From positions 1-64,000 of the forward strand of contig JAKAGV010000003.1 of the NCBI GenBank assembly GCA_021815405.1: DNA of 64,000 bases. Reading direction: 5' to 3'. A program made the position numbers and the translations under genes. This DNA comes from Bacteroidota bacterium (GTDB taxonomy: Bacteria; Bacteroidota; Ignavibacteria; Ignavibacteriales; Ignavibacteriaceae). The notes under the pieces are model-generated. The model had not been told where the DNA came from. It made no database searches and was given only the letters and a program-made list of their open reading frames with translations. Positions 1-64,000 of this stretch are shown here, one piece after another (position 1 is the first letter of the stretch; each line of letters opens with the position of its first letter).

Positions 1-215
1 CTGCACATGAAGTGTTAGGTTGTCGAGATTTATCAAGGGCTGACTTTGTTGTTCCAGAAGTGGGTGAACCAGTCTTGTTAGAGGTTAACACTCTGCCAGG
101 CATGACGCCGACTAGTCTATATCCTGATGCAGCAAAGGCTGCTGGTATTTCCTTTAAAGATTTGGTTTCTCATTTGATCGAACTGGCTTTGACACGTGCA
201 CCATTTCGTAATTAG
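1..215 (+). CDS. ddl: D-alanine--D-alanine ligase, C-terminal fragment (cut by window edge)
   Basis: About the last 70 residues of an ATP-grasp ligase that joins two D-alanines for peptidoglycan synthesis in the cytoplasm. The frame is open from the first bases. It reads [10 protein letters not shown], then [20 protein letters not shown], which matches the Ddl C-terminal signature; the Glu and Asn of EVNTLPGMT are the metal- and substrate-binding residues. It stops at TAG 213-215. The 5' part lies outside the window, so length and start cannot be judged. Downstream it faces a convergent regulator gene. The family is clear from the signature; the Ddl subtype is not assigned. Confidence 0.9.
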
Positions 216-342
216 TTGAGTATGGAGGGTGACTGCCGTTAGGCTATATTCTCCTAATCATCTTCTGGAATTTGCATAGAAGACAGTCTAATTCCAGCCG
301 AACCAATTCGTATTAAAAATCCCAAAACTATCTTCTTGAAAC

Positions 343-780
343 CTAAACCAGAATCTCAGAAATTCTTTTTAACAATTTCTTAATAGGTTTATGTTTCCCA
401 CTTTCCCAATCTCTGATAGTCGTTTGATCAACTCCTAAAAGTCTCGCAAGTTTTCGTTGACTTAAACCATGTTCTTTCCGATAAGATTTAATTCTATCTC
501 CAATCGTTTTGCTGGGCACCTCAAATGGGATATATCCTAAAAACTCTATAATTTTCGGAAGTAGATAGACTTTAGGTTTGGAACGGTTATTCTCCCAGTT
601 GTAAACCGACTCTTCTTTCACGCCTATAAGCCTGGCGACTTCCTTCTGGGTGAGATTGAGGTCAAGCCGCTTCTTTTTGATATGGTCTCCGATAATGACT
701 AATGCTTTCGGATATGGTTTTTCGTTCGGTTTTGAGGCTTTTAGGGTTATTTGACAGATTGGCAACGCAGGAATGCCCAT
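343..780 (-). CDS. double-HTH XRE-family transcriptional regulator
   Basis: A small DNA-binding protein of about 145 residues with two Cro/C1-type helix-turn-helix domains. The first reads GDHIKKKRLDLNLTQKEVAR with VYNWENNRSKP; the second reads GDRIKSYRKEHGLSQRKLAR with IRDWESGKHKP. The open frame extends to 849, but that extension is the antisense of a ComM remnant. ATG 778-780 is therefore preferred, giving a protein that begins MGIPALPICQITLKA, which resembles the N-termini I recall for this XRE subfamily. The start codon lies right at the breakpoint with the ComM fragment, so the native upstream region may be missing. Target genes are unknown. Its 3' end faces ddl. Confidence 0.8.
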   Translation of the reverse strand: MGIPALPICQITLKASKPNEKPYPKALVIIGDHIKKKRLDLNLTQKEVARLIGVKEESVYNWENNRSKPKVYLLPKIIEFLGYIPFEVPSKTIGDRIKSYRKEHGLSQRKLARLLGVDQTTIRDWESGKHKPIKKLLKRISEILV

Positions 781-1259
781 GCGGCTACTACACTGATCCA
801 ACAAAGGAATGCACATGCGCTCCGCCTCAAATTCAAAAATATATGGCAAGAATTTCCGGTCCGCTTTTAGATAGAATTGATATTCACATTGAAGTACCGG
901 CAGTTAAGTACAAAGATATTTCTGCCGAATCAAAAGGCGAAGCTTCAGCACAAATCAGGGAAAGAGTAATCAAAGCAAGAAATATTCAATTGCAAAGATT
1001 TTCTCATCTTAAAAATATTTTTACAAATGGAGATATGGGCTCAAAGGAAGTAAGGCAATACTGTAAAATTGATTCTGCCGGTTCTGAATTATTGAAAATG
1101 GCGATGACAAAGCTTGGACTTTCTGCCAGAGCCTACGACAGAATTCTAAAAGTCAGCCGTACGATAGCCGATCTTGAAGTTTCTGAAAATATTTTACCGC
1201 AGCACATCAGCGAAGCTATTCAATACAGAAGTCTTGATAGAGAATTGTGGAAACACTGA
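774..1259 (+). pseudogene. comM: ComM/YifB-type Mg-chelatase-like ATPase, C-terminal remnant
   Basis: The reading frame encodes the C-terminal third of a ComM/YifB protein, an AAA+ helicase-like ATPase linked to DNA uptake and branch migration. It begins abruptly inside the conserved NPCPCGYY motif (CPCGYYTDPTKECTC remains), then shows ISGPLLDRIDIHIEVP, LSARAYDRILKVSRTIADLE and a normal C-terminus ending RSLDRELWKH. The full family is about 500 residues, so the N-terminal domain and the Walker A and B region are absent. The frame stays open upstream to 702, but that sequence is antisense to the HTH gene and is not ComM-like. It is probably non-functional, or the join is an assembly artefact. 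Confidence 0.85.
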
Positions 1260-1429
1260 ATTTTTAATGAACCACATTTCGGATACGCTGAAATTTCTGG
1301 CTTTGATTTTACTTTACGTTCTTGCTAAGTTTTTGCAGCTTACTCTTAGAAGATAATACTTCAAAAGAGAGCTTTATTTAATTTATAAACTTGCTTTAAA
1401 AAAGCATGATTGCAAAAACTGGAACTTAA

Positions 1430-2896
1430 ATGAGAACGAATCAGATCAATAACGAAGAAAGAATTAAAGCTTTCAAAACTGCCAAGAAGTCCGAAGTAAT
1501 TGAAAGGCAAAAATTAAATGTTCGTTATCATGTTGAAGACTTCGATGTAAACGACCGTCCGCGAAGATTCCTTGAAGCTTTTGCTGCAATTCTAAAACAT
1601 TCTAATTATAGAATGGCTTTAGATCATTATTCCCGGGTTGCGGCAAGGTGTTCACACTGTGCAACTACCTGTCAAATTTACCAGGCGACCGGTAATACTG
1701 AAGATATCCCATGCCATCGTTCAGAACTCTTACTTGACGTTTACCGACGTCATTTTACTTTAGGCGGAATGTTTAAAGGAAGAATTTCCAGCAGCGGTTA
1801 TCTAACTGACGAAAAAATTCAGGAGATGGCAGAAGCTTATTGGAATTGTACTGCATGCAGGCGCTGCGTGTTAGAGTGTCCAATGGGAATAGATCATGGA
1901 TTAATTACACATCTTGCACGTTACATCTTAAGCGAAATTGGAATAGTGCCGCGGGCTTTAGTGATCAGTACAAGAGAACAGCTTGAAGGAGCTTCAAGAA
2001 ATACATCGGCTGTGCCTGTACCGGCTTTGAAAGATACGTTGGAATTTCTTGAAGACGATATGTTCGAAGAAAAATCCGTGAAGATAAAATTTCCACTGGA
2101 TGTTAAAGAAAGCGAGTTTGTATTCTTTCCGGCAGTAAGTGATTTTTTAATGGAAGCTGAAACACTAATGGGAATTGCCGCAGTGTTTGCTGCTACTGGC
2201 GATAAGTGGACAATTGGCACCGGATATTTTGACGGAATTAATTATGGACTTTTCTACAGCGATAGAATACTGGAAAGAGTAATTCATAACGTTGATGATG
2301 AAACCAAAAGGCTAAACGGGGACAAAATCCTTATCGGAGAATGCGGACATGCTTCAAGGACAGCTAAAAACTTTATGCCTGTATTTTGCGGAGGCAAAGA
2401 AGCAACTCCTGTTGTTAGTATTTTAGAGTACACGCACAAGGCTTGGAAAGAAGGCAGGCTAAAATTAAATCCTGAAGTAATTACACAGAAAGTTGCTTAT
2501 CACGATCCATGCAACTTTGCTAGGAACCGCTGGATAGTAAACCAGCCGCGTGAAGTTTTGAAATCATTTTGTAAAAATTATGTTGAAATGACTCCGACCG
2601 GCGAAAATAATATTTGCTGCGGTGGAGGTGGAGGTACTGTTTCAATTGATGAAATCAGACCATACAGAACAACTGTCGGTGGTAAATTAAAAGCAGATCA
2701 AATTCGCAAATCGGGTTGTGATATTTTAGTAGCGCCTTGTGCTAATTGCAAAAAGCAGTTGAGAGAATTGGTGGAGGATCAGGGAATAAACTGCCAGATC
2801 GTTGGTCTCCATGACTTGATTTACAAAGCAATTGTTTTTGATGAATCGCTGGTTGTAAAAAAAGAAAAGAACCCGACTGGTAAGGAGGAGAATTGA
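1430..2896 (+). CDS. HmcF/DsrK-like (HdrD-type) iron-sulfur redox subunit
   Basis: A 488-residue cytoplasmic electron-transfer subunit related to HdrD, DsrK and HmcF. Two [4Fe-4S]-type motifs are visible, one at C74, C77, C81 with C95 and one at C140, C143, C146, C150. One CCG-type motif follows: HDPCNFARN near residue 360 and NICCGGGGG near 396, with a downstream CANC. These motifs bind the catalytic noncubane cluster in HdrD and DsrK. It shares the pattern of the DsrK encoded at 15891 but is clearly a separate paralogue. It is first in a tightly packed four-gene operon with a cytochrome b-like subunit, a ferredoxin and an NrfD-cytochrome fusion, which is the subunit logic of the Hmc complex of sulfate reducers. 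The likely role is electron exchange between the menaquinone/periplasmic cytochrome side and a cytoplasmic thiol/disulfide partner; that partner is not visible. Confidence 0.85.
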   Translation: MRTNQINNEERIKAFKTAKKSEVIERQKLNVRYHVEDFDVNDRPRRFLEAFAAILKHSNYRMALDHYSRVAARCSHCATTCQIYQATGNTEDIPCHRSELLLDVYRRHFTLGGMFKGRISSSGYLTDEKIQEMAEAYWNCTACRRCVLECPMGIDHGLITHLARYILSEIGIVPRALVISTREQLEGASRNTSAVPVPALKDTLEFLEDDMFEEKSVKIKFPLDVKESEFVFFPAVSDFLMEAETLMGIAAVFAATGDKWTIGTGYFDGINYGLFYSDRILERVIHNVDDETKRLNGDKILIGECGHASRTAKNFMPVFCGGKEATPVVSILEYTHKAWKEGRLKLNPEVITQKVAYHDPCNFARNRWIVNQPREVLKSFCKNYVEMTPTGENNICCGGGGGTVSIDEIRPYRTTVGGKLKADQIRKSGCDILVAPCANCKKQLRELVEDQGINCQIVGLHDLIYKAIVFDESLVVKKEKNPTGKEEN

Positions 2897-2898
2897 AA

Positions 2899-3603
2899 AT
2901 GGAGACTTTACTAAATTTTGCCCGCGGTCCTTTATTCCGCCTTTGTTTTGCATTAATGGTCCTAGGTTTAATCAGAATTTTATTCCTTGATGTTTGGGCT
3001 GCGCTGAAAGCTTTTAGAAAAACAGACGATAAAAGAATGCCATGGAAATTAATCTTCAGCCGAACATGGGAATGGATTTTTCCATTTAAGAGGTTAAAGA
3101 ATAATTTTCAATTGTATTCAGTTATCTCAATACTATTTCATATTGGATTAATCATTGTTCCGATTTTTTTATTTGCACATATTCAACTTTGGAAAGAATC
3201 GGTTGGAATTTCATGGATATCTCTTTCTTATAGTTGGGCTTTTTGGCTAACAACCGGTACAATTATTTTTGCTGTCTCAATGTTTATTGGAAGACTGGTA
3301 ATTAAGCAGACAAAACTGCTAAGCAGGAAGCAAGACTATCTGTGGCTGCTGCTGCTGCTTATTCCGTTCGTCACCGGTTTTGTTTGTGCTAATTTAACTG
3401 TTAGTCCTGCGACATATCATTTCTTTATGCTTGTTCATATGCTTTCCGGCGAGTTGATTTTTGTCCTGATACCATTTTCAAAAATTGCACATTGTGTACT
3501 TGCGCCTCTGTCACAAGTTATTTCTGTTTTAGCTTGGAAGTTTCCGCCGATGACAGATGACGATATCTGTACCACGCTAAATAAAAAAGGAGCCAAGGTT
3601 TGA
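2899..3603 (+). CDS. HmcE/NarI-like membrane cytochrome b-type subunit
   Basis: A roughly 235-residue integral membrane protein with about five hydrophobic helices and histidines in the membrane segments (for example LFHIGLIIVPIFLFAHI and FFMLVHMLSGELIF), as in NarI/DsrM/HmcE haem b subunits. ATG 2899 is chosen over the upstream TTG 2893 because the GGAGG at 2884-2889 is correctly spaced for it. It follows the HdrD-like gene with almost no gap and overlaps the next start. By analogy with HmcE/DsrM it would bind haem b and exchange electrons with menaquinol. Haem content and quinone specificity are inferred. Confidence 0.8.
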   Translation: METLLNFARGPLFRLCFALMVLGLIRILFLDVWAALKAFRKTDDKRMPWKLIFSRTWEWIFPFKRLKNNFQLYSVISILFHIGLIIVPIFLFAHIQLWKESVGISWISLSYSWAFWLTTGTIIFAVSMFIGRLVIKQTKLLSRKQDYLWLLLLLIPFVTGFVCANLTVSPATYHFFMLVHMLSGELIFVLIPFSKIAHCVLAPLSQVISVLAWKFPPMTDDDICTTLNKKGAKV

Positions 3604-4370
3604 GCAAAGGAATTTTAACCGACGTTACAAAATGTATCGGTTGTCTTCAATGTGTTTCTGCCTGCAAGGAAGTTCACCATCTTGAAGCAGACGAGCCAAG
3701 GATATGGCAGAAGAACGACGGTCTGTCTGCGGAAAACTGGACATCAATTATCACCAAGCCCGGTAATCGTTTTATAAGAAAACAATGCCGCCATTGTTTG
3801 GAACCTGCATGTGCTTCTGTTTGTCCAGTCGGCGCATTACATAAAACAAAAATTGGCGCGGTTGTTTATGACAGCAGCAAATGCCTTGGATGCCGCTACT
3901 GTATGATGGCTTGTCCCTTCGGCATTCCGCGCTATGATTGGGATAAAATTGTTCCGCACGTGGAGAAATGCATTCTTTGTTATGATAAAATTAAAGATGG
4001 TGAGCAGCCTGCTTGTACACAAGCATGTCCGCAGAAAGCCACGATTTTTGGCGAACGCTCTGAGTTATTAAAAATAGCTCATCAAAGAATAAAAGAAAAT
4101 CCCGGCAAGTATATAAACAAAGTTTGGGGCGAGCATGAAGCAGGCGGCACTTCAGTCTTATATCTTTCAGATATTGATTTAGGTTTTCTATCTTATCCAA
4201 CAAATATTGGCAACAAACCGCTTCCCGATAAAACCAAGACTGCTATGGAATCAGTACCGTTTGCTTTTGTCGGAATGGGCGGAGTGATGTTAGGACTAAA
4301 TTGGATTATCCGCCGGCGAATGGAATTTGCCAAAGACGAAAATAAGAAGAAGGATTCTGCAGATGAATAG
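3600..4370 (+). CDS. HmcB/DsrO/HybA-like four-cluster ferredoxin with C-terminal membrane anchor
   Basis: A 256-residue protein with four ferredoxin-type cysteine motifs: CIGCLQCVSAC near residue 12, CRHCLEPACASVCP near 63, CLGCRYCMMACP near 98, and CILC...CTQACP near 128. A hydrophobic segment near residues 220-240 (FVGMGGVMLGLNWII) could anchor it in the membrane. The start is TTG 3600, preceded by AAGGAG at 3587-3594 and overlapping the upstream stop. Unlike DsrO at 17901, it has no twin-arginine signal, so its side of the membrane is uncertain. It would wire the HdrD-like and NrfD-like subunits of the same operon. Confidence 0.85.
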   Translation: MSKGILTDVTKCIGCLQCVSACKEVHHLEADEPRIWQKNDGLSAENWTSIITKPGNRFIRKQCRHCLEPACASVCPVGALHKTKIGAVVYDSSKCLGCRYCMMACPFGIPRYDWDKIVPHVEKCILCYDKIKDGEQPACTQACPQKATIFGERSELLKIAHQRIKENPGKYINKVWGEHEAGGTSVLYLSDIDLGFLSYPTNIGNKPLPDKTKTAMESVPFAFVGMGGVMLGLNWIIRRRMEFAKDENKKKDSADE

Positions 4371-6297
4371 AGTGAGAAATACAAAGCTTATTTTGTGGTT
4401 AATTTCAGGCTTTGCAGCAGCTATTGCTCTAAATAGATTTATTTTCGGCTTGGGCGTTACGACAAACCTAAACGATAGAACGCCGTGGGGATTATGGATT
4501 GGCTTTGATGTAATGGGCGGAGTTGCCTTAGCTGCGGGCGGCTTTGTTATTACTGCGATCTTCTATATTATGAAGCGCGAAGAGTTTCATCCCCTTGTAA
4601 AGCCTGCAGTGTTAACGGCTTTTTTAGGTTATGTTGCAGTTGTATTTAGTTTACTTATTGATCTCGGATTACCGTGGAATATCTGGCACATGATAATTTA
4701 CTGGAATCCTCATTCGCCGCTTTTCGAAGTAGGCTGGTGCGTTATGCTATACACTACTGTGCTGTTTCTTGAATTCAGTCCGGTGCCCTTGGAGAATTTT
4801 AGCAGGTATGCCAGGATTAGAAATTTTTTGATGAAATATAGATTTGTATTCGTTCTTCTCGGAATAATGCTTTCAACACTTCATCAGTCTTCGCTTGGAA
4901 GCTTGTTTTTAATAATGCCTTTCAAGCTTTACCCGTTATGGTATACAAGCATTTTACCGATTGAATTTTTTATTTCTGCTATTGCTTTAGGTTTAATGAT
5001 GATAACCTTTGAAAGTTTGCTGTCTCATTGGATTTATAGACGCAAACCGGAAACGGATATTATTGCCAAACTATGCAGAGCTGTTGTTTGGGTACTATTA
5101 ACTTACTTTTTGGTTAAGATGATAGACATAATTGTTGAAGATAAATTTGCAATGATTTTTAACGGAAGTTGGCAAAGTTTTCTCTTCATAACTGAATTAT
5201 TAATTTCAACAATTATTCCTGCCATACTGTTTGCTGTTCCAAAATTTTCCAGAAACAGCAAAGTACAATGGACCGGCTCAATCATGGTAATTGTTGGAGT
5301 CGTTCTTAATCGAATTGATATCGGCGGTTTAGCAATGCTTGGTGCAACTGGAGATTCATACACTCCAATGTGGACCGAAATTTTTATAAGCCTTGGAATT
5401 ATTTCGGTAGCAGCTTTGGTATTTTTATTTGCGATAGAACATTTTAATGTGTGGGATATTCAGCCAAAGGAACCGGATGCGCTTCCGCATACACTTCCAT
5501 CTTTTGATTATTCATCAAAGACTTGGCTTGGTAATCCTGATGTTTCGTCACTAACGACGCATTCACTTGCTTTTGTAGTGAGCTTTGCCGTAGGAATGTT
5601 TTTAATTCCTGGCAGTCGCTTGCACAGCAAAGGTATTGAAAATGTTAAAGTCAATCCTGCCTCAGGCTTTGACACATTATTCATCAACGGAAATAGAGAC
5701 GACCGGTTTGTTAAGTTTCCTCATCAAGCTCATATTGCCTGGCTGAAGGATCATAATGTCTCGCTTTCTATTAGCTATGGCAATAATGAATTATCTATAA
5801 ACAGCATAGACAGTTGTCAGGCATGTCATCATCTGAGTTTGCCTTTGGAAAAACAGAGCAATTGCTGGCAATGTCATTCGAGCATGTATACTAAAACTAA
5901 TTTCTTCAATCATGATTGGCATGCAGCGAAAAGCGGTGCTAATCTTAGGTGCAAAGACTGTCATACACCTGCAGAAACGAGAAGCCTGCGATCAGCAAAG
6001 AAATGTACAACTTGTCATCCTTCTTACAAATTTGCAGCAGAAGTAAAAAATGGCAAAGAAAAATTTTATGCTCTTTCATACACTGATGCCATGCATGATC
6101 TGTGTGTAAGCTGTCATGCCGCGGAGTCAAAAAAATTAAAAGACAAACCTAATCTTGCGCGATGCACTACCTGTCATAAAACATATCCGGAAGGAAGCAA
6201 CGGTCTTCCTGAAAGCTTAGCAGCAGGACTTAAATGGAAAATCAATCCTCCAAAATTTAACAATGTTATTCTTCCTGAGGAAAAATTGGTGAAATAA
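4363..6297 (+). CDS. NrfD/HmcC-like membrane subunit fused to a six-haem cytochrome c domain
   Basis: A 644-residue fusion. Residues about 1-420 are a polytopic NrfD/HybB/HmcC-type quinone-interacting membrane domain starting MNRVRNTKLILWLISGFAAA, with the family feature NDRTPWGLWIGFDVMGG. Residues about 440-625 are soluble and carry six CxxCH haem c sites (CQACH, CWQCH, CKDCH, CTTCH, CVSCH, CTTCH, roughly residues 485-610). ATG 4363 overlaps the previous stop by 8 bases and follows AAGAAGGA. In Desulfovibrio the Hmc cytochrome (HmcA) and NrfD-like HmcC are separate proteins; here they are one chain. The cytochrome part is expected in the periplasm, so the complex would link periplasmic haem to the quinone pool. 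This is the last gene of the operon. Confidence 0.85.
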   Translation: MNRVRNTKLILWLISGFAAAIALNRFIFGLGVTTNLNDRTPWGLWIGFDVMGGVALAAGGFVITAIFYIMKREEFHPLVKPAVLTAFLGYVAVVFSLLIDLGLPWNIWHMIIYWNPHSPLFEVGWCVMLYTTVLFLEFSPVPLENFSRYARIRNFLMKYRFVFVLLGIMLSTLHQSSLGSLFLIMPFKLYPLWYTSILPIEFFISAIALGLMMITFESLLSHWIYRRKPETDIIAKLCRAVVWVLLTYFLVKMIDIIVEDKFAMIFNGSWQSFLFITELLISTIIPAILFAVPKFSRNSKVQWTGSIMVIVGVVLNRIDIGGLAMLGATGDSYTPMWTEIFISLGIISVAALVFLFAIEHFNVWDIQPKEPDALPHTLPSFDYSSKTWLGNPDVSSLTTHSLAFVVSFAVGMFLIPGSRLHSKGIENVKVNPASGFDTLFINGNRDDRFVKFPHQAHIAWLKDHNVSLSISYGNNELSINSIDSCQACHHLSLPLEKQSNCWQCHSSMYTKTNFFNHDWHAAKSGANLRCKDCHTPAETRSLRSAKKCTTCHPSYKFAAEVKNGKEKFYALSYTDAMHDLCVSCHAAESKKLKDKPNLARCTTCHKTYPEGSNGLPESLAAGLKWKINPPKFNNVILPEEKLVK

Positions 6298-6537
6298 AAA
6301 ATTACATTTGGATAGAATAAAAATATCTTAAAGCGAATTTAAAGAATGCTTTACATATGGCAACAATTCTGCTCTGAGAACATTTAATAAATGACAAAAG
6401 ATATTTTGCAATACAATTCCGAATTAATTTAAAATGATTCTCTCAACACTTACAAGAAATTTTCAGTTTTGGAAAACATTTAAAACAATCTTTTCATTTT
6501 ACTAATAATTATATCCTTTAATTGTGGTATGCAATTT

Positions 6538-6569
6538 GGAATTTCAAATATGGAAAGAATTGAAATTCC
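6538..6569. promoter_or_regulatory. inverted repeat directly upstream of the transposase-derived gene
   Basis: A perfect 9-bp inverted repeat, GGAATTTCA at 6538-6546 and TGAAATTCC at 6561-6569, separated by 14 bp and ending three bases before the ATG at 6573. It could be an operator or a hairpin covering the ribosome-binding region. No Shine-Dalgarno sequence is visible in front of this ATG. Role is inferred only from position. Confidence 0.5.
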
Positions 6570-6572
6570 ATT

Positions 6573-7679
6573 ATGTACGTCAGCAGTGACCAAAATATCA
6601 AGTGCCCTTTTTGTAATAGCTCAAGTATAATCAAGCACGGAAAAACTTCTGCCGATATACAACGTTATAGATGTATGTTCTGTAATAAGACGTGGGTGCC
6701 GAATAAAATTCAACGGCAGACAACAGACATCGGTGCTCTTACCGAAGCATATTTAAGCGGCTATTCTTATCGTGACCTTCGTTCTATCTATCATAGCTCT
6801 CCAATCAGAATTAATCAAAAAATAAGAGAATATTTATTAGGCTGTTCTTCGTGGGAAGATTATCTTGATGCTTGCACACCAAAGCATGAGGCACGCTTGA
6901 TTCATCTTGTCGGTAAAAAATTTAAATGTAACATGGGCAACAATCAAGAGCATACTATGTTTGTTGCTTTTGCGATAGATGCTTTATCAACTGTAGTGCT
7001 CGGTTATGAAATCGGTAAGGGGGAATCAACAGATGTATGGATAAGACTGCTGGATAGGATGAATTGCAGAGGATTTGTCTGTCCGACTTTCATGTCATAT
7101 GGATTTAAGACAATAAACGATGCATTAAAAACCGTTTTCCCATATGCCACCAGCTTTAATAATTTTACGAGAGCATGCTATGACAAGCAGCTTAAGAATG
7201 AGCTTTATTTTGCCCCAGATATCAAAAAATTAATTTTGGATGCAATAAATGCTTACAAGACAAATCATTCTTACCAGTTTGCAAATTATCTTGTAATATT
7301 CAAAGATAAAAGAATGAAGCAGATAGTGCTTGATTCCAAAGATTATTTTATGGAGCGTATTCAAGAAAGAATAAAGAGGAGACCGAGCATCCGATTTGAA
7401 GGTCTATGCAGTGCGTTTCAAAAAAGATTCGAAAAATTCCACATGATAAAATATGATCCTCTGCCAATAATAAACGGCTGGATAGCCTGGTGGATGCTTG
7501 TTCCATTGCCGATCGGCTTCAGCAGACTTTCATTATACCTTCAACATCCATGTGAAACTCACTTCAAAAATTTTAACTGCGGTTCTTTACCTATACCGTT
7601 AAACCTGCCTCTTGACAGCCCAGAGATGAAAAAATTTGTTGTCGAACTTGCCGTCAGATCCTTGCATATTCCTATCTGA
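6573..7679 (+). CDS. transposase-derived zinc-finger protein lacking usual catalytic aspartates
   Basis: A 368-residue protein. The N-terminus has a zinc ribbon (C11, C14, C34, C37; CPFC...RYRCMFCNKTWV) like IS1/InsA-type transposases, followed by a helix-turn-helix-like stretch (about 53-85, SGYSYRDLRSIYHSS). The central part resembles an IS256/MULE DDE domain: FVAFAIDALSTVVLGYEIGKG, then GESTDVWIRLL, then FVCPTFMSYGFKTINDALKTVFPYA. In those families the sites matching V113-G114 and Y176-G177 are normally Asp-Gly, so both usual catalytic aspartates appear to be replaced. The frame is intact, with no flanking terminal inverted repeats or target duplication seen. Its place just upstream of dsrA and an inverted repeat at its start suggest an exapted DNA-binding regulator; this is inference. 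Confidence 0.65.
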   Translation: MYVSSDQNIKCPFCNSSSIIKHGKTSADIQRYRCMFCNKTWVPNKIQRQTTDIGALTEAYLSGYSYRDLRSIYHSSPIRINQKIREYLLGCSSWEDYLDACTPKHEARLIHLVGKKFKCNMGNNQEHTMFVAFAIDALSTVVLGYEIGKGESTDVWIRLLDRMNCRGFVCPTFMSYGFKTINDALKTVFPYATSFNNFTRACYDKQLKNELYFAPDIKKLILDAINAYKTNHSYQFANYLVIFKDKRMKQIVLDSKDYFMERIQERIKRRPSIRFEGLCSAFQKRFEKFHMIKYDPLPIINGWIAWWMLVPLPIGFSRLSLYLQHPCETHFKNFNCGSLPIPLNLPLDSPEMKKFVVELAVRSLHIPI

Positions 7680-7779
7680 AAAATCTACACAACACCAAGA
7701 ATACAAAACCAAATTTCTGATTGAGTTTACCTCAGTGCTTCTTTAAGTTTTAACCGGATAAAAAATTAAAGGAGTTGAA

Positions 7780-9000
7780 ATGGCTGAAGAAAAACGCAAG
7801 ACGCCGAAATTAGATGAACTTGAAAAAGGCGCCTGGCCAAGCTTCGTTAAAGAAATTAAAAGTGCTGCCGAAAAAAATCCGATGGCTAATGATCTTCTGG
7901 GACAGCTTGAACGTTCTTATGAAGAGAAAATCGGACATTGGAAACACGGCGGAATTGTTGGAGTTCTAGGATACGGCGGAGGAGTTATCGGAAGATATTC
8001 AGATTTACCCGAAGAGTTCCCAAACGTTTCTCACTTCCACACAATTAGAATAAACCAGCCTGCCGGTTGGTTTTATACTTCTGATGTATTAAGAAAATTA
8101 TGCGACATCTGGGAAAGGCACGGTTCCGGTTTAACAAATATGCATGGATCAACTGGTGACATGATTTTCCTTGGAACAAAGACCGATGAATTGGAACCAA
8201 CGTTCAGTGAATTGACTGAGTTAGGATTCGATCTTGGTGGTTCCGGCTCTGATGTTAGAACACCAAGCTGCTGTTGTGGTAAAGCTCGATGTGAATGGGC
8301 TTGCTATGATACGATGGCGCTCACTTACTTTTTAACAATGCATTACCAAGATGAGCTTCATAGACCGGCGTTCCCTTACAAGTGGAAATTTAAAATGTCT
8401 GGCTGTCCGAATGACTGTGTTGCATCAGTTGCAAGAGCTGACATGTCAATCATCGGAACATGGCGCGATGATATTCAGATTGATAAAAAGGCTGTTACGG
8501 AATACGCAGAGTCAGGCTTAAATATCCAGCGTGATGTTGTAGGTAATTGTCCATCTAAATGTATGGAATGGGATGGGAAAGAATTAAAGATAGACAACAA
8601 AGCCTGCGTTAAATGCATGCACTGTATAAATGCCATGCCTAAAGCTCTTGCACCCGGCAAAGACCGCGGAGCTTGCATCCTGATCGGTGCAAAGGCGCCT
8701 ATTGTTGAAGGAGCCTTGCTATCATCTGTCTTAGTTCCATTTATTAAACTAGAACCACCATATAACGAGCTCATTGATTTAGTTGATAAAATCCATGAAG
8801 TCTGGTCCGAAAATGGTAAGAACCGTGAACGCGTCGGTGAATTCATTCAAAGAGTTGGAATGGGTAACTTTCTCGAGGCAATTGGTGTTGAACCTGTGCC
8901 TGAAATGGTTGCTCATCCTAGAGAAAATCCATACGTCTTTTACGAAGAATATTTCGAAGAGGATGATGAAGGATCCGGTGAGCAGGAAGAAGATAAATAA
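7780..9000 (+). CDS. dsrA: dissimilatory (bi)sulfite reductase alpha subunit
   Basis: A 406-residue cytoplasmic subunit of DsrAB, which reduces sulfite and passes sulfur to DsrC. The sirohaem/[4Fe-4S] cysteines are visible as C165-x5-C171 (CCGKARC) and C209-x3-C213 (SGCPNDC). An inserted ferredoxin domain carries [15 protein letters not shown] near residues 276-290 with a further Cys near 300. The C-terminus is very acidic. The start has AAAGGAG eight bases upstream. Length and motifs match bacterial DsrA. It leads a dsrA-B-D-N-L-C run. The co-located dsrD, aprBA and qmo genes support the reductive direction; a phylogeny is needed to assign the DsrAB branch. Confidence 0.98.
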
Positions 9001-9039
9001 ATTTATTTTTAGAAATTACATTCAATAAGGAATAAAAAA

Positions 9040-10122
9040 ATGGCTGAAGAAAAAAAGAAAAGGATAACCGATATAGGTCCACCTCATTATGAAAAATTTC
9101 TACCGCCTATTATTAAAGAAAATTATGGCAAATGGAAATATCACGAAGTACTAAAGCCTGGAGTGATGGTGCATGTTTCGGAAAGCGGCGCAAAGTTATT
9201 TACTGTTAGAGCCGGATCTCCCAGATTATTGAGTATTGAAAAAATCCGGAAATACGCTGACCTTGCCGATAAATATTGCGGCGGATACTTAAGATTTACA
9301 AGTCGAAATAACGTTGAATTCTTACTTTCGGATGAAATGAAAATCGAACCTTTGATTAAAGATTTGCAAGCCTTAGGTCATCCGGTTGGCGGTATTGCAA
9401 ATTCAATATCTAGTATTGTCCATACACAGGGCTGGGTACATTGTCATTCTGCTGCAACCGATGCATCCGGTGTGGTTAAATCAGTAATGGATGAATTGAT
9501 AGAGTATTTTACCGATACAAAGCTGCCTGCAAAACTTCGCATAGCATTAGCATGCTGCTTAAATATGTGCGGTGCAGTTCACTGTTCAGATATAGCAATA
9601 CTTGGAATTCATCGTCGTCCGCCAAAAGTGAAACGCGACAAGTTGAAAGCAATGTGCGAAATTCCTTCGGTTGTTTCTGCGTGCCCAACAGCAGCAATTA
9701 AACCGGCGACTTATGAAGGTCAGCCTTCAGTTGAGGTTATTGAAGAGCGCTGTATGTTCTGCGCAAACTGCTACACAGTTTGCCCGGCAATGCCGTTAAA
9801 CGATCCTTTGAATGACGGAGTTTCAATATGGGTTGGCGGAAAAGTATCAAATGCAAGAAGTGAACCTATGTTCTCAAAGCTTGCTATTCCGTTCTTACCA
9901 AACAATCCGCCGAGATGGCCTGAAGTGGTTGATGCTGTAAAAAATCTGGTAGAGGTTTGGGCACAGAATGCTAGACCTTACGAGAGAATGGGCGAGTGGA
10001 TAAATAGAATCGGCTGGCCGAGATTTTTCCAGCTTACCGGCATCCCGTTCCAGAAGGAGCATATTGATGACTTTAAGCATGCCGGCTTAACATTTAAACG
10101 ATCGGCACATTTAACTTATTAA
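9040..10122 (+). CDS. dsrB: dissimilatory (bi)sulfite reductase beta subunit
   Basis: A 360-residue partner of DsrA. It shows the sulfite-reductase core ([34 protein letters not shown]), the cluster-binding region with [18 protein letters not shown] near residues 168-185, and a ferredoxin domain with [16 protein letters not shown] near 240. Basic residues for sirohaem and sulfite binding are expected but were not individually aligned. It starts 39 bp after dsrA, preceded by a weak AAGGAA, and like dsrA begins MAEEKK. Together the subunits form the alpha2beta2 enzyme. Nothing is truncated or unusual in length. Confidence 0.98.
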
Positions 10123-10135
10123 TTAGGAGGTTATT

Positions 10136-10384
10136 ATGGCTGAGCAAGTAAAAGTTGAAGAAGTATCCGATGCTATGTATAGGTTGATTAAAGATAGTAT
10201 GGGACAAAAAAAATGGAAAGCAACCGATCTGACGAAAGCTGTCTTGGAATTGTTTGGCGATAGATGCGACAAGACTTTAGCTAAGTCTGCAATCAGGGAA
10301 CTGATTGAAAGCGGGAAATGCATCTATACTTATTTCGGAGGAAGCTTTATTGAAATTCCTCATAGAGAAGGTGCTCAGAATTAA
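10136..10384 (+). CDS. dsrD: DsrD, winged-helix activator of sulfite reductase
   Basis: An 82-residue protein of the DsrD family, with a winged-helix-like pattern (KKWKATDLTKAVLELFGD, then LAKSAIRELIESGKCIYTYF). It follows dsrB by 13 bp with a strong AGGAGG. DsrD is known from organisms that run DsrAB reductively and has been described as an allosteric activator of DsrAB. Its presence is the simplest in-sequence marker that this pathway is reductive or disproportionating rather than sulfur-oxidizing. Confidence 0.95.
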   Translation: MAEQVKVEEVSDAMYRLIKDSMGQKKWKATDLTKAVLELFGDRCDKTLAKSAIRELIESGKCIYTYFGGSFIEIPHREGAQN

Positions 10385-10399
10385 TTGTTAGGGCAATTC

Positions 10400-10447
10400 T
10401 TGATACTCGATGCTTGATTCATAATCAAGTATCGAGAATCATTTTTT
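10400..10447 (+). terminator. hairpin with T-tract after dsrD
   Basis: An imperfect 19-20 bp stem (10400-10419 against 10423-10441, about two mismatches) with a 3-base loop, followed directly by six T residues. It has the shape of an intrinsic terminator between dsrD and dsrN. Its sequence also belongs to a family of similar intergenic hairpins in the window, so full termination is not certain. Confidence 0.65.
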
Positions 10448-10478
10448 TAGAAGCCTCAACAGAATTAATTAGTAAACC

Positions 10479-11915
10479 ATGAACGATAAAAATTTTCCAA
10501 GAGTTGTAATCAGTGGATTATCAGGAGACTCAGGCAAGACTGCTGTTTCCTGCGGACTCATTTCTTGTTTCTTAAACAAAGGCATGAACGTTTCCGGTTT
10601 TAAAAAAGGTCCTGATTATATTGATGCTGCCTGGATGAGTTTAGCTCTTGGTAAACCTGCAAGGAATCTTGACACTTACATGATGGGTGACCGGAAAGTG
10701 AAAGGTTCGTTTTATAAAAATGCATGTACCGATGGAATAAATATCATCGAAGGCAATAGGGGACTGTTTGACGGAGTAGATGATAAAGGAATTTATAGCA
10801 CTGCAGAGCTTGCAAAGCTTCTTAAATCTCCGGTTATAATTATAATGAATGTTTGCAAAGTTACAAGAACGGCAGCCGCATCTATTTTAGGATGTAAAAC
10901 CATGGATCCGGATTTGAATATTAAAGGAGTAATATTAAACCGAGTCGCAGGAGACAGGCACGAAAAGGTTATCAGAAGATCAATTGAAGAGATAACTGGT
11001 GTGCCGGTAATAGGTGCAATTCCAAAACTGCCGTGCAATAAAATTTTACCTTCAAGATATTTGGGATTAATGACTCCAGGCGAGCTCGAGCATAATTCTT
11101 CTTTCTTAAATGAATTAGAGAAAATTGTAAAAAATAACTTAGACGTAAAAAACGTAATTGAGATTGCCGGAAATGCACCTTCATTTGAATTTGATAATGT
11201 TGATGATTTAATTCAACCAAAATGTTATCAGCCGGTGGATGTTAAAATCGGTTATTTCCATGACCAGGCATTTTCATTTTATTATCCTGAAAATCTTGAA
11301 ATGCTTCGTGCTGAAGGTGCGGAACTAATTCCGATTTCTTCCGTTCATAATACTTTTTTTGATGACCTTGATGCACTCTACATAGGCGGGGGATTTCCCG
11401 AGATAAATCTCAATAAGATTTCGATGAACAGGGGTATGATTGCCGCTATAAAAAAAATGGCGGAAGACGGATTGCCTATTTATGCCGAGTGCGGCGGTTT
11501 AATGTACCTTGCAAGTGAAATAATTTGGAAAGAAAGAAAATATTCGCTTTCAGGGGTACTGCCTATAGTAATAAGTATGAATGATAAACCCCAGGGACAC
11601 GGATATAGCGAAATGATCGTCGATAGTGAAAATCCTTTTTATGAAATTGGAACAGTAATAAAGGGACATGAATTTCACTATTCAAAAATAAGCGAATATG
11701 ATCCAGGCTTAGAGAGCTGTCTTGCAGTTTCGCGCGGCTGCGGATGCCTTGACGGCAGGGACGGCTTAATTTATAAAAACGTATTCGCAAGTTATCTGCA
11801 CGTGCATTCCCTAGCAACACCGGAATGGGTAACCGGAATGATAAAATGCGCAAAGAGTTTTCACGAATTTAAAAAAAGGTTAGCCAATCCTGTTTTAACA
11901 GGATTGCATAGTTGA
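10479..11915 (+). CDS. dsrN: DsrN / CobB-CbiA-type sirohaem amidase
   Basis: A 478-residue glutamine-dependent amidotransferase of the cobyrinate a,c-diamide synthase family. The N-terminal ATP-binding domain has SGLSGDSGKTAVSCGL near residues 12-28. The C-terminal type-1 glutamine amidotransferase domain shows LYIGGGFPEINL near 300 and the nucleophile motif YAECGGLMYLA near 335. Inside dsr operons this protein is DsrN, proposed to amidate sirohaem to the sirohaem amide used by DsrAB. No other cobalamin genes are next to it, and sirohaem genes lie in the same island (44591-46706), which favours DsrN over cobyrinate synthase. The start is ATG without an obvious Shine-Dalgarno. Confidence 0.88.
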   Translation: MNDKNFPRVVISGLSGDSGKTAVSCGLISCFLNKGMNVSGFKKGPDYIDAAWMSLALGKPARNLDTYMMGDRKVKGSFYKNACTDGINIIEGNRGLFDGVDDKGIYSTAELAKLLKSPVIIIMNVCKVTRTAAASILGCKTMDPDLNIKGVILNRVAGDRHEKVIRRSIEEITGVPVIGAIPKLPCNKILPSRYLGLMTPGELEHNSSFLNELEKIVKNNLDVKNVIEIAGNAPSFEFDNVDDLIQPKCYQPVDVKIGYFHDQAFSFYYPENLEMLRAEGAELIPISSVHNTFFDDLDALYIGGGFPEINLNKISMNRGMIAAIKKMAEDGLPIYAECGGLMYLASEIIWKERKYSLSGVLPIVISMNDKPQGHGYSEMIVDSENPFYEIGTVIKGHEFHYSKISEYDPGLESCLAVSRGCGCLDGRDGLIYKNVFASYLHVHSLATPEWVTGMIKCAKSFHEFKKRLANPVLTGLHS

Positions 11916-11932
11916 TAATTGGAGTTTAGTTA

Positions 11933-13615
11933 ATGGCAAAAATTGTAAAAAAGTCAAAACCATTAGGAGGATTAAGAACATATTCGCCAGGCGGTTCTGC
12001 GGTTGAAACTTCAACACTTCGTCCGGTTTATGTTCCTAAGACAGCACCATGCTCAAACGGCTGTCCTAATGAAACTAACATAAGAGAATTTCTAACTACG
12101 ATTAGTCAATCGGAAGATTGCGGCAGAAGCAATAAGGAATCATTTGAAAAAGCATGGGAAATACTGACTGAGAAAAATCCTTTTCCTTCAACTTGCGGAA
12201 GAGTTTGTCCGCATCCATGTGAAGTTCAATGTAATAGGAATTATAAAGACGGTGCAGTCAGCATAAATAACTTGGAAAGATTTGTTGGTGATTTTGCTTT
12301 AGAGAATAACCTCAAATTAAAAAAGACCTCCGAAGAAGCCTATCCGCAGAAGGTTGCCGTCATTGGTGCGGGTCCGGCAGGATTGTCTTGCGCTTATCAA
12401 TTGAGAAGGAAAGGATACCAGGTAACAGTATTTGAAGCCTTCCCGAAAGCAGGCGGAATGTTAAGGTATGGAATTCCGGATTACAGGTTGCCCCAGGATA
12501 TTCTTGATAAAGAAATAAAAAGAATTGAAGATCTTGGAGTTGAAATTAAGTGCAACCAGATTATTGGGAAAGACATCGCTTATGATGAGCTTCAAAAAAA
12601 TTATGATGCAATTTTTGTAGGAATTGGAGCTCACAAAGGAAAGCTGCTCGGGATTCCGAATGAAGAGGCAAAGAATGTTTTTACCGGGACTGAATTTCTG
12701 CACAAAATTAATTCAGGCGAAACAGTTGAAATCGGAAATAAAGTTTTAGTTGTCGGCGGCGGCGATACTGCAATAGATGCCGCACGAGTTTCAAGAAGGC
12801 TGGGTGCTGATGTAACGATTGTTTACCGCCGGACGAAAAAAGAAATGCCTGCAATTGAAGAAGAAATACTTGGCGCCGAAGAAGAGGGTGTAAAAATAGA
12901 ATACTTAGCCGCACCAATTAATTTTGAGAGGAACGGCGAAGCTATAACTAAAATGAAATGTCAGCGCATGGAATTAGGCGAACCTGATGCTTCCGGCAGA
13001 AGACGACCAGTTCCAATCCCTGATTCATATTTTGATTTGGATGCAACAACAGTTATTGCAGCAATTAGCCAGGAGCCTAATTTTACGGGGCTGGATAGTC
13101 TTCACGAGGGTAAAGATTGGATAAAGGCAGATGAAAACTTCGCGACGAAAATTCCTAATACTTACACCGGCGGCGATGATATTGAACTTGGCTTGGTTAC
13201 AATTGCAATCTTCAACGGTAGAAAAGCTGCGGAGACTATACACAATAGATTCCAAAATATTCAGCCTGAAGTTGCAACAAAGCCTCCGGTAATTACTCAT
13301 GATAAAGTTATTCTGAACTATTATGAAAGTAAGCTTAGGAATGAGCCGTTCAAGCTAAAGCCCGAAGAAAGATTAGGCAACTTGAATGCTGAGATTACTT
13401 CTACCTTAACCGAGCAGCAGGTTATTGATGAAGCTAAGAGATGCATGAGCTGTGGATCATGTTTCGATTGCGGTACATGCTGGAGTTATTGCCAGGATCA
13501 GGCGATTGTAAAACCGTTAATCAAACATCAGGCTTATAAATTCAAATTAGATTTTTGTAAAGGCTGCAAGAAGTGCGCGGAAAATTGTCCGTGCGGTTAC
13601 ATTGAAATGAGATAA
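11933..13615 (+). CDS. dsrL: DsrL, NAD(P)H:acceptor iron-sulfur flavoprotein
   Basis: A 560-residue protein related to glutamate synthase small subunits. An N-terminal cysteine-rich domain (CSNGCPNETNIREF near 40; CGRVCPHPCEVQC near 90) precedes an FAD site (VIGAGPAGLSCAYQLRRKG, about residue 143) and a NAD(P)H site (VVGGGDTAIDAARVSRRLG, about residue 273). The C-terminus adds two ferredoxin-type clusters (CMSCGSCFDCGTCWSYC and CKGCKKCAENCPCGYIEMR). DsrL couples NAD(P)H to DsrAB. It is shorter than the roughly 655-residue enzymes of purple sulfur bacteria, and with dsrD present a DsrL-2-type reductive role is likely. That subtype call is inference and needs a tree. Confidence 0.9.
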   Translation: MAKIVKKSKPLGGLRTYSPGGSAVETSTLRPVYVPKTAPCSNGCPNETNIREFLTTISQSEDCGRSNKESFEKAWEILTEKNPFPSTCGRVCPHPCEVQCNRNYKDGAVSINNLERFVGDFALENNLKLKKTSEEAYPQKVAVIGAGPAGLSCAYQLRRKGYQVTVFEAFPKAGGMLRYGIPDYRLPQDILDKEIKRIEDLGVEIKCNQIIGKDIAYDELQKNYDAIFVGIGAHKGKLLGIPNEEAKNVFTGTEFLHKINSGETVEIGNKVLVVGGGDTAIDAARVSRRLGADVTIVYRRTKKEMPAIEEEILGAEEEGVKIEYLAAPINFERNGEAITKMKCQRMELGEPDASGRRRPVPIPDSYFDLDATTVIAAISQEPNFTGLDSLHEGKDWIKADENFATKIPNTYTGGDDIELGLVTIAIFNGRKAAETIHNRFQNIQPEVATKPPVITHDKVILNYYESKLRNEPFKLKPEERLGNLNAEITSTLTEQQVIDEAKRCMSCGSCFDCGTCWSYCQDQAIVKPLIKHQAYKFKLDFCKGCKKCAENCPCGYIEMR

Positions 13616-13627
13616 ATCCAGACGCTG

Positions 13628-13680
13628 GATACTTGATTCTAGAATTCTTAAGAAGAATCCATTATCAAGAATCGAATATC
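13628..13680. repeat. imperfect intergenic inverted repeat before dsrC
   Basis: GATACTTGATTCT at 13628-13640 pairs with AGAATCGAATATC at 13668-13680 (11 of 13), enclosing a nested short palindrome. It resembles the hairpin at 10400-10441 in sequence. No T-tract follows, so it reads better as a dispersed intergenic repeat than as a terminator. Confidence 0.5.
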
Positions 13681-13746
13681 ATTTAAGAAAATATTTTATA
13701 ATAAGAAAACTAAAAATATCATTAACAAAAAATATAGGACGGAACC

Positions 13747-14064
13747 ATGCCAATATTCGAATATAAAGATCTCAAGATTGAAGTGGATGAAGACGGTTTT
13801 ATCCAAAAGCCGGAGCAATGGAATGAAGAAGTTGCAAAAGCATTGGCTACAACCGAAGATATAACCGATATGACGGAATCCCATTGGAAAATAGTTTATT
13901 ACCTAAGGGATTATTACAAGCAATTCGGAATTGCACCGATGATTCGAAAGGTTTGCAAAGAGACCGGGTTTTCACTTAAAGAAATTTATGAGCTATATCC
14001 ATCAGGTCCGGCTAAAGGCGCTTGCAAAGTTGCAGGTTTAGCTAAGCCGACAGGCTGCGTATAG
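13747..14064 (+). CDS. dsrC: DsrC sulfur-carrier protein
   Basis: A 105-residue DsrC/TusE-family protein that carries sulfur on a flexible C-terminal arm as a trisulfide and links DsrAB to DsrMKJOP. The arm reads GPAKGACKVAGLAKPTGCV with both redox cysteines present, C93 and the penultimate C104 (CX10C). That pair distinguishes true DsrC from TusE-like proteins with a single cysteine. It lies between dsrL and dsrM, separated by intergenic hairpins on both sides, so it may be transcribed at its own level. Confidence 0.96.
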   Translation: MPIFEYKDLKIEVDEDGFIQKPEQWNEEVAKALATTEDITDMTESHWKIVYYLRDYYKQFGIAPMIRKVCKETGFSLKEIYELYPSGPAKGACKVAGLAKPTGCV

Positions 14065-14081
14065 ATTTAGTTGCTTAAGGA

Positions 14082-14123
14082 TGCCTTCAGGTAAAAAGCA
14101 AATTTGTTTTTAATCCGAAGGCA
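14082..14123. terminator. hairpin after dsrC
   Basis: TGCCTTC at 14082-14088 pairs with GAAGGCA at 14117-14123, and the interior contains a further A-run/T-run pairing. No strong T-tract follows, so it may stabilise the dsrC transcript or terminate it only partly. Confidence 0.4.
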
Positions 14124-14242
14124 GCCGCTATTGTATTTTTAAACTGAATGTTCAATTCTCTCCGATGAAGTCCGCGGCATCATTGGCAGCCTTCGGTCAT
14201 CACGATGAAAGTTAATGAAGATGAACGTGAAAGCTTGGAACA

Positions 14243-14737
14243 ATGCTTAAAGAATTATTATCAAATAAGAAATCAATAATCCTTGATAGGTGGATCCAGT
14301 CTATTGATAACAGCTATCCTGTAGAGACTACTAAATTTTTAAAATCACAGAAGGATAGGTTTAGTAATCCGGTTGGATATTCAATTACTAACTGCGCTGA
14401 AAATCTTTTTAACGAACTCTTAAGCAGCCGCAGTATCCAAAATTATAAGGCTTCGTTATCGGATCTAATAAAGATCAGAGCGGTTCAGGAATTCTCGCCA
14501 TCGCAGGCAATTGGTTTTATTTTTCTGCTTAAACAGACTATTCATAACGAACTTGAATCTGAAATTAAGGCTGGAATGGATTCTAAGGAACTAATGGAAA
14601 TTGATTCATCAATTGATGAGATGGCTTTAGCTGCGTTTGATTTGTACATGGACGCGAGAGAAAAAATCTTTCAGATCAGAGTGAAAGAATTAAAAGCAAG
14701 ATTACTTTTTAATGAAATGAATGGAGCGCCGGAATAA
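14243..14737 (+). CDS. RsbRD N-terminal-domain protein preceding dsrM
   Basis: A 164-residue soluble helical protein without signal or membrane segments. The pattern near the start (NKKSIILDRWIQSIDNSYP) and the helical middle (IRAVQEFSPSQAIGFIFLLKQTI) matches the RsbRD_N-type sensor domain. The output domain of RsbR proteins is absent. It overlaps the dsrM start by one base, so the two are translationally coupled. Small RsbRD-domain genes are known upstream of dsrM in sulfate reducers. It may sense redox or ligand state for the Dsr membrane complex; the signal is unknown. Confidence 0.7.
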   Translation: MLKELLSNKKSIILDRWIQSIDNSYPVETTKFLKSQKDRFSNPVGYSITNCAENLFNELLSSRSIQNYKASLSDLIKIRAVQEFSPSQAIGFIFLLKQTIHNELESEIKAGMDSKELMEIDSSIDEMALAAFDLYMDAREKIFQIRVKELKARLLFNEMNGAPE

Positions 14738-15765
14738 TGGAGCACTGGAGTTTGGCGAAAAAAGGAACTTTGATAAATGTACTGTTTTCACTTTCAGCGG
14801 TTTTCATATTGATAGCTGGTGCAATAGTCGGAGTTGATTTAATCAAGTTTAATTTCCTGTTCGGTGTTATTATTCCATATACTGCAATTACGATTTTTAT
14901 TCTTGGTATAATTCTGCAAGTAATAAAATGGGCAAAGTCACCGGTTCCATTTCATATTCCTACTGTTGCCGGTCAGCAGAAGTCTTTACCGTGGATTAAA
15001 AGCAGTAAGCTTGAAAGTCCGAGTTCGACTTTAGGCGTTATAGGAAGGATGCTGCTTGAAATATTATTTTTCCGGTCGTTGTTTAGAAATACAAAATCGG
15101 AACTTAAGAACGGACCACGACTGGTTTACGGCAGTAATAAATATCTTTGGCTAGGTGCACTTGTTTTCCATTGGTCTATATTAGTTATCTTTTTAAGGCA
15201 CTTCAGATTCTTTATGCAACCAATTCCTTCCTTTGTGCTGGCTCTTCAAAATCTCGATGGTTTTTTTCAAATAGGTCTGCCGGTGTTATACATTTCCGAT
15301 GTTCTGATTACACTCGCACTGCTTTATTTAATCTTTAGAAGAGTAGCCGATTTAAAAATAAGATACATCTCTTTAGCATCCGATTATTTCCCGCTGTTCC
15401 TGATATTAAGTATAGCTGTAACCGGAATATTGATGAGATACTTTGACAGAGTTGATATTGTAAAAGTGAAAGAACTTGCAATTGGAATATTCAGCTTTCA
15501 TCCAACCGTTCCCGATGGGATAGGCGTTTTATTTTATATTCACTTATTCCTTGTATGTACATTGATAACATATTTCCCTTTCAGTAAGCTATTGCACATG
15601 CCGGGAATCTTTCTTACTCCTACAAGAAATTTGGCAAACAACAGCAGGATGGTAAGACATATTAATCCCTGGAATCGTCCGGTTCGTGTTCATACTTATG
15701 AAGAGTATGAAGATGAGTTTAGAGATAAGATGAAAGCCTCCGGACTTCCAGTTGAGAAAGAGTAG
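14737..15765 (+). CDS. dsrM: DsrM, membrane cytochrome b subunit of DsrMKJOP
   Basis: A 342-residue integral membrane protein, NarI-like, with an N-terminal hydrophobic pair (residues about 10-65) and a C-terminal domain of about five helices with histidines (LVFHWSILVIFLRHFRFFM; FYIHLFLVCTLITYFPFSKLLHM). The order and neighbours (RsbRD, then K, J, O, P) identify it as DsrM, the haem b subunit that oxidises menaquinol. The ending VRHINPWNRP is a cytoplasmic tail. A 125-bp AT-rich gap separates it from dsrK. Confidence 0.93.
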   Translation: MEHWSLAKKGTLINVLFSLSAVFILIAGAIVGVDLIKFNFLFGVIIPYTAITIFILGIILQVIKWAKSPVPFHIPTVAGQQKSLPWIKSSKLESPSSTLGVIGRMLLEILFFRSLFRNTKSELKNGPRLVYGSNKYLWLGALVFHWSILVIFLRHFRFFMQPIPSFVLALQNLDGFFQIGLPVLYISDVLITLALLYLIFRRVADLKIRYISLASDYFPLFLILSIAVTGILMRYFDRVDIVKVKELAIGIFSFHPTVPDGIGVLFYIHLFLVCTLITYFPFSKLLHMPGIFLTPTRNLANNSRMVRHINPWNRPVRVHTYEEYEDEFRDKMKASGLPVEKE

Positions 15766-15890
15766 GTGGATTGTTGCTGATAATCTTTTGTTGGATTGAA
15801 GGAAAGCGATGGTCAAATAGACCTCTGTTATTAATGAGGTGCTAAAAAATTTTGAATTTTTAATTTATAATTTTGAATTGAATTAGTCTC

Positions 15891-17510
15891 ATGGCTGAAA
15901 AAAAATTGAAGCCTGAAGAATTAGCAGGCAGTATTGATTATAAACCAAAGCAGAAGGATTGGCTTGATCCGTCTGTCGAATTTAAACATGGCGTTTTTAA
16001 TTACGGCGGTAGTCCTAAAAGTGTGGAATATCTTCAGCAGCCGAATCCTAGGAAATGGCAGCCAACCGATCCTGATTGGCAGCTTCCTGAAAATTGGAAA
16101 CAGATTATTCTTGAAGGATTAAAAGACCGGTTAGACCGCTTTCGCTCGCTTAGAATCTTTATGGATATTTGTGTAAGATGCGGTGCTTGTGCGGATAAAT
16201 GTCATTTCTTTATTGGATCGGGAGATCCTAAAAATATGCCGGTGCTTAGAGCTGAGCTTTTAAGATCAATTTATAGGAATGATTTTACTCTTGCAGGAAA
16301 ACTATTCGGAAAATTTTCCGGCTCGCGTGAATTGACCATCGATGTTCTTAAAGAATGGTTTTACTATTTTTTCCAATGTACTCAATGCCGCCGGTGTTCG
16401 GTCTTCTGTCCTTATGGAATAGACACCGCTGAAATTACATTACTAGTAAGGGAGCTTCTTAATTTAGTCGGTGTAAATATAGATTGGATCATTACACCGG
16501 TTGCCAATAGCTTTAGAACAGGCAATCATCTTGGTATCCAGCCACACGGATTTAAAGACAGCATTGATTTTGCTGTCGATGAACTTGAATCAATTACCGG
16601 TGTACGGGTGGAAGCCCCGATCAATAAAAAAGGCGCTGAGATTCTTTTCATTACACCATCGGCAGATTATTTTGGTACACCACACTATTATACCTTACTT
16701 GGATACCTTGCACTATTTCACGAAATAGGTTTGGATTATACATGGAGTTCTTATGCATCGGAGGGTGGAAACTTTGGTTCATTTGTATCTCATGATTTGA
16801 TGAAAAGCCTAAATGCGAAAATGTATGCAGAAGCAAAAAGGCTTGGAGTCAAATGGATTATTGGCGGCGAATGCGGACATATGTGGAGAGTGGTTCATCA
16901 ATATATGGATACGCTGAATGGTCCGGCTGATTTTCTTGAAGTGCCTGTCTCGCCGATTACCGGTACCAGATTTGAAAATACAAAGTCAACTAAGATGGTT
17001 CACATTTGCGAATTCACTGCTGATCTTATTAAGAATAATAAGATTAAATTGGACAAAAGTCGTAATGACCATCGTAGCATCACATATCATGATCCATGTA
17101 ACATTGCGCGTGGATTAGGTTTAATTGAAGAGCCGCGTTACCTGATAAAAAATTCCTGCAATAATTTTTTTGAGATGCCGGATAATACGATTAAAGAGCA
17201 GACGTTCTGCTGCGGCAGCGGCGCAGGCTTAGGTACGGATGAAAATCTGGAAATGCGCATGCGGGGCGGACTGCCGAGAGCCAATGCTGTAAAGTATGTT
17301 AAGGAAAAGTATGGCGTCAATTTCCTCGGATGCATCTGTGCAATTGATAAGGCAACACTTCCTCCGCTTATGGATTATTGGGTCGGTGGAGTGGATGTTG
17401 GCGGTGTGCATGAGCTGGTCGGCAATGCTTTAATTATGAAAGGCGAAAAGGAGCGCACTACAGATTTGCGCGGCGAACCTTTAGCAGGAGATGAGAAACA
17501 AAATGTATGA
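15891..17510 (+). CDS. dsrK: DsrK, HdrD-like catalytic subunit of DsrMKJOP
   Basis: A 539-residue cytoplasmic iron-sulfur protein that reacts with DsrC. Two ferredoxin-type motifs are visible (CVRCGACADKC near residue 97 and CTQCRRCSVFCPYGID near 164). The CCG-type region has HDPCNIARG near 403 and FCCGSGAG near 442, with a later GCICAIDK that completes the noncubane cluster ligands. It is longer than the HdrD-like paralogue at 1430. Its stop overlaps the start of dsrJ by 8 bases. The start lacks a clear Shine-Dalgarno, but MAEKKLKPEELA resembles DsrK N-termini. Confidence 0.95.
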   Translation: MAEKKLKPEELAGSIDYKPKQKDWLDPSVEFKHGVFNYGGSPKSVEYLQQPNPRKWQPTDPDWQLPENWKQIILEGLKDRLDRFRSLRIFMDICVRCGACADKCHFFIGSGDPKNMPVLRAELLRSIYRNDFTLAGKLFGKFSGSRELTIDVLKEWFYYFFQCTQCRRCSVFCPYGIDTAEITLLVRELLNLVGVNIDWIITPVANSFRTGNHLGIQPHGFKDSIDFAVDELESITGVRVEAPINKKGAEILFITPSADYFGTPHYYTLLGYLALFHEIGLDYTWSSYASEGGNFGSFVSHDLMKSLNAKMYAEAKRLGVKWIIGGECGHMWRVVHQYMDTLNGPADFLEVPVSPITGTRFENTKSTKMVHICEFTADLIKNNKIKLDKSRNDHRSITYHDPCNIARGLGLIEEPRYLIKNSCNNFFEMPDNTIKEQTFCCGSGAGLGTDENLEMRMRGGLPRANAVKYVKEKYGVNFLGCICAIDKATLPPLMDYWVGGVDVGGVHELVGNALIMKGEKERTTDLRGEPLAGDEKQNV

Positions 17511-17904
17511 TTCTGGAAAAATAATTATCGGATTAATAATCTTTGCAGGAATATTTACTTCGCCATTTTGGTATGATCTTTCTGGCGGAAAGGAAGCACT
17601 TAAAGCACCAGTGTTGGTTTTACCTACTAAAGCCGATCAGCAAGTATGCGTTAATACATTAGAATATATGCGTGCTGATCATATGGTATTATTAAATGAT
17701 TGGCGATACGAAGTGGTAAGATTGGGTGACAGAACTTATCAATCTCCTGACCATAAAGAGTTTAATATGAGCCTAACAGGCACTTGTTTGAATTGTCATG
17801 CTAATTCAGCACAGTTTTGCGATCAATGTCATAGTTACATTGGCGAAACTCCGTATTGCTGGGAATGTCATACAGAAATAAATAAGCCGGAGAACATGCA
17901 ATGA
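17503..17904 (+). CDS. dsrJ: DsrJ, triheme cytochrome c
   Basis: A roughly 133-residue membrane-anchored periplasmic cytochrome c with three CxxCH sites near its end (CLNCH, CDQCH, CWECH). An N-terminal hydrophobic segment (IIIGLIIFAGIFTSPFWY) acts as anchor or uncleaved signal. ATG 17503 is preferred over 17491 because AGGAG at 17486-17490 abuts the earlier ATG but sits 12 bases from the later one. The gene overlaps dsrK at its start and dsrO at its end, so all are translationally coupled. Confidence 0.93.
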   Translation: MYDSGKIIIGLIIFAGIFTSPFWYDLSGGKEALKAPVLVLPTKADQQVCVNTLEYMRADHMVLLNDWRYEVVRLGDRTYQSPDHKEFNMSLTGTCLNCHANSAQFCDQCHSYIGETPYCWECHTEINKPENMQ

Positions 17905-18698
17905 ATAAGAGCAGAAGAAATTTTCTAAAGATTGCCGGTATAACCGCTGTGGGAGTTACTGCAGGTAAATTTATCCCAGCAGAAGTTAAAGATTCAACGG
18001 CTCAATTAATTTCTAAAAATTCTGGTTTACTAAAAAAGGGCACTGCGGTAAAAACTGATTCCAAAGTAAGATTAGCAATGGTTGTTGATCTTCGAAAATG
18101 CAAAGAAGGTTGCACAAAGTGTATCGATGAATGCAACAAAATCCATAACATTCCTAATTTCGGTGAAAGCAAAGATGAAATAAAATGGATATGGAAAGAA
18201 CCGTATGAAAATGCATTTGTCGATCAGGAGAATTTTTATTTGAGTGATGCTCTGAAAAATAAAAATGTCCCTGTCTTTTGCAACAACTGCAATAATCCGC
18301 CATGCGTTGAAGTCTGCCCAACCCAGGCAACCTTCCAGCGCGAAGATGGAATTGTAATGATGGATTGGCACAGGTGCATCGGTTGCAGATATTGTATGGC
18401 TGCTTGCCCGTACGGCTCGAGAAGCTTCAACTGGCGGGATCCGAGACCATTCATCAAAAATATCAATCCTGATTTCCCGACACGAACAAAGGGTGTTGTT
18501 GAGAAATGTGAATTCTGCGATGAGCGATTATCGCAGGGATTGCCTCCTGCATGTGTTGAAGTTTGTCCCGAAAAAGCTTTAGCATTCGGCAATCTCAATG
18601 ATCCGGAATCGGACGTGAGAAAATTATTAAAAGAAAATTTTTCTATAAGGCGTAAACCCGAGTTGGGAACAAATCCTGAAATTTATTATCTCGTGTAA
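17901..18698 (+). CDS. dsrO: DsrO, Tat-exported periplasmic ferredoxin subunit
   Basis: A 265-residue protein with a twin-arginine signal (NKSRRNFLKIAGITAVGVTA) at the start, so it is exported folded. Ferredoxin motifs follow: CKEGCTKCIDEC near residue 66, CNNCNNPPCVEVCP near 128, CIGCRYCMAACPYG near 156, and CEFCDERL...CVEVCPEKA near 197. It joins DsrJ and DsrP on the periplasmic side. The presence of a Tat signal here contrasts with the Hmc-like ferredoxin at 3600. Confidence 0.94.
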   Translation: MNKSRRNFLKIAGITAVGVTAGKFIPAEVKDSTAQLISKNSGLLKKGTAVKTDSKVRLAMVVDLRKCKEGCTKCIDECNKIHNIPNFGESKDEIKWIWKEPYENAFVDQENFYLSDALKNKNVPVFCNNCNNPPCVEVCPTQATFQREDGIVMMDWHRCIGCRYCMAACPYGSRSFNWRDPRPFIKNINPDFPTRTKGVVEKCEFCDERLSQGLPPACVEVCPEKALAFGNLNDPESDVRKLLKENFSIRRKPELGTNPEIYYLV

Positions 18699-18707
18699 GG
18701 TTTAACA

Positions 18708-19865
18708 ATGTTAGAATATGCACTAAAAGGAAATAAGAAATATTGGAGCTGGCTCTTTCTGCTTGCAATTATAATTGCAGCCGGATTTTATTTTTATATG
18801 AAGCAGTTTAATTATGGACTCGGAATTACCGGTATGAGCAGGAATATTAGCTGGGGTCTTTATATAGCTCAATTTACATTTATTGTTGGAGTTGCTGCTT
18901 CTGCTGTTATGGTAGTTCTTCCATATTATCTGCACGACTATAAGGCTTTTGGAAAAATAACAATACTAGGTGAATTCCTGGCTATCGCTTCAATTATTAT
19001 GTGCATACTTTTTGTCACGGTGGATTTAGGTCAGCCAATGAGAGTTGCAAATATTTTTTTATACCCCACATTTCATTCTTTAATGTTTTGGGATGTTCTT
19101 GCATTAAGCGGTTATCTTATATTAAATGTAATTATTACACGGGTTACGTTGGATGCTGAACATAAATCAATCGCACCGCCAAAATGGATAAGAGTTGTAA
19201 TCATAATTTCAATTCCCTGGGCAGTAAGCATCCATACTGTAACTGCATTTTTATTTGCCGGTCTTGCCGGAAGACCGTTCTGGCTTACAGCAATACTTGC
19301 CCCAAGATTTTTAGCATCGGCATTTTCTGCAGGTCCAGCGCTGCTGGTGATTTTATGTTTAGTATTAAGAAGACTGACAAAGTTTGATCCTGGTGAACAA
19401 GCGCTTAAGAAATTGGGATTGATAATTACTTATGCAATGTGTCTAAATGTATTTTTCATCTTGATGGAATTCTTTACCACATTTTACAGCGGAATACCGG
19501 ACCATGTTTCGCATATGCAATATCTTTATGAAGGTCTTGACGGAAAGGCAAGGTTGGTTCCGTGGATGTGGACTTCTGCCTTTCTTTCTATTGTTTCATT
19601 ATTATTTCTGATTATACCAAAATTGCGCAACAATAATAAAATACTTTTTATAACAAGTATAATAGTTTTCTTATCAATCTGGATTGACAAGGGCTTGGGG
19701 CTCGTTATAACTGGATTTATTCCCACTCCATTTGGTAAAGTTGTTCAGTACTGGCCCACAATTCCTGAATCATTTATTTCTCTGGGAATATGGGCTATTG
19801 GAATCTTTTTAATATCTATCTTTTATAAGATTGCTCTTTCTATAAGAAGAGAAATTGAAGTGTAA
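18708..19865 (+). CDS. dsrP: DsrP, NrfD-like membrane subunit
   Basis: A 385-residue polytopic protein with about ten helices of the NrfD/PsrC family, which exchanges electrons with menaquinone. Family features include GLGITGMSRNISWGLYIAQF near residues 40-60 and VDLGQPMRVANIF near 105. It starts 9 bp after dsrO and closes the dsrMKJOP set. Unlike the NrfD-like protein at 4363 it has no cytochrome extension. Confidence 0.93.
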   Translation: MLEYALKGNKKYWSWLFLLAIIIAAGFYFYMKQFNYGLGITGMSRNISWGLYIAQFTFIVGVAASAVMVVLPYYLHDYKAFGKITILGEFLAIASIIMCILFVTVDLGQPMRVANIFLYPTFHSLMFWDVLALSGYLILNVIITRVTLDAEHKSIAPPKWIRVVIIISIPWAVSIHTVTAFLFAGLAGRPFWLTAILAPRFLASAFSAGPALLVILCLVLRRLTKFDPGEQALKKLGLIITYAMCLNVFFILMEFFTTFYSGIPDHVSHMQYLYEGLDGKARLVPWMWTSAFLSIVSLLFLIIPKLRNNNKILFITSIIVFLSIWIDKGLGLVITGFIPTPFGKVVQYWPTIPESFISLGIWAIGIFLISIFYKIALSIRREIEV

Positions 19866-19874
19866 TATGTTCAA

Positions 19875-21608
19875 ATGCGAAATGTAATAATAATCGGCGG
19901 GATGGCGGCAGGATGCAAAGCCGCGGCAAGATTGAACAGGTTATGTCCGGATTACCAGGTAACGATAATTGAAAAGAGCGGATTCATTTCTTTCAGCAGT
20001 TGCGGATTGCCGTTATTCGCTTCCGGGGATTTAAATGATTTATCAGATTTAACTAAAACTTCCTATGGACTCTTAAGGGATACAAAATTTTTTCAGGATG
20101 TTAAGGGAGTTAATGTATTAATTGAAACAGAAGTCCCGAGAATTGATACTGAAAAGAAAACAGTATATTGCAAAAAATTAAAAACCGGTGAAGAGTTTGA
20201 ACTTAATTACGATTACTTAATTCTATCGACAGGCTCAAAAGCGGTAAATCCTAAATTTCCATTTCCTTCTTCACCATTAGTCTCATCTTTTCATTCTCCT
20301 GAGGATTCAAAATTTTTTAGGCAGGCAGCACAAAAAGGCAAAATTAAAAAAGCCGTAATAATCGGCGGAGGCTTTATCGGCTGCGAAATGGTAGAAGCTC
20401 TAACTTCACTTTGGGGAATTGAAACAATTCTGGTGGAAAAAGAAAATTCAATTCTCAGTGCCATTCTGGATCCGGAGATTTCAGGCTTTGTGGAGAGCTG
20501 CATTAGACATGATAATATTCAGTTGATGGTAGGAACTTCAGTCAGCAAAATAGAAATTGATGAAAAAGGATTTCCTTTATTATCTCTGGACAACGGACAA
20601 AAAATATCTTCCGATTTTGTCTTTTACAATCTTGGAGTAATGCCGAATGCTAAACTGGCTAAAGAATCGAATATAAAGGTAGGAAGTTTTGGCGGCATTG
20701 TTGTGGACGACCAAATGAGAACAAGTGAACCTAATATTTGGGCTGCCGGCGACTGTGTTGAAATTAAAAATTTAGTTACGAGTAAGCCTGATTATTTTTC
20801 ATTCGGTTCTCTATCAAACAGGATGGGAAGAACTGCTGCAGATTCTATCGCTAGTAATTCTTCGAATAATGGCTATACCATTTTCAAGGGTTCCGTCGGA
20901 ACTGTTTCTCTAAAATTATTTGAAAATATCATTTGTGCTTCCGGACTAACTGAGAAAAAAGCCGTTGCTTTAGGTTACCAAACCGGCAGCGTAATTGGCT
21001 GCTGGTATGATAGACCTGATTATCATCCTGATTCGAAAAATATTTTAGGAAAGCTTGTTTACGAATTATCCGGCATGAAGCTTCTTGGTTTGCAATTAGT
21101 CGGTGAAGGTGAAGTTACTAGATACATTGATGTGTTTTCAGAATTGCTTGCTGAAAATAAAAAAGTTGAAGACCTCCTAAACCTTGAACATGCATACACT
21201 CCAGCACATTCAAATCCAATTTCTCCTTTGAATTATCTCGGCTATATGGCGATCAATCAAGAAAAAGAAGGATTAAAATGTATTAGTCCTCTGAAGGTCG
21301 ATTCGTTTGAGGGAACATTTATCGATGTACGCGAGTTATCAGAGATAGACTCCTCAGTTGCAATTAGTTTAGGAGATAAAAATTCAAATAAAATAGTTCA
21401 AATCCCTTTGTCTATTCTAAGAATGAACTTAGGAAATTTCGACATTGATCAGCCAATAATGTTTGTTTGCGAGAAGGGAGTTAGAGCATATGAATCTGTC
21501 AGAATTTTCAAAAATCATGGTTATAAAAATATTGCATACTTAGGCGGCGGAAATTTATTGTATAGCAAGATCAATAAGTTTGCCGGTTGTGAAAAGAAAA
21601 TTGCATAA
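19875..21608 (+). CDS. CoA-disulfide/persulfide reductase with C-terminal rhodanese domain
   Basis: A 577-residue FAD/NAD(P)H flavoprotein of the CoADR/NADH-dependent persulfide reductase family. FAD site IIIGGMAAGCKAAARL at the N-terminus, single active cysteine C43 in FSSCGLP, NAD(P)H site VIIGGGFIGCEMVEAL near 165, and AAGDCVEI near 292. Residues about 480-570 are a rhodanese domain with FIDVREL and a catalytic cysteine in VCEKGVRAYESV near 533. The fused form is known to reduce polysulfide or persulfides of CoA. Placed between dsrP and qmoA, it probably handles zero-valent sulfur or persulfides. The start is 10 bp after dsrP; the neighbouring ATG 19867 is also possible. Confidence 0.85.
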   Translation: MRNVIIIGGMAAGCKAAARLNRLCPDYQVTIIEKSGFISFSSCGLPLFASGDLNDLSDLTKTSYGLLRDTKFFQDVKGVNVLIETEVPRIDTEKKTVYCKKLKTGEEFELNYDYLILSTGSKAVNPKFPFPSSPLVSSFHSPEDSKFFRQAAQKGKIKKAVIIGGGFIGCEMVEALTSLWGIETILVEKENSILSAILDPEISGFVESCIRHDNIQLMVGTSVSKIEIDEKGFPLLSLDNGQKISSDFVFYNLGVMPNAKLAKESNIKVGSFGGIVVDDQMRTSEPNIWAAGDCVEIKNLVTSKPDYFSFGSLSNRMGRTAADSIASNSSNNGYTIFKGSVGTVSLKLFENIICASGLTEKKAVALGYQTGSVIGCWYDRPDYHPDSKNILGKLVYELSGMKLLGLQLVGEGEVTRYIDVFSELLAENKKVEDLLNLEHAYTPAHSNPISPLNYLGYMAINQEKEGLKCISPLKVDSFEGTFIDVRELSEIDSSVAISLGDKNSNKIVQIPLSILRMNLGNFDIDQPIMFVCEKGVRAYESVRIFKNHGYKNIAYLGGGNLLYSKINKFAGCEKKIA

Positions 21609-21671
21609 TGATTGAATAAGATGAAGTTGAAATAATTTATTAAACCAAAAGCTATAAACATTGGAGACTTT

Positions 21672-22502
21672 ATGAATATTATAACAATTTCCAGAGGCTC
21701 TTTAAGCGCAACAGAAATGTTAGCTAAAACAGTATCCGAAAAGCTCAACTGTTCAGTTGTAACCAGGGAAGATGTTATTAAAGCAGGTGAGAAATACGGA
21801 ATAAAAGAAAGCGGATTGGGGGACATATCATTTATCGAAAAGTCTCCATCTATTTGGGATAAAATGAGCGATAGAAAAAAGCAGTATTTAGCCTGCTTCC
21901 AAACTGCGCTGTTGGATTTTGCATTAATGGGTAGTATAATTTATCACGGTCATCTTGCACAATTTCTTTTAAGTGATATCCCTTTTGTACTCCGGGTATT
22001 ATTGACAGCACCATTAGAATATAGGATTAAAGCTCTGATGAGTGAGAGAGGTAAATCCAAAGAGGAAGTCACTTCATACATAAAGTTGATTGATGAAAGG
22101 AGAAGTAAGTGGTCTCATTTTTTATACGGTGTTAATTGGATGGATCCGGAGCATTATGATATTGTATTAAACCTTGAAAAAATTTCAATAGATGCCGCTG
22201 CCGGACTGCTTACAAATTTTGCCTCATGCCAAGAATTCCAATCTAAACCTGAATCGATAAAGGTATTAAAAAATCTGCATCTCGCTGCTAAAGCAAGGTG
22301 TTACTTGCAGCAATCAACTCGGACAAAAGGAAGTGATGTTGAAATTGAAGCCGATGTGGATTCCGGTTCCTTGATAGTAAAAGGCGATACTCCCAAAGTT
22401 GGGTCAAACATGTGGGCAAATGACATTGAGGAAGTTCTGACAAAAGTTGAAGGAGTTAAATCTGTAAAGGTTATTAAATCAATTGTAGGGTATTATGAAT
22501 AA
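21672..22502 (+). CDS. cytidylate-kinase-like protein with C-terminal BON-like domain (copy 1)
   Basis: A 276-residue protein. The N-terminal domain resembles the cytidylate-kinase-like family (NIITISRGSLSATEMLAKTV; VTREDVIKAGEKYGI; VLRVLLTAPLEYRIKALM). The P-loop lysine is not evident, so kinase activity is doubtful. Residues about 215-275 look like a BON domain (VEIEADVDSGSLIVKG ... EEVLTKVEGVKSVKVI). A second copy on the other strand is at 35409-36239. Both bracket the qmo-sat-apr block. It ends 3 bp before qmoA and is probably cotranscribed. A nucleotide- or stress-sensing role is possible; no function is claimed. Confidence 0.7.
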   Translation: MNIITISRGSLSATEMLAKTVSEKLNCSVVTREDVIKAGEKYGIKESGLGDISFIEKSPSIWDKMSDRKKQYLACFQTALLDFALMGSIIYHGHLAQFLLSDIPFVLRVLLTAPLEYRIKALMSERGKSKEEVTSYIKLIDERRSKWSHFLYGVNWMDPEHYDIVLNLEKISIDAAAGLLTNFASCQEFQSKPESIKVLKNLHLAAKARCYLQQSTRTKGSDVEIEADVDSGSLIVKGDTPKVGSNMWANDIEEVLTKVEGVKSVKVIKSIVGYYE

Positions 22503-22505
22503 TTT

Positions 22506-23795
22506 ATGGAAAGAATCATGAATCAGGAATATATGTCAGCCGACTTATTGGTAGTAGGCGCAGGAATTGCGGGCATTACTGCCGCAGTTGAAGCTGCCGA
22601 AACAGGGCTGAGTGTAATTTTAGTTGAGAAGAAGCCTTACATCGGCGGTAAGGTAGCGCAGTTCAGTAAATATTTTCCAAAACTCTGTCCGCCTTCTTGT
22701 GGATTGGAAATAAATATCAGAAGGCTGCGTACAAATCCCCTGATAAAATTATATACATTGGCGGAAGTATCCACAAATGTATTAACTTCTTCAGGCAAGC
22801 ACGAAGTAAACATACATCTGAAACCTAGGTATATAAATGACAAATGCACTGCATGCGGTGAATGTGCAAAAGTCTGCCAGGGAAGAAGAAAAAACGATTT
22901 CAATATGAATATGGATGAGACCCCATGTATTCATATTCCTTATGAAAATGCATACCCGCAAAAATATGTTCTTGATAAGAAAAACTGCGATGGTAAATGC
23001 TGCAGTAAATGCGTAGAGGTATGCAAATATAATGCAATTGACCTTGACGATAACGGAAAGGTATTTACTGCCGAAGTCAATTCAATTATATGGGCAACCG
23101 GATGGGAGCCGTATGATGCTCAGAAATTAGATACATTAGGATTCGGAAAATATCCGGATGTGGTTACTAACTTAATGATGGAAAGACTTGCCGCTGCTGA
23201 TGGTCCAACTAAAGGTGAAATCCTTAGACCTTCAACTAAGGAAAAAGTTAAAAGTGTAGCTTTTATTCAATGTGCCGGCTCAAGGGATGAAAATCATTTG
23301 GAATATTGCTCATCGGTGTGCTGCATGGCTTCTCTAAAGCATACTCGATACATAAGAGAACAAAATCCTGATGCCGAAATCTATGTCCATTATATTGATG
23401 TCCGTTCCAATGGTTTCCATGAAGATTTTTACCGGAATGTTCAGGGTGACAGCAAAGTACATTTTCATCGTGGTAAAGTCGGCAAAGTATCATTGAATGA
23501 TGAAACCGGAAATTTAATTGTAGAGGCAGAAGATTCCTTAACCGGTAAGTACATGAAGAATGAAGTAGAACTTGTAGTGTTGGCAACAGGTATGAAACCT
23601 TCGACAAATAATTTGCCTATAGATAAATTAATGATTGATAAGAATGGCTTTGTTAATTGCAGCGGCGAACCTGCAATGAAGCATCCGGGTGAATATGCTT
23701 GCGGTGTAATTACTGAACCAAAGGATGTTGCTTCGGTTGTTCAGGAAGCAACCGGCTCAGTGTTGAAGGCTATTCAAAATATTAAGAGGAATTAA
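22506..23795 (+). CDS. qmoA: QmoA, HdrA-like flavoprotein of the Qmo complex
   Basis: A 429-residue HdrA-type flavoprotein with FAD site LVVGAGIAGITAAVEAAETG near residue 15 and the family stretch YIGGKVAQFSKYFPKLCPPS. Two cysteine motifs are present (CTACGECAKVC near 117 and CDGKCCSKCVEVC near 160). QmoA works with QmoB and QmoC to pass electrons from menaquinol to APS reductase. It overlaps no neighbour but sits 3 bp after the cytidylate-kinase-like gene and 4 bp before qmoB. An internal ATG six codons on cannot be excluded as start. Confidence 0.93.
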   Translation: MERIMNQEYMSADLLVVGAGIAGITAAVEAAETGLSVILVEKKPYIGGKVAQFSKYFPKLCPPSCGLEINIRRLRTNPLIKLYTLAEVSTNVLTSSGKHEVNIHLKPRYINDKCTACGECAKVCQGRRKNDFNMNMDETPCIHIPYENAYPQKYVLDKKNCDGKCCSKCVEVCKYNAIDLDDNGKVFTAEVNSIIWATGWEPYDAQKLDTLGFGKYPDVVTNLMMERLAAADGPTKGEILRPSTKEKVKSVAFIQCAGSRDENHLEYCSSVCCMASLKHTRYIREQNPDAEIYVHYIDVRSNGFHEDFYRNVQGDSKVHFHRGKVGKVSLNDETGNLIVEAEDSLTGKYMKNEVELVVLATGMKPSTNNLPIDKLMIDKNGFVNCSGEPAMKHPGEYACGVITEPKDVASVVQEATGSVLKAIQNIKRN

Positions 23796-23799
23796 AGTT

Positions 23800-26037
23800 A
23801 TGGCTATTGAAACGAAAGTAGGAGTTTATCTTTGTTCGGGCTGCGGAATTGGTGAAAGCATTAATTGCGAAAAATTGGACCTTGTTGCAGTAAAAGAAAA
23901 TAAAATACCGGTTTGTAAAATCAATCCCTGGTTATGCAGCGAAGAAAGCGTTGAAATGATAAAAAAGGATATTGAAAGCGAACAATTAAACCGGGTAGTA
24001 ATAGGCGCATGTTCGCAAAGATTTTTATCAGACGTTTTTAAATTTGATCCAAAGGTTTTTGTGGAGCGTACTAATTTACGAGAACAAGTTGCATGGAGCC
24101 ATAAGCCAAACGACGAAGATACTCAAATGCTTGCTGAAGATTATCTTAGAATGAGCATTGCAAAAGTAAGAAATTGCGAACCACCGGAAGCATTCAAGAA
24201 AGAGATAAATGATACTGTGCTTGTGGTTGGAGGAGGATTTACCGGAATGACTGCGGCACTTGCTTCTGCCAATGCCGGATTTAATGTTGTACTAACCGAA
24301 AAAGAAAATCAACTCGGTGGTTGGATTGGCAGGCAATATAAGATTGCACCAACTCATTCACCTTTTCAGGAGCTTGAACCAACTGGGGTTGAAGATTTAA
24401 TTTCTAAAGTTGAATCTCATGAAAAGATAAAAGTATTTAAATCATGTTTGGTTGAAAAGATATCAGGTGAACCAGGAGACTTTCATGTTTCACTTTTTAT
24501 CAAAGAATCTACTAAAGAAGAATTAATTATCGGCTCAATAGTTCAGGCTACAGGTGCAAAGCCGTACAATCCCGGTAAACTCAGTGAATTAGGATACGGT
24601 ATATTTGATAATGTAATAACAAGTATTCAGTTGGAGGAGAATTTCAAAACATCTAACAGCAGAAAAAATATTATTAACGGCAAGCAAATTAAAAGTATAA
24701 CTTTCATTCAATGTGCAGGTTCAAGAGATGAAAAGCATCTTCCTTATTGTTCATCGGAGTGCTGTGCTACATCTTTAAAGCAGGCATTGTATATCAGGGA
24801 AAAGTTTCCTGATGCGTTCGTCTATATTATTTACAGAGATATCCGAATGCCTGCGCAGCAAGAACTTTTCTTCAAAAGGGTTCAATCCGAAGATAATATT
24901 TTCCTAACAAAGGGAGATGTTATAAATATAAATAGAGCTAATAACGGTATGCTAAGGATTGATGTTGATAATACTCTTCTCGGAGACAAAATTCAGATAG
25001 AATCCGATGTTGTTGTGCTAGCTACCGGAATGGTTCCATCAACTTTGGTTGGAGAAATTGAATCAGAAGTTGATACTGCTGTAGAAGAAAAAACTCTTGA
25101 CGGGAAAAAAGCTGCTGCCTCGGCGGAAGTTGGTGCCAAGATATTAAATCTAACTTACCGGCAAGGAACTGACTTGCCTACTTTGAAATACGGCTTTCCT
25201 GATTCTCATTACATTTGCTTTCCATATGAAACAAGGCGTACCGGAATTTATGCCGCAGGCTCTGTGCGAGCTCCAATGGATATATCAATGAGTAAAGCTG
25301 ATGCCTACGGAGCTGCATTAAAGGCTATTCAACTCATTCATACAGCAAAAGAAGGAAAGGCAGTACATCCAAGGTCAGGCGACCAATCTTATCCGGAGTT
25401 TTTCCTTCAACGCTGTACTCAATGTAAGCGGTGCACGGAAGAGTGTCCATTCGGCACTTTGGATGAAGACGTGAAAGGTACGCCGCTGCCTAATATTGAA
25501 AGATGCCGGAGATGTGGAATATGTCTCGGTGCTTGTCCCGAGAGAATAATTTCTTTTAAGGATTATTCTATCAACATGATTTCATCGATGATTAAGTCAA
25601 TAGAAATACCGGATGAAGATGAAGATAAGCCGAGAATACTCGCTTTCCTTTGCGAGAACGATGCCTATCCTTCGCTGGACATTGCATGCAGAAACAAGCT
25701 TCATTATGATCCTAACGTAAGAGTTATACCTGTCCGCTGTCTTGGCTCTGTAAATACCGTTTGGATTGCCGATGCTCTGTCCAGAGGCTTTGATGGAATC
25801 CTTATGATTGGCTGTAAGTACGGAGACGACTATCAATGTCATTATATAAGAGGCAGTGAACTTGCAAATAAAAGAATGGAAAATGTTCGCGAGAAATTAA
25901 AGCAGCTTGTTCTTGAACCTGAAAGAGTTAAGCTTATTACTCTTTCGATTGATGAGTATTATAAAATACCGGAAATATTTAACAGTTTTGTTGAAGAAAT
26001 GCGAAGTATCGGAGCTAATCCGTACAAAGGAATGTGA
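23800..26037 (+). CDS. qmoB: QmoB, HdrA-like flavoprotein with MvhD-type domain
   Basis: A 745-residue fusion. The N-terminal HdrA region holds YLCSGCGIG near residue 10 and the FAD site VLVVGGGFTGMTAALASANAG near 140. Two ferredoxin motifs follow (CTQCKRCTEECPFG near 538 and CRRCGICLGACPE near 570). The end is an MvhD-like domain (ILAFLCENDAYPSLDIA; MIGCKYGDDYQCHYIRG). This architecture is typical of QmoB. It forms the cytoplasmic part of Qmo with QmoA, and qmoC is not next to it but lies 5 kb downstream after sat and aprBA. Confidence 0.94.
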   Translation: MAIETKVGVYLCSGCGIGESINCEKLDLVAVKENKIPVCKINPWLCSEESVEMIKKDIESEQLNRVVIGACSQRFLSDVFKFDPKVFVERTNLREQVAWSHKPNDEDTQMLAEDYLRMSIAKVRNCEPPEAFKKEINDTVLVVGGGFTGMTAALASANAGFNVVLTEKENQLGGWIGRQYKIAPTHSPFQELEPTGVEDLISKVESHEKIKVFKSCLVEKISGEPGDFHVSLFIKESTKEELIIGSIVQATGAKPYNPGKLSELGYGIFDNVITSIQLEENFKTSNSRKNIINGKQIKSITFIQCAGSRDEKHLPYCSSECCATSLKQALYIREKFPDAFVYIIYRDIRMPAQQELFFKRVQSEDNIFLTKGDVININRANNGMLRIDVDNTLLGDKIQIESDVVVLATGMVPSTLVGEIESEVDTAVEEKTLDGKKAAASAEVGAKILNLTYRQGTDLPTLKYGFPDSHYICFPYETRRTGIYAAGSVRAPMDISMSKADAYGAALKAIQLIHTAKEGKAVHPRSGDQSYPEFFLQRCTQCKRCTEECPFGTLDEDVKGTPLPNIERCRRCGICLGACPERIISFKDYSINMISSMIKSIEIPDEDEDKPRILAFLCENDAYPSLDIACRNKLHYDPNVRVIPVRCLGSVNTVWIADALSRGFDGILMIGCKYGDDYQCHYIRGSELANKRMENVREKLKQLVLEPERVKLITLSIDEYYKIPEIFNSFVEEMRSIGANPYKGM

Positions 26038-26171
26038 AGTTATTTTGAACAACAACCTGGTTACAAAATCTCTAATCGCGTTGCTTTTACTTCGTAGGTG
26101 GCATAAGTTTTTAGTAGCAAATTATTAGATAATTTAAAAATAAAATTTAAATATTAATTCGAGGAGACATT

Positions 26172-27413
26172 ATGAGCAGCTCGAACTTAATTCAACCACA
26201 TGGAAGTGATAAACTGAAAGTTCTTCTTCTCAACGGGAAGGAGAAAGAGGAAGAATTAAAAAAAGCGGGTAAGTTAAAAAAGATTTCTATTACCAGCCGC
26301 GAAACAGGCGATTTAATTATGCTTGGTATAGGAGGCTTTACTCCGTTAAACGGATTTATGGGACACGATGATTGGAAAGGCGTCTGCGCCGACATGAAAA
26401 TGTCTGACGGCTTATTCTGGCCTATTCCAATAACAATGTCTGTTTCAGATGAAGTTGCAAAGTCGTTAAGGATAAATGAAGAAGTAACTTTAGTGAGCGA
26501 TGAGACAAATGAAATCATGGCTACAATGAAGGTTACAGAAAAATATAAGATCGATAAAGACTTTGAATGCAAGCAGGTATTTACTACCAAAGATCCGGAA
26601 CATCCCGGTGTTAAAATGGTTATGCAGCAGTTAGAATGGAACGTTGCCGGTCCTGTAAAGGTTCTTTCGGAAAGTTATTTTCCTGAAGAATTTAAAGGAC
26701 TCTACCAAAGACCTGCAGAAAGCAGAAAAATATTTGCTGAACGTGGATGGAGAACAATTGCTGCGTTACAGCTTCGCAATCCTATGCACCGTTCGCATGA
26801 ATTCCTTGCAAAGATTGCTCTTGAGGTAAGCGATGGTCTATACATTCATCAACTTGTTGGTAAACTAAAACCAGGTGATATTCCTGCCGAAGTAAGAGCA
26901 AAATGCATCGACGTTTTAGTCGAAAATTATTTTGTAAAAGATTCTGTCCTTTGCGGCGGCTATCCTCTTGATATGCGTTATGCTGGGCCAAGAGAGGCAT
27001 TGCTTCATGGCGTATTCAGACAGAACTTTGGCTGCACACATCTTATTGTAGGTCGTGATCATGCTGGTGTAGGAAACTATTACGGTCCGTTTGATGCGCA
27101 GAAAATCTTTTATGAAATTCCCGAAGGCTCGCTGCTGTTGAAGCCGCTTCCAATTGACTGGACTTTCTGGTGCTTCAAATGCGGCGGTATGGCTTCCATG
27201 AAGACATGTCCTCATAAAAAAGAAGACAGGTTATTCTTAAGCGGTACAGCTCTTAGGAAAGCTCTTTCAGAAAACGGCGATGTGCCTGCAGAATTCAGCC
27301 GTCCTGAAGTGCTGGCAATCTTAAGAGAATATTATGCAACTCTGGAAGAAAAAGTTGAAATCAAGATGCATCAGTTTGCTACCGGTGATGTGAACATTAA
27401 AAATAATAAGTGA
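26172..27413 (+). CDS. sat: ATP sulfurylase (sulfate adenylyltransferase)
   Basis: A 413-residue cytoplasmic enzyme that makes APS from sulfate and ATP. Active-site motifs are [11 protein letters not shown] near residue 200 and [13 protein letters not shown] near 292. A zinc-binding cysteine set ([16 protein letters not shown] near 335) is followed by SGTALRKAL. Length and motifs match the homo-oligomeric bacterial/archaeal Sat used in dissimilation, without an APS-kinase domain. It starts after a good GAGGAG and a 134-bp gap after qmoB, so it may have its own promoter. Confidence 0.96.
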
Positions 27414-27511
27414 TTGAAAAACAAAGAACTTTTCAATCAAGTTTTTTCAGAATTCAAAAAGTAAAAAGAAATCAATTATATCTTTGTTAATAACAAATAG
27501 GAGATAAAATA

Positions 27512-27955
27512 ATGCCGAGTTATGTAATTCCTGATAAATGCGACGGATGTAAGGCGCTGGATAAAACAGCTTGCCAATTCATCTGCCCAAACGATTTGAT
27601 GGTGTTAAACAAGGATACGATGAAAGCATTTAACCGCGAACCAGAAATGTGCTGGGAGTGCTACAACTGTGTAAAGATTTGTCCTAATCAGGCAGTTGAA
27701 GTACGCGGTTATGCTGACTTCGTTCCCCTTGGAGCAACAGTAACACCAATGCGAAGTACCGATTCAATCATGTGGACAATAAAATTCCGCAACGGTACTT
27801 TAAAAAGATTCAAGTTCCCAATCCGTACGACAGAGGAAGGTAAAGCAGTACCGGACGGTGGATGGAGCACTGGTAATGATGACCTTAAGAGCCCAGTTCT
27901 GTTTAGCGAGCCGCAGTCTTTAGGTCTTCCCGAAGTAGTAACAATTAAGAATTAA
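27512..27955 (+). CDS. aprB: APS reductase beta subunit
   Basis: A 147-residue ferredoxin-like subunit with two [4Fe-4S] motifs: CDGCKALDKTACQFICP near residues 10-26 and CWECYNCVKICPNQA near 47. The C-terminal part (SIMWTIKFRNGTLKRFKFP) wraps around AprA in known structures. It passes electrons from Qmo to the AprA flavin. It ends 18 bp before aprA and has AGGAGAT before its ATG. Confidence 0.97.
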   Translation: MPSYVIPDKCDGCKALDKTACQFICPNDLMVLNKDTMKAFNREPEMCWECYNCVKICPNQAVEVRGYADFVPLGATVTPMRSTDSIMWTIKFRNGTLKRFKFPIRTTEEGKAVPDGGWSTGNDDLKSPVLFSEPQSLGLPEVVTIKN

Positions 27956-27973
27956 AAGGAAGGGAAAAAAATT

Positions 27974-29848
27974 ATGGCAAATTTCAAAACTGAAGAAGTA
28001 AATACCGATTTATTAATTGTCGGCGGCGGTATGGCAGCCTGTGGTGCAGCAGTTGAAGCAGCATACTGGGGAAAGAAGCACGGGCTCAAGGTTACATTGG
28101 TAGATAAAGCTGCAGTTGATAGAAGCGGTGCAGTTGCTATGGGTCTTTCTGCTATTAATCAGTATGTAGGAATCAAGGACGGGAAAAATACCGTTGAAGA
28201 TTATGTTAAATATGTCCGTAGCGATTTAATGGGCATTACCCGTGAAGATTTAGTTTACAACATTGCGCGTCATGTGGACTCCACTGTTCATCTTTTTGAA
28301 AAGTGGGGATTACCGATCTGGAAAGATGCTGACGGTAATTATGTTCACGAAGGCAGATGGCAGTTAATGATAAATGGAGAATCGTACAAAGTAGTTGTTG
28401 CTGAGGCTGCAAAGAACGCAATTGGTTCAGAAAACATTTACGAAAGAGTATTCATTGTTGGCCCAATAATGGACGGTGATGTTTGCGTTGGTGCAGTTGG
28501 ATTCAGTGTACGCGAAGAGAAATTTTTTGTGTTCAAAGCGAAGGCTGTTTTAGTCGCAATGGGCGGCGCAGTCCACGTATTCAAGCCGCGTTCATCAGGT
28601 GAAGGACTTGGTAGAGCATGGTATCCACCTTGGAATTCAGGTTCGAGTGCATATTTTACTCTTAAAGCAGGCGCTGAGATGACTTGCCAGGAAGTACGCT
28701 TTATTCCTGTAAGATTTAAAGATGCTTACGGTCCAGTTGGCGCTTGGTTCTTATTATTCAAGTCCCGCGCTACCAATGGAGAAGGCGGAGATTATATGGC
28801 TGAAAGAAAACCCGAATTGGAGAAATGGGTTCCGTATGGAAAAGTAAAACCTGTACCAGCAAATCTTCGTAACTGGCTGATGATGCTGGATGTAATGGAC
28901 GGCAAAGGTCCAATCTATATGAGGACAGAAGAAGCAATACAGAAAATAGCTTCCGAATCCGGTGATGAAAAAGCTGCGAAGAAAAAATTGAAGGAGTTGG
29001 AATCTGAGGCATGGGAAGACTTCTTGGATATGACGATATCGCAAGCAATTCTTTGGGCAGGCACAAATACTGCACCTGAAGAGAAATCGTCGGAAATAGC
29101 AGCAGCTGAACCTTATTTTATCGGTTCGCATTCCGGTGCATCTGGTGCATGGGTAAGCGGTCCAAAAGATCTAGCTCCTAAAGAATATTTCTGGGGTTAT
29201 CCAAATATGTCAACAATAAAAGGTATTTTCTGTGCTGGTGATGCGTCAGGTGCATCGAGCCATAAGTTTTCATCTGGTTCACATGCAGAGGGACGTATTG
29301 CTGCAAAGGCAGCTATTGATTATATAGTTGATAACCCGAACGCTATTAAATATAATCAAGCTGAAATCGATGCCTTGAAGAATGAAATACTGAAACCGCT
29401 TGAGGTTTATAATCAGTTCAGCAAGGGGTCAAGCGATCCTGAAGTTAATCCAAATTATATTAAGCCAAAGATGTTCATGTTCAGGCTTCAAAAAATTATG
29501 GATGAATATGCAGGCGGCGTTTCCTCGCAATTCAAAACAAGCAAGAGCCTTCTTGAAAAAGGATTGGATCTTCTCAGTTATCTGAAAGAAGATTCTCAGA
29601 ACCTTGCAGCATCAGATCTTCACGAGCTGATGAGATGCTGGGAAAATATTCACAGAATGTGGCAAGCGGAAGCTCATGTCAGAGCAATCCTTTTCAGAGA
29701 AGAAACCCGCTGGCCCGGTTACTATTTCCGTTCCGATAAACCTTCAATGGATGAAAAAGACTGGAAGGTATTCGTCAACATGAAATGGGATCCTAAAACA
29801 GATAAATGGGATGTCTTTTCAAGACCGATCATTTCGATCGTGAATTGA
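27974..29848 (+). CDS. aprA: APS reductase alpha subunit
   Basis: A 624-residue flavoprotein of the fumarate-reductase/AprA family that reduces APS to sulfite and AMP. FAD site LLIVGGGMAACGAAVEAAYW near residue 13; RSGAVAMGLSAINQYVG near 55; HKFSSGSHAEGRIAAKAA near 430. The AprA-specific length and C-terminal region (WEDFLDMTISQAILWAGTN; MKWDPKTDKWDVFSRP) are intact. It follows aprB with AAGGAAGGG. A strong hairpin lies just downstream. Confidence 0.97.
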   Translation: MANFKTEEVNTDLLIVGGGMAACGAAVEAAYWGKKHGLKVTLVDKAAVDRSGAVAMGLSAINQYVGIKDGKNTVEDYVKYVRSDLMGITREDLVYNIARHVDSTVHLFEKWGLPIWKDADGNYVHEGRWQLMINGESYKVVVAEAAKNAIGSENIYERVFIVGPIMDGDVCVGAVGFSVREEKFFVFKAKAVLVAMGGAVHVFKPRSSGEGLGRAWYPPWNSGSSAYFTLKAGAEMTCQEVRFIPVRFKDAYGPVGAWFLLFKSRATNGEGGDYMAERKPELEKWVPYGKVKPVPANLRNWLMMLDVMDGKGPIYMRTEEAIQKIASESGDEKAAKKKLKELESEAWEDFLDMTISQAILWAGTNTAPEEKSSEIAAAEPYFIGSHSGASGAWVSGPKDLAPKEYFWGYPNMSTIKGIFCAGDASGASSHKFSSGSHAEGRIAAKAAIDYIVDNPNAIKYNQAEIDALKNEILKPLEVYNQFSKGSSDPEVNPNYIKPKMFMFRLQKIMDEYAGGVSSQFKTSKSLLEKGLDLLSYLKEDSQNLAASDLHELMRCWENIHRMWQAEAHVRAILFREETRWPGYYFRSDKPSMDEKDWKVFVNMKWDPKTDKWDVFSRPIISIVN

Positions 29849-29871
29849 CATCGTTTGATTAACTCAATGTT

Positions 29872-29901
29872 AAGGGAATCCGGTACAATCCGGATTCCCT
29901 T
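29872..29901 (+). terminator. strong hairpin after aprA
   Basis: A perfect 12-bp stem, AAGGGAATCCGG at 29872-29883 and its complement at 29890-29901, with a 6-base loop. It lies 24 bp after the aprA stop. Only a weak T-rich stretch follows, so it may protect the sat-aprBA message from decay as much as terminate it. Confidence 0.65.
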
Positions 29902-29911
29902 CATCTTAATT

Positions 29912-29963
29912 GAAAATTGAACATTGAATATTCTCTCAAATTAGTATTCAATATTCAACTTTC
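29912..29963. repeat. imperfect intergenic inverted repeat
   Basis: An 18-base arm at 29912-29929 pairs with 29946-29963 at about 16 of 18 positions. It is built from ATTGAA/TTCAAT units and resembles the sequence at 48155-48184. It lies between aprA and the zinc-ribbon gene. Confidence 0.5.
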
Positions 29964-29997
29964 GATTCATGATGTTCAATAAATAGGTAAATGATCT

Positions 29998-30261
29998 ATG
30001 GAAGAGAAAGTAAAAATCTGTCCGCACTGTAAACAACCTTTAAAAAAGTGGTTGTGCCCGCCAGATACCTCATGGGACGTCGAGTTCCAATATGTGTGTT
30101 TCAATGATGAATGCGCTTATTATGTTAATGGTTGGGATTGGATGAAATCCAAATTTAATCAGAATATTTCTTATCGATATAGAATAAATCCGACCAACGG
30201 GGAGTCCGGACCTTTACCTGTGTGGTCAAACGATGCCTTGAAAAATTTTATAGTTACTTAA
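29998..30261 (+). CDS. small zinc-ribbon protein between aprA and qmoC
   Basis: An 87-residue soluble protein with two cysteine pairs, CPHC near residue 8 and CFNDECAYYVNGWDWM near 35, resembling ogr/Delta-type zinc fingers. The rest (YRYRINPTNGESGPLPVWS) is a conserved-looking tail. I recall similar small proteins in sulfate-reducer genomes but cannot assign a function. The position in the apr-qmo block suggests a regulatory or assembly role. Confidence 0.7.
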   Translation: MEEKVKICPHCKQPLKKWLCPPDTSWDVEFQYVCFNDECAYYVNGWDWMKSKFNQNISYRYRINPTNGESGPLPVWSNDALKNFIVT

Positions 30262-30312
30262 ATCTGATGTTGCACGCATGAGCGACGCAACCTAATTACA
30301 AAGGTGAAATAA

Positions 30313-31095
30313 ATGGATGAACTTGAAAAACTAAAAGAAACGATATTAAAGGAATTTCCGAGACTCAACAGGGAAAGCAAATTCCAGTTTAGATGCCACA
30401 AAGATATTAACTGTTTTAATAAATGCTGTACCGATGTTAATATTTTTTTAACTCCATATGATATTATCCGGCTTAAAAATCATCTTCATATATCATCCCA
30501 GGAATTTTTGGATAAATATACTTTTCTTCCGATTGATGAAAAACAAAATCATCCTGTGGTTATGTTAAAAATGGAGCAGGACGAAAATAAGTCATGTCCG
30601 TTTGTTAGAGATTCAGGTTGTTCTGTTTATGAAGATAGACCATGGTCCTGCAGGATGTTTCCTCTTGGTGTAGCATCGCCAAAAGAAAATGGAACAACTG
30701 GAGATGAAGAATTTTATTTTATTCTTGATGAACCTGTTTGTCAGGGGCATAAAGAACAAAGACTTCAAACTGTAGAAGAATGGATGGAAGATCAAGAGGT
30801 TAAAGATTATTCTGAAATGGGAAATCAATTTAAAGAAATTTCCCTGCATGAGTATTTTAAAAAAGGTAAACAACTTGAGCCTGCGAAACAAGAAATGTTT
30901 TATACTGTTTGTTATAATATAGATAAGTTCAGAGAATTTGTCTTCGAAAGTTCGTTTCTAAAAAGATTTGAAATCAATGAAGATACGATAATTAAAATTA
31001 AAGAAGATGATAAAGAATTATTATTGTTTGGTTTAAACTGGCTTAGGTATTGTTTGTTTGGCGAGGGAACAATGAAAGTAAGTAAATCAAAATAG
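30313..31095 (+). CDS. YkgJ-type cysteine-cluster protein
   Basis: A 260-residue protein with the YkgJ/UPF0153 zinc- or iron-binding pattern: CHKDINCFNKCC near residues 28-39, CPFV...GCSVYEDRPWSCRMFPLG near 96-120, then a later Cys in PVCQGH. It is longer than minimal YkgJ proteins because of a C-terminal helical half. It ends 9 bp before qmoC and is likely cotranscribed with it. Such proteins often accompany Fe-S enzymes, so a cluster-assembly role for Qmo or Apr is possible but unproven. Confidence 0.75.
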   Translation: MDELEKLKETILKEFPRLNRESKFQFRCHKDINCFNKCCTDVNIFLTPYDIIRLKNHLHISSQEFLDKYTFLPIDEKQNHPVVMLKMEQDENKSCPFVRDSGCSVYEDRPWSCRMFPLGVASPKENGTTGDEEFYFILDEPVCQGHKEQRLQTVEEWMEDQEVKDYSEMGNQFKEISLHEYFKKGKQLEPAKQEMFYTVCYNIDKFREFVFESSFLKRFEINEDTIIKIKEDDKELLLFGLNWLRYCLFGEGTMKVSKSK

Positions 31096-31104
31096 GCTAC
31101 TGTT

Positions 31105-32289
31105 ATGAGCGGAAGAAAAATATTAAAGCCCGACTTGCAGTTAATAAAATATTTAAAAGAAAATGGTGGCGGCGATCTGAAGAAATGTTACCAGTGTGCA
31201 ACTTGTACTTCAGTATGTCAGCTTTCAAATGAAGAGTACGGATTTCCACGAAGACAAATGCTGCTGGCTCAATGGGGTTTAAAGGAACAATTGATGAAAG
31301 ATCCTTCCCCTTGGCTTTGTTTTTATTGTGGTGACTGTTCGAAGCGGTGTCCAAGAAAAGGTAATCCGGGTGAAACAATGATGAATCTGCGCAGATACTT
31401 GACTTCCTGCTATGATTGGACAGGTCTTTCGCGCTTAATGTACAGTTCTGTCTTTTGGGAAATTGGAGTGCTGATTGCAGTTGCAGCGGTAATAATACTT
31501 TTGTTTACACTTCCTCAGAATTTTGGTTTTGGATTGTTGGCGCAATCCGGAAACGCACCATTGACTACGGTAATGTTGGATAAGTTTGCGCCGGCTGATA
31601 TTGTAGATTTAGGTGATAGAATAATGGCGATTGTTTTAGCATTACTTCTACTCAGCAATGCTTCACGAATGTTCTTCGGATTGACACGAGATGAGAATAT
31701 TCCTTTCAGCTTTTACATCAAAAAACTTCCGCATTTTGTTATTCAAGGTATAACCCAGAAGCAATGGGGGAAATGCGGCAGCAGCGATTCAAATACCAAC
31801 TGGATTCGTCATCTTTTTCTTGTAAGCGGGTACGCAATAATGTTTACACTTGTTGTTGTGTTTCTGCCTTGGTTCCAGGTTAACGGAACTAGTCTTCATT
31901 GGACAAGCCTATTAGGATACTATTCTACTATTGTGCTGCTTTCATCGACTGCTTGGATTATAATTGACAGAATTAAGAAGCGGACAGAGATGCATTTGTT
32001 TAGTCATTTTTCGGATTGGTTATTCCCCATCTTACTTTTTCTCTCGGCGCTAAGCGGCATTCTCCTTCATATCTTTCGAATCATAAATTTGCCCCTGACA
32101 ACTTACTACACGTATATGATTCATTTGGTAATTGTTGTCCCCATGCTTGTGGTAGAAGTGCCCTTCGGAAAGTGGTCGCATTTATTGTACAGACCTTTAG
32201 CTTTGTACGTTGCAGCAGTAAGAAGCAGTACTAAAGACTATCTCATACAAGAACAATCAACTGTAAACAATGTTGCTGCATCAGTATAA
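31105..32289 (+). CDS. qmoC: QmoC, ferredoxin-cytochrome b membrane subunit
   Basis: A 394-residue protein with an N-terminal HdrC-like domain carrying two [4Fe-4S] motifs (CYQCATCTSVCQ near residue 28 and CFYCGDCSKRCPRKGNPG near 72) and a C-terminal NarI-like membrane domain with about six helices and conserved-looking histidines (THLFLVSGYAIMF region; YMIHLVIVVPMLVVEVPFGKWSHL). It anchors QmoAB to the membrane and takes electrons from menaquinol. It is separated from qmoAB by five genes, unlike the usual qmoABC order. Confidence 0.94.
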   Translation: MSGRKILKPDLQLIKYLKENGGGDLKKCYQCATCTSVCQLSNEEYGFPRRQMLLAQWGLKEQLMKDPSPWLCFYCGDCSKRCPRKGNPGETMMNLRRYLTSCYDWTGLSRLMYSSVFWEIGVLIAVAAVIILLFTLPQNFGFGLLAQSGNAPLTTVMLDKFAPADIVDLGDRIMAIVLALLLLSNASRMFFGLTRDENIPFSFYIKKLPHFVIQGITQKQWGKCGSSDSNTNWIRHLFLVSGYAIMFTLVVVFLPWFQVNGTSLHWTSLLGYYSTIVLLSSTAWIIIDRIKKRTEMHLFSHFSDWLFPILLFLSALSGILLHIFRIINLPLTTYYTYMIHLVIVVPMLVVEVPFGKWSHLLYRPLALYVAAVRSSTKDYLIQEQSTVNNVAASV

Positions 32290-32372
32290 TTAAAGCCTAT
32301 CTTATGTAGTGCCGTTATCATTTAACTATTGGATTGAGGCATACAAATGAAATTTAGTAAAGAGAGATTTGT

Positions 32373-33863
32373 ATGATGGTAATACCACATCTTTTCTTTT
32401 CATCAAATGCTAATTGGCGCTGGTTTATACTTACAACAGTGCTGATTGGCGCCACAATGTCCGCTCTTGACGTAAGCATTGCAAACATTGCGCTACCGAC
32501 TTTGAAGAGGTATTATGATATTTCTCTTTCACTTGATGAGTGGGTAGCGATAGCTTATATGCTTACACTTACAATCTTCCTTCCGCTATTTGGAAGACTT
32601 GCAGACATGTTTGGAAGAACAAAAATGTACAGTCTCGGTTTCGTAATATTTACTATTGGTTCTGCATTATGCGGCGTTGCGCCTACCATTGGATTTATGA
32701 TAACTGCACGAATTATACAAGCAGTTGGTGCAGGTTTACTTCAGGCTAATTCTGTGGCGATTATAACCCAATCTTTTCCAAAGAACGAACTCGGCAAGGC
32801 AATAGGCATTCAAGGTTCGGTACAAGCAATATCAATGGCAATAGGACCATTTCTCGGCGGCTTGCTTATAAACCTAAATATATTCGGTACACAGTGGCGT
32901 TCTATTTTCTATATTAACGTCCCGATAGGTATTCTCGGAATACTCGCAGCATTATTCATTTTACCAAAAGATAAGAAGCCAAAAAAAAGAGAAAAGATGG
33001 ACTATGTTGGAAGCATTTCTTTTGCGGCGTCTTTAATGTTTCTTGTTCTTGCTCTAAATGAGGCGCGAAAGTTAGGCTGGGAATCTGAGACTATCATTGC
33101 TTACCTGGTTCTCTTCGTAATATTATTCTTTATATTCACAATAACCGAATGCAAACGGAATTGTCCAATGATGGATTTTAAGTTATATAAAATTTATGAC
33201 TTCACTGCGGGCATACTAACTGGCTTTTTTTCTTACTATGTTTTATTCGGATTGTTATTTGTAATGCCATTTTATCTTGAGAACATACTGAAGTTCTCAG
33301 CATTTTCAGCGGGAGCTATGTTAACTCCTTTACCGATTACAATGTCCCTTGTTGCCCCAGTCGCAGGATCTCTTTCAGATAGATACGGACCACAAATAAT
33401 GACATCGCTTGGCATGCTGATTTGTGCAATGGCTTCATTCAGTTTAATCTTCTGTTCCAGAACTCCTCATACGGCTATCCTAATTACAGAGTTCGCAGCT
33501 TTAGGATTAGGAATGGGTTTATTTACTCCGCCAAATAATAGTTCTGTAATGGGCAGCGTACCCGAGAACAGACTCGGGAGTGCTGGAGGTATTCTAAATA
33601 TGATGAGAGCAAGTGGAAATGTCTTCGGAATAGATTTGTCTGGATTAATCATTACTTCAATAACAGCAGCATATTTAAGCTCAAAAGGATACTTTCATAT
33701 AAATGCACCTAATGTACCTCACCAGCTTCGGGAGGATGGATTTATGCACGGCTTTGTAATTGTTTTAATCATATTTACCGGATTATGTCTGGTATCCTCA
33801 GCTCTGACTATGACTAAGAAGGGAAGAACCAAAATGGCTAAAGAGCATTTTCTCATGGAATAG
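32373..33863 (+). CDS. EmrB/QacA-type MFS transporter (copy 1)
   Basis: A 496-residue major-facilitator protein of the 14-helix DHA2 type. Motifs are LDVSIANIALPTL near residue 30, the motif-A loop GRLADMFGRTKMY near 73, and the motif-C-like QAVGAGLLQANSVAI near 110. It is about three-quarters identical by eye to the next gene, which makes them a tandem duplication. Family members export drugs and other anions by proton antiport; the substrate here is unknown. Its location after qmoC suggests a link to sulfur metabolism, such as export of a toxic intermediate. No partner EmrA or TolC gene is present. Confidence 0.8.
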   Translation: MMVIPHLFFSSNANWRWFILTTVLIGATMSALDVSIANIALPTLKRYYDISLSLDEWVAIAYMLTLTIFLPLFGRLADMFGRTKMYSLGFVIFTIGSALCGVAPTIGFMITARIIQAVGAGLLQANSVAIITQSFPKNELGKAIGIQGSVQAISMAIGPFLGGLLINLNIFGTQWRSIFYINVPIGILGILAALFILPKDKKPKKREKMDYVGSISFAASLMFLVLALNEARKLGWESETIIAYLVLFVILFFIFTITECKRNCPMMDFKLYKIYDFTAGILTGFFSYYVLFGLLFVMPFYLENILKFSAFSAGAMLTPLPITMSLVAPVAGSLSDRYGPQIMTSLGMLICAMASFSLIFCSRTPHTAILITEFAALGLGMGLFTPPNNSSVMGSVPENRLGSAGGILNMMRASGNVFGIDLSGLIITSITAAYLSSKGYFHINAPNVPHQLREDGFMHGFVIVLIIFTGLCLVSSALTMTKKGRTKMAKEHFLME

Positions 33864-33883
33864 AAAAGAAATGGTGAACTTTC

Positions 33884-35392
33884 TTGAAGAGATTAATTAC
33901 CTTAAGCACAGAACCTCATCCCGTTTTCTCATCTCTTAGAAACTGGCGTTGGTTCATATTGATGACTGTACTTATCGGTGCTGCTATGTCTGCTCTGGAT
34001 GTTAGTATTGAAAATATTGCACTGCCCACTCTCAAAAAATACTATGACATCCCACTTTCGCTTGATGAATGGGTGGCTATGGCATATATGCTCACTCTTA
34101 CAATTTTTCTTCCGCTCTTCGGAAGGCTAGCAGATATGTTTGGCAGGACGAGAATGTACAACCTTGGTTTTATCATTTTCACTATTGGTTCTGCATTGTG
34201 CGGTGTAGCGCCAAATATAGAGTTTATGATAATTGCTCGAATTACCCAAGCAATAGGCGGCGGTCTGCTTCAGGCTAACTCTATTGCAATCATAACTCAA
34301 TCATTTCCTAAAAATGAGCTTGGAAAAGCAATTGGAATTCAGGGTGCGGTGCAGGCAATCGCTATGGCTATTGGTCCCTTCCTCGGTGGTCTGTTGATTA
34401 AATTGAATCTATTCGATACTCATTGGCGCTCTATCTTTTATGTGAATGTACCAATTGGCATCATCGGAACATTTGCAGCATTACTTATACTTCCGAAGGA
34501 TAAAAAAATAAAAGTTAAAGAAAAGATGGATTATGCCGGCAGCGCTACGTTTGCCGCAGCGTTATTGTTTCTTGTGCTTGCTCTTAATGAGGGACGAAAG
34601 TTAGGCTGGGAATCAGATACCATTTTGACATATCTGTCGCTATTTATAATCTTCTTTGGAATTTTTATTACCGTGGAGCTGAAGTTTGAATATCCAATGA
34701 TGGACTTTAAACTTTATAAGATATATGACTTCACGGCAGGAAATATTACGGGATTTTTTTCTTATTATGTTATGTTCGGTATACTATTCCTGATGCCTTT
34801 CTATTTAGAAAACGTAGCTAAATTTTCTGCATTTACTGCAGGTGCAATGCTAACACCAATACCCATAACAATGTCGCTTGTTGCACCTTTAGCAGGAATG
34901 CTGTCGGATAAATATGGTTCGGCATTGATGACTTCTGCAGGCATGTTCATATCTGCAATTGCTTCTTTCTGTTTGATTTTTTCTGGAATGAATCCACATG
35001 CCGGTGTGTTAATTGCCGAGTTCGCCTTGCTAGGGCTTGGAATGGGATTGTTTACGCCACCCAACAACAGTTCAGTTATGGGATGTGTTCCTGAAGAAAG
35101 ATTAGGCAGTGCAGGGGGAATACTAAACATGATGAGGGCAAGCGGACGGGTTTTTGGAATAGACCTTTCGGGACTTATACTAACTTCATTAACTGCAGCT
35201 TATCTTAGTTCAAAAGGATTCAAGCACATCAATACCGGTAGCGTACCTTATCAAATTAAAGAGAACGGTTTTATGCACGGCTTCATTATTGTAATTATAT
35301 CTTTTACAGTACTCAATTTCATTTCGGCTATTCTTTCTATAACAAAGAAGGGGCGAACAAAAATGGCTAAGGAACATTTTCTTTCTGAATAA
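33884..35392 (+). CDS. EmrB/QacA-type MFS transporter (copy 2)
   Basis: A 502-residue paralogue of the preceding transporter, 20 bp downstream. The same landmarks are present (LDVSIENIALPTL, GRLADMFGRTRMYN, QAIGGGLLQANSIAI), and the C-termini share KKGRTKMAKEHFL. The most variable part is the N-terminus. The start listed is TTG at 33884 with AACTTTC upstream and weak support; an in-frame downstream start before NWRWFILMTVL is possible. It converges with the cytidylate-kinase-like gene with only 16 bases between stop codons. Confidence 0.78.
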   Translation: MKRLITLSTEPHPVFSSLRNWRWFILMTVLIGAAMSALDVSIENIALPTLKKYYDIPLSLDEWVAMAYMLTLTIFLPLFGRLADMFGRTRMYNLGFIIFTIGSALCGVAPNIEFMIIARITQAIGGGLLQANSIAIITQSFPKNELGKAIGIQGAVQAIAMAIGPFLGGLLIKLNLFDTHWRSIFYVNVPIGIIGTFAALLILPKDKKIKVKEKMDYAGSATFAAALLFLVLALNEGRKLGWESDTILTYLSLFIIFFGIFITVELKFEYPMMDFKLYKIYDFTAGNITGFFSYYVMFGILFLMPFYLENVAKFSAFTAGAMLTPIPITMSLVAPLAGMLSDKYGSALMTSAGMFISAIASFCLIFSGMNPHAGVLIAEFALLGLGMGLFTPPNNSSVMGCVPEERLGSAGGILNMMRASGRVFGIDLSGLILTSLTAAYLSSKGFKHINTGSVPYQIKENGFMHGFIIVIISFTVLNFISAILSITKKGRTKMAKEHFLSE

Positions 35393-35408
35393 ATTTTGTA
35401 TTTAATTT

Positions 35409-36239
35409 TTATTGTACAATTACGTTGTCGTTTATATAATAATTGTTACAGCTGCAATCAATGCTTTTTACACCCGGTAGTTCACTTACTAGCTTTTTTA
35501 TTCTTTCTGCTTCTTGGATGTTTTTAACCCGCCCGTAAATTTTAACATTACCGTCTTTTGAGGAAATCTTGAGCATATAATCTTTTGTAGATTTATTTGC
35601 CGCAAGCTTGGCTTTTACGCTGCTCTCAAGTGCTAGATCGGTAAGCGCATTCTTCTTTTCTTGGGTTAGAATAAATTCCGGAGCTTTAGTCATAGCGCTT
35701 ACAATCTCGCATGCAGTTTGAATCGAAACATCTTCCAAATTAATAATAATATCATACATCGAAGGATCATTCCAATCAATATTATAAAGAAATTTTGTCC
35801 ATTTGGTTCTGTATGTATCCATTTTCTTAATGTAAGATGCTGCTTCTTCGCGGGATAAATTATTGCATTCCATTGCGAAGGTGAGTCTCTGTTCCATAGT
35901 TGCAATTGCTTTAACTTTTATTACGCTGCAAGCACCTTTTAGCAATAAGTGACCGGCATGTCCGTAATAAACTATGTTATCGTTTTTTGCATATTCACAC
36001 AAAGTTGCTTGTATAAAAGAAAGATAGCGGAACCTGTCAATACTTAAAGACAAACGTTCCTTTAGAGCCGGCTTCGACTTCATAGCTGTTACAAGCTCTT
36101 TCTCAGAGATGCCATATTTTTCTGCGGCTTCAACCAAGATTTCCCTGCTAAGGGATTTGTATCCTAATTTTTGAGCGAGACATTCGGCAAGTTTTTTCCC
36201 ACCGCTAAATGTACCCCTGGAAATTGTTATTATTGCCAT
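35409..36239 (-). CDS. cytidylate-kinase-like protein with C-terminal BON-like domain (copy 2)
   Basis: A 276-residue protein of the same length and architecture as the one at 21672. It begins AIITISRGTFSGGKKLAECL, which resembles the modified P-loop of cytidylate-kinase-like proteins, followed by SLSREILVEAAEKYGI. The end is BON-like (YMLKISSKDGNVKIYGRVKN ... ELPGVKSIDC). This copy keeps more of the glycine/lysine loop than copy 1. It is the last gene of the long minus-strand operon. Confidence 0.72.
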   Translation of the reverse strand: MAIITISRGTFSGGKKLAECLAQKLGYKSLSREILVEAAEKYGISEKELVTAMKSKPALKERLSLSIDRFRYLSFIQATLCEYAKNDNIVYYGHAGHLLLKGACSVIKVKAIATMEQRLTFAMECNNLSREEAASYIKKMDTYRTKWTKFLYNIDWNDPSMYDIIINLEDVSIQTACEIVSAMTKAPEFILTQEKKNALTDLALESSVKAKLAANKSTKDYMLKISSKDGNVKIYGRVKNIQEAERIKKLVSELPGVKSIDCSCNNYYINDNVIVQ

Positions 36240-36280
36240 AAAATTACCTCAGTCCTAAATTCTGCTTAGAGTTTATTAAC

Positions 36281-38932
36281 TTATTTAAAATTTGCTGCTG
36301 GCGAGGAATCGCCCTGAAGAAATGCATCAACAAATTTTTGAATGCTTTCTTCATTAGTAAGCGTTACATCTACATTTCGTATCGCGCCCATTAACCTTCC
36401 TATTTCTGATAATAATAATAATATAGAAGAGGAAGGAATTTTTCTTATCGTTCCTAAAACATGATCATCTTTAAGTGAAACAGAAAAATTTAAAGACTCT
36501 AAAACCTTTGTTATTATTCGTGCCCTTCTCATTCTTCGGATAGGATCTGCAGCACCGCCGCGAAAATTGAAGTTTATATAATTATTATTTAATTCGTTGC
36601 TTGCATAAGCATCAAGCCTTGAGAAGTGATAACCAAGCCTTGAGAAAAAGTTCAAATAACAATCTGAAATAATAGCGTAACTTCTGCTCCCCAGGTCCCG
36701 GTCGCCTCTATTAGAGTCAACAACATTTGACATTAGAAGATTTGCAAAACCTTTTAAATCTATCGGCAAAGGTCCTGCCCACTTAATACCTGGTGCAGTC
36801 ATTCCGTTAATTAGTGATAAGAAAGGTTCGGAAATGATATCATCTGGAATAATTTGTTTTTTCCCTTTAATATCTTTTAGCCCGCCGCCAAGATCAATAA
36901 CATGAATGTCCAGCGGGACAGTAAACTTTAAAGGATATGCATGTTCGTCTTCGTATTTTGCTGATTCATAAAGCGAGAACATTTCTCTCATCGAATATTC
37001 ATGTGCAAACCTGGTAATATCATGAAACGTTTTACAATTTTCCGGTGAAAAACTTGATGCGCCTGGATCAGTCAGATTCAAAGGAATAACCAGCTTGGAA
37101 ATATTTTGCCAGATGCGATGCATCGGACTTTTGGCAAAAATATTTTTTTCAACGGCTGTAGTTTTATACCAATCAATTAACTCGTTTACCTTGCCCATGT
37201 AAACTTTACATTCATCTGCATCAATTGTAATTACAATGTCATTGGAGAGCTTTAAAGTAGCTTCGCTTGCATTTACAATAACCGGTATGCCAAGTTCCCT
37301 TGCAATAATTGACAAATGTCCAGTCGTATTTCCAATGTCCGCAATAAGACCGGATGCTTTATGCAATATACCGATTATTTCAGGAGAAGCTTTCTTAACA
37401 ACTAAAATACCTCCTGCTGGAAAATTAACAAGATCTTTTGTCCTGTTAAGTACGAATACATTTCCGGAATTTATTCCAGGGCTGGCGCACACACCTCCTT
37501 CTAATATTATTGGATGTTTTGATTTTAATTCTGATGATGAAATCTTTTTATTTATTTTTGTTGTATTTTTTTCCGTTACAGCTAAAGGTCTGCATTGAAG
37601 AATAAACATTTTTCCGTTTTTATCGATTGTCCATTCAATATCCTGAGGGGAGCCGAAATAATTTTCAATTTTCAATGCATATTCAGTCAATTCTTTTACC
37701 TGCTTTTCTGATAAGCAAGGTTTGCCTATAATCTCATCTTGTATTTTTACATCGTGTAAGCCGTCTGTTGTTCTTGGTACTGTCTTATAATTTTGATTAC
37801 CTGGATTGAAATGAATAACTTTATAACTCGAGGCGTCTACAATATACTCTTGCGGCGTAACACTGCCGTCAACTACTTTTGTACCAAGCCCTCTTACAGC
37901 ATGGATAATAATTCCAGCTTTATTGCTTAAAGGATCTTTCGTAAACAGCACACCGCTTGCTTCTGCATCAATCATTTGCATGCAGCCGATACTCATAGGC
38001 ATATCAACATCTCTTAAACCGGTTAAGAATCTATAGACAAGTGATCTCGGTAGATATTTAGATATTAATACTTCAAAGCAAGCATCTATAATATTTGCCT
38101 TACTAACGTTAAGCGCAGTATAATGCAGCCCGGCAAAAGAATGATGAAGATCGTCTTCACCTATGGCGCTTGATCTGACAGATACCAAAACTTCGCCGTG
38201 TTTTTCGGATAAATATTCAAAGTTGTTCAGAATGATTTTCTCGATAAGACTGGGGATCGGTGCAGAAATTAGCATTGCCTGAATTACCTGGCTGATCTGC
38301 TGCACCTGAGCATTATCGTTGAAATCTATTGATGAGATAGCTTGATCAATCTGCGAATACAAATCTCCATGTGCTAAAAAATCCTGAAAAAACCTTGTAG
38401 TAATTGCGAAGCCGTCAGGAATAGGAATTAAAAGCTTGTTATGAATCTCGCAAAGCCTGCTCATCTTACCGCCTACTTCACGAATGTGGTTCATCGTTAT
38501 TTCATCAACTCTATATGAATATGGCTTTCCTGAAATTTCATTTGCATTCGATTCATTCTTTTCACACTCGTTACAATCCGGCTCAATACAGTTCCACCTG
38601 TCCGGACAAAACGATCCTGGAGCAAGAATTTCCGAACATTTATTTTTAATCTTATCGACTTGAGTAATGAGTGTCTTAAATTTTCCTCCGCACATCTGGA
38701 AAAGATGATATGCTACATCTTCTGTATTCTTGAGAATGTCCGAGAATATTGCATGTATTTCTCCTTTGGAAAAAGGTCTGCCTGAGTTTAGGAGATCGCT
38801 GAGATTACTCATTTGTTTTAAAGCTTCATCATTTGATGATAATAATATCTGAAAGTGGTGGAGTTTTTCTTTAAATGAAATTGTCTCTTCAGTTTTCTTT
38901 TTACTTTTTAATATGCTATTAAGTAGCTTCAT
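36281..38932 (-). CDS. PEP-synthase/PPDK-like phosphotransfer protein
   Basis: An 883-residue protein. After a roughly 150-residue N-terminal helical part with a Cys-rich loop (CPDRWNCIEPDCNECEK near 120) it shows the PEP-synthase/PPDK ATP-grasp domain (VGGKMSRLCEIHN; SVRSSAIGEDDLHHSFAG) ending in DIEWTIDKNGKMFILQCRPL near 460. A swivelling phosphohistidine domain follows with the catalytic histidine in TTGHLSIIARELGIPVIVNA (about H538). The PEP/pyruvate-binding domain of true PPDK is not recognisable; the C-terminal 280 residues are different. It overlaps the receiver gene by 4 bp. It is probably a phosphoryl-transfer regulatory protein; substrate unknown. Confidence 0.8.
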   Translation of the reverse strand: MKLLNSILKSKKKTEETISFKEKLHHFQILLSSNDEALKQMSNLSDLLNSGRPFSKGEIHAIFSDILKNTEDVAYHLFQMCGGKFKTLITQVDKIKNKCSEILAPGSFCPDRWNCIEPDCNECEKNESNANEISGKPYSYRVDEITMNHIREVGGKMSRLCEIHNKLLIPIPDGFAITTRFFQDFLAHGDLYSQIDQAISSIDFNDNAQVQQISQVIQAMLISAPIPSLIEKIILNNFEYLSEKHGEVLVSVRSSAIGEDDLHHSFAGLHYTALNVSKANIIDACFEVLISKYLPRSLVYRFLTGLRDVDMPMSIGCMQMIDAEASGVLFTKDPLSNKAGIIIHAVRGLGTKVVDGSVTPQEYIVDASSYKVIHFNPGNQNYKTVPRTTDGLHDVKIQDEIIGKPCLSEKQVKELTEYALKIENYFGSPQDIEWTIDKNGKMFILQCRPLAVTEKNTTKINKKISSSELKSKHPIILEGGVCASPGINSGNVFVLNRTKDLVNFPAGGILVVKKASPEIIGILHKASGLIADIGNTTGHLSIIARELGIPVIVNASEATLKLSNDIVITIDADECKVYMGKVNELIDWYKTTAVEKNIFAKSPMHRIWQNISKLVIPLNLTDPGASSFSPENCKTFHDITRFAHEYSMREMFSLYESAKYEDEHAYPLKFTVPLDIHVIDLGGGLKDIKGKKQIIPDDIISEPFLSLINGMTAPGIKWAGPLPIDLKGFANLLMSNVVDSNRGDRDLGSRSYAIISDCYLNFFSRLGYHFSRLDAYASNELNNNYINFNFRGGAADPIRRMRRARIITKVLESLNFSVSLKDDHVLGTIRKIPSSSILLLLSEIGRLMGAIRNVDVTLTNEESIQKFVDAFLQGDSSPAANFK

Positions 38933-39339
38933 ATGTCTTTAGAAACTATATTTTTTACGAGAGTATTAATTTCGTCGGTTGTAAATGGCTTCAACAAAAA
39001 ACCTGCTGCTTTACTAAAAGTTTCATTAACTGCAATTTCATCCATGCCTAAGTTATAATGAATTCCTGAAAATGAAAATCCTGACATAATTATTATCGGA
39101 ATCTCAGGGTAAATATTTTTTATTCTTCTGAAAATTTCAATGCCATTCATTCCGGGTAAGGCAAGATCTAGTATTATTAAATCAAATGTGTTTTCGCGAA
39201 TTTGCTTCAATGCATCGAGCGAAGTAGTTGAGGTAGTAATTATAAACTCTGTTGATTTGTCGCTCTTTAATGCTCTGCTGATGGATTTAAGGATGATTTC
39301 TTCGCTATCGACTGCAAGCATCTTAATTTTTTTGTTCAT
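38929..39339 (-). CDS. stand-alone response-regulator receiver domain
   Basis: A 136-residue CheY-like protein without an output domain. Phosphoacceptor Asp58 is in LIILDLALPGMNG, the switch serine in IIIMSGFS and the lysine in GFLLKPFTTD. The acidic pair near residue 11 reads VDSEE, with Ser in place of the second usual Asp. It overlaps the degenerate kinase-like gene on one side and the PEP-synthase-like gene on the other by four bases each, so all three are translationally coupled. The partner kinase is unclear because its neighbour lacks the phosphoacceptor histidine. Confidence 0.85.
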   Translation of the reverse strand: MNKKIKMLAVDSEEIILKSISRALKSDKSTEFIITTSTTSLDALKQIRENTFDLIILDLALPGMNGIEIFRRIKNIYPEIPIIIMSGFSFSGIHYNLGMDEIAVNETFSKAAGFLLKPFTTDEINTLVKNIVSKDI

Positions 39340-41024
39340 GCATCAACCGGTAATTCGATAGTTATAAAGGTGCCTATTCTCTCAGAATTAACTTCTAACT
39401 TACCTCCATGCATCTGAATAATGTTTTGGCAGACCGCTAAGCTGATTTCTTCTTTTTCGGGATCACTTAAACCTTTTGAGAAGCCTTCGCTTGTCAACTT
39501 CTTTGCGATGTCAGTACGTTTTCCGCTGCCCGTACTGGAAAAAATAATCTGAAGAAAATTATTAAAGATTCCGGCAGATATATTAATTATTCCTCCAGCA
39601 GACATTGAATCCGAAGTAAGGAGAAGTAAATTCAAAAAAACCTGTTCCATCAGATTGGAATCCGCATGAATTTCCGGAAGCTGTTTTTGAATGGTGGTTA
39701 TAACTTTAATATTTCGAAAGTTTGAAAATTTTTCTACAACGGAGACAGCCATAGAGATTATTTTACTTAAATCTGTAGAGCTGAATACGGGAGGTTTACG
39801 CTTTGTAAGCGATAAAATATTTTTAATACTTTCTCTTATTTTCAATGCTTGCTGTTTAATGAGCTCAAGATCTTTTGTGGTTGAAGCAATGTTGTGTTCA
39901 TTATTATTAAAGCCTGATTGCATTTCTGAAAGAAGACTTTCAGAAAAGATTAAAATTCCGGTTAACGGATTTTTAATTTCGTTTGCAACTTCATCGGCAA
40001 GCTTGCCTACGGAAGCAAGTTTCTCAGATTCGATCAGCTGCGATTGTGTCAGCACTAATTGCTTCTGCATTTTATTAAACGATTCCGAAAGTATTCCAAG
40101 TTCAGCTTTGCCTGGCGGTATTTCATGTTTAAAGTCACCTTGAGCAACCCTAATAGTTCCACTAACTATATTTTTTACCGGTTTCCCGATTAGATATCTG
40201 ATAGAAAAATAAACTATCAAAGATGCGATTACAGCAAACAAAACAGTCAACAATATTAATTGCCTCCGGGTATTTTCGATGCTGGAAATTACTTTCTTTA
40301 TCGATACTTCTATTTCAATAAATCCCAAAATTTTTTGTGAAGAGTCATGAGCAAAAAAAGTAGTTGAACCTGAAGCGCTTATAGGTAAAGATTTTTTTCC
40401 CGAAGAAGTGCCCTGAAAGCTTTGCCTTTTTTCACCGGATATCACTTTTGAAAAATTCCTACCATTATCCGGATCATGAATATTAATTGCGTGGCATTCT
40501 TCAGTATAACATTCAGGTGCATTATAGATTGGCAGCGCATAATAGACTAACGATTTTTTATCATCAATTCTGTAGTGATGAAAATTTTTTATGTTTGGAA
40601 AGGAAGACCGTGATGAGATAGGCATTTGAGTATGACAGCTTATGCATAACTTACCGCTGTGTGAAATGTCCTTATTAATATCTGATTGAACAGATGAAAA
40701 TTTAATTTCACCTTTATGATTGATTATCCTAATAGATTTAATATCTTCTTTATCAACAATATTGCTAATAGATAATGAGATCTCATCACGTTGGTTTTTC
40801 AACATGCTGACTCTTAAAATCTTTTCAATTGTACTGCTAAGCTGTCCGGTATTATTACAGATAGAATTAATAGCATCGTCTTTCTGCTTAATCAGACTTA
40901 AGATAGAAAGTGCGCCCATTGCAGTTAGAATGATTATTCCAATTAGAATAGACACCCGCGTAGAAATACTGAGGTATTTCAATTTCCTCTGTACTTTGCT
41001 TTCCGATTTTTTATGTACTGTCAT
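39336..41024 (-). CDS. haem-sensor histidine-kinase-like protein with degenerate catalytic boxes
   Basis: A 562-residue membrane protein: first helix about residues 25-47, a periplasmic sensor with haem c sites CISCH and C-x4-CH (CYTEECH), second helix about 250-272, HAMP, then a kinase-like core. The H-box reads GKLADEVANEIKNPLTGI, with Asn348 where the phosphoacceptor His is expected. The N-box reads VFLNLLLLTSDSM, without the second Asn. The G1 box reads SSTGSG, where Asp is usual, and the G2 glycines are replaced (EKEEISLAV). HGGKLEV is retained. The frame is intact, so this looks like a signalling pseudokinase that may act through binding. Haem attachment is inferred from the motifs. Confidence 0.8.
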   Translation of the reverse strand: MTVHKKSESKVQRKLKYLSISTRVSILIGIIILTAMGALSILSLIKQKDDAINSICNNTGQLSSTIEKILRVSMLKNQRDEISLSISNIVDKEDIKSIRIINHKGEIKFSSVQSDINKDISHSGKLCISCHTQMPISSRSSFPNIKNFHHYRIDDKKSLVYYALPIYNAPECYTEECHAINIHDPDNGRNFSKVISGEKRQSFQGTSSGKKSLPISASGSTTFFAHDSSQKILGFIEIEVSIKKVISSIENTRRQLILLTVLFAVIASLIVYFSIRYLIGKPVKNIVSGTIRVAQGDFKHEIPPGKAELGILSESFNKMQKQLVLTQSQLIESEKLASVGKLADEVANEIKNPLTGILIFSESLLSEMQSGFNNNEHNIASTTKDLELIKQQALKIRESIKNILSLTKRKPPVFSSTDLSKIISMAVSVVEKFSNFRNIKVITTIQKQLPEIHADSNLMEQVFLNLLLLTSDSMSAGGIINISAGIFNNFLQIIFSSTGSGKRTDIAKKLTSEGFSKGLSDPEKEEISLAVCQNIIQMHGGKLEVNSERIGTFITIELPVDA

Positions 41025-41326
41025 TCGCTATGCGAAATCCTAGAAACGTTAATACCAAAATGCTTCAGCACCAGATCGGTTCCAAAAGCCATTATTGAGC
41101 CTAAGGCAGCCATTACCAAAACAACTACAACAGCATACATAAATCTGTCATTGTTGTAAAGCTCGACTATCCAAAGATTAACGCCGGAGAGATTTTTGGT
41201 GCCAACTTTTTCATTTAATGATGTTTCCTGCTTTCCGCCGACTTCACTACTTGCAAATGAATTGTTGTAGGCGATACTCAAAACAAAAAACAGCAAACAC
41301 AAAGTAATTATTTTCTTCATAGACAT
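41021..41326 (-). CDS. small exported or membrane protein beside TauE permeases
   Basis: A 101-residue protein with an N-terminal signal peptide (MKKIITLCLLFFVLSIAYNN then FASS) and a C-terminal membrane helix (YAVVVVLVMAALGSIMAFG). No domain is recognised. It overlaps the kinase-like gene by 4 bases and lies 16 bp after the last TauE gene. It may be an accessory subunit of the permeases or of the sensor. The third codon (ATG) is an equally good start. Confidence 0.65.
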   Translation of the reverse strand: MSMKKIITLCLLFFVLSIAYNNSFASSEVGGKQETSLNEKVGTKNLSGVNLWIVELYNNDRFMYAVVVVLVMAALGSIMAFGTDLVLKHFGINVSRISHSE

Positions 41327-41342
41327 AACTTAACCCTTTATT

Positions 41343-42410
41343 TTAGTTCCTACTTAATTTAAGATTCTTCTTTTCTTTTTTAACTTCGAGAAATAATCTT
41401 GTAATAATTATAAACGTCATAATCACCGCAGTTCCCATCAGAACTATTCCGGCAGTGGATTGGAATGCTGGAATTTCTGTAATCTTATAAATTTGTTCCA
41501 ATGCGATAGAGCAGCCTGCAAACAAAATCATTATTGCAAACAACAATCTTATTCCATATCCTTTTATATATTTAACTGCTGTGGCGCCAATCTGTGCGCC
41601 AATTGAAGCGCCAATCAACATTATAAATGCCGCAATAAATTCTACACGACCTTTGATAGCATAAGTAAAGCAGCCATAAGCACCGGAAAAAAGAACACTC
41701 ATTAAATCAGTACCAACTGCAATAACGGTAGGAACTCCTATCAAATAAACAAGAGCCGGCATTCTGATAAATCCTCCACCGACTCCTAAAAATCCGGATA
41801 AAAAGCCTGTGAATAAGAATACCAACAATACAATCCACAAAGAAACTGACCTTATGCCCGAAGCAGGAAAGGAAATCATTGGAGGAAGATTTATATTATG
41901 AAGTCTTTCGGAGATGCTGCGCTTAGGTTTTTTTGGCTTCGAATTTATGGGATCAACTGATAGTCCTAATTTCCCTTTTTGTCTTGCCGGGTTTTGTGAT
42001 AAATAATCATAGAACATAAGTGAGCCGAGCCCAAACATTAAAAATAGATAACACCATCTTACAATAGAACCGACGTCGCCGGCTTTCTCCAAAAATAGAA
42101 TTACTTGCGAGCCGATTTCCAATCCAACAACTGAAGCAGCAATAGAAATAAAACCCAGCTTCCAATCGATGTTGCCCATCTTATGATGTTTTACTGTTGC
42201 GCCGATTGACTGACCGAAAATATTTGAAAGATCAGTCCCAATCGCATATGCCATGTGAAATCCGAAAATGTTTAATGCAGGCGTAACAATCCAGCCTCCG
42301 CCAACACCAAAGAAGCCGCCGAGGACACCAACACAAAAGCCGATCAGGAGTAACAACAAGGCGTTGAATTCAATACCGGCTATCGGTAATGAAATGTTAA
42401 ATATGTCCAT
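41343..42410 (-). CDS. TauE/SafE-family anion permease (copy 3 of the array)
   Basis: A 355-residue polytopic protein with the two TauE repeats, each holding a glycine-rich loop (LGGFFGVGGGWIVTPAL near residue 30 and GFLSGFLGVGGGFIRMPAL near 200). The family exports or imports sulfite, sulfonates or related anions. It differs from its two neighbours in a longer central loop (SVDPINSKPKKPKRS) and a divergent C-terminus. Here it could serve as a sulfate importer or a sulfite/sulfide-type exporter; the direction cannot be read from sequence. Confidence 0.85.
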   Translation of the reverse strand: MDIFNISLPIAGIEFNALLLLLIGFCVGVLGGFFGVGGGWIVTPALNIFGFHMAYAIGTDLSNIFGQSIGATVKHHKMGNIDWKLGFISIAASVVGLEIGSQVILFLEKAGDVGSIVRWCYLFLMFGLGSLMFYDYLSQNPARQKGKLGLSVDPINSKPKKPKRSISERLHNINLPPMISFPASGIRSVSLWIVLLVFLFTGFLSGFLGVGGGFIRMPALVYLIGVPTVIAVGTDLMSVLFSGAYGCFTYAIKGRVEFIAAFIMLIGASIGAQIGATAVKYIKGYGIRLLFAIMILFAGCSIALEQIYKITEIPAFQSTAGIVLMGTAVIMTFIIITRLFLEVKKEKKNLKLSRN

Positions 42411-42436
42411 AATTTATTCCTCTAGTAATGAGAAAA

Positions 42437-43495
42437 TTATTCTGATTTATTTTTTAATGTTTTTTCTTTCCTCGATTCTAATAAAAGCCTTGCAATAATC
42501 ATGAAGGTCATAAATATTGCAGTTCCCATCAATACGATTTCTGCAAAAGTTTGGTAAAATTTAATTTGAAAAATTTTATAGATTTGTTCGAAGCCCACCG
42601 AACAGCCCGCGAAAATAATCATGATTGCAAAAAGAAGTCTTATTCCGTAGCCTTTAACATATTTTACTGCAGTTGATCCGATCTGCGCCCCGATTGATGC
42701 ACCTAATAGCATAATGAATGCAGCTACCAATTCAACCCGACCTTTGAGAGCATAAGTAAAGCATCCATAAGCTCCGCTGAAAAGTACGGTAATTAAACTT
42801 GTGCCAACTGCAACTGTAGTAGGAAGACCGATTAGATAAATCAATGCCGGCATAATTATAAATCCGCCTCCAACACCTAAAAATCCCGAGAGAAAACCGG
42901 TGATTAAAAAAATCAAAAAAATTATCCAAACAGAAACGCTGTCGATCCCGGATGCTGGGAAAGAAATCATCGGCGGAATATTTATGCGGTGCAGCTTTTC
43001 TGAAATTTTAGTTCGTCCATTTTTTTTGTTTTCACTATTATTTCCATCCAGATCCGTTTCATTTAACTGCCTTGACTGAATTACGAAATAATCGTAAAGC
43101 ATATAAGCTCCAAGACAGGCAAGCAGCAGCATGTAACACCACCTGACAATTACTCCGACATCACCGGCTTTTTCCATCGCAATAATTACTTCGGAACCTA
43201 TTTCCAATCCGATAACCGAAGTGAGAATTGAAATGATGCCCAACTTCCAATCAATGTTTCCCATCTTCTGATGTTTTTTTACTGCGCCGATTGTCTGCCC
43301 GAAAATATTCGAGAGGTCTGTGCCGATAGCAAAAGCCATATGGAAGCCAAATATATTTAGAGCCGGAGTAACAATCCATCCGCCGCCTACTCCAAAAAAA
43401 CCTCCCAGCACACCTACGCAGAATCCGATTAGAATTAATAACAGAACATTGAACTCGATTCCGGCTACTGGTAACGAAATATTAAATAAATCCAT
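42437..43495 (-). CDS. TauE/SafE-family anion permease (copy 2 of the array)
   Basis: A 352-residue paralogue with the same glycine-rich loops (GGFFGVGGGWIVTPAL; GFLGVGGGFIIMPALIYL) and IGTDLSNIFGQTIGAVKKHQ. It is closer to the copy at 43532 in the loop KKHQKMGNIDWKLG. The central loop is Asn-rich (ETDLDGNNSENKKNG). It starts 27 bp from its downstream neighbour in the operon. Same functional reasoning and uncertainty as the adjacent copies. Confidence 0.85.
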   Translation of the reverse strand: MDLFNISLPVAGIEFNVLLLILIGFCVGVLGGFFGVGGGWIVTPALNIFGFHMAFAIGTDLSNIFGQTIGAVKKHQKMGNIDWKLGIISILTSVIGLEIGSEVIIAMEKAGDVGVIVRWCYMLLLACLGAYMLYDYFVIQSRQLNETDLDGNNSENKKNGRTKISEKLHRINIPPMISFPASGIDSVSVWIIFLIFLITGFLSGFLGVGGGFIIMPALIYLIGLPTTVAVGTSLITVLFSGAYGCFTYALKGRVELVAAFIMLLGASIGAQIGSTAVKYVKGYGIRLLFAIMIIFAGCSVGFEQIYKIFQIKFYQTFAEIVLMGTAIFMTFMIIARLLLESRKEKTLKNKSE

Positions 43496-43531
43496 TTGTC
43501 AGTCTATTTTGTAATTGAATTTTTCTTCTCG

Positions 43532-44581
43532 TTATTTTTTAATTTCTTTTTTAGATTCCATTACAAGTCTTAAGATGATTACAAGAGACATGCTTAAAGT
43601 AGTTCCCATTAAAACAATTGCTGCCATCATCTGGAAATAATCTTGCATTGTCAATTTATATAGCTGCTCGGTCCCAACTGAAAGTGCGGCGAAGATAATC
43701 GTAATTGCGAACAACAGTCTTATACCATAACCCTTAATATATTTAACAGCAGTCGAGCCGACTTGCGCACCAATTGAAGCGCCAATCAACATTATAAATG
43801 ATGCGAGCAATTCAACTCTGCCCTTCATTGCATAAGTAAAACAGCCGTACGCACCGCTGAAAAGAACAGTTATCAAGCTTGTTCCCACGGCAATTGTCGT
43901 AGGCAGACCGATTACATAAACCAGAACAGGAACAATAATGAATCCGCCGCCAACGCCTAAAAAACCGGATAGAAATCCTGTAATCAAGAAGATGAAAAAA
44001 ATAATCCAGATTGATACTCCATCGATGCCGGAGACTGGGAATGAAATCATTGGCGGCAGATTAAACCTATGTAACCTTTCGGAAAATTTTGTTCTGGAGA
44101 CATTCTGCCCTGTCTTGGTTCCGCTTTTATTTTCTTCTTCCCTCAATTTTATTTGCCTTTGTTGAAGGACGAAATAATCGTAAAACATATAAGCCCCAAG
44201 TGCGGTAAGCAGAAACATATAACACCATCGAACGATGACACCAACTTCGCCGACTTTTTCAAGAGAGATTATAACATCGGAACCAATTTCCAATCCGATG
44301 ACAGAAGTAATTATTGAAATCATTCCGAGTTTCCAATCTATGTTTCCCATTTTTTGATGTTTTTTTACTGCGCCGATAGATTGACCAAAGATGGTAGCAA
44401 AACCAGTACCAATTGCAAAGTCCATATGAAAGTCGAAAATATTTAATGCAGGCGTAATCATCCATCCGCCGCCGACTCCAAAAAAACCACCAAGTACACC
44501 AACACAAAAGCCAATTACAAATAATAGAAGGACATTGAATTCAACGCCGGCAACAGGTAGATAAATATAAAAAATGTTCAT
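43532..44581 (-). CDS. TauE/SafE-family anion permease (copy 1 of the array)
   Basis: A 349-residue paralogue, first in the three-gene array and directly after cobA. It has the glycine loops (GGFFGVGGGWMITPAL; GFLGVGGGFIIVPVLVYV). It differs from both sisters at the first-repeat motif IGTGFATIFGQS, where they have IGTDLSNIFGQ. The replaced Asp suggests diverged substrate or coupling. About nine helices are expected. Confidence 0.85.
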   Translation of the reverse strand: MNIFYIYLPVAGVEFNVLLLFVIGFCVGVLGGFFGVGGGWMITPALNIFDFHMDFAIGTGFATIFGQSIGAVKKHQKMGNIDWKLGMISIITSVIGLEIGSDVIISLEKVGEVGVIVRWCYMFLLTALGAYMFYDYFVLQQRQIKLREEENKSGTKTGQNVSRTKFSERLHRFNLPPMISFPVSGIDGVSIWIIFFIFLITGFLSGFLGVGGGFIIVPVLVYVIGLPTTIAVGTSLITVLFSGAYGCFTYAMKGRVELLASFIMLIGASIGAQVGSTAVKYIKGYGIRLLFAITIIFAALSVGTEQLYKLTMQDYFQMMAAIVLMGTTLSMSLVIILRLVMESKKEIKK

Positions 44582-44590
44582 GTGTTCCCT

Positions 44591-45412
44591 TTAAGCAGGT
44601 AGAGAGGGGAAACTGACTAAGCAGCCCTCAGAAGTTTCTTCTATTAAATATTTATTATTTTCAAACCATGATATCTCATTTCTCATAGATACTGTCGGGC
44701 TGATCACTATAATAACCGGTTGATGAAAATTTTCTCTCCTAAACTCTTCCGCGATTTGATCGAGCCGTGCGGTAATTGTTCTTTGGTAGGGGAGTGTTCC
44801 ATTCTCTATAACAGCAGCTGGCATTGCCGGATCCATTCCATGCTTAATTAATTCAGCACAAATCTTTTCAATTCTTGAAGCACCCATGTAAATAATCAAG
44901 TTTGTATTTTTAAGCTTTGCCAATTTTTCCCAGTCAACCTGGCTTTCATTTTTGCCCGGAGATTCATGTGCAGTAATTAAAACGCATTGAGTTACAACGC
45001 CTCTTTGCGTAATCGGGATACCGCTGTAAATAGGTGCTGATAGACCTGCTGTAAGTCCGGGGATTATTTCATATTCAATTCCTTCTTTTTTAAGAACGGC
45101 TGCTTCTTCCGAACCTCTTCCGAAGATAAACGGATTGCCACCCTTTAACCGGACAACATTAAAACCTAACTTTGATTTGTTGATCAGGATATCGATTATT
45201 TTATCCTGTTCAATCGGATGGCAGCCGGATTCTTTTCCGACAAAAATTTTCTCGCAGTCTTCCTTACAATATGAAAGCAAGTCGTCATTTATTAATCTGT
45301 CATAAACTACAACATCAGCCCTTTTTAATTTTTTCATTGCTTTTATAGTAATTAATTCGGGATCACCCGGACCTGCACCAACTATATATACTTTTCCAAA
45401 TTCCAATTTCAT
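44591..45412 (-). CDS. cobA: uroporphyrinogen-III C-methyltransferase
   Basis: A 273-residue SAM-dependent methyltransferase that makes precorrin-2, the first step to sirohaem. Family motifs are VYIVGAGPGDPELITIKAMK at the start, VVVYDRLI, VRLKGGNPFIFGRGSEE near 85, and PIYSGIPITQRG near 125. No uroporphyrinogen synthase domain is fused. With the Met8-like gene at 46047 it completes sirohaem synthesis for DsrAB. Confidence 0.93.
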   Translation of the reverse strand: MKLEFGKVYIVGAGPGDPELITIKAMKKLKRADVVVYDRLINDDLLSYCKEDCEKIFVGKESGCHPIEQDKIIDILINKSKLGFNVVRLKGGNPFIFGRGSEEAAVLKKEGIEYEIIPGLTAGLSAPIYSGIPITQRGVVTQCVLITAHESPGKNESQVDWEKLAKLKNTNLIIYMGASRIEKICAELIKHGMDPAMPAAVIENGTLPYQRTITARLDQIAEEFRRENFHQPVIIVISPTVSMRNEISWFENNKYLIEETSEGCLVSFPSLPA

Positions 45413-45435
45413 TTTCCTTAGTTAAAATTTTTAGC

Positions 45436-46041
45436 TTACAAATGTTTTAGAACATTTACGATTAAGAAGCCTACAGTTGCAACAAATACGATTAAAAAGA
45501 TTACAATTAGTACATCGGCTTGTATATCAGTACTCGAAGAAGTTGCTTGTTCGCGTGATAAAATATTGTCTATAGTTGCAAGAGTTTTTCTTCCCGTATT
45601 TTTAAATTGCTCATCGTACTTAGCAATTTCATTTTGACTAAGTGCAGCAGCACGTATCTCGTCAAAAAACCTATTGTATATATTTGATAACTCGGTATGA
45701 TTAGCATTCAGCTCATTAATTTCTGAATCTGTCAAAGCTTTCAAGCCTATAAGTTCACCCACGCTGAGGTGGAAACCTTCTTTAGCCTTCTGCCATCGGA
45801 GGTACCGTTCTTGTGAATAACCTCTTATTAAAAGATTTTTTTCTTCTCCTCTGAGCTGAAGCTCGGATTCCTTGAGCCTATGAACAACATTTATGATCTT
45901 ATCGCTTTTTTCTATTTGTTGTGTTAGTAACCAACCAAGCACACCGCTGCAAACAATTAAGAAAATAATTATCGAAAAGGTAATCGTTAGTTTTTTCTTT
46001 AATATATTTGCGTCGCTCATATTTGTTACCCAGCTAAACAT
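45436..46041 (-). CDS. four-helix-bundle sensor-like membrane protein without output domain
   Basis: A 201-residue protein with two membrane helices (about residues 17-40 and 175-196) flanking a periplasmic helical domain that resembles chemoreceptor-type 4HB sensors (KLTITFSIIIFLIVCSGVLG; SELQLRGEEKNLLIRGY). There is no HAMP, kinase or methyl-accepting part; the protein ends four residues after the second helix. It is nested between two sirohaem genes, 5 bp from one. Role unknown. ATG at residue 8 is an alternative start. Confidence 0.6.
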   Translation of the reverse strand: MFSWVTNMSDANILKKKLTITFSIIIFLIVCSGVLGWLLTQQIEKSDKIINVVHRLKESELQLRGEEKNLLIRGYSQERYLRWQKAKEGFHLSVGELIGLKALTDSEINELNANHTELSNIYNRFFDEIRAAALSQNEIAKYDEQFKNTGRKTLATIDNILSREQATSSSTDIQADVLIVIFLIVFVATVGFLIVNVLKHL

Positions 46042-46046
46042 TAAGA

Positions 46047-46706
46047 TTATTTTATTTCCTTTAAAAGATCTTGAACATGATGTTTTGTTTTACTCTTGCC
46101 GTTTCTTTTTATTAATTCTTCCCAGTTAGTTTCTGAAAATTTCTTAAACATCATCGGCTTATATTTTGAAGATTTTGCCTTCGAAACTGTTAATGTTTTT
46201 TTTCTAAAATCTCCGGCAAAGTCTGCTATGTCGGAATAAATCGGGGGAATAAAGGTTTCGATTTTTTTCTTAATTATTCTGGTGAAGAATGGAGCCTTTC
46301 CCTGTGAGGCAATTGAGATTGTTAAGTTTCCGCGTTTAACGTTAGCCGGTAAAATAAAATCGCATAGTGCGGGATTATCTGCTGAATTAATTAAGATCCC
46401 TTTTTCGCCACAATGTTGGAAAACTGTTTGGTTAATTTTTTCATTATTAGTCGCACAGAAAACAATTTTAATACCCTCAAGAAATTCTTTGGAATAAGGT
46501 TTTCTGATAATAGTAATTTTCTTTTCGACGGAAAGCTTAGTAAGCGGTTTGCAAAGTCTTGGAGAAATTACGGTTATATATGCATTAAATTCCAGAAGAG
46601 ACAAAACTTTACGAAGAGCAACATCTCCTCCTCCTACTACCAGACAAGGAAATTTTTCTAGATTTATTAGAACCGGGAAAAAAGCCGGATTTCGGTTTTT
46701 GCTCAT
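46047..46706 (-). CDS. precorrin-2 dehydrogenase / sirohydrochlorin ferrochelatase (Met8/CysG-N type)
   Basis: A 219-residue bifunctional enzyme converting precorrin-2 to sirohaem. NAD-binding motif VVGGGDVALRKVLSLLEFN near residue 20; PLCDF-like NSADNPALCDFILPA near 110; SIASQGKAPFFTRIIKKKIE near 133. The methyltransferase half of CysG is absent and supplied by cobA two genes on. It is the most upstream gene of the minus-strand operon, preceded by 254 bp with no gene. Confidence 0.9.
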   Translation of the reverse strand: MSKNRNPAFFPVLINLEKFPCLVVGGGDVALRKVLSLLEFNAYITVISPRLCKPLTKLSVEKKITIIRKPYSKEFLEGIKIVFCATNNEKINQTVFQHCGEKGILINSADNPALCDFILPANVKRGNLTISIASQGKAPFFTRIIKKKIETFIPPIYSDIADFAGDFRKKTLTVSKAKSSKYKPMMFKKFSETNWEELIKRNGKSKTKHHVQDLLKEIK

Positions 46707-46960
46707 AAATATACCGTTCCTTTATAGAAACTTTGTTAATTGAAGAGCAAAAATCAAAGAAGTAAATTATTTTGTATCCTGGTGTTGCTTATAGAATTGA
46801 CTTTACAAATTGTAATTATTCTGAACTTAATGAAAGATAGTTTTATTATTGAAATGACCGACTGAATATCATAATCATTTGATTGAATACACAGGTGTTA
46901 AATGGAAAAGATTAGTAAAATTTGAACTCAACAAACAAATTCAAATGCAGCACTAGTTTT

Positions 46961-47803
46961 TTATATTTCTCCTTTTTCAAATTTTTCAATCATTTCACCG
47001 GCAATACTTATAGTCGAAGAATGTTTTGGAAGACTTCCCCTGGTGAACCATGAAGCATCTACAATTTCTTTATTGTCTATAGAAATAGGCTGAGTTTCAT
47101 CAGCCTCAGCAATAAAGCCAATCATCATTGAACTTGATAATGGCCATGGTTGACTTTTATAATACCGGATATTCTTAATGTCTAATCCGACTTCTTCTTT
47201 AACTTCACGTGTTAATGCCTCCTCAAGCGTTTCGCCTACATCAACATACCCGGCAATTATTGAATACCAATTCCCTGGAAAATTTGAATTGCGGGCGAGA
47301 AGTATTTTATTGTTACAGATTATCGCCGCTATAACTGCCGGAGATATTTTTGGGAAAATAATACTATTGCACTCGGGACATATAATAGCTCTTTCATCAT
47401 GCTTGTGTCTTGTCCTTGCACCGCATTTACCGCAAAATTTATTTTGTAAATACCAGTTCATCAAATGGAACCCGGCAATACTAATCCATGCAATTTCCTG
47501 CTGCATGATTGTCCGGAAAAAATTTATTTCCTTGAAAATAAGATTGGGTTTATCTGCCTTTAAATTATCCCAAATTATAAAACACGGAACGTCATCAAGC
47601 GTAAATAAAAATGTATTTTCTGTCCTTTCCGAAATTTCCTGAAAATCTTTTTTCCGGGGTAATTCGAATACCTCGCCGTTGTTTTTTAATAATAAAGAAT
47701 TTCCGTTATAATGAAGTACAAAATCATTTTCTCCTATAATTTTGTTCCCGAGAAATTGATTATTGAAACGGTGAGGAAAAATATCCTGAATCATGCTGAT
47801 CAC
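46961..47803 (-). CDS. nudC: NudC-type NADH pyrophosphatase / RNA decapping hydrolase
   Basis: A 280-residue Nudix hydrolase cleaving NADH or NAD-capped RNA. The zinc ribbon is CGKCGARTRHKHDERAIICPEC near residues 118-140. The Nudix box GYVDVGETLEEALTREVKEE with VGL lies near 188-212. The NudC-specific SQPWPLSSSMMIGF follows near 222; its SQPW is diagnostic. Standard length and no defects. It lies outside the sulfur island's operon, 254 bp from it. Confidence 0.92.
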   Translation of the reverse strand: MISMIQDIFPHRFNNQFLGNKIIGENDFVLHYNGNSLLLKNNGEVFELPRKKDFQEISERTENTFLFTLDDVPCFIIWDNLKADKPNLIFKEINFFRTIMQQEIAWISIAGFHLMNWYLQNKFCGKCGARTRHKHDERAIICPECNSIIFPKISPAVIAAIICNNKILLARNSNFPGNWYSIIAGYVDVGETLEEALTREVKEEVGLDIKNIRYYKSQPWPLSSSMMIGFIAEADETQPISIDNKEIVDASWFTRGSLPKHSSTISIAGEMIEKFEKGEI

Positions 47804-48208
47804 TAATTAAATTCAAATTATAATTTTCATGATGTTTAATCATGCGAAGATAAAGAGAATATTTTATAAAAGTTGACATTTCTCAGCGTCGATTATTTGT
47901 GATTTTATCACTCACTTCGAATTTAAGCTGTTTTTGCATATTTTAAGTCAAAATATGCATATTTTAAATATCTTTTTGCGTGTAGAAAATTTCATTTTGC
48001 TTACAGAAATTTTCATTATCCATATTCTAAATTTCTTTCTCAATCTTCAAAGTTTTTTCCCCACAAATAAATGTTAAACGTGCAAAGTTAAAATTTCTGG
48101 AAAGACAATAAATATTTCTTTATCTAAAATTTAAATTCCCAGATTCATTTTCATTGTTCAATACTCAACACTCAATATTCAATTAAAGTTGTGAATAATA
48201 ATTTTCAA
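47804..48208. other. intergenic AT-rich region upstream of nudC
   Basis: No gene was seen. It holds a 10-bp perfect inverted repeat at 47935-47959, a roughly 20-bp near-direct repeat of an AGAAATTTTCATT-like unit around 47980-48025, and a TCAATACTCAA-type repetitive stretch at 48155-48184 close to the end of the TonB-type gene. Confidence 0.6.
47935..47959. promoter_or_regulatory. palindromic site upstream of nudC
   Basis: TGCATATTTT at 47935-47944 and its exact complement at 47950-47959 are separated by 5 bases. It lies about 130 bp before the nudC start on the minus strand. It could be an operator; no regulator is assigned. Confidence 0.35.
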
Positions 48209-51034
48209 TTAGTAAGCTCTGATATTATAAACAAAAGATAAGAGGTAATATCTGCCTAGTACATTTGTTCTTACATCTTCAATGTAAGAATCCGAAACGT
48301 TATGCTGAATGTTTGTATTCTGGTTTAAGAGGTCACTAATGGAAAAATCTATTTCACCATTATCATTATTCAGTACTTTTAATCCTAGACTAATATTCCA
48401 GATTAAAATATTAGGCTTTGAATTATCAGTTAACCCGCTGTTATATTGATCATTCAATGTATTCTGAAGGATGAAGCCCCGCCAAAAGCGCCAATAAAAT
48501 CTTAAAGAAGAATTTTGAGTGTAATAATTACTATTACTTCCTCCATCTTGTCCGCTGTTCTTTACAAAATTATAACTGCTGAAAGATGAAATTGTAAAAT
48601 CAACTTTTTCACTTATATTGCTTCCCAAAACAACCCCGCCTCCAACAGTATTGGAGTTTGAATAGTTCAGTACATTATTTATAATTCCAGGCGTTCGAGT
48701 ATAATTTGCATTTAAGCTTAAGTTTAAGTTTGACTTAATGAAATCAACCGGGAAACCGTAGACAATAAATGAGCGGATATTGTAATATCCGTTAAGATTT
48801 TGAGGAAAAGTGAGCCTTGTTCCTTTGTTCAAAAATATATTGTTTATTGTTGTATCTTTTACTGCAATTACGGTGTTGTTGCCAATATAATTTTGAATTG
48901 CATTTCCCCCAAGCATAGCAAAGAATGAAGTCCGCGCTTCAGGATTTATTTGCAAATATCTTATGAATAACGAATGACTGTAATCCTGACTTAAATTAGG
49001 ATTGCCAATGCTTAACTGTGTGGGATTGGAATTATTTAAAACATTCTGAAGCTGATCAATACTTGGGGGATCATTGTTCGTAAAATATGAAATCATAAGA
49101 TTGTTCATACGGGAAATGAAATATCTTAAAAAGAAAGACGGAAGCACTGAACGGAATGATCTTTCAAGGTAACCTTGTTCCGGGAAAGTTTGTGCGTTTG
49201 CAAGCTGAGAAATATTGTAATGGAGGTTTAGTGCAAAATTTAATCCTCTTTCTCGAAACCTGTAACCGATACCTATACTCTGTGTCCGGTAATATTCTTT
49301 ATAAACATTGCTAAGTGAAGTATCCGGAGATGAAATGTTATTCATTACATCAAAAGTATTTTGGTTGCTGTTATCTTCCGAATAGTAAAATCTTGAATCA
49401 AATTGAAGCAAGCTGTTGTATGCGATAGGTTCAGTATAGACAATGTTTGCAGAACTGCTGAATCCATGCTTTAATAAGTTCGAATTTTGATTGACAGTAT
49501 CTGAGGTAACAGAATTACCGTAATAATCATCTTCCGCAAAAAGATTGTTATTGCCGGTATTATTCGTGAAAGTTCCATTAAGTCCAATTGACAATGTTCT
49601 TCCAGGAGTATCGAATCTATGACGCAGCAGTAAATTATTTGAAGAATTTATTGCCGATAAATTCGAGTTAAAAATATTATTTGTTGAGTTCAGTTTACTG
49701 CTGCCAGACGATGTTATTCCATTAACATTGCTTGAACCGTTGTTAATCTGTGCTGTAAATGAAGGATAAAATAAAATAGAGTTGTCCTGATCGATCTGGT
49801 AATTTAATCTTAAATTCAAACGGTGGTTGATGTTTTTAGTTAATGAATTATCATTCTCATTATAAGCTTGCGCTTCAGGCAGAGTTAGAAAATAATTTCT
49901 ATTATCTGTAGAAACCGCATTGTTATTTGTTAAGTTGAAAAAATAGCTTCCCGTTATATCTACCTTATCTCCATATCTATCCGAATAATTAATTCCAAAC
50001 GCTTTAGTATTCGTTAAACCGGCAGTTTGATTTACTAGGAAGTTTGAAATACCGCCTGGTCCGCCGAAACCACCTGGACCTCCATTGTTTACAGCAACTC
50101 GATTATTATTATTTGAAAAGGGTCTGCCTCCGCCCATTCCTCCCATCATCATCCTAAAATTTCTGCCGTTACCGGACATTACACCCAGCAAGTCCTCGCT
50201 TGAAAAATTCTGCTGGTTAACATTGTTAATTTGTGCGATGATTGAAATTCGCTGATCACGGTTGAAGAAATTTATATTTCCGCCGCCGGCATATCGCTGA
50301 TCGAGTCCATAACCTCCGGTAATTCTGCCGAAAGTACCCACTTTATTATTAAGCCTGGTGACTATATTGATAGTTTTGTTTGTATTCCCGTCATCAAATC
50401 CAGTAAATTGTGATTGATCGCTCTGCTGATCGAATACTTGTATTTTGTCTATAATTTCTGCCGGAAGATTTTTTAAAACGGCGTTAGGATCATTTCCAAA
50501 AAATTCTCTGCCATCTACCAAAACCTTTTGAACATCTTCACCTTGAGCTTGTACTTTTCCATTCTGAACAGTTATCCCCGGCATCTTTGTAAGAAGATCC
50601 TGAGCGTCTGCATCTCTATTAGTTTTGAAGGCATTGGCATTATATTCAGCTGTATCATGTTTCATAACGACTGGGATGGGTTTGGCAGTGACATTGACTG
50701 TCCCAAGTTTAATACCATGCGAAGAGAGATAAATTGTTTTTAGCTCAATTGAATTATTTTTTATGTCGATATATTTTTTATAAGTTTTATATCCAATAAA
50801 ACTTATTGTGAGAAGATATTTTCCGGGAAATAATCCATCAATATAAAATCTACCTTGATTATCGGTTACCATTCCTCTCAATTTTGAATCGGAAAGCTGC
50901 ATTAAAGTGACGTTCGCGCCGGTAAGAATTTTCTTAGATGATGAATCGGCAACCTGTCCGGAAGCCGATAATCCTTGTGAAAAGATTTTTATACATAATA
51001 TAAATGGAAATACAAATAGGAGAATTTTCTTCAT
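48209..51034 (-). CDS. TonB-type outer-membrane beta-barrel protein with carboxypeptidase-regulatory domain
   Basis: A 941-residue outer-membrane protein. A signal peptide (MKKILLFVFPFILCIKIFSQ) is followed by a CarboxypepD-regulatory-like domain (residues about 22-105, with GMVTDNQGRFYIDGLFPGKY), a plug-like domain (LLTKMPGITVQNGKVQAQGE; VLVDGREFFGNDPNAVLKNL), a Gly/Met/Asn-rich loop near 285-325, and a long barrel rich in alternating aromatic strands. The end FVYNIRAY is aromatic as in OmpA/Omp85-type barrel C-termini. No SusD partner is adjacent. The substrate is unknown. This protein class is typical of Bacteroidota and relatives. Confidence 0.88.
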   Translation of the reverse strand: MKKILLFVFPFILCIKIFSQGLSASGQVADSSSKKILTGANVTLMQLSDSKLRGMVTDNQGRFYIDGLFPGKYLLTISFIGYKTYKKYIDIKNNSIELKTIYLSSHGIKLGTVNVTAKPIPVVMKHDTAEYNANAFKTNRDADAQDLLTKMPGITVQNGKVQAQGEDVQKVLVDGREFFGNDPNAVLKNLPAEIIDKIQVFDQQSDQSQFTGFDDGNTNKTINIVTRLNNKVGTFGRITGGYGLDQRYAGGGNINFFNRDQRISIIAQINNVNQQNFSSEDLLGVMSGNGRNFRMMMGGMGGGRPFSNNNNRVAVNNGGPGGFGGPGGISNFLVNQTAGLTNTKAFGINYSDRYGDKVDITGSYFFNLTNNNAVSTDNRNYFLTLPEAQAYNENDNSLTKNINHRLNLRLNYQIDQDNSILFYPSFTAQINNGSSNVNGITSSGSSKLNSTNNIFNSNLSAINSSNNLLLRHRFDTPGRTLSIGLNGTFTNNTGNNNLFAEDDYYGNSVTSDTVNQNSNLLKHGFSSSANIVYTEPIAYNSLLQFDSRFYYSEDNSNQNTFDVMNNISSPDTSLSNVYKEYYRTQSIGIGYRFRERGLNFALNLHYNISQLANAQTFPEQGYLERSFRSVLPSFFLRYFISRMNNLMISYFTNNDPPSIDQLQNVLNNSNPTQLSIGNPNLSQDYSHSLFIRYLQINPEARTSFFAMLGGNAIQNYIGNNTVIAVKDTTINNIFLNKGTRLTFPQNLNGYYNIRSFIVYGFPVDFIKSNLNLSLNANYTRTPGIINNVLNYSNSNTVGGGVVLGSNISEKVDFTISSFSSYNFVKNSGQDGGSNSNYYTQNSSLRFYWRFWRGFILQNTLNDQYNSGLTDNSKPNILIWNISLGLKVLNNDNGEIDFSISDLLNQNTNIQHNVSDSYIEDVRTNVLGRYYLLSFVYNIRAY

Positions 51035-51667
51035 AATACTTTCTAAATCTCTTTTCCTTTAGTCAATGATTTAATTACAAAGGTTTAATTGAATAAAATT
51101 TAAGTTAGAAATTAAAGTGGATTAAAAAGATTGAATCCAATTCCGACTTTGATATAAGTGTTATTAGCATTTCTTTTCAACCCATATTATGCAATAGAAT
51201 TCTTAGAAATAGTCTAAAACCTTATTTATAAAAGATTAAAAAGGAATTCAGATTTTCACATTTCTAATGCAATGTATAAGAATATCTAAACGATAAGTCC
51301 ATTAAATAAAATAAGTTACAAGTCTCACAAAAATTTAAGATTTTTTTAATGCCTAATTTGGGTTCAATAGGAAAATATTATCTTTTCATTTGGGAAAATT
51401 TGATTTTCTGACTAAAAATTAAATAACCTTTTATCATAGGAGTTTTTATTTTTGGATTTCTCTAGTTTTCCTCCCATCTTTAAATTCTTTGTGAACTTCT
51501 AATTCCTTGATATTCTTTCAGAATTTTAGACAAAATTTAGTTTATAGATTTGAAAAGAAATGGAAGCAATTTTCAAATTTTAAGTAAGAGTAACTTACGA
51601 TTTCAAATAATTCAGGTTGGTGTTCTGAAAATGGTTGTCATTTTTAGCAAAAAAGTACTATTTTTAA
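51035..51667. other. long AT-rich intergenic region
   Basis: About 630 bases without a convincing gene or RNA. It contains the promoter region of the minus-strand TonB-type gene and the approach to the tRNA cluster. The one short + strand frame here (51550-51756) runs into the tRNA and has no family resemblance. Confidence 0.6.
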
Positions 51668-51699
51668 TTTGCATTTTTATTGTAATAGAAATATATTTG
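51668..51699 (+). promoter_or_regulatory. Bacteroidota-type promoter before tRNA-Tyr
   Basis: TTTG at 51668-51671 and TATATTTG at 51692-51699, 20 bases apart, match the Bacteroidota sigma consensus TTTG-N(17-23)-TAnnTTTG. The tRNA starts 18 bases after the -7 box. Confidence 0.65.
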
Positions 51700-51717
51700 T
51701 TGCTCATTTATAAAACC

Positions 51718-51801
51718 GGGCGGACGCCGGAGTTGGAGAGCCGGGGCGGACTGTAAATCCGTTGGCTGACGCCTTTGGGGGTTCGAATCCCTCGCCGCCC
51801 A
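51718..51801 (+). tRNA. tRNA-Tyr (anticodon GTA)
   Basis: An 84-base cloverleaf with acceptor GGGCGGA paired to GCCGCCC (one mismatch), D-arm CCGG/CCGG, anticodon stem GCGGA/TCCGT with loop CTGTAAA, a long variable arm as in bacterial tRNA-Tyr, and T-loop TTCGAAT. CCA is not encoded. Followed by a terminator at 51832. Confidence 0.93.
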
Positions 51802-51831
51802 CTTAGAGATTGATATTTATGGTTGGTTTGG

Positions 51832-51878
51832 TAAGGGAATATATAAACAAAAATAAAATTTAATTCCCTTATTTTTTT
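51832..51878 (+). terminator. terminator after tRNA-Tyr
   Basis: A 9-bp perfect stem, TAAGGGAAT at 51832-51840 with ATTCCCTTA at 51863-51871, followed by seven T residues. It separates tRNA-Tyr from the next tRNA transcript. Confidence 0.75.
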
Positions 51879-51958
51879 GTGCTTTTCAAAACATGAAAGC
51901 AATTAAAATTTAGTTCTCAAAAATATTGAAAATCAGTTCAAAAAGAATTGAAAATTTT

Positions 51959-52032
51959 GCGGGAGTAACTCAGTTGGCTAGAGTCACAGCCTTCCAAGCT
52001 GTTGGTCGCGGGTTCGAGTCCCGTCTCCCGCT
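51959..52032 (+). tRNA. tRNA-Gly (anticodon TCC)
   Basis: A 74-base cloverleaf with acceptor GCGGGAG/CTCCCGC, anticodon stem CAGC/GCTG with loop CTTCCAA, T-loop TTCGAGT and discriminator T. CCA is not encoded. Confidence 0.95.
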
Positions 52033-52042
52033 CAACCTAAAG

Positions 52043-52115
52043 GCTGATGTAGCTCAGTTGGTAGAGCACATCCTTGGTAAGGATGAGGTCACCGGTTCAA
52101 TCCCGGTCATCAGCT
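52043..52115 (+). tRNA. tRNA-Thr (anticodon GGT)
   Basis: A 73-base cloverleaf with acceptor GCTGATG/CATCAGC, anticodon stem CATCC/GGATG with loop TTGGTAA, and T-loop TTCAATC. It lies 10 bases after tRNA-Gly and is likely cotranscribed. Confidence 0.95.
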
Positions 52116-52181
52116 CGAAATAAAATATCCCGCTGTTGGGAACATCAACTAAAAGAAATGTGAACATAAAATAAAATTATC

Positions 52182-52331
52182 ATGAGAGAAATAATAACTT
52201 TAGAATGCACCGAGTGTAAGAGAAGAAATTACACTACGACAAAGAATAAGAGGCTTCATCCTAATCGTGTGGAATATAAAAAATATTGCCGATGGGATAA
52301 GAAGCATACTGTTCATAGAGAAACAAAATAA
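52182..52331 (+). CDS. rpmG: 50S ribosomal protein L33
   Basis: A 49-residue ribosomal protein beginning [20 protein letters not shown] and ending KHTVHRETK, matching L33. The first zinc pair, CTEC, is present. The second pair, usually CxxC, reads YCRWDKKH, so the fourth ligand is Asp. It lies between tRNA-Thr and tRNA-Trp as in many bacteria, but with no tuf in front. Confidence 0.93.
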
Positions 52332-52340
52332 ATATTAGTT

Positions 52341-52413
52341 ACGTCAGTAGCTCAATTGGCAGAGTAGCGGTCTCCAAAACCGCCGGTTGGGGGTTCGAGT
52401 CCCTCCTGACGTG
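52341..52413 (+). tRNA. tRNA-Trp (anticodon CCA)
   Basis: A 73-base cloverleaf with acceptor ACGTCAG/CTGACGT, anticodon stem GCGGT/ACCGC with loop CTCCAAA, T-loop TTCGAGT and discriminator G. It lies between rpmG and secE, the usual bacterial order. Confidence 0.95.
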
Positions 52414-52438
52414 CTAGGATGAAATAAAAGATATATTT

Positions 52439-52621
52439 ATGAAAGAAAAAATAATAGCCTTTTTTGAAGACGTGGTTAAGGAAATGAAAAAAGTAACTTG
52501 GCCAACCATGGAAGAGTTAAAAGAATCCACTACAGTTGTTATTGTTTCCTGCCTCATGTTGGCTGCTTTTACCTACGTGATAGATATGATAATCACACAA
52601 ATTTTTAAAGGAATATTTTAA
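52439..52621 (+). CDS. secE: preprotein translocase subunit SecE
   Basis: A 60-residue single-helix membrane protein of the SecYEG channel. The conserved amphipathic part reads FFEDVVKEMKKVTWPTMEEL, followed by a hydrophobic helix (VVIVSCLMLAAFTYVIDMII). This is the minimal form. It lies 4 bp before nusG. Confidence 0.95.
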   Translation: MKEKIIAFFEDVVKEMKKVTWPTMEELKESTTVVIVSCLMLAAFTYVIDMIITQIFKGIF

Positions 52622-52625
52622 ATTA

Positions 52626-53171
52626 ATGTCTGAATCAGAATTAAAATGGTACGTAGTTAGAACTTTTTCTGGTCATGAGAATAAAGTTAAAAGCCTCATA
52701 GACGCAGAGCTTGCTGATAACGAAAGATTACGGGCTAAAGTCCAGGATGTATTAGTACCTACAGAAAAAGTATTCGAAGTAAAAGACGGTAAGAAGAAAA
52801 GCAAAACTAAAAACTTCTTCCCAGGCTATATTTTGGTTCAGGCTGACCTTGATAATCAGGTAAAGGATTTCATACTCAACACACCTTCAGTAATGGGGTT
52901 TTTAGGAACTAAAACTAATCCAAATCCTCTTCAGCCGGAAGAAGTAAAAAGAATTGTCGGCAGAATTACTCAAGATGAAACTACTGAAAGAATGGAAACA
53001 ATATTCAGGAACGGCGATATAGTAAAAATTATCGATGGTCCTTTTAACAATTTCTCAGGCACAATTCAAGAAGTGAATGAAGAGAAAATGAAGATTAAGG
53101 TCATGGTTTCAATTTTCGGAAGAAAAACTCCTGTTGAAATTGACTTTGTTCAAGCAGAATTAGAAAAATAA
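52626..53171 (+). CDS. nusG: transcription termination/antitermination protein NusG
   Basis: A 181-residue transcription factor that binds RNA polymerase. The NGN domain starts WYVVRTFSGHENKVKSLID and contains NFFPGYILVQADLD. The KOW domain near residue 130 reads NGDIVKIIDGPFNNFSGTI. Normal length, no insertion. Confidence 0.96.
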   Translation: MSESELKWYVVRTFSGHENKVKSLIDAELADNERLRAKVQDVLVPTEKVFEVKDGKKKSKTKNFFPGYILVQADLDNQVKDFILNTPSVMGFLGTKTNPNPLQPEEVKRIVGRITQDETTERMETIFRNGDIVKIIDGPFNNFSGTIQEVNEEKMKIKVMVSIFGRKTPVEIDFVQAELEK

Positions 53172-53199
53172 AAAGTATTTATTCCTATAGGAAAGAATT

Positions 53200-53625
53200 A
53201 TGGCTAAAAAGATAACTGGATATATTAAATTACAAATCCCTGCAGGTAAAGCAAATCCTTCGCCACCGGTTGGTCCTGCCTTAGGTCAAAAAGGTGTAAA
53301 CATCATGGAGTTCTGTAAGCAATTCAACGCTAGAACCAATGATAAAGAAGGCTTGATAATTCCTGTAGTAATTACGGTTTTCTCGGATAAATCTTTTACG
53401 TTTATTACCAAAACTCCACCGGCAGCAGAACTTTTAAAGAAGGCTGCTAAAGTTGAAAAAGGTTCGGCTGAACCTCATCGTAATAAAGTAGCGAAAGTTT
53501 CAAGAACTCAGGTTAAAGAAATTGCGCAGCTTAAAATGCCGGATTTAAATGCATTTGACATCGAGCATGCTGCCAGCATGGTTGCCGGCACTGCCAGAAG
53601 CATGGGCATTACGGTAGAAGATTAA
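53200..53625 (+). CDS. rplK: 50S ribosomal protein L11
   Basis: A 141-residue protein of the ribosomal GTPase-associated centre. It reads [20 protein letters not shown] near the start and [19 protein letters not shown] in the middle, ending [19 protein letters not shown] precedes the ATG. Standard length. Confidence 0.97.
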
Positions 53626-53664
53626 TCCTGAAAGTAATAGAAAAAGTTTAGAAGGAAAAGACAA

Positions 53665-54360
53665 ATGCAGAAGTCTAAGAGAAATAAAGAAATAGTAAAG
53701 GCTTTTGATAAATCAAAAGAATATACCGTTGAAGAAGCAATTAAGATTCTAAAGGGACAATCGAATGTAAAATTTGTTGAGACCCTTGATTGTGCTATTA
53801 GATTAGGCGTAGATCCTCGCCATGCTGACCAAATGGTCCGCGGAACAGTTTCACTGCCTAACGGAACAGGCAAAACAGTAAGAGTCTTGGTTATTGGCAA
53901 AGGCTCAAAAGCTCAGGAAGCACTTGATGCCGGAGCTGACTTTGCAGGCTTCGAAGAATATCTTGAAAAGATTAAAGGCGGATGGGCAGACATTGATGTA
54001 ATTATTGCTACGCCTGATTCGATGGGCGAACTTGGAAAACTTGGAAGAGTACTAGGTCCAAAGGGTCTAATGCCGAATCCTAAAAGCGGTACTGTTACTA
54101 TGGATGTTGCCAAAGCTGTTAAAGAAGTTAAAGCCGGAAAGATTGAATTTCGTGTTGAGAAGGCTGGAATTGTACATACTTCTTTGGGAAAATTAAATTT
54201 TGAAGTTGATAAGCTCGCCGAAAATACAAGGGCTTTTTTAAATACTATTGTTAAAATGAAACCTGCTTCGTCTAAAGGTCAATATGTTAAGAGTCTTTAT
54301 CTTTCCAGCACGATGGGTCCTGGAATTAAGATTTCGAAAGACGAAGTAGCAGCTCATTAA
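53665..54360 (+). CDS. rplA: 50S ribosomal protein L1
   Basis: A 231-residue L1-stalk protein. Conserved segments include [20 protein letters not shown] near 50, [19 protein letters not shown] near 130, and [10 protein letters not shown] near the end. It starts after GAAGGAAAAG. It also regulates its operon in other bacteria; no L1 site was resolved here. Confidence 0.97.
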
Positions 54361-54442
54361 AAAGAGTTTACGCACTCATACAAAAAATGCTTCTTGTCCC
54401 GGTTAACGGGGCTAATAAAATATAATCTGGTATGGGAGAAAA
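54361..54442 (+). promoter_or_regulatory. possible L10 leader region before rplJ
   Basis: 82 bases with a short GC hairpin (CCCG-GTTAA-CGGG region near 54397-54410) ahead of rplJ, the position where L10/L12 autoregulatory leaders lie in other bacteria. The secondary structure was not matched to a known consensus, so this is positional inference. Confidence 0.3.
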
Positions 54443-54964
54443 ATGAATAAAAACGGAAAAGCAGATATCATCTCCGAAGTAAAAGAGATGGTTGAAAATT
54501 CGTCTGCAATCTATCTTACAGATTATACCGGAATCAATGTAGCTGATATCAGTGAAATCCGGAATAATTTCCGGAAAGAAGGCGTTAAGTACAAAGTAAT
54601 AAAAAATACTTTGTTCAAACGCGCCATAAATGAAGCCGGTAAGTATGATAAGCTTGCAGATCATCTTGTCGGGATGACGGGTTATGCCTTTGCTTCTGAT
54701 AACCCTGTTGCGCCCGCAAAGATCATCAAAAAATATTTTGATGATAAACAAAAGTTAGCCTTGAAGGCTTGCTACATAGAAGACCAGTTCTACGCTGGTG
54801 ATCAGTTGTCGGTATTAGCTTCACTTCCGACAAAGAGTGAAATTGTAGCGGGCATACTTGGCAGCTTGAATTCACCGGCATCTGGAATTGTCGGCGCATT
54901 AAATGCTGTTATGAGAGACCTCGTAAGCGTTATCGACGAGATTTCAAAAAAGAAAGCAGCATAA
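54443..54964 (+). CDS. rplJ: 50S ribosomal protein L10
   Basis: A 173-residue stalk-base protein. It has SSAIYLTDYTGINVADISEI near 22 and RKEGVKYKVIKNTLFKRAI near 45. The C-terminal helix that binds L7/L12 is present (SGIVGALNAVMRDLVSVIDE). GGGAG precedes the ATG. Confidence 0.96.
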   Translation: MNKNGKADIISEVKEMVENSSAIYLTDYTGINVADISEIRNNFRKEGVKYKVIKNTLFKRAINEAGKYDKLADHLVGMTGYAFASDNPVAPAKIIKKYFDDKQKLALKACYIEDQFYAGDQLSVLASLPTKSEIVAGILGSLNSPASGIVGALNAVMRDLVSVIDEISKKKAA

Positions 54965-55003
54965 TAATTTTTAAAAGTAAAAAAATTTTAGGAGAAAAAT
55001 AAA

Positions 55004-55387
55004 ATGTCAGAAAAAGTAACTGAATTAGTAGAGAAAATAAAAGGGCTTTCTCTTGTAGAAGCATCCGAGTTAAAGAAAGCATTAGAAGATGAGTTTGGCG
55101 TAACCGCAACAGCCCCGGTTGTAGTAGCTGGCGGCGGCGCTCCGGCAGCAGGTGCAGCAGCTCCTGTTGAAGAGAAAACCGAATTTGATGTTATCCTTAA
55201 GACAGCGGGCGAAAAGAAAATAAATGTTATTAAGGTAGTTAGAGCCCACACAGGTTTAGGCTTGAAAGAAGCTAAGGACCTTGTAGACGGTGCTCCAAAA
55301 ACAGTTAAAGAGGCTATCTCCAAAGACGAAGCTGAAAAGCTTAAGAAAGAATTTGAAGAAGCCGGTGCTACTGTTGAAATAAAGTAA
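55004..55387 (+). CDS. rplL: 50S ribosomal protein L7/L12
   Basis: A 127-residue stalk protein: N-terminal dimer domain ([20 protein letters not shown]), an Ala/Gly-rich hinge with [19 protein letters not shown], and the C-terminal domain with [20 protein letters not shown]. Strong AGGAG precedes the start. Confidence 0.97.
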
Positions 55388-55410
55388 TCTATTGATATAA
55401 AAATGTTTAT

Positions 55411-55445
55411 AAAAAGTGATCCTGAATGATCGGGATCGCTTTTTA
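55411..55445 (+). terminator. rplL-rpoB attenuator hairpin
   Basis: AAAAAGTGATCC at 55411-55422 pairs with GGATCGCTTTTT at 55433-55444 (one G-T pair), ending in a T-run. This is the position of the partial terminator that sets the ribosomal protein to polymerase ratio in other bacteria. Confidence 0.7.
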
Positions 55446-55530
55446 TTCTTACCTATTTGGTAAGATAGTTCTAGTATCGTTGTTTTGTGTTAGGATAGAA
55501 AAGAAAAAGTAAATTAACCCGGAGGTTAAA

Positions 55531-58500
55531 TTGGAAAATAATCATAGAATTTCCTTCAGTAGAATTCCTTCCGTAGTTGAAGCTCCAGATTTGTTGGATA
55601 TTCAGACTGCTGCGTTTGAGGAATTCGTTCAGTTGAAAACTCCACCCAATAAAAGAGATAATAAAGGTCTTCAGCAGGTATTTACTACTAATTTCCCTAT
55701 TTTCGATAATAAGGAAAATTACAGGCTGGATTATATTGAATATTATATTGAAAAGCCGCGCTTCAGCGTGCAAGAATGCCTTGAAAGAGGATTGACATTT
55801 GCAGCACCGCTTAAAGGAAAGCTTCGTCTTTCAACTAAAGATCCTGAGACTCAAGAATTTGTAAACAGTGTTGAACAAGAAGTTTACCTTGGCAATCTTC
55901 CTTTTATGACTGAAAAAGGAACCTTTATTATTAATGGTGCTGAAAGAGTTGTTGTCTCTCAGTTACACAGATCGCCCGGTGTTGCGTTTGCGCAGACCGT
56001 GCATCCAAACGGTACTCCGATTTATTCTGCTAGAATAATTCCGCTAAGAGGTTCTTGGGTTGAGTTTGCAACAGATATTAATTACGTAATGTATGTTTAT
56101 ATCGACCGCAGAAAGAAATTTCCGGCTACCACTTTACTTCGCGCTCTAGGTTATGCTTCCGACGAACAGATTTTAAATCTTTTTGATCTTGTTGAAGAAG
56201 TATCTGTTAAGAAGGTGAAGATTGAGACCTATGTCGGCAGAACAATTGCAAGTGATGTTTTTGATATGTCAACCGGCGAAATCTTTTTAACCAAAGACAG
56301 TGTTCTTTCCGAAGAAGATATAGAAAGGTTGAAAGAAGCCGATGTTGAAAAACTGAAATTCATTAGTTCTGCAACTTCTGCAGATATGGACTTGATTGTT
56401 AATACTCTCCGTAAGGATACTTCAAGTACAAAAGATGAAGCACTTTTTTCGATTTATCGTCAGTTGCGTTCCGGTGAAGCTCCAGATCTTGATACTGCGC
56501 AAGGTTTAATCGATAAGCTTTTCTTCAACGATAAAAGATATGATCTTGGCGAAGTCGGTCGCCACAGAATGAATGATAAGCTCAAACTTAACATTGCTGA
56601 GAATATTACCGTTCTTACCGTTGAAGATATAATTGAAATTATGAAATATATCATTAAGCTTCGTAACGGAGTAGAGGCTGTTGATGATATCGACCATTTA
56701 GGAAATAGAAGAATTAGAACCGTTGGTGAGCAGCTTGGACAGCAGTTCAACGTAGGTATGTCGCGTATGGCTCGAACGATTAAAGAACGAATGAACATGC
56801 GCGATACAGAAAGTTTTACTCCGCAGGATCTTGTAAATGCAAGAACAATAAGCAGCGTTATTAATGCATTCTTCGGAACTAACCAGCTATCTCAATTTAT
56901 GGATCAGACAAATCCACTGGCTGAGTTAACACATAAAAGAAGAATGTCCGCATTAGGACCAGGCGGTTTAACAAGAGAAAGAGCTGGCTTTGAAGTCCGT
57001 GACGTTCACTATACACATTACGGACGTTTATGCCCGATTGAAACTCCAGAAGGTCCGAACATCGGTCTTATTTCTTCGTTGACAATTTATGCCCGCGTAA
57101 ACCGATACGGATTTTTGGAAACACCATATAGAAAAGTTGAACGCGGCAAAGTTTCAGAACATGTAGAATTTCTGACAGCCGAGCAAGAAGATTTATTTAC
57201 AATTGCACAAGCAAATGCACAATTAACCGAGCAAGGTAAGTTTGTTCAAGAAAGAGTAAAATCTAGATTCAAAGGTGAATTTCCGATTATTACTCCTGAC
57301 CATATTCAATATATGGATGTTGCTCCGGCACAAATTGTAAGTGCTGCCGCCGCATTGATTCCGTTCCTTGAACACGATGATGCAAACAGAGCTTTGATGG
57401 GTTCAAACATGCAGCGTCAGGCAGTTCCGTTATTGAGACCAGAAGCACCGATTGTAGGAACCGGACTTGAGGGAAAAGTTGCAACAAACTCACGTGCAGT
57501 TATAGTTGCAGAAGACAACGGAGTTATTGAAAGTGTCGACGCAAATCAACTAGTTGTAAAATATGATATTAGTCCAAACAGCATTGAAGCTCTTACCAGT
57601 TTTAATGATGTTAGAAGAACAACATATAAATTGATTAAATTTCATGGCACTAACCAAGAGACTTCAGTTAACCAAAGACCAATAGTTACGCAAGGTCAAA
57701 GAGTTGCCAAAGGCGAAGTGCTTGCAGATGGCTGCTCAACCGACCATGGTGAATTGGCACTCGGAAGAAACGTGCTGGTAGCATTTATGCCATGGCGAGG
57801 TTACAACTTTGAAGACGCTATCATCATCAGCGAAAAAGTTGTAAGCGAAGATGTTTATACTTCAATTCATATTGAAGAATTTGAATTACAGGTTAGAGAA
57901 ACCAAGCGCGGCGAGGAAGAACTGACGCGTGAAATTCCAAATGTAAGTGAAGAAGCTGTTAAGAATCTTGACGAGAATGGAATCATACGTGAAGGAGCTG
58001 AAGTTAAAGAAGGCGATATTCTAATCGGCAAAATTACACCTAAAGGTGAAACCGATCCGACTCCGGAAGAGAAGTTACTACGTGCAATATTCGGAGATAA
58101 AGCTGGCGACGTAAAAGATGCTTCTTTGAAGGCACCTCCAGGAATTAAAGGTGTCGTAATTAAGACAAGACTTTTCAGCCGTAAGAAGAGAGATGCTGAA
58201 GCGAAGAAGCAGGAAAAGAAGCAGATGGATGCTCTTGAAGTGCAGCATAAACAGAGCCAGACTGAGCATTATGAGAGACTTGTTCAAAAATTAACAAAAA
58301 TTACCGAAGGTGAAACGACTACCGGTATTCGCGACCTTGATGGAAGTGTTGTATTAAGAAGCGGAACGTCGATCAAAGAATCAACCTTTTCGTCAATGGA
58401 AGATGTAACCAAGCTTGATTATACCCTCGATTGGTTTGAGACAAAGAGAACCAACAATCTTATCAAAACTCTTTATAAAAATTATTTTGATATTCTTTCA

Positions 58501-59292
58501 GATATCGAAGAAGATTATAAAAGAGAAAAAATTAAAATCTCCAGTGGTGATGAACTTCCTCCAGGAATAGTTCAACTTGCTAAAGTTTATGTTGCTAAGA
58601 AACGTAAACTTTCAGTTGGAGATAAAATGGCTGGACGCCATGGTAACAAAGGTGTTGTGGCTAAAATTGTTCCCCAAGAAGATATGCCATTCATGCCTGA
58701 TGGAACTCCGGTTGATATTATTTTGAATCCACTTGGTGTACCTTCCCGTATGAACCTTGGTCAGCTTTATGAAACTGCGCTTGGCTGGGCTGGGAAAAAG
58801 CTCGGAGTAAAATTTGCAACTCCAATTTTTGATGGTGCACATATCGAGGATGTAGATGAGTGGCTTGAGAAAGCAGGTTTGGAGAGGGGCAGCAAAACCG
58901 AATTGATCGATGGTCGTTCAGGCGATAGATTCCATCAGAAAGTAACTTGCGGATACATTTATATGTTGAAACTTAGTCACCTTGTAGATGATAAAATTCA
59001 TGCGAGGTCTATTGGACCTTACTCTTTGATAACCCAGCAGCCGCTCGGTGGAAAGGCTCAGTTTGGTGGTCAAAGATTCGGAGAAATGGAAGTATGGGCA
59101 TTGGAAGGCTACGGTGCCGCTCATATCCTCCAGGAAATTCTTACAGTAAAAAGCGATGATGTTGCCGGTAGAGCAAAAGTATATGAAGCAGTTGTTAAAG
59201 GTGAAAACTTGCAGGAACCAAATATTCCTGAATCATTCAATGTGTTGATTAAGGAACTTCAAGGCTTAGGACTTGATATAAAAATTAATTAA
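55531..59292 (+). CDS. rpoB: RNA polymerase beta subunit
   Basis: A 1253-residue catalytic subunit. The rifampicin region is intact (QLSQFMDQTNPLAELTHKRR, then GPGGLTRERAGFEVRDVH). Further conserved parts are YGRLCPIETPEGPNIGLI, RGYNFEDAIIISEKVV, KLSVGDKMAGRHGNKGVVAK and the C-terminal QPLGGKAQFGGQRFGEMEVW. The start is TTG 55531 with GGAGG at 55521-55525; no ATG fits better. The rif-site residues look wild type by eye. Confidence 0.98.
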   Translation: MENNHRISFSRIPSVVEAPDLLDIQTAAFEEFVQLKTPPNKRDNKGLQQVFTTNFPIFDNKENYRLDYIEYYIEKPRFSVQECLERGLTFAAPLKGKLRLSTKDPETQEFVNSVEQEVYLGNLPFMTEKGTFIINGAERVVVSQLHRSPGVAFAQTVHPNGTPIYSARIIPLRGSWVEFATDINYVMYVYIDRRKKFPATTLLRALGYASDEQILNLFDLVEEVSVKKVKIETYVGRTIASDVFDMSTGEIFLTKDSVLSEEDIERLKEADVEKLKFISSATSADMDLIVNTLRKDTSSTKDEALFSIYRQLRSGEAPDLDTAQGLIDKLFFNDKRYDLGEVGRHRMNDKLKLNIAENITVLTVEDIIEIMKYIIKLRNGVEAVDDIDHLGNRRIRTVGEQLGQQFNVGMSRMARTIKERMNMRDTESFTPQDLVNARTISSVINAFFGTNQLSQFMDQTNPLAELTHKRRMSALGPGGLTRERAGFEVRDVHYTHYGRLCPIETPEGPNIGLISSLTIYARVNRYGFLETPYRKVERGKVSEHVEFLTAEQEDLFTIAQANAQLTEQGKFVQERVKSRFKGEFPIITPDHIQYMDVAPAQIVSAAAALIPFLEHDDANRALMGSNMQRQAVPLLRPEAPIVGTGLEGKVATNSRAVIVAEDNGVIESVDANQLVVKYDISPNSIEALTSFNDVRRTTYKLIKFHGTNQETSVNQRPIVTQGQRVAKGEVLADGCSTDHGELALGRNVLVAFMPWRGYNFEDAIIISEKVVSEDVYTSIHIEEFELQVRETKRGEEELTREIPNVSEEAVKNLDENGIIREGAEVKEGDILIGKITPKGETDPTPEEKLLRAIFGDKAGDVKDASLKAPPGIKGVVIKTRLFSRKKRDAEAKKQEKKQMDALEVQHKQSQTEHYERLVQKLTKITEGETTTGIRDLDGSVVLRSGTSIKESTFSSMEDVTKLDYTLDWFETKRTNNLIKTLYKNYFDILSDIEEDYKREKIKISSGDELPPGIVQLAKVYVAKKRKLSVGDKMAGRHGNKGVVAKIVPQEDMPFMPDGTPVDIILNPLGVPSRMNLGQLYETALGWAGKKLGVKFATPIFDGAHIEDVDEWLEKAGLERGSKTELIDGRSGDRFHQKVTCGYIYMLKLSHLVDDKIHARSIGPYSLITQQPLGGKAQFGGQRFGEMEVWALEGYGAAHILQEILTVKSDDVAGRAKVYEAVVKGENLQEPNIPESFNVLIKELQGLGLDIKIN

Positions 59293-59306
59293 CACGATTG
59301 ATCTAA

Positions 59307-59332
59307 TCCCCGATAAGTATCGGGGTGATTTT
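59307..59332 (+). terminator. hairpin between rpoB and rpoC
   Basis: CCCCGAT at 59308-59314 pairs perfectly with ATCGGGG at 59319-59325 around a 4-base loop, followed by TGATTTTT. It is probably a processing or partial-termination signal, since rpoC has no other promoter in sight. Confidence 0.5.
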
Positions 59333-59358
59333 TCACTTAGATTTTAGGAGATGTAAAA

Positions 59359-62300
59359 ATGCCATTAAGAGTTCAAGAAAATGCGATGCGTGATATTAAC
59401 AATATCAGGATAGGCTTAGCAAGTCCCGATGATATTTTGTCAAGATCATACGGAGAAGTTACAAAGCCGGAAACAATAAACTACAGATCTTTCCGTCCGG
59501 AGAAGGATGGATTGTTCTGCGAGAAAATTTTCGGTCCGACACGCGATTGGGAATGCTTCTGCGGTAAATATAAACGTATAAGATACAAAGGTATTATCTG
59601 CGATAGATGCGGTGTTGAAGTTACCCAGAAGAGCGTGCGCCGTGAAAGAATGGGGCATATCGGACTTGCTGTTCCGATTGTTCACATCTGGTTCTTCAGA
59701 GCGCAACCTTCTAAGATTGGTAACATTATTGGTCTCAGCTTAAAAGAACTTGAGAAAATAATTTATTATGAATCTTACGTTGTAATAAATCCTGGACCAA
59801 CCGGTTTGAACCGCTTGGATTTGGTTTCCGAAGATCAATACTTTGAAGTTTTAAATTCACTTCCGCAAGGAAATGAAAAGCTTGAAGACGAAGATCCGAA
59901 AAAGTTTGTTGCAAGAATCGGCGGCGACGCTGTTAAAGAACTTCTGAAGAAGACAAACGTTGAAAAACTTTCTAAAGAACTCAGAGATCAGCTTCTTGTT
60001 GAAACTTCACAGCAGAAAAAACAGGATTTATTGAAGAGACTGAGAGTCCTTGAATCATTTAAAGAAGAAGAAGGAAAGCCGGTTAATAAACCTGAGTGGA
60101 TGGTGTTGAATTATATTCCGGTTATTCCTCCGGAATTAAGACCTCTAGTCCCTCTTGAAGGCGGAAGATTTGCAACGAGCGATTTGAATGATCTTTATAG
60201 AAGAGTTATTATCAGGAACAATCGTCTTAAAAGATTAATTGATATTAAAGCTCCTGAAGTCATTCTTCGTAATGAAAAAAGAATGCTTCAGGAATCTGTT
60301 GATGCATTATTCGATAACTCAAGACGCGGCAGCGCCGTTAGAAGCGACAACAATAGACCGCTGAAATCTTTGAGTGACATGCTGAAAGGAAAGCAAGGAC
60401 GCTTCCGTCAGAATCTTCTCGGAAAAAGAGTTGATTACTCCGGTCGTTCGGTTATCGTTGTTGGTCCTGAATTGAAACTGCATCAGTGCGGTCTTCCTAA
60501 AGACATGGCGGTTGAATTATTCAAACCGTTTATCATTAGAAAATTAATTGAAAGAGGGCACAACAAAACAGTTAAGAGCGCAAGAAAAGTTGTTGATAGA
60601 AAAGACCCTATTATCTGGGAGATACTTGAAAAAGTTATTGATGGACACCCAGTATTATTAAACCGCGCTCCTACGCTACATAGGCTCGGTATCCAGGCAT
60701 TCCAACCGATGCTGATTGACGGTCGTGCGATTCAGCTTCATCCAATGGTTTGTACTGCGTTCAACGCAGACTTTGATGGCGATCAGATGGCGGTTCACGT
60801 TCCATTATCTTATGAAGCTCAATTGGAAGCTTCATTGTTAATGTTAAGCAGTCACAATATTCTATCGCCTCAAAACGGTAGTCCTATTGTTGTCCCTACT
60901 CAAGATATCGTTTTAGGATGCTATTACCTCACCAAAGTAAAAGACGGTGATAAAGGTGAAGGAATGATTTTCGGTTCACCCGAAGAGGTAATTATTGCTT
61001 ACAATTCCAGGGTCATTGGTCTTCATGCGAAGATAAAAGTAAGAATCGACGGTAAGATGATTGATACTACTACGGGAAGAGTAATTTTCAATCAGATTGT
61101 TCCGAAAGAAATGGGTTATTTCAACCAACTTCTTATCAAGAAAACATTCGGCGGATTTATCGGTCAAATGTTTATGAAGCTTGGCAACAAAGTAACTGCA
61201 AAGTTCCTTGATGATTTGAAAGATACCGGATTTAGATATTCAACTGCAGGCGGACTTTCAGTTAGCTATGCTGATATGATTATTCCTGAAGAAAAGGAAA
61301 ACTTGATACAGAAAGCAAATAAGAAAGTTGAAGGAATACTAAGCGAGCACGAGCAGGGCGTTATTACAGATGCAGAACGATACAACAAAATCATCGACGT
61401 CTGGACGCATACTACAAATGATGTTGCCCGTGTTCTGATGGATAAAATAAGAGTTACTGATAACGGATTTAATTCTTTGCATATGATGGTTGACTCTGGT
61501 GCTAGAGGTTCGCAAGAGCAGGTTCGTCAGTTAGCCGGTATGCGTGGACTGATGATGAAACCGCAGAAGAGTTTGTCGGGTCAAGCTGGTGAAATTATCG
61601 AGAACCCAATTGTTGCAAACTTCAAAGAAGGTTTGTCGGTTCTTGAATACTTCATTTCCACTCACGGTGCAAGAAAAGGTCTTGCGGATACGGCTCTTAA
61701 AACAGCAGATGCCGGATATCTTACAAGAAGATTGGTCGACGTTTCGCAAGATGTTATTATCAGCGAAGAAGATTGCGGTACGATTCTCGGTATCGAAATT
61801 ACTGCACTAAAAGATGTAGAGCAGGAAAGAGAGCCATTAGCAGAACGTATTACAGGTCGTGTTGCTCAGGAAGACGTTATTGATCCTCGAACTGATGAAA
61901 TAATTGTTCCAGCAGGCGATTTGATTACTGAAGAAATTGCTGAAAAGATTGAAGATGCAAACATAGATTCTGTTTATATCAGGACGGTTCTTACATGCGA
62001 ATCCAAACGTGGTGTTTGTGCTAAATGCTATGGAAGAAACCTAACTAACGGCAAGTTAGTTGAAATTGGCGAAGCTGTAGGAATAGTCGCTGCTCAGTCA
62101 ATCGGCGAGCCTGGTACTCAGCTTACTCTTAGAACTTTTCACTTAGGCGGTACTTCTTCGAGAATTGCTTCTCAGTCGCAAGTTGAATCTTCAGTTGAAG
62201 GGCGGGTAGTATTTGAAAGAATTTCTTTCGTAGATAAATCCGACTTTTTAGGTAATGTAAAAGTGGTAACCGGCAGAAGAGGTGTAATCGGAATTAACGA

Positions 62301-63594
62301 TGAGAACAATAGGCAGATTAAAAAGTACGAAGTACCTTACGGTGCAGAGCTTGTTGTAAACGATGGACAGTTGGTTAAAAAACGTTCTCCGCTTTACAAT
62401 CATGACCCGTACAATGCAGTTATCCTAACAGATGTTGCAGGTAAAGTGAGATTTGTTGATATGATTGATGGCTCTACATTACAGCAAGTAACTGATGAGC
62501 AAACAGGTCACGTGCAAAAAGTTGTTATAGAATCAAAAGATAAAAACCTTACACCGACCATTTTGATTGAAGCTGAAGATGGGAATAAAAAATCTTTTAA
62601 CATTCCTACAAGATCATATCTGTCTGTGGAAGAAGGAGAATCAATTCCGGCTGGAACAATCTTAGCAAAGATTTCTAAGCAGCAGACAAAGAGCCGCGAC
62701 ATCACCGGTGGTCTTCCGAGAGTAACCGAGTTGTTTGAAGCTCGGAGTCCGCAAGAGACAGCCATTGTTTCTGAAATCGAAGGTACTGTAAAATTTGGTG
62801 CTAGAAAGAAAGGCTCAAGGGAAATTATTGTCATTGCGCCAGATAAATCCGATGAGAAAAAATATAATGTCCCGCTTGGTAAACATATACTTGTACAAGA
62901 AGGAGATGAAATTCCTGCGGGTGAAAAAATCACTGATGGCCCTATAAATCCTCATGATATTTTGAAGATTAAAGGAACCAGCGCTGTTCAGGAATATCTT
63001 GTAAATGAGATTCAGGATGTTTACCGTTTGCAAGGTGTAAAAATAAATGACAAGCATATTGAAGTAATTGTTCGCCAGATGCTTCAAAAAATTAAAATCG
63101 TTTCACCAGGCGATACTAAATTCCTAGAAGAAGATGTTGTCGACAGAAACGAATTCATTGAAGAAAACAATAAAGTAATGGCTTTAGTCAAGATTGAAGA
63201 TAAAGGCGATTCAAGGTTCAAAGATGCTCAGCTTATTTCAAAGAGTAAATTCAGAGAAATCAATGCTGATCTTAAGAAAAAAGGTAAAAAGCCGATAATT
63301 GCTCACGATGCAGAGCCTGCTACTTTCGAGCATATTCTTTTAGGAATTACTCAAGCTGCTCTTTCAACAGAAAGTTTCATTTCGGCAGCTTCATTCCAGG
63401 AAACAACAAAAGTCCTAGCAAATGCTGCAACAGAAGCTAAAATTGATAATTTGCTAGGATTGAAAGAAAACGTAGTAATGGGTCATTTGATCCCGGCTGG
63501 TACTGGATTAAAGAAGTATAAGAACCTCATGTTAACCATAGAGGAAGCAGCTTCAGAAGCTCCGAAAGAACCTGTCGAAGCTCAAGTTCAATGA
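59359..63594 (+). CDS. rpoC: RNA polymerase beta' subunit
   Basis: A 1411-residue catalytic subunit. The N-terminal zinc site is [20 protein letters not shown] near residue 65. The Mg-binding loop is [17 protein letters not shown] near 470. The second zinc site is [13 protein letters not shown] near 880, followed by [28 protein letters not shown] precedes the ATG. No split or fusion with rpoB. Confidence 0.98.
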
Positions 63595-63603
63595 TGATTT
63601 AAG

Positions 63604-63640
63604 AAAATCCGACTTGTTTTAAAATCAGGTCGGATTTTTT
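63604..63640 (+). terminator. intrinsic terminator after rpoC
   Basis: A 13-bp stem (63604-63616 with about 63626-63638, one G-T pair) and a T-run, 10 bases after the rpoC stop. It ends the rpoBC transcript. Confidence 0.85.
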
Positions 63641-63682
63641 TACCCAAAAAAGTTTAAAAAATAAAAATATTTTACAGATTTC

Positions 63683-63713
63683 TTGACAAAATTTGCAACA
63701 AAATCTATATTTG
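63683..63713 (+). promoter_or_regulatory. promoter before rpsL
   Basis: TTGACA at 63683-63688, a 17-base spacer, then TATATT at 63706-63711, which continues as TATATTTG and so also fits the Bacteroidota TAnnTTTG box. It lies about 42 bases before the rpsL start and right after the rpoC terminator. Confidence 0.75.
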
Positions 63714-63754
63714 AAGTCTGAATTTTTTTTGATTTAATGTATTAGGAGAAATTA

Positions 63755-64000
63755 GTGCCCACGATAAATCAGTTAGTGCGAAAAGGTCGGGTTCGGATAC
63801 TGGCGAAGAAGAAAGCGCCGGCTCTAGATGCTTGTCCGCAGAAACGCGGAGTCTGTACAAGAGTATATACTTCAACTCCCAAAAAGCCAAACTCGGCTTT
63901 AAGAAAAGTTGCAAGAGTAAGGCTTACAAACAGCATCGAAGTTACGGCTTATATTCCAGGAGAAGGGCACAATTTGCAAGAGCACTCTATCGTTTTAATT
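63755..64000 (+). CDS. rpsL: 30S ribosomal protein S12, N-terminal part (cut by window edge)
   Basis: The first 82 residues of S12, beginning at GTG 63755 (AGGAG at 63743-63747) with [52 protein letters not shown] and [11 protein letters not shown]. The Lys of TPKKPN, the site of common streptomycin resistance changes, is wild type. It opens the str operon; rpsG, fusA and tuf would be expected beyond the window. Confidence 0.96.

Follow-up and report, generated by a model that had tools for sequence, protein, structure and literature searches.

The gene set closest to the one described here is the "nitrate cluster" of two Desulfovibrio strains (DVU0251-DVU0245 and Dde_0597-Dde_0605), whose listed order is TauE, hypothetical protein, PtxB-like protein, kinase, receiver and PPDK-like protein (Table 3 of PMC4001038). 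Isolated mutants with insertions in DVU0251 (TauE), DVU0247 (receiver), DVU0246 (PPDK-like) or DVU0250 are described there as growing equally with and without 100 mM nitrate, and the authors propose a leaky thiosulfate transporter. A later paper refers to putative thiosulfate transporters lost from nitrate-resistant mutants (PMC9723548). The DVU0250 mutant was nitrate-resistant as an isolate, yet unfit in the pool (-5.82); for the DVU0248 kinase, annotated as a pseudogene, the mutant did well in the pool (1.43) but gained little if anything as an isolate (PMC4001038). Upstream transposon insertions may be polar on DVU0246. The use of nitrate against oil-field souring gives practical weight to the questions of how sulfur anions move in sulfate reducers and why loss of this cluster confers nitrate resistance (PMC4001038).

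Parts of such a set have described counterparts. TSUP (CysZ-type) proteins have been proposed as sulfate transporters of sulfate reducers (PMC5840216). A kinase homologue without its histidine can act through receiver binding, as described for DivL of Caulobacter, in which the DHp histidine is swapped for one residue across most orthologues and the core is retained; by the same account the N, G1 and G2 boxes of DivL are retained, and the receiver that it reads is phosphorylated (PMC4211667).

The window (the whole stretch of 64,000 nucleotides analysed here) contains three genes that an initial annotation had proposed as a possible new signalling module: a haem pseudokinase, a receiver and a PEP-synthase-like protein, here called PPSL (Table 1). 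The genes and their 4-base overlaps are real, both junctions being ATGA, as is the junction of the kinase homologue with the small protein gene before it. The unit does run longer than three genes. It is the tail of a co-directional set of sirohaem genes, three TauE/TSUP permeases, a small membrane protein, the kinase homologue, the receiver and PPSL, and this set adjoins the sulfate-breathing genes sat-apr-qmo. The 4-base overlaps were not seen in the six other loci measured, where kinase and receiver genes lie 1-6 bp apart and receiver and PPSL genes 31-72 bp apart, figures that depend on the start codons we picked.

Table 1. Features of the gene set and its neighbours, by position in the window.
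Feature	Position	Strand	Remarks
Cytidylate-kinase-like + BON protein, directly downstream of PPSL	35409..36239	-	Pfam domains; module neighbour
PPSL gene	36281..38932	-	883 aa; Pfam PPDK_N + PEP-utilizers
PPSL C-terminal region 600-883, where PEP/pyruvate barrel would be	36284..37135	-	GYHFS and NNYINF..GGAAD motifs
PPSL His539 codon, candidate phospho-His (TTGHLSIIARE)	37316..37318	-	His in 23/23 aligned PPSLs
PPSL four-cysteine motif, residues 109-123, C-x5-C-x4-C-x2-C	38564..38608	-	19/19 PPSL1-type rows, 0/4 PPSL2 rows
Stand-alone receiver gene	38929..39339	-	136 aa; Pfam Response_reg
Membrane haem sensor, histidine-kinase homologue (pseudokinase)	39336..41024	-	562 aa; Pfam HAMP + HisKA + HATPase_c
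Asn348 codon where DHp phosphoacceptor His expected	39981..39983	-	Asn in 10/10 type-A rows
Haem motif 2, CYTEECH (CX4CH), residue 172	40491..40511	-	Present in 10/10 type-A rows
Haem motif 1, CISCH (CxxCH), residue 127	40632..40646	-	Present in 10/10 type-A rows
Small membrane protein	41021..41326	-	101 aa; resembles DVU0150 family, score under cut-off
TauE/SafE (TSUP) permease 1	41343..42410	-	PF01925 163 bits
TauE/SafE (TSUP) permease 2	42437..43495	-	PF01925 164 bits
TauE/SafE (TSUP) permease 3	43532..44581	-	PF01925 153 bits
Uroporphyrinogen-III C-methyltransferase (sirohaem pathway)	44591..45412	-	TIGR01469 297.6 bits
201-aa protein, sensor-like, hydrophobic helices at termini	45436..46041	-	PF12729 15.4 (cut-off 27)
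Sirohaem synthase N-terminal domain (precorrin-2 dehydrogenase)	46047..46706	-	TIGR01470 146.8 bits

With TauE upstream, and the kinase followed by the receiver and then the PPDK-like protein, the window set matches the nitrate cluster by annotation and locus-tag order, down to the hypothetical protein, the stand-alone receiver (360 bp in D. vulgaris), the PPDK_N plus PEP-utilizers protein and the sulfate-reducing host (PMC4001038). The nitrate cluster also has a tyrosine phosphatase and a periplasmic protein of PtxB type, and a Pfam scan of the twelve main ORFs at 35409-47803 in the window found neither. Its kinase is annotated with PAS and HAMP domains, an annotation that makes no mention of haem, whereas the window homologue has two haem motifs, and its DVU0246, at 2235 bp, is shorter than the PPSL gene. 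A literature search returned no paper that names TauE and phosphoenolpyruvate synthase along with a histidine kinase, a response regulator and sulfate reduction. The proposed gene set is present, but a similar order of genes had already been published; the window set resembles, in order and annotation, a known cluster type, and would represent a variant of it.

The linkage predicted for other genomes was found. The order permease, small protein, kinase, receiver, PPSL (type A) occurs in all ten loci whose contigs cover the region, the window included, each with a relative of the 101-aa small protein, whose own score against NF040783 (DVU0150 family) is 44.3 bits and falls below the curated threshold of 70. 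dN/dS is low for the three genes (0.02-0.2 over the eight most similar pairs per gene, with several dS values saturated). Related PPSLs adjoin intact kinase/receiver pairs in six further loci. All four type B loci (L047, L048, L049, L101) have a small protein, TauE and PPSL1, with a divergent PPSL2 followed by an intact kinase and an intact receiver. Type C (L097, L099) runs CBS protein, a receiver fused to a DASS transporter (Na_sulph_symp), stand-alone receiver, intact dCache kinase and PPSL, and in L097 the kinase is separated from PPSL by the small protein and TauE. Type C had at one point been taken for a sigma-54 regulator cluster, an assignment overturned when Pfam scans revealed the receiver-DASS fusions. 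For the PPSLs of L098 and L100, no kinase, receiver or TauE match lies within the retrieved stretches. Judging from sequence, phosphorylation matters in the wider family, given the intact kinases and receivers of types B and C. The 201-aa protein is kept beside the module when neighbourhoods are compared; a Pfam scan found in it no catalytic domain, only a weak four-helix match.

A connection to sulfate respiration, likewise anticipated, is borne out by co-occurrence. In a class sample of 293 genomes, 12 have both PPSL and dsrA, 1 has PPSL only, 4 have dsrA only and 276 have neither (Fisher 3.5e-17, relatedness of genomes ignored), so that dsrA is found in 12 of 13 PPSL genomes and PPSL in 12 of 16 dsrA genomes. 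The window's own genome has dsrA above cut-off, matches to cytochrome c assembly families and a single weak DASS match; no SulP match was found in it. The window permeases share PF01925 with those TSUP/TauE-SafE transporters for which sulfate or sulfite has been proposed as cargo, and they adjoin sat-apr-qmo; they differ from those others in coming as a tandem of three followed by regulatory genes, and their own cargo is putative. The receiver-DASS fusion joins receiver and anion transporter in one protein, which fits control of transport. Three observations together point to anion transport control: the presence next to sat-apr-qmo, in dsrA-bearing Bacteroidota, of the four parts known from the nitrate cluster; the PPSL-dsrA co-occurrence; and this fusion. 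We give about an even chance to the reading that the gene set is a transport-control module for sulfur oxyanions in sulfate reduction, with a sensor branch that here is free of phosphorylation. The three genes would form its regulatory end, the TauE/TSUP permeases and the small membrane protein its transport part, and the likely cargo would be sulfate, sulfite or thiosulfate. In the similar Desulfovibrio cluster, insertions in permease, receiver and PPDK-like genes are described as sharing one phenotype (PMC4001038).

The kinase homologue does lack its phosphoacceptor, as proposed. The alignment that has Asn at the DHp position in 10/10 type-A homologues has His in 11/11 intact kinases. The N-box Asn is also gone and the last Gly of G2 (GTGLGL) replaced by Ser in every type-A homologue, with G1 (DxGxG) still intact in 4 of the 10. 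Loss of N-box and G2 residues, together with a degenerate adjacent receiver, sets the window protein apart from DivL (PMC4211667). Both haem motifs sit between hydrophobic stretches 26-44 and 257-275, and the membrane protein would read the periplasm through two c-type haems. Because phosphoacceptor and ATP-site residues are lost, the pseudokinase would signal to the receiver by conformation. Domain-wise identity was considered as added support for lost catalysis and set aside; over six pairs of pseudokinase and intact haem kinase from the same genomes, every domain of the pseudokinase shows the lower conservation, and the ATP domain does not clearly stand out.

Degeneration extends to the receiver as well, beyond what the initial annotation described. 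Its key residues in the window are Asp11, Ser12 (the second pocket Asp lost), Asp58, Ser86 and Lys117. Over the ten type-A loci the second pocket position reads S, K, G, G, A, E, E, R, G, S, Asp in none, whereas Asp is present in 6/6 receivers adjoining intact kinases. The phosphoacceptor Asp58 is kept in nine type-A loci, the window included; L043 has Glu, yet maintains the gene set. The retained Asp58, Ser86 and Lys117 may leave room for phosphorylation by another kinase. Intact kinases with the same CxxCH plus CX4CH sensor exist in genomes G426, G427, G429 and G433 (L063, L070, L064, L072, L073), and the receiver could be phosphorylated by such a kinase, or by a dimer of pseudokinase and an intact haem kinase of the same cell, and then act on PPSL or the permease. 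We consider this unlikely, in view of the uniformly missing pocket Asp and the Glu58 locus; the mixed dimer is unproven, since pseudokinase cores cluster apart from intact kinases in a midpoint-rooted tree. Under the transport-control reading the receiver would instead act as an adaptor, docking on PPSL, the permease or both. A conserved kinase/receiver pair in which both partners lack key residues would usefully illustrate how two-component proteins can be retained for binding alone.

PPSL has a helical N-terminus, a four-cysteine motif, a PPDK_N ATP-grasp domain (152-466; 287.9 bits), a swivelling PEP-utilizers His domain (504-574; 64 bits) and a C-terminal region (600-883). It shares with PEP synthase (pyruvate, water dikinase; TIGR01418, PDB 8a8e, 2ols) the ATP-grasp and swivelling His domains, the Lys, Arg, Glu and Gln of the ATP site, and the phospho-His position; it differs in the extra N-terminal helices and four-cysteine motif and in a C-terminal 284 aa that matches no PEP/pyruvate barrel. 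Past residue 574 there is no Pfam match at E 0.1, and no PEP-binding family was matched. Against the equivalog model TIGR01418 PPSL scores 328.9 bits (cut-off 739.75), the match stopping at 591. Identity as a canonical PEP synthase was rejected on account of this C-terminal region. The predicted models have a mean pLDDT of 71.5 for the whole protein and 60.6 for the C-terminal region, whose low-pLDDT model gives a best Foldseek E of 0.037 and a best Z of 7.0 (rmsd 4.3 over 141 residues). Its top matches are bilin reductases, MotA and ferredoxin-like folds (Z 7 or less), and such matches may reflect merely a common arrangement.

The candidate phospho-His, placed at about H538 by the initial annotation, exists; the alignment makes it residue 539. 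It and the ATP-grasp catalytic residues are retained in 23/23 PPSL rows. The Lys, Arg, Glu and Gln of the ATP site presumably play the roles they have in PEP synthase. Under the transport-control reading PPSL would be an active ATP-dependent phosphotransferase required by the transport function, with phosphate passing from ATP to His539 and on to an acceptor held by the C-terminal region, or to a partner. Rifampin phosphotransferases, PEP-synthase relatives that phosphorylate other substrates, are among the closest solved structures, and the TauE-PPSL1 pairs of type B have no intervening kinase. PPSL could thus be a metabolic dikinase for a small substrate imported or exported by TauE, the kinase and receiver being a decaying regulator with no current role. 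That seems rather improbable to us, as both are kept in every type-A locus, the haem motifs do not vary and dN/dS is low, and the Desulfovibrio receiver mutant is described as resembling the PPDK-like mutant, polarity aside (PMC4001038). Speculative and more doubtful is the elaboration that PPSL corresponds to PTS enzyme I with ATP as its fuel. Its phospho-His would then donate phosphate either to the permease complex or to some acceptor of the anion being transported, energising or gating a TSUP sulfur-anion transporter, and the two-haem periplasmic redox readout would be coupled through a phosphorylation-free relic two-component pair. The circuit first proposed, in which the PPSL histidine, phosphorylated from ATP or PEP, hands its phosphate to a receiver serving as reporter of cell energy, or to a third protein, is very improbable: the genes are adjacent, the PPSL residues are intact and the window receiver keeps Asp58, Ser86 and Lys117, but the transfer is unsupported given the pocket Asp lost from all ten receivers and the phosphoacceptor Asp from one, PPSL also adjoins kinase/receiver pairs that are intact and do not depend on phosphate from PPSL, and its C-terminal end matches no PEP-binding family. 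Among the papers listed by our literature searches there is no precedent for phosphotransfer from a PEP-synthase-type His domain to a receiver.

Searches of plasmids with whole PPSL returned 300 records, none spanning 80% of the query and the 30 best mostly ordinary PEP synthases; with PPSL2 they returned 205, none spanning 80% and the 10 best mostly ordinary PEP synthases; with the C-terminal region alone they returned zero. No relative was found in viral contigs, and a PHROGs scan contributed nothing further. In phylum samples the window's own genome was the sole match (1/395), by sequence and by profile alike.

The window, which is contig C12 in an assembly of 4.97 Mb, carries a sulfate-reduction island in which dsrA scores over its cut-off and the qmoC-like gene reaches 233 bits against a cut-off of 300. 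The order sat, aprBA, two small genes, qmoC is that reported for the predicted sulfate reducer 'Ca. Thermonerobacter' of the Bacteroidetes/Chlorobi (PMC6338057). On the strand opposite to the sat-apr-qmo genes lies a co-directional set: the N-terminal part of cysG, a 201-aa sensor-like membrane protein, a uroporphyrinogen methyltransferase, three TauE/SafE permeases and a 101-aa membrane protein, ending in the haem kinase homologue, the receiver and the PEP-synthase-like protein (PPSL, 883 aa), with a cytidylate-kinase-like/BON protein behind them. By ORF coordinates, three junctions in the set are 4-base overlaps and the remaining gaps measure 5 to 41 bases. The 201-aa protein has a likely periplasmic helical domain and 44-56% identity to counterparts in the same set at related loci; no output domain was found in it. 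Two tandem EmrB/DHA2-type MFS transporters lie between qmoC and the module, and one or both occupy the equivalent place in several related loci.

Coordinates of features in the window
Feature	Positions	Remark
dsrA	7810-8985	over cut-off
sat, aprB, aprA, qmoC-like	between 26172 and 32289	
Two EmrB/DHA2-type MFS transporters	32373-35392	tandem
PPSL	36281-38932	minus strand
Four-Cys motif of PPSL	38564-38608	residues 109-123
Receiver	38929-39339	minus strand
Haem kinase homologue	39336-41024	minus strand
201-aa membrane protein	45436-46041	

Contigs were scanned for the PPSL C-terminal region with two peptide patterns drawn from close relatives, a search that could easily miss distant relatives; it returned 13 loci, all from Bacteroidetes or Ignavibacteriae (L052, a 20-residue match, was left out). 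In type A, the arrangement of the window, the order is permease, small protein, kinase homologue, receiver, PPSL, found in 10/10 distinct loci whose contigs span the region. This count leaves out L040/L039 and L041/L037, where contigs end inside PPSL, and L038, which is the L050 contig. The initial annotation was thus right to link the three genes, and the association is richer than it stated, since they belong to a longer co-directional set. AprA and QmoC adjoin eight of the ten type-A loci (window, L042-L046, L051, L095); the L050 contig ends at PPSL, and L096 has neither gene within 14 kb. All four type-B loci (L047, L048, L049, L101) have small protein, TauE and PPSL1, together with a divergently placed PPSL2 followed by an intact kinase and an intact receiver. 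In type C (L097, L099) a CBS protein, a receiver-DASS fusion, a stand-alone receiver, an intact dCache kinase and PPSL follow one another in that order; in L097 the small protein and TauE precede PPSL. Around the PPSLs of L098 and L100, no kinase, receiver or TauE matched the queries used, in 19 and 13 kb respectively. One MAG (G427) holds two diverged type-A sets (L043, L046) and two dsrA genes, and is possibly a mixed bin.

The type-A kinase homologues (n=10: window, L042-L046, L050, L051, L095, L096) all keep both haem motifs, which in the window read CISCH and CYTEECH and lie in a region flanked on both sides by hydrophobic stretches; cytochrome c assembly families are matched in the window's genome. 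In all ten the DHp His is replaced by Asn, the N-box Asn is gone and Ser has taken the place of the final Gly in G2 (GTGLGL); four retain an intact G1 (DxGxG). A midpoint-rooted tree puts the pseudokinase cores together in a single group. Because five intact kinases with the same two-haem sensor occur in four genomes with type-A loci (L063, L064, L070, L072, L073), the lineage stands out by its lost catalytic residues and not by its type of sensor. The periplasmic sensor of these five kinases carries CxxCH plus CX4CH, and the L063 kinase adjoins a sigma-54 response regulator.

The window receiver has Asp11, Ser12, Asp58, Ser86 and Lys117. In CheY-type receivers position 12 is usually the second pocket Asp; over the ten type-A loci it reads S, K, G, G, A, E, E, R, G, S, and position 58 is Asp in nine and Glu in L043. 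Given this variation and the Glu58, phosphorylation of type-A receivers is probably impaired. The Asp-Asp pair is present in 6/6 receivers adjoining intact kinases. The proposed passage of phosphate from the PPSL histidine to the receiver is unlikely, position 12 being non-Asp throughout type A.

In PPSL itself the PPDK_N and PEP-utilizers domains are clear. The Lys, Arg, DIEW and Gln that we take to be ATP-site residues, together with His539, are present in all 23 aligned PPSLs, the window counted (partial L039/L040 and duplicate contigs L037 and L038 were left out). A four-Cys motif, a possible site for zinc or an Fe-S cluster, occurs in 19/19 PPSL1-type rows and 0/4 PPSL2 rows. No Pfam family matches the C-terminal 284 residues, and their profile found nothing below E 0.5 among PDB sequences; both AlphaFold2 models, built on 14 and on 13 sequences, were weak over this region. 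With PPSL2 as the root, the PPSL tree unites the type-A rows in a single clade (support 1.0); L051 is omitted, its gene being split into two overlapping frames (L051:8210-10868) by a frameshift or assembly error.

Among 293 genomes of the class sample, PPSL is found in 13 and dsrA in 16, with both in 12 and neither in 276 (Fisher p 3.5e-17, a statistic that ignores kinship). The sole PPSL-only genome, G677, has its PPSL at the same contig number, place and frame as G006 and looks like the same assembly. A phylum-wide sample gave PPSL in 1/395, the window's own genome. Because of this co-occurrence, and because genomes of types A, B and C alike carry dsrA, we conclude that PPSL, rare in the phylum, accompanies sulfate reduction whatever kinase type adjoins it.

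Judged by gene content and order, the module is a new form of a known, unexplained Desulfovibrio cluster, the 'nitrate cluster' DVU0251-DVU0245. That cluster comprises TauE-like, hypothetical and PtxB-like proteins, a histidine kinase (annotated as a pseudogene in D. vulgaris), a receiver, a PPDK_N/PEP-utilizers protein and a phosphatase (PMC4001038). Isolated insertion mutants in DVU0251, DVU0250, DVU0247 and DVU0246 grew equally with or without 100 mM nitrate, a DVU0245 mutant was inhibited, and pool results for DVU0250 and DVU0248 conflict with those from isolates (PMC4001038). DVU0246 comes next to last in locus-tag order (PMC4001038) and the DVU0245 mutant was not resistant, so the PPDK-like protein itself seems to be needed for the phenotype; upstream insertions may be polar on DVU0246. 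The authors proposed a leaky thiosulfate transporter, and cite as unpublished data that the G20 mutants are mildly sick on thiosulfate (PMC4001038).

As permease function seems to depend on the PPDK-like protein, and receivers adjoin anion transporters or, in type C, are fused to them, the module would control anion transport rather than genes. The scanned cluster proteins showed no DNA-binding output domain, the sigma-54 regulator in the scan being part of L063, a separate locus. The type-A sensor-receiver branch, which has lost phosphate-chemistry residues yet been retained, may signal by conformation, a mode for which DivL gives a precedent (PMC4211667). The cargo of the TSUP permeases would be a sulfur anion; in sulfate reducers, TSUP proteins have been put forward as carriers of sulfate (PMC5840216). 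A search of the window's own genome for sulfate transporters of the SulP and DASS families gave nothing for SulP (the control matched in 9/14) and a single weak match for DASS. As to direction, the chief alternative would be that toxic sulfite is exported.

The type-C fusions (L097:14919-16715 and L099:2541-4346) join a receiver to a DASS (Na_sulph_symp) transporter, and so place a two-component receiver directly on an anion transporter. The small membrane protein accompanies TauE in 10/10 type-A, 4/4 type-B and 1/2 type-C loci, and resembles the DVU0150 family with a score under cut-off. In D. vulgaris, DVU0150 is the first gene of DVU0150-DVU0146, a predicted operon with an assigned role in transmembrane transport and DVU0151 as its regulator (PMC4641369). 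This operon is a gene set separate from the nitrate cluster. NZ_CP061967.1 (21.8 kb), whose label is that of a plasmid from Klebsiella pneumoniae, encodes an AprA 76% identical to that of the window, probably through contamination from a sulfate reducer.
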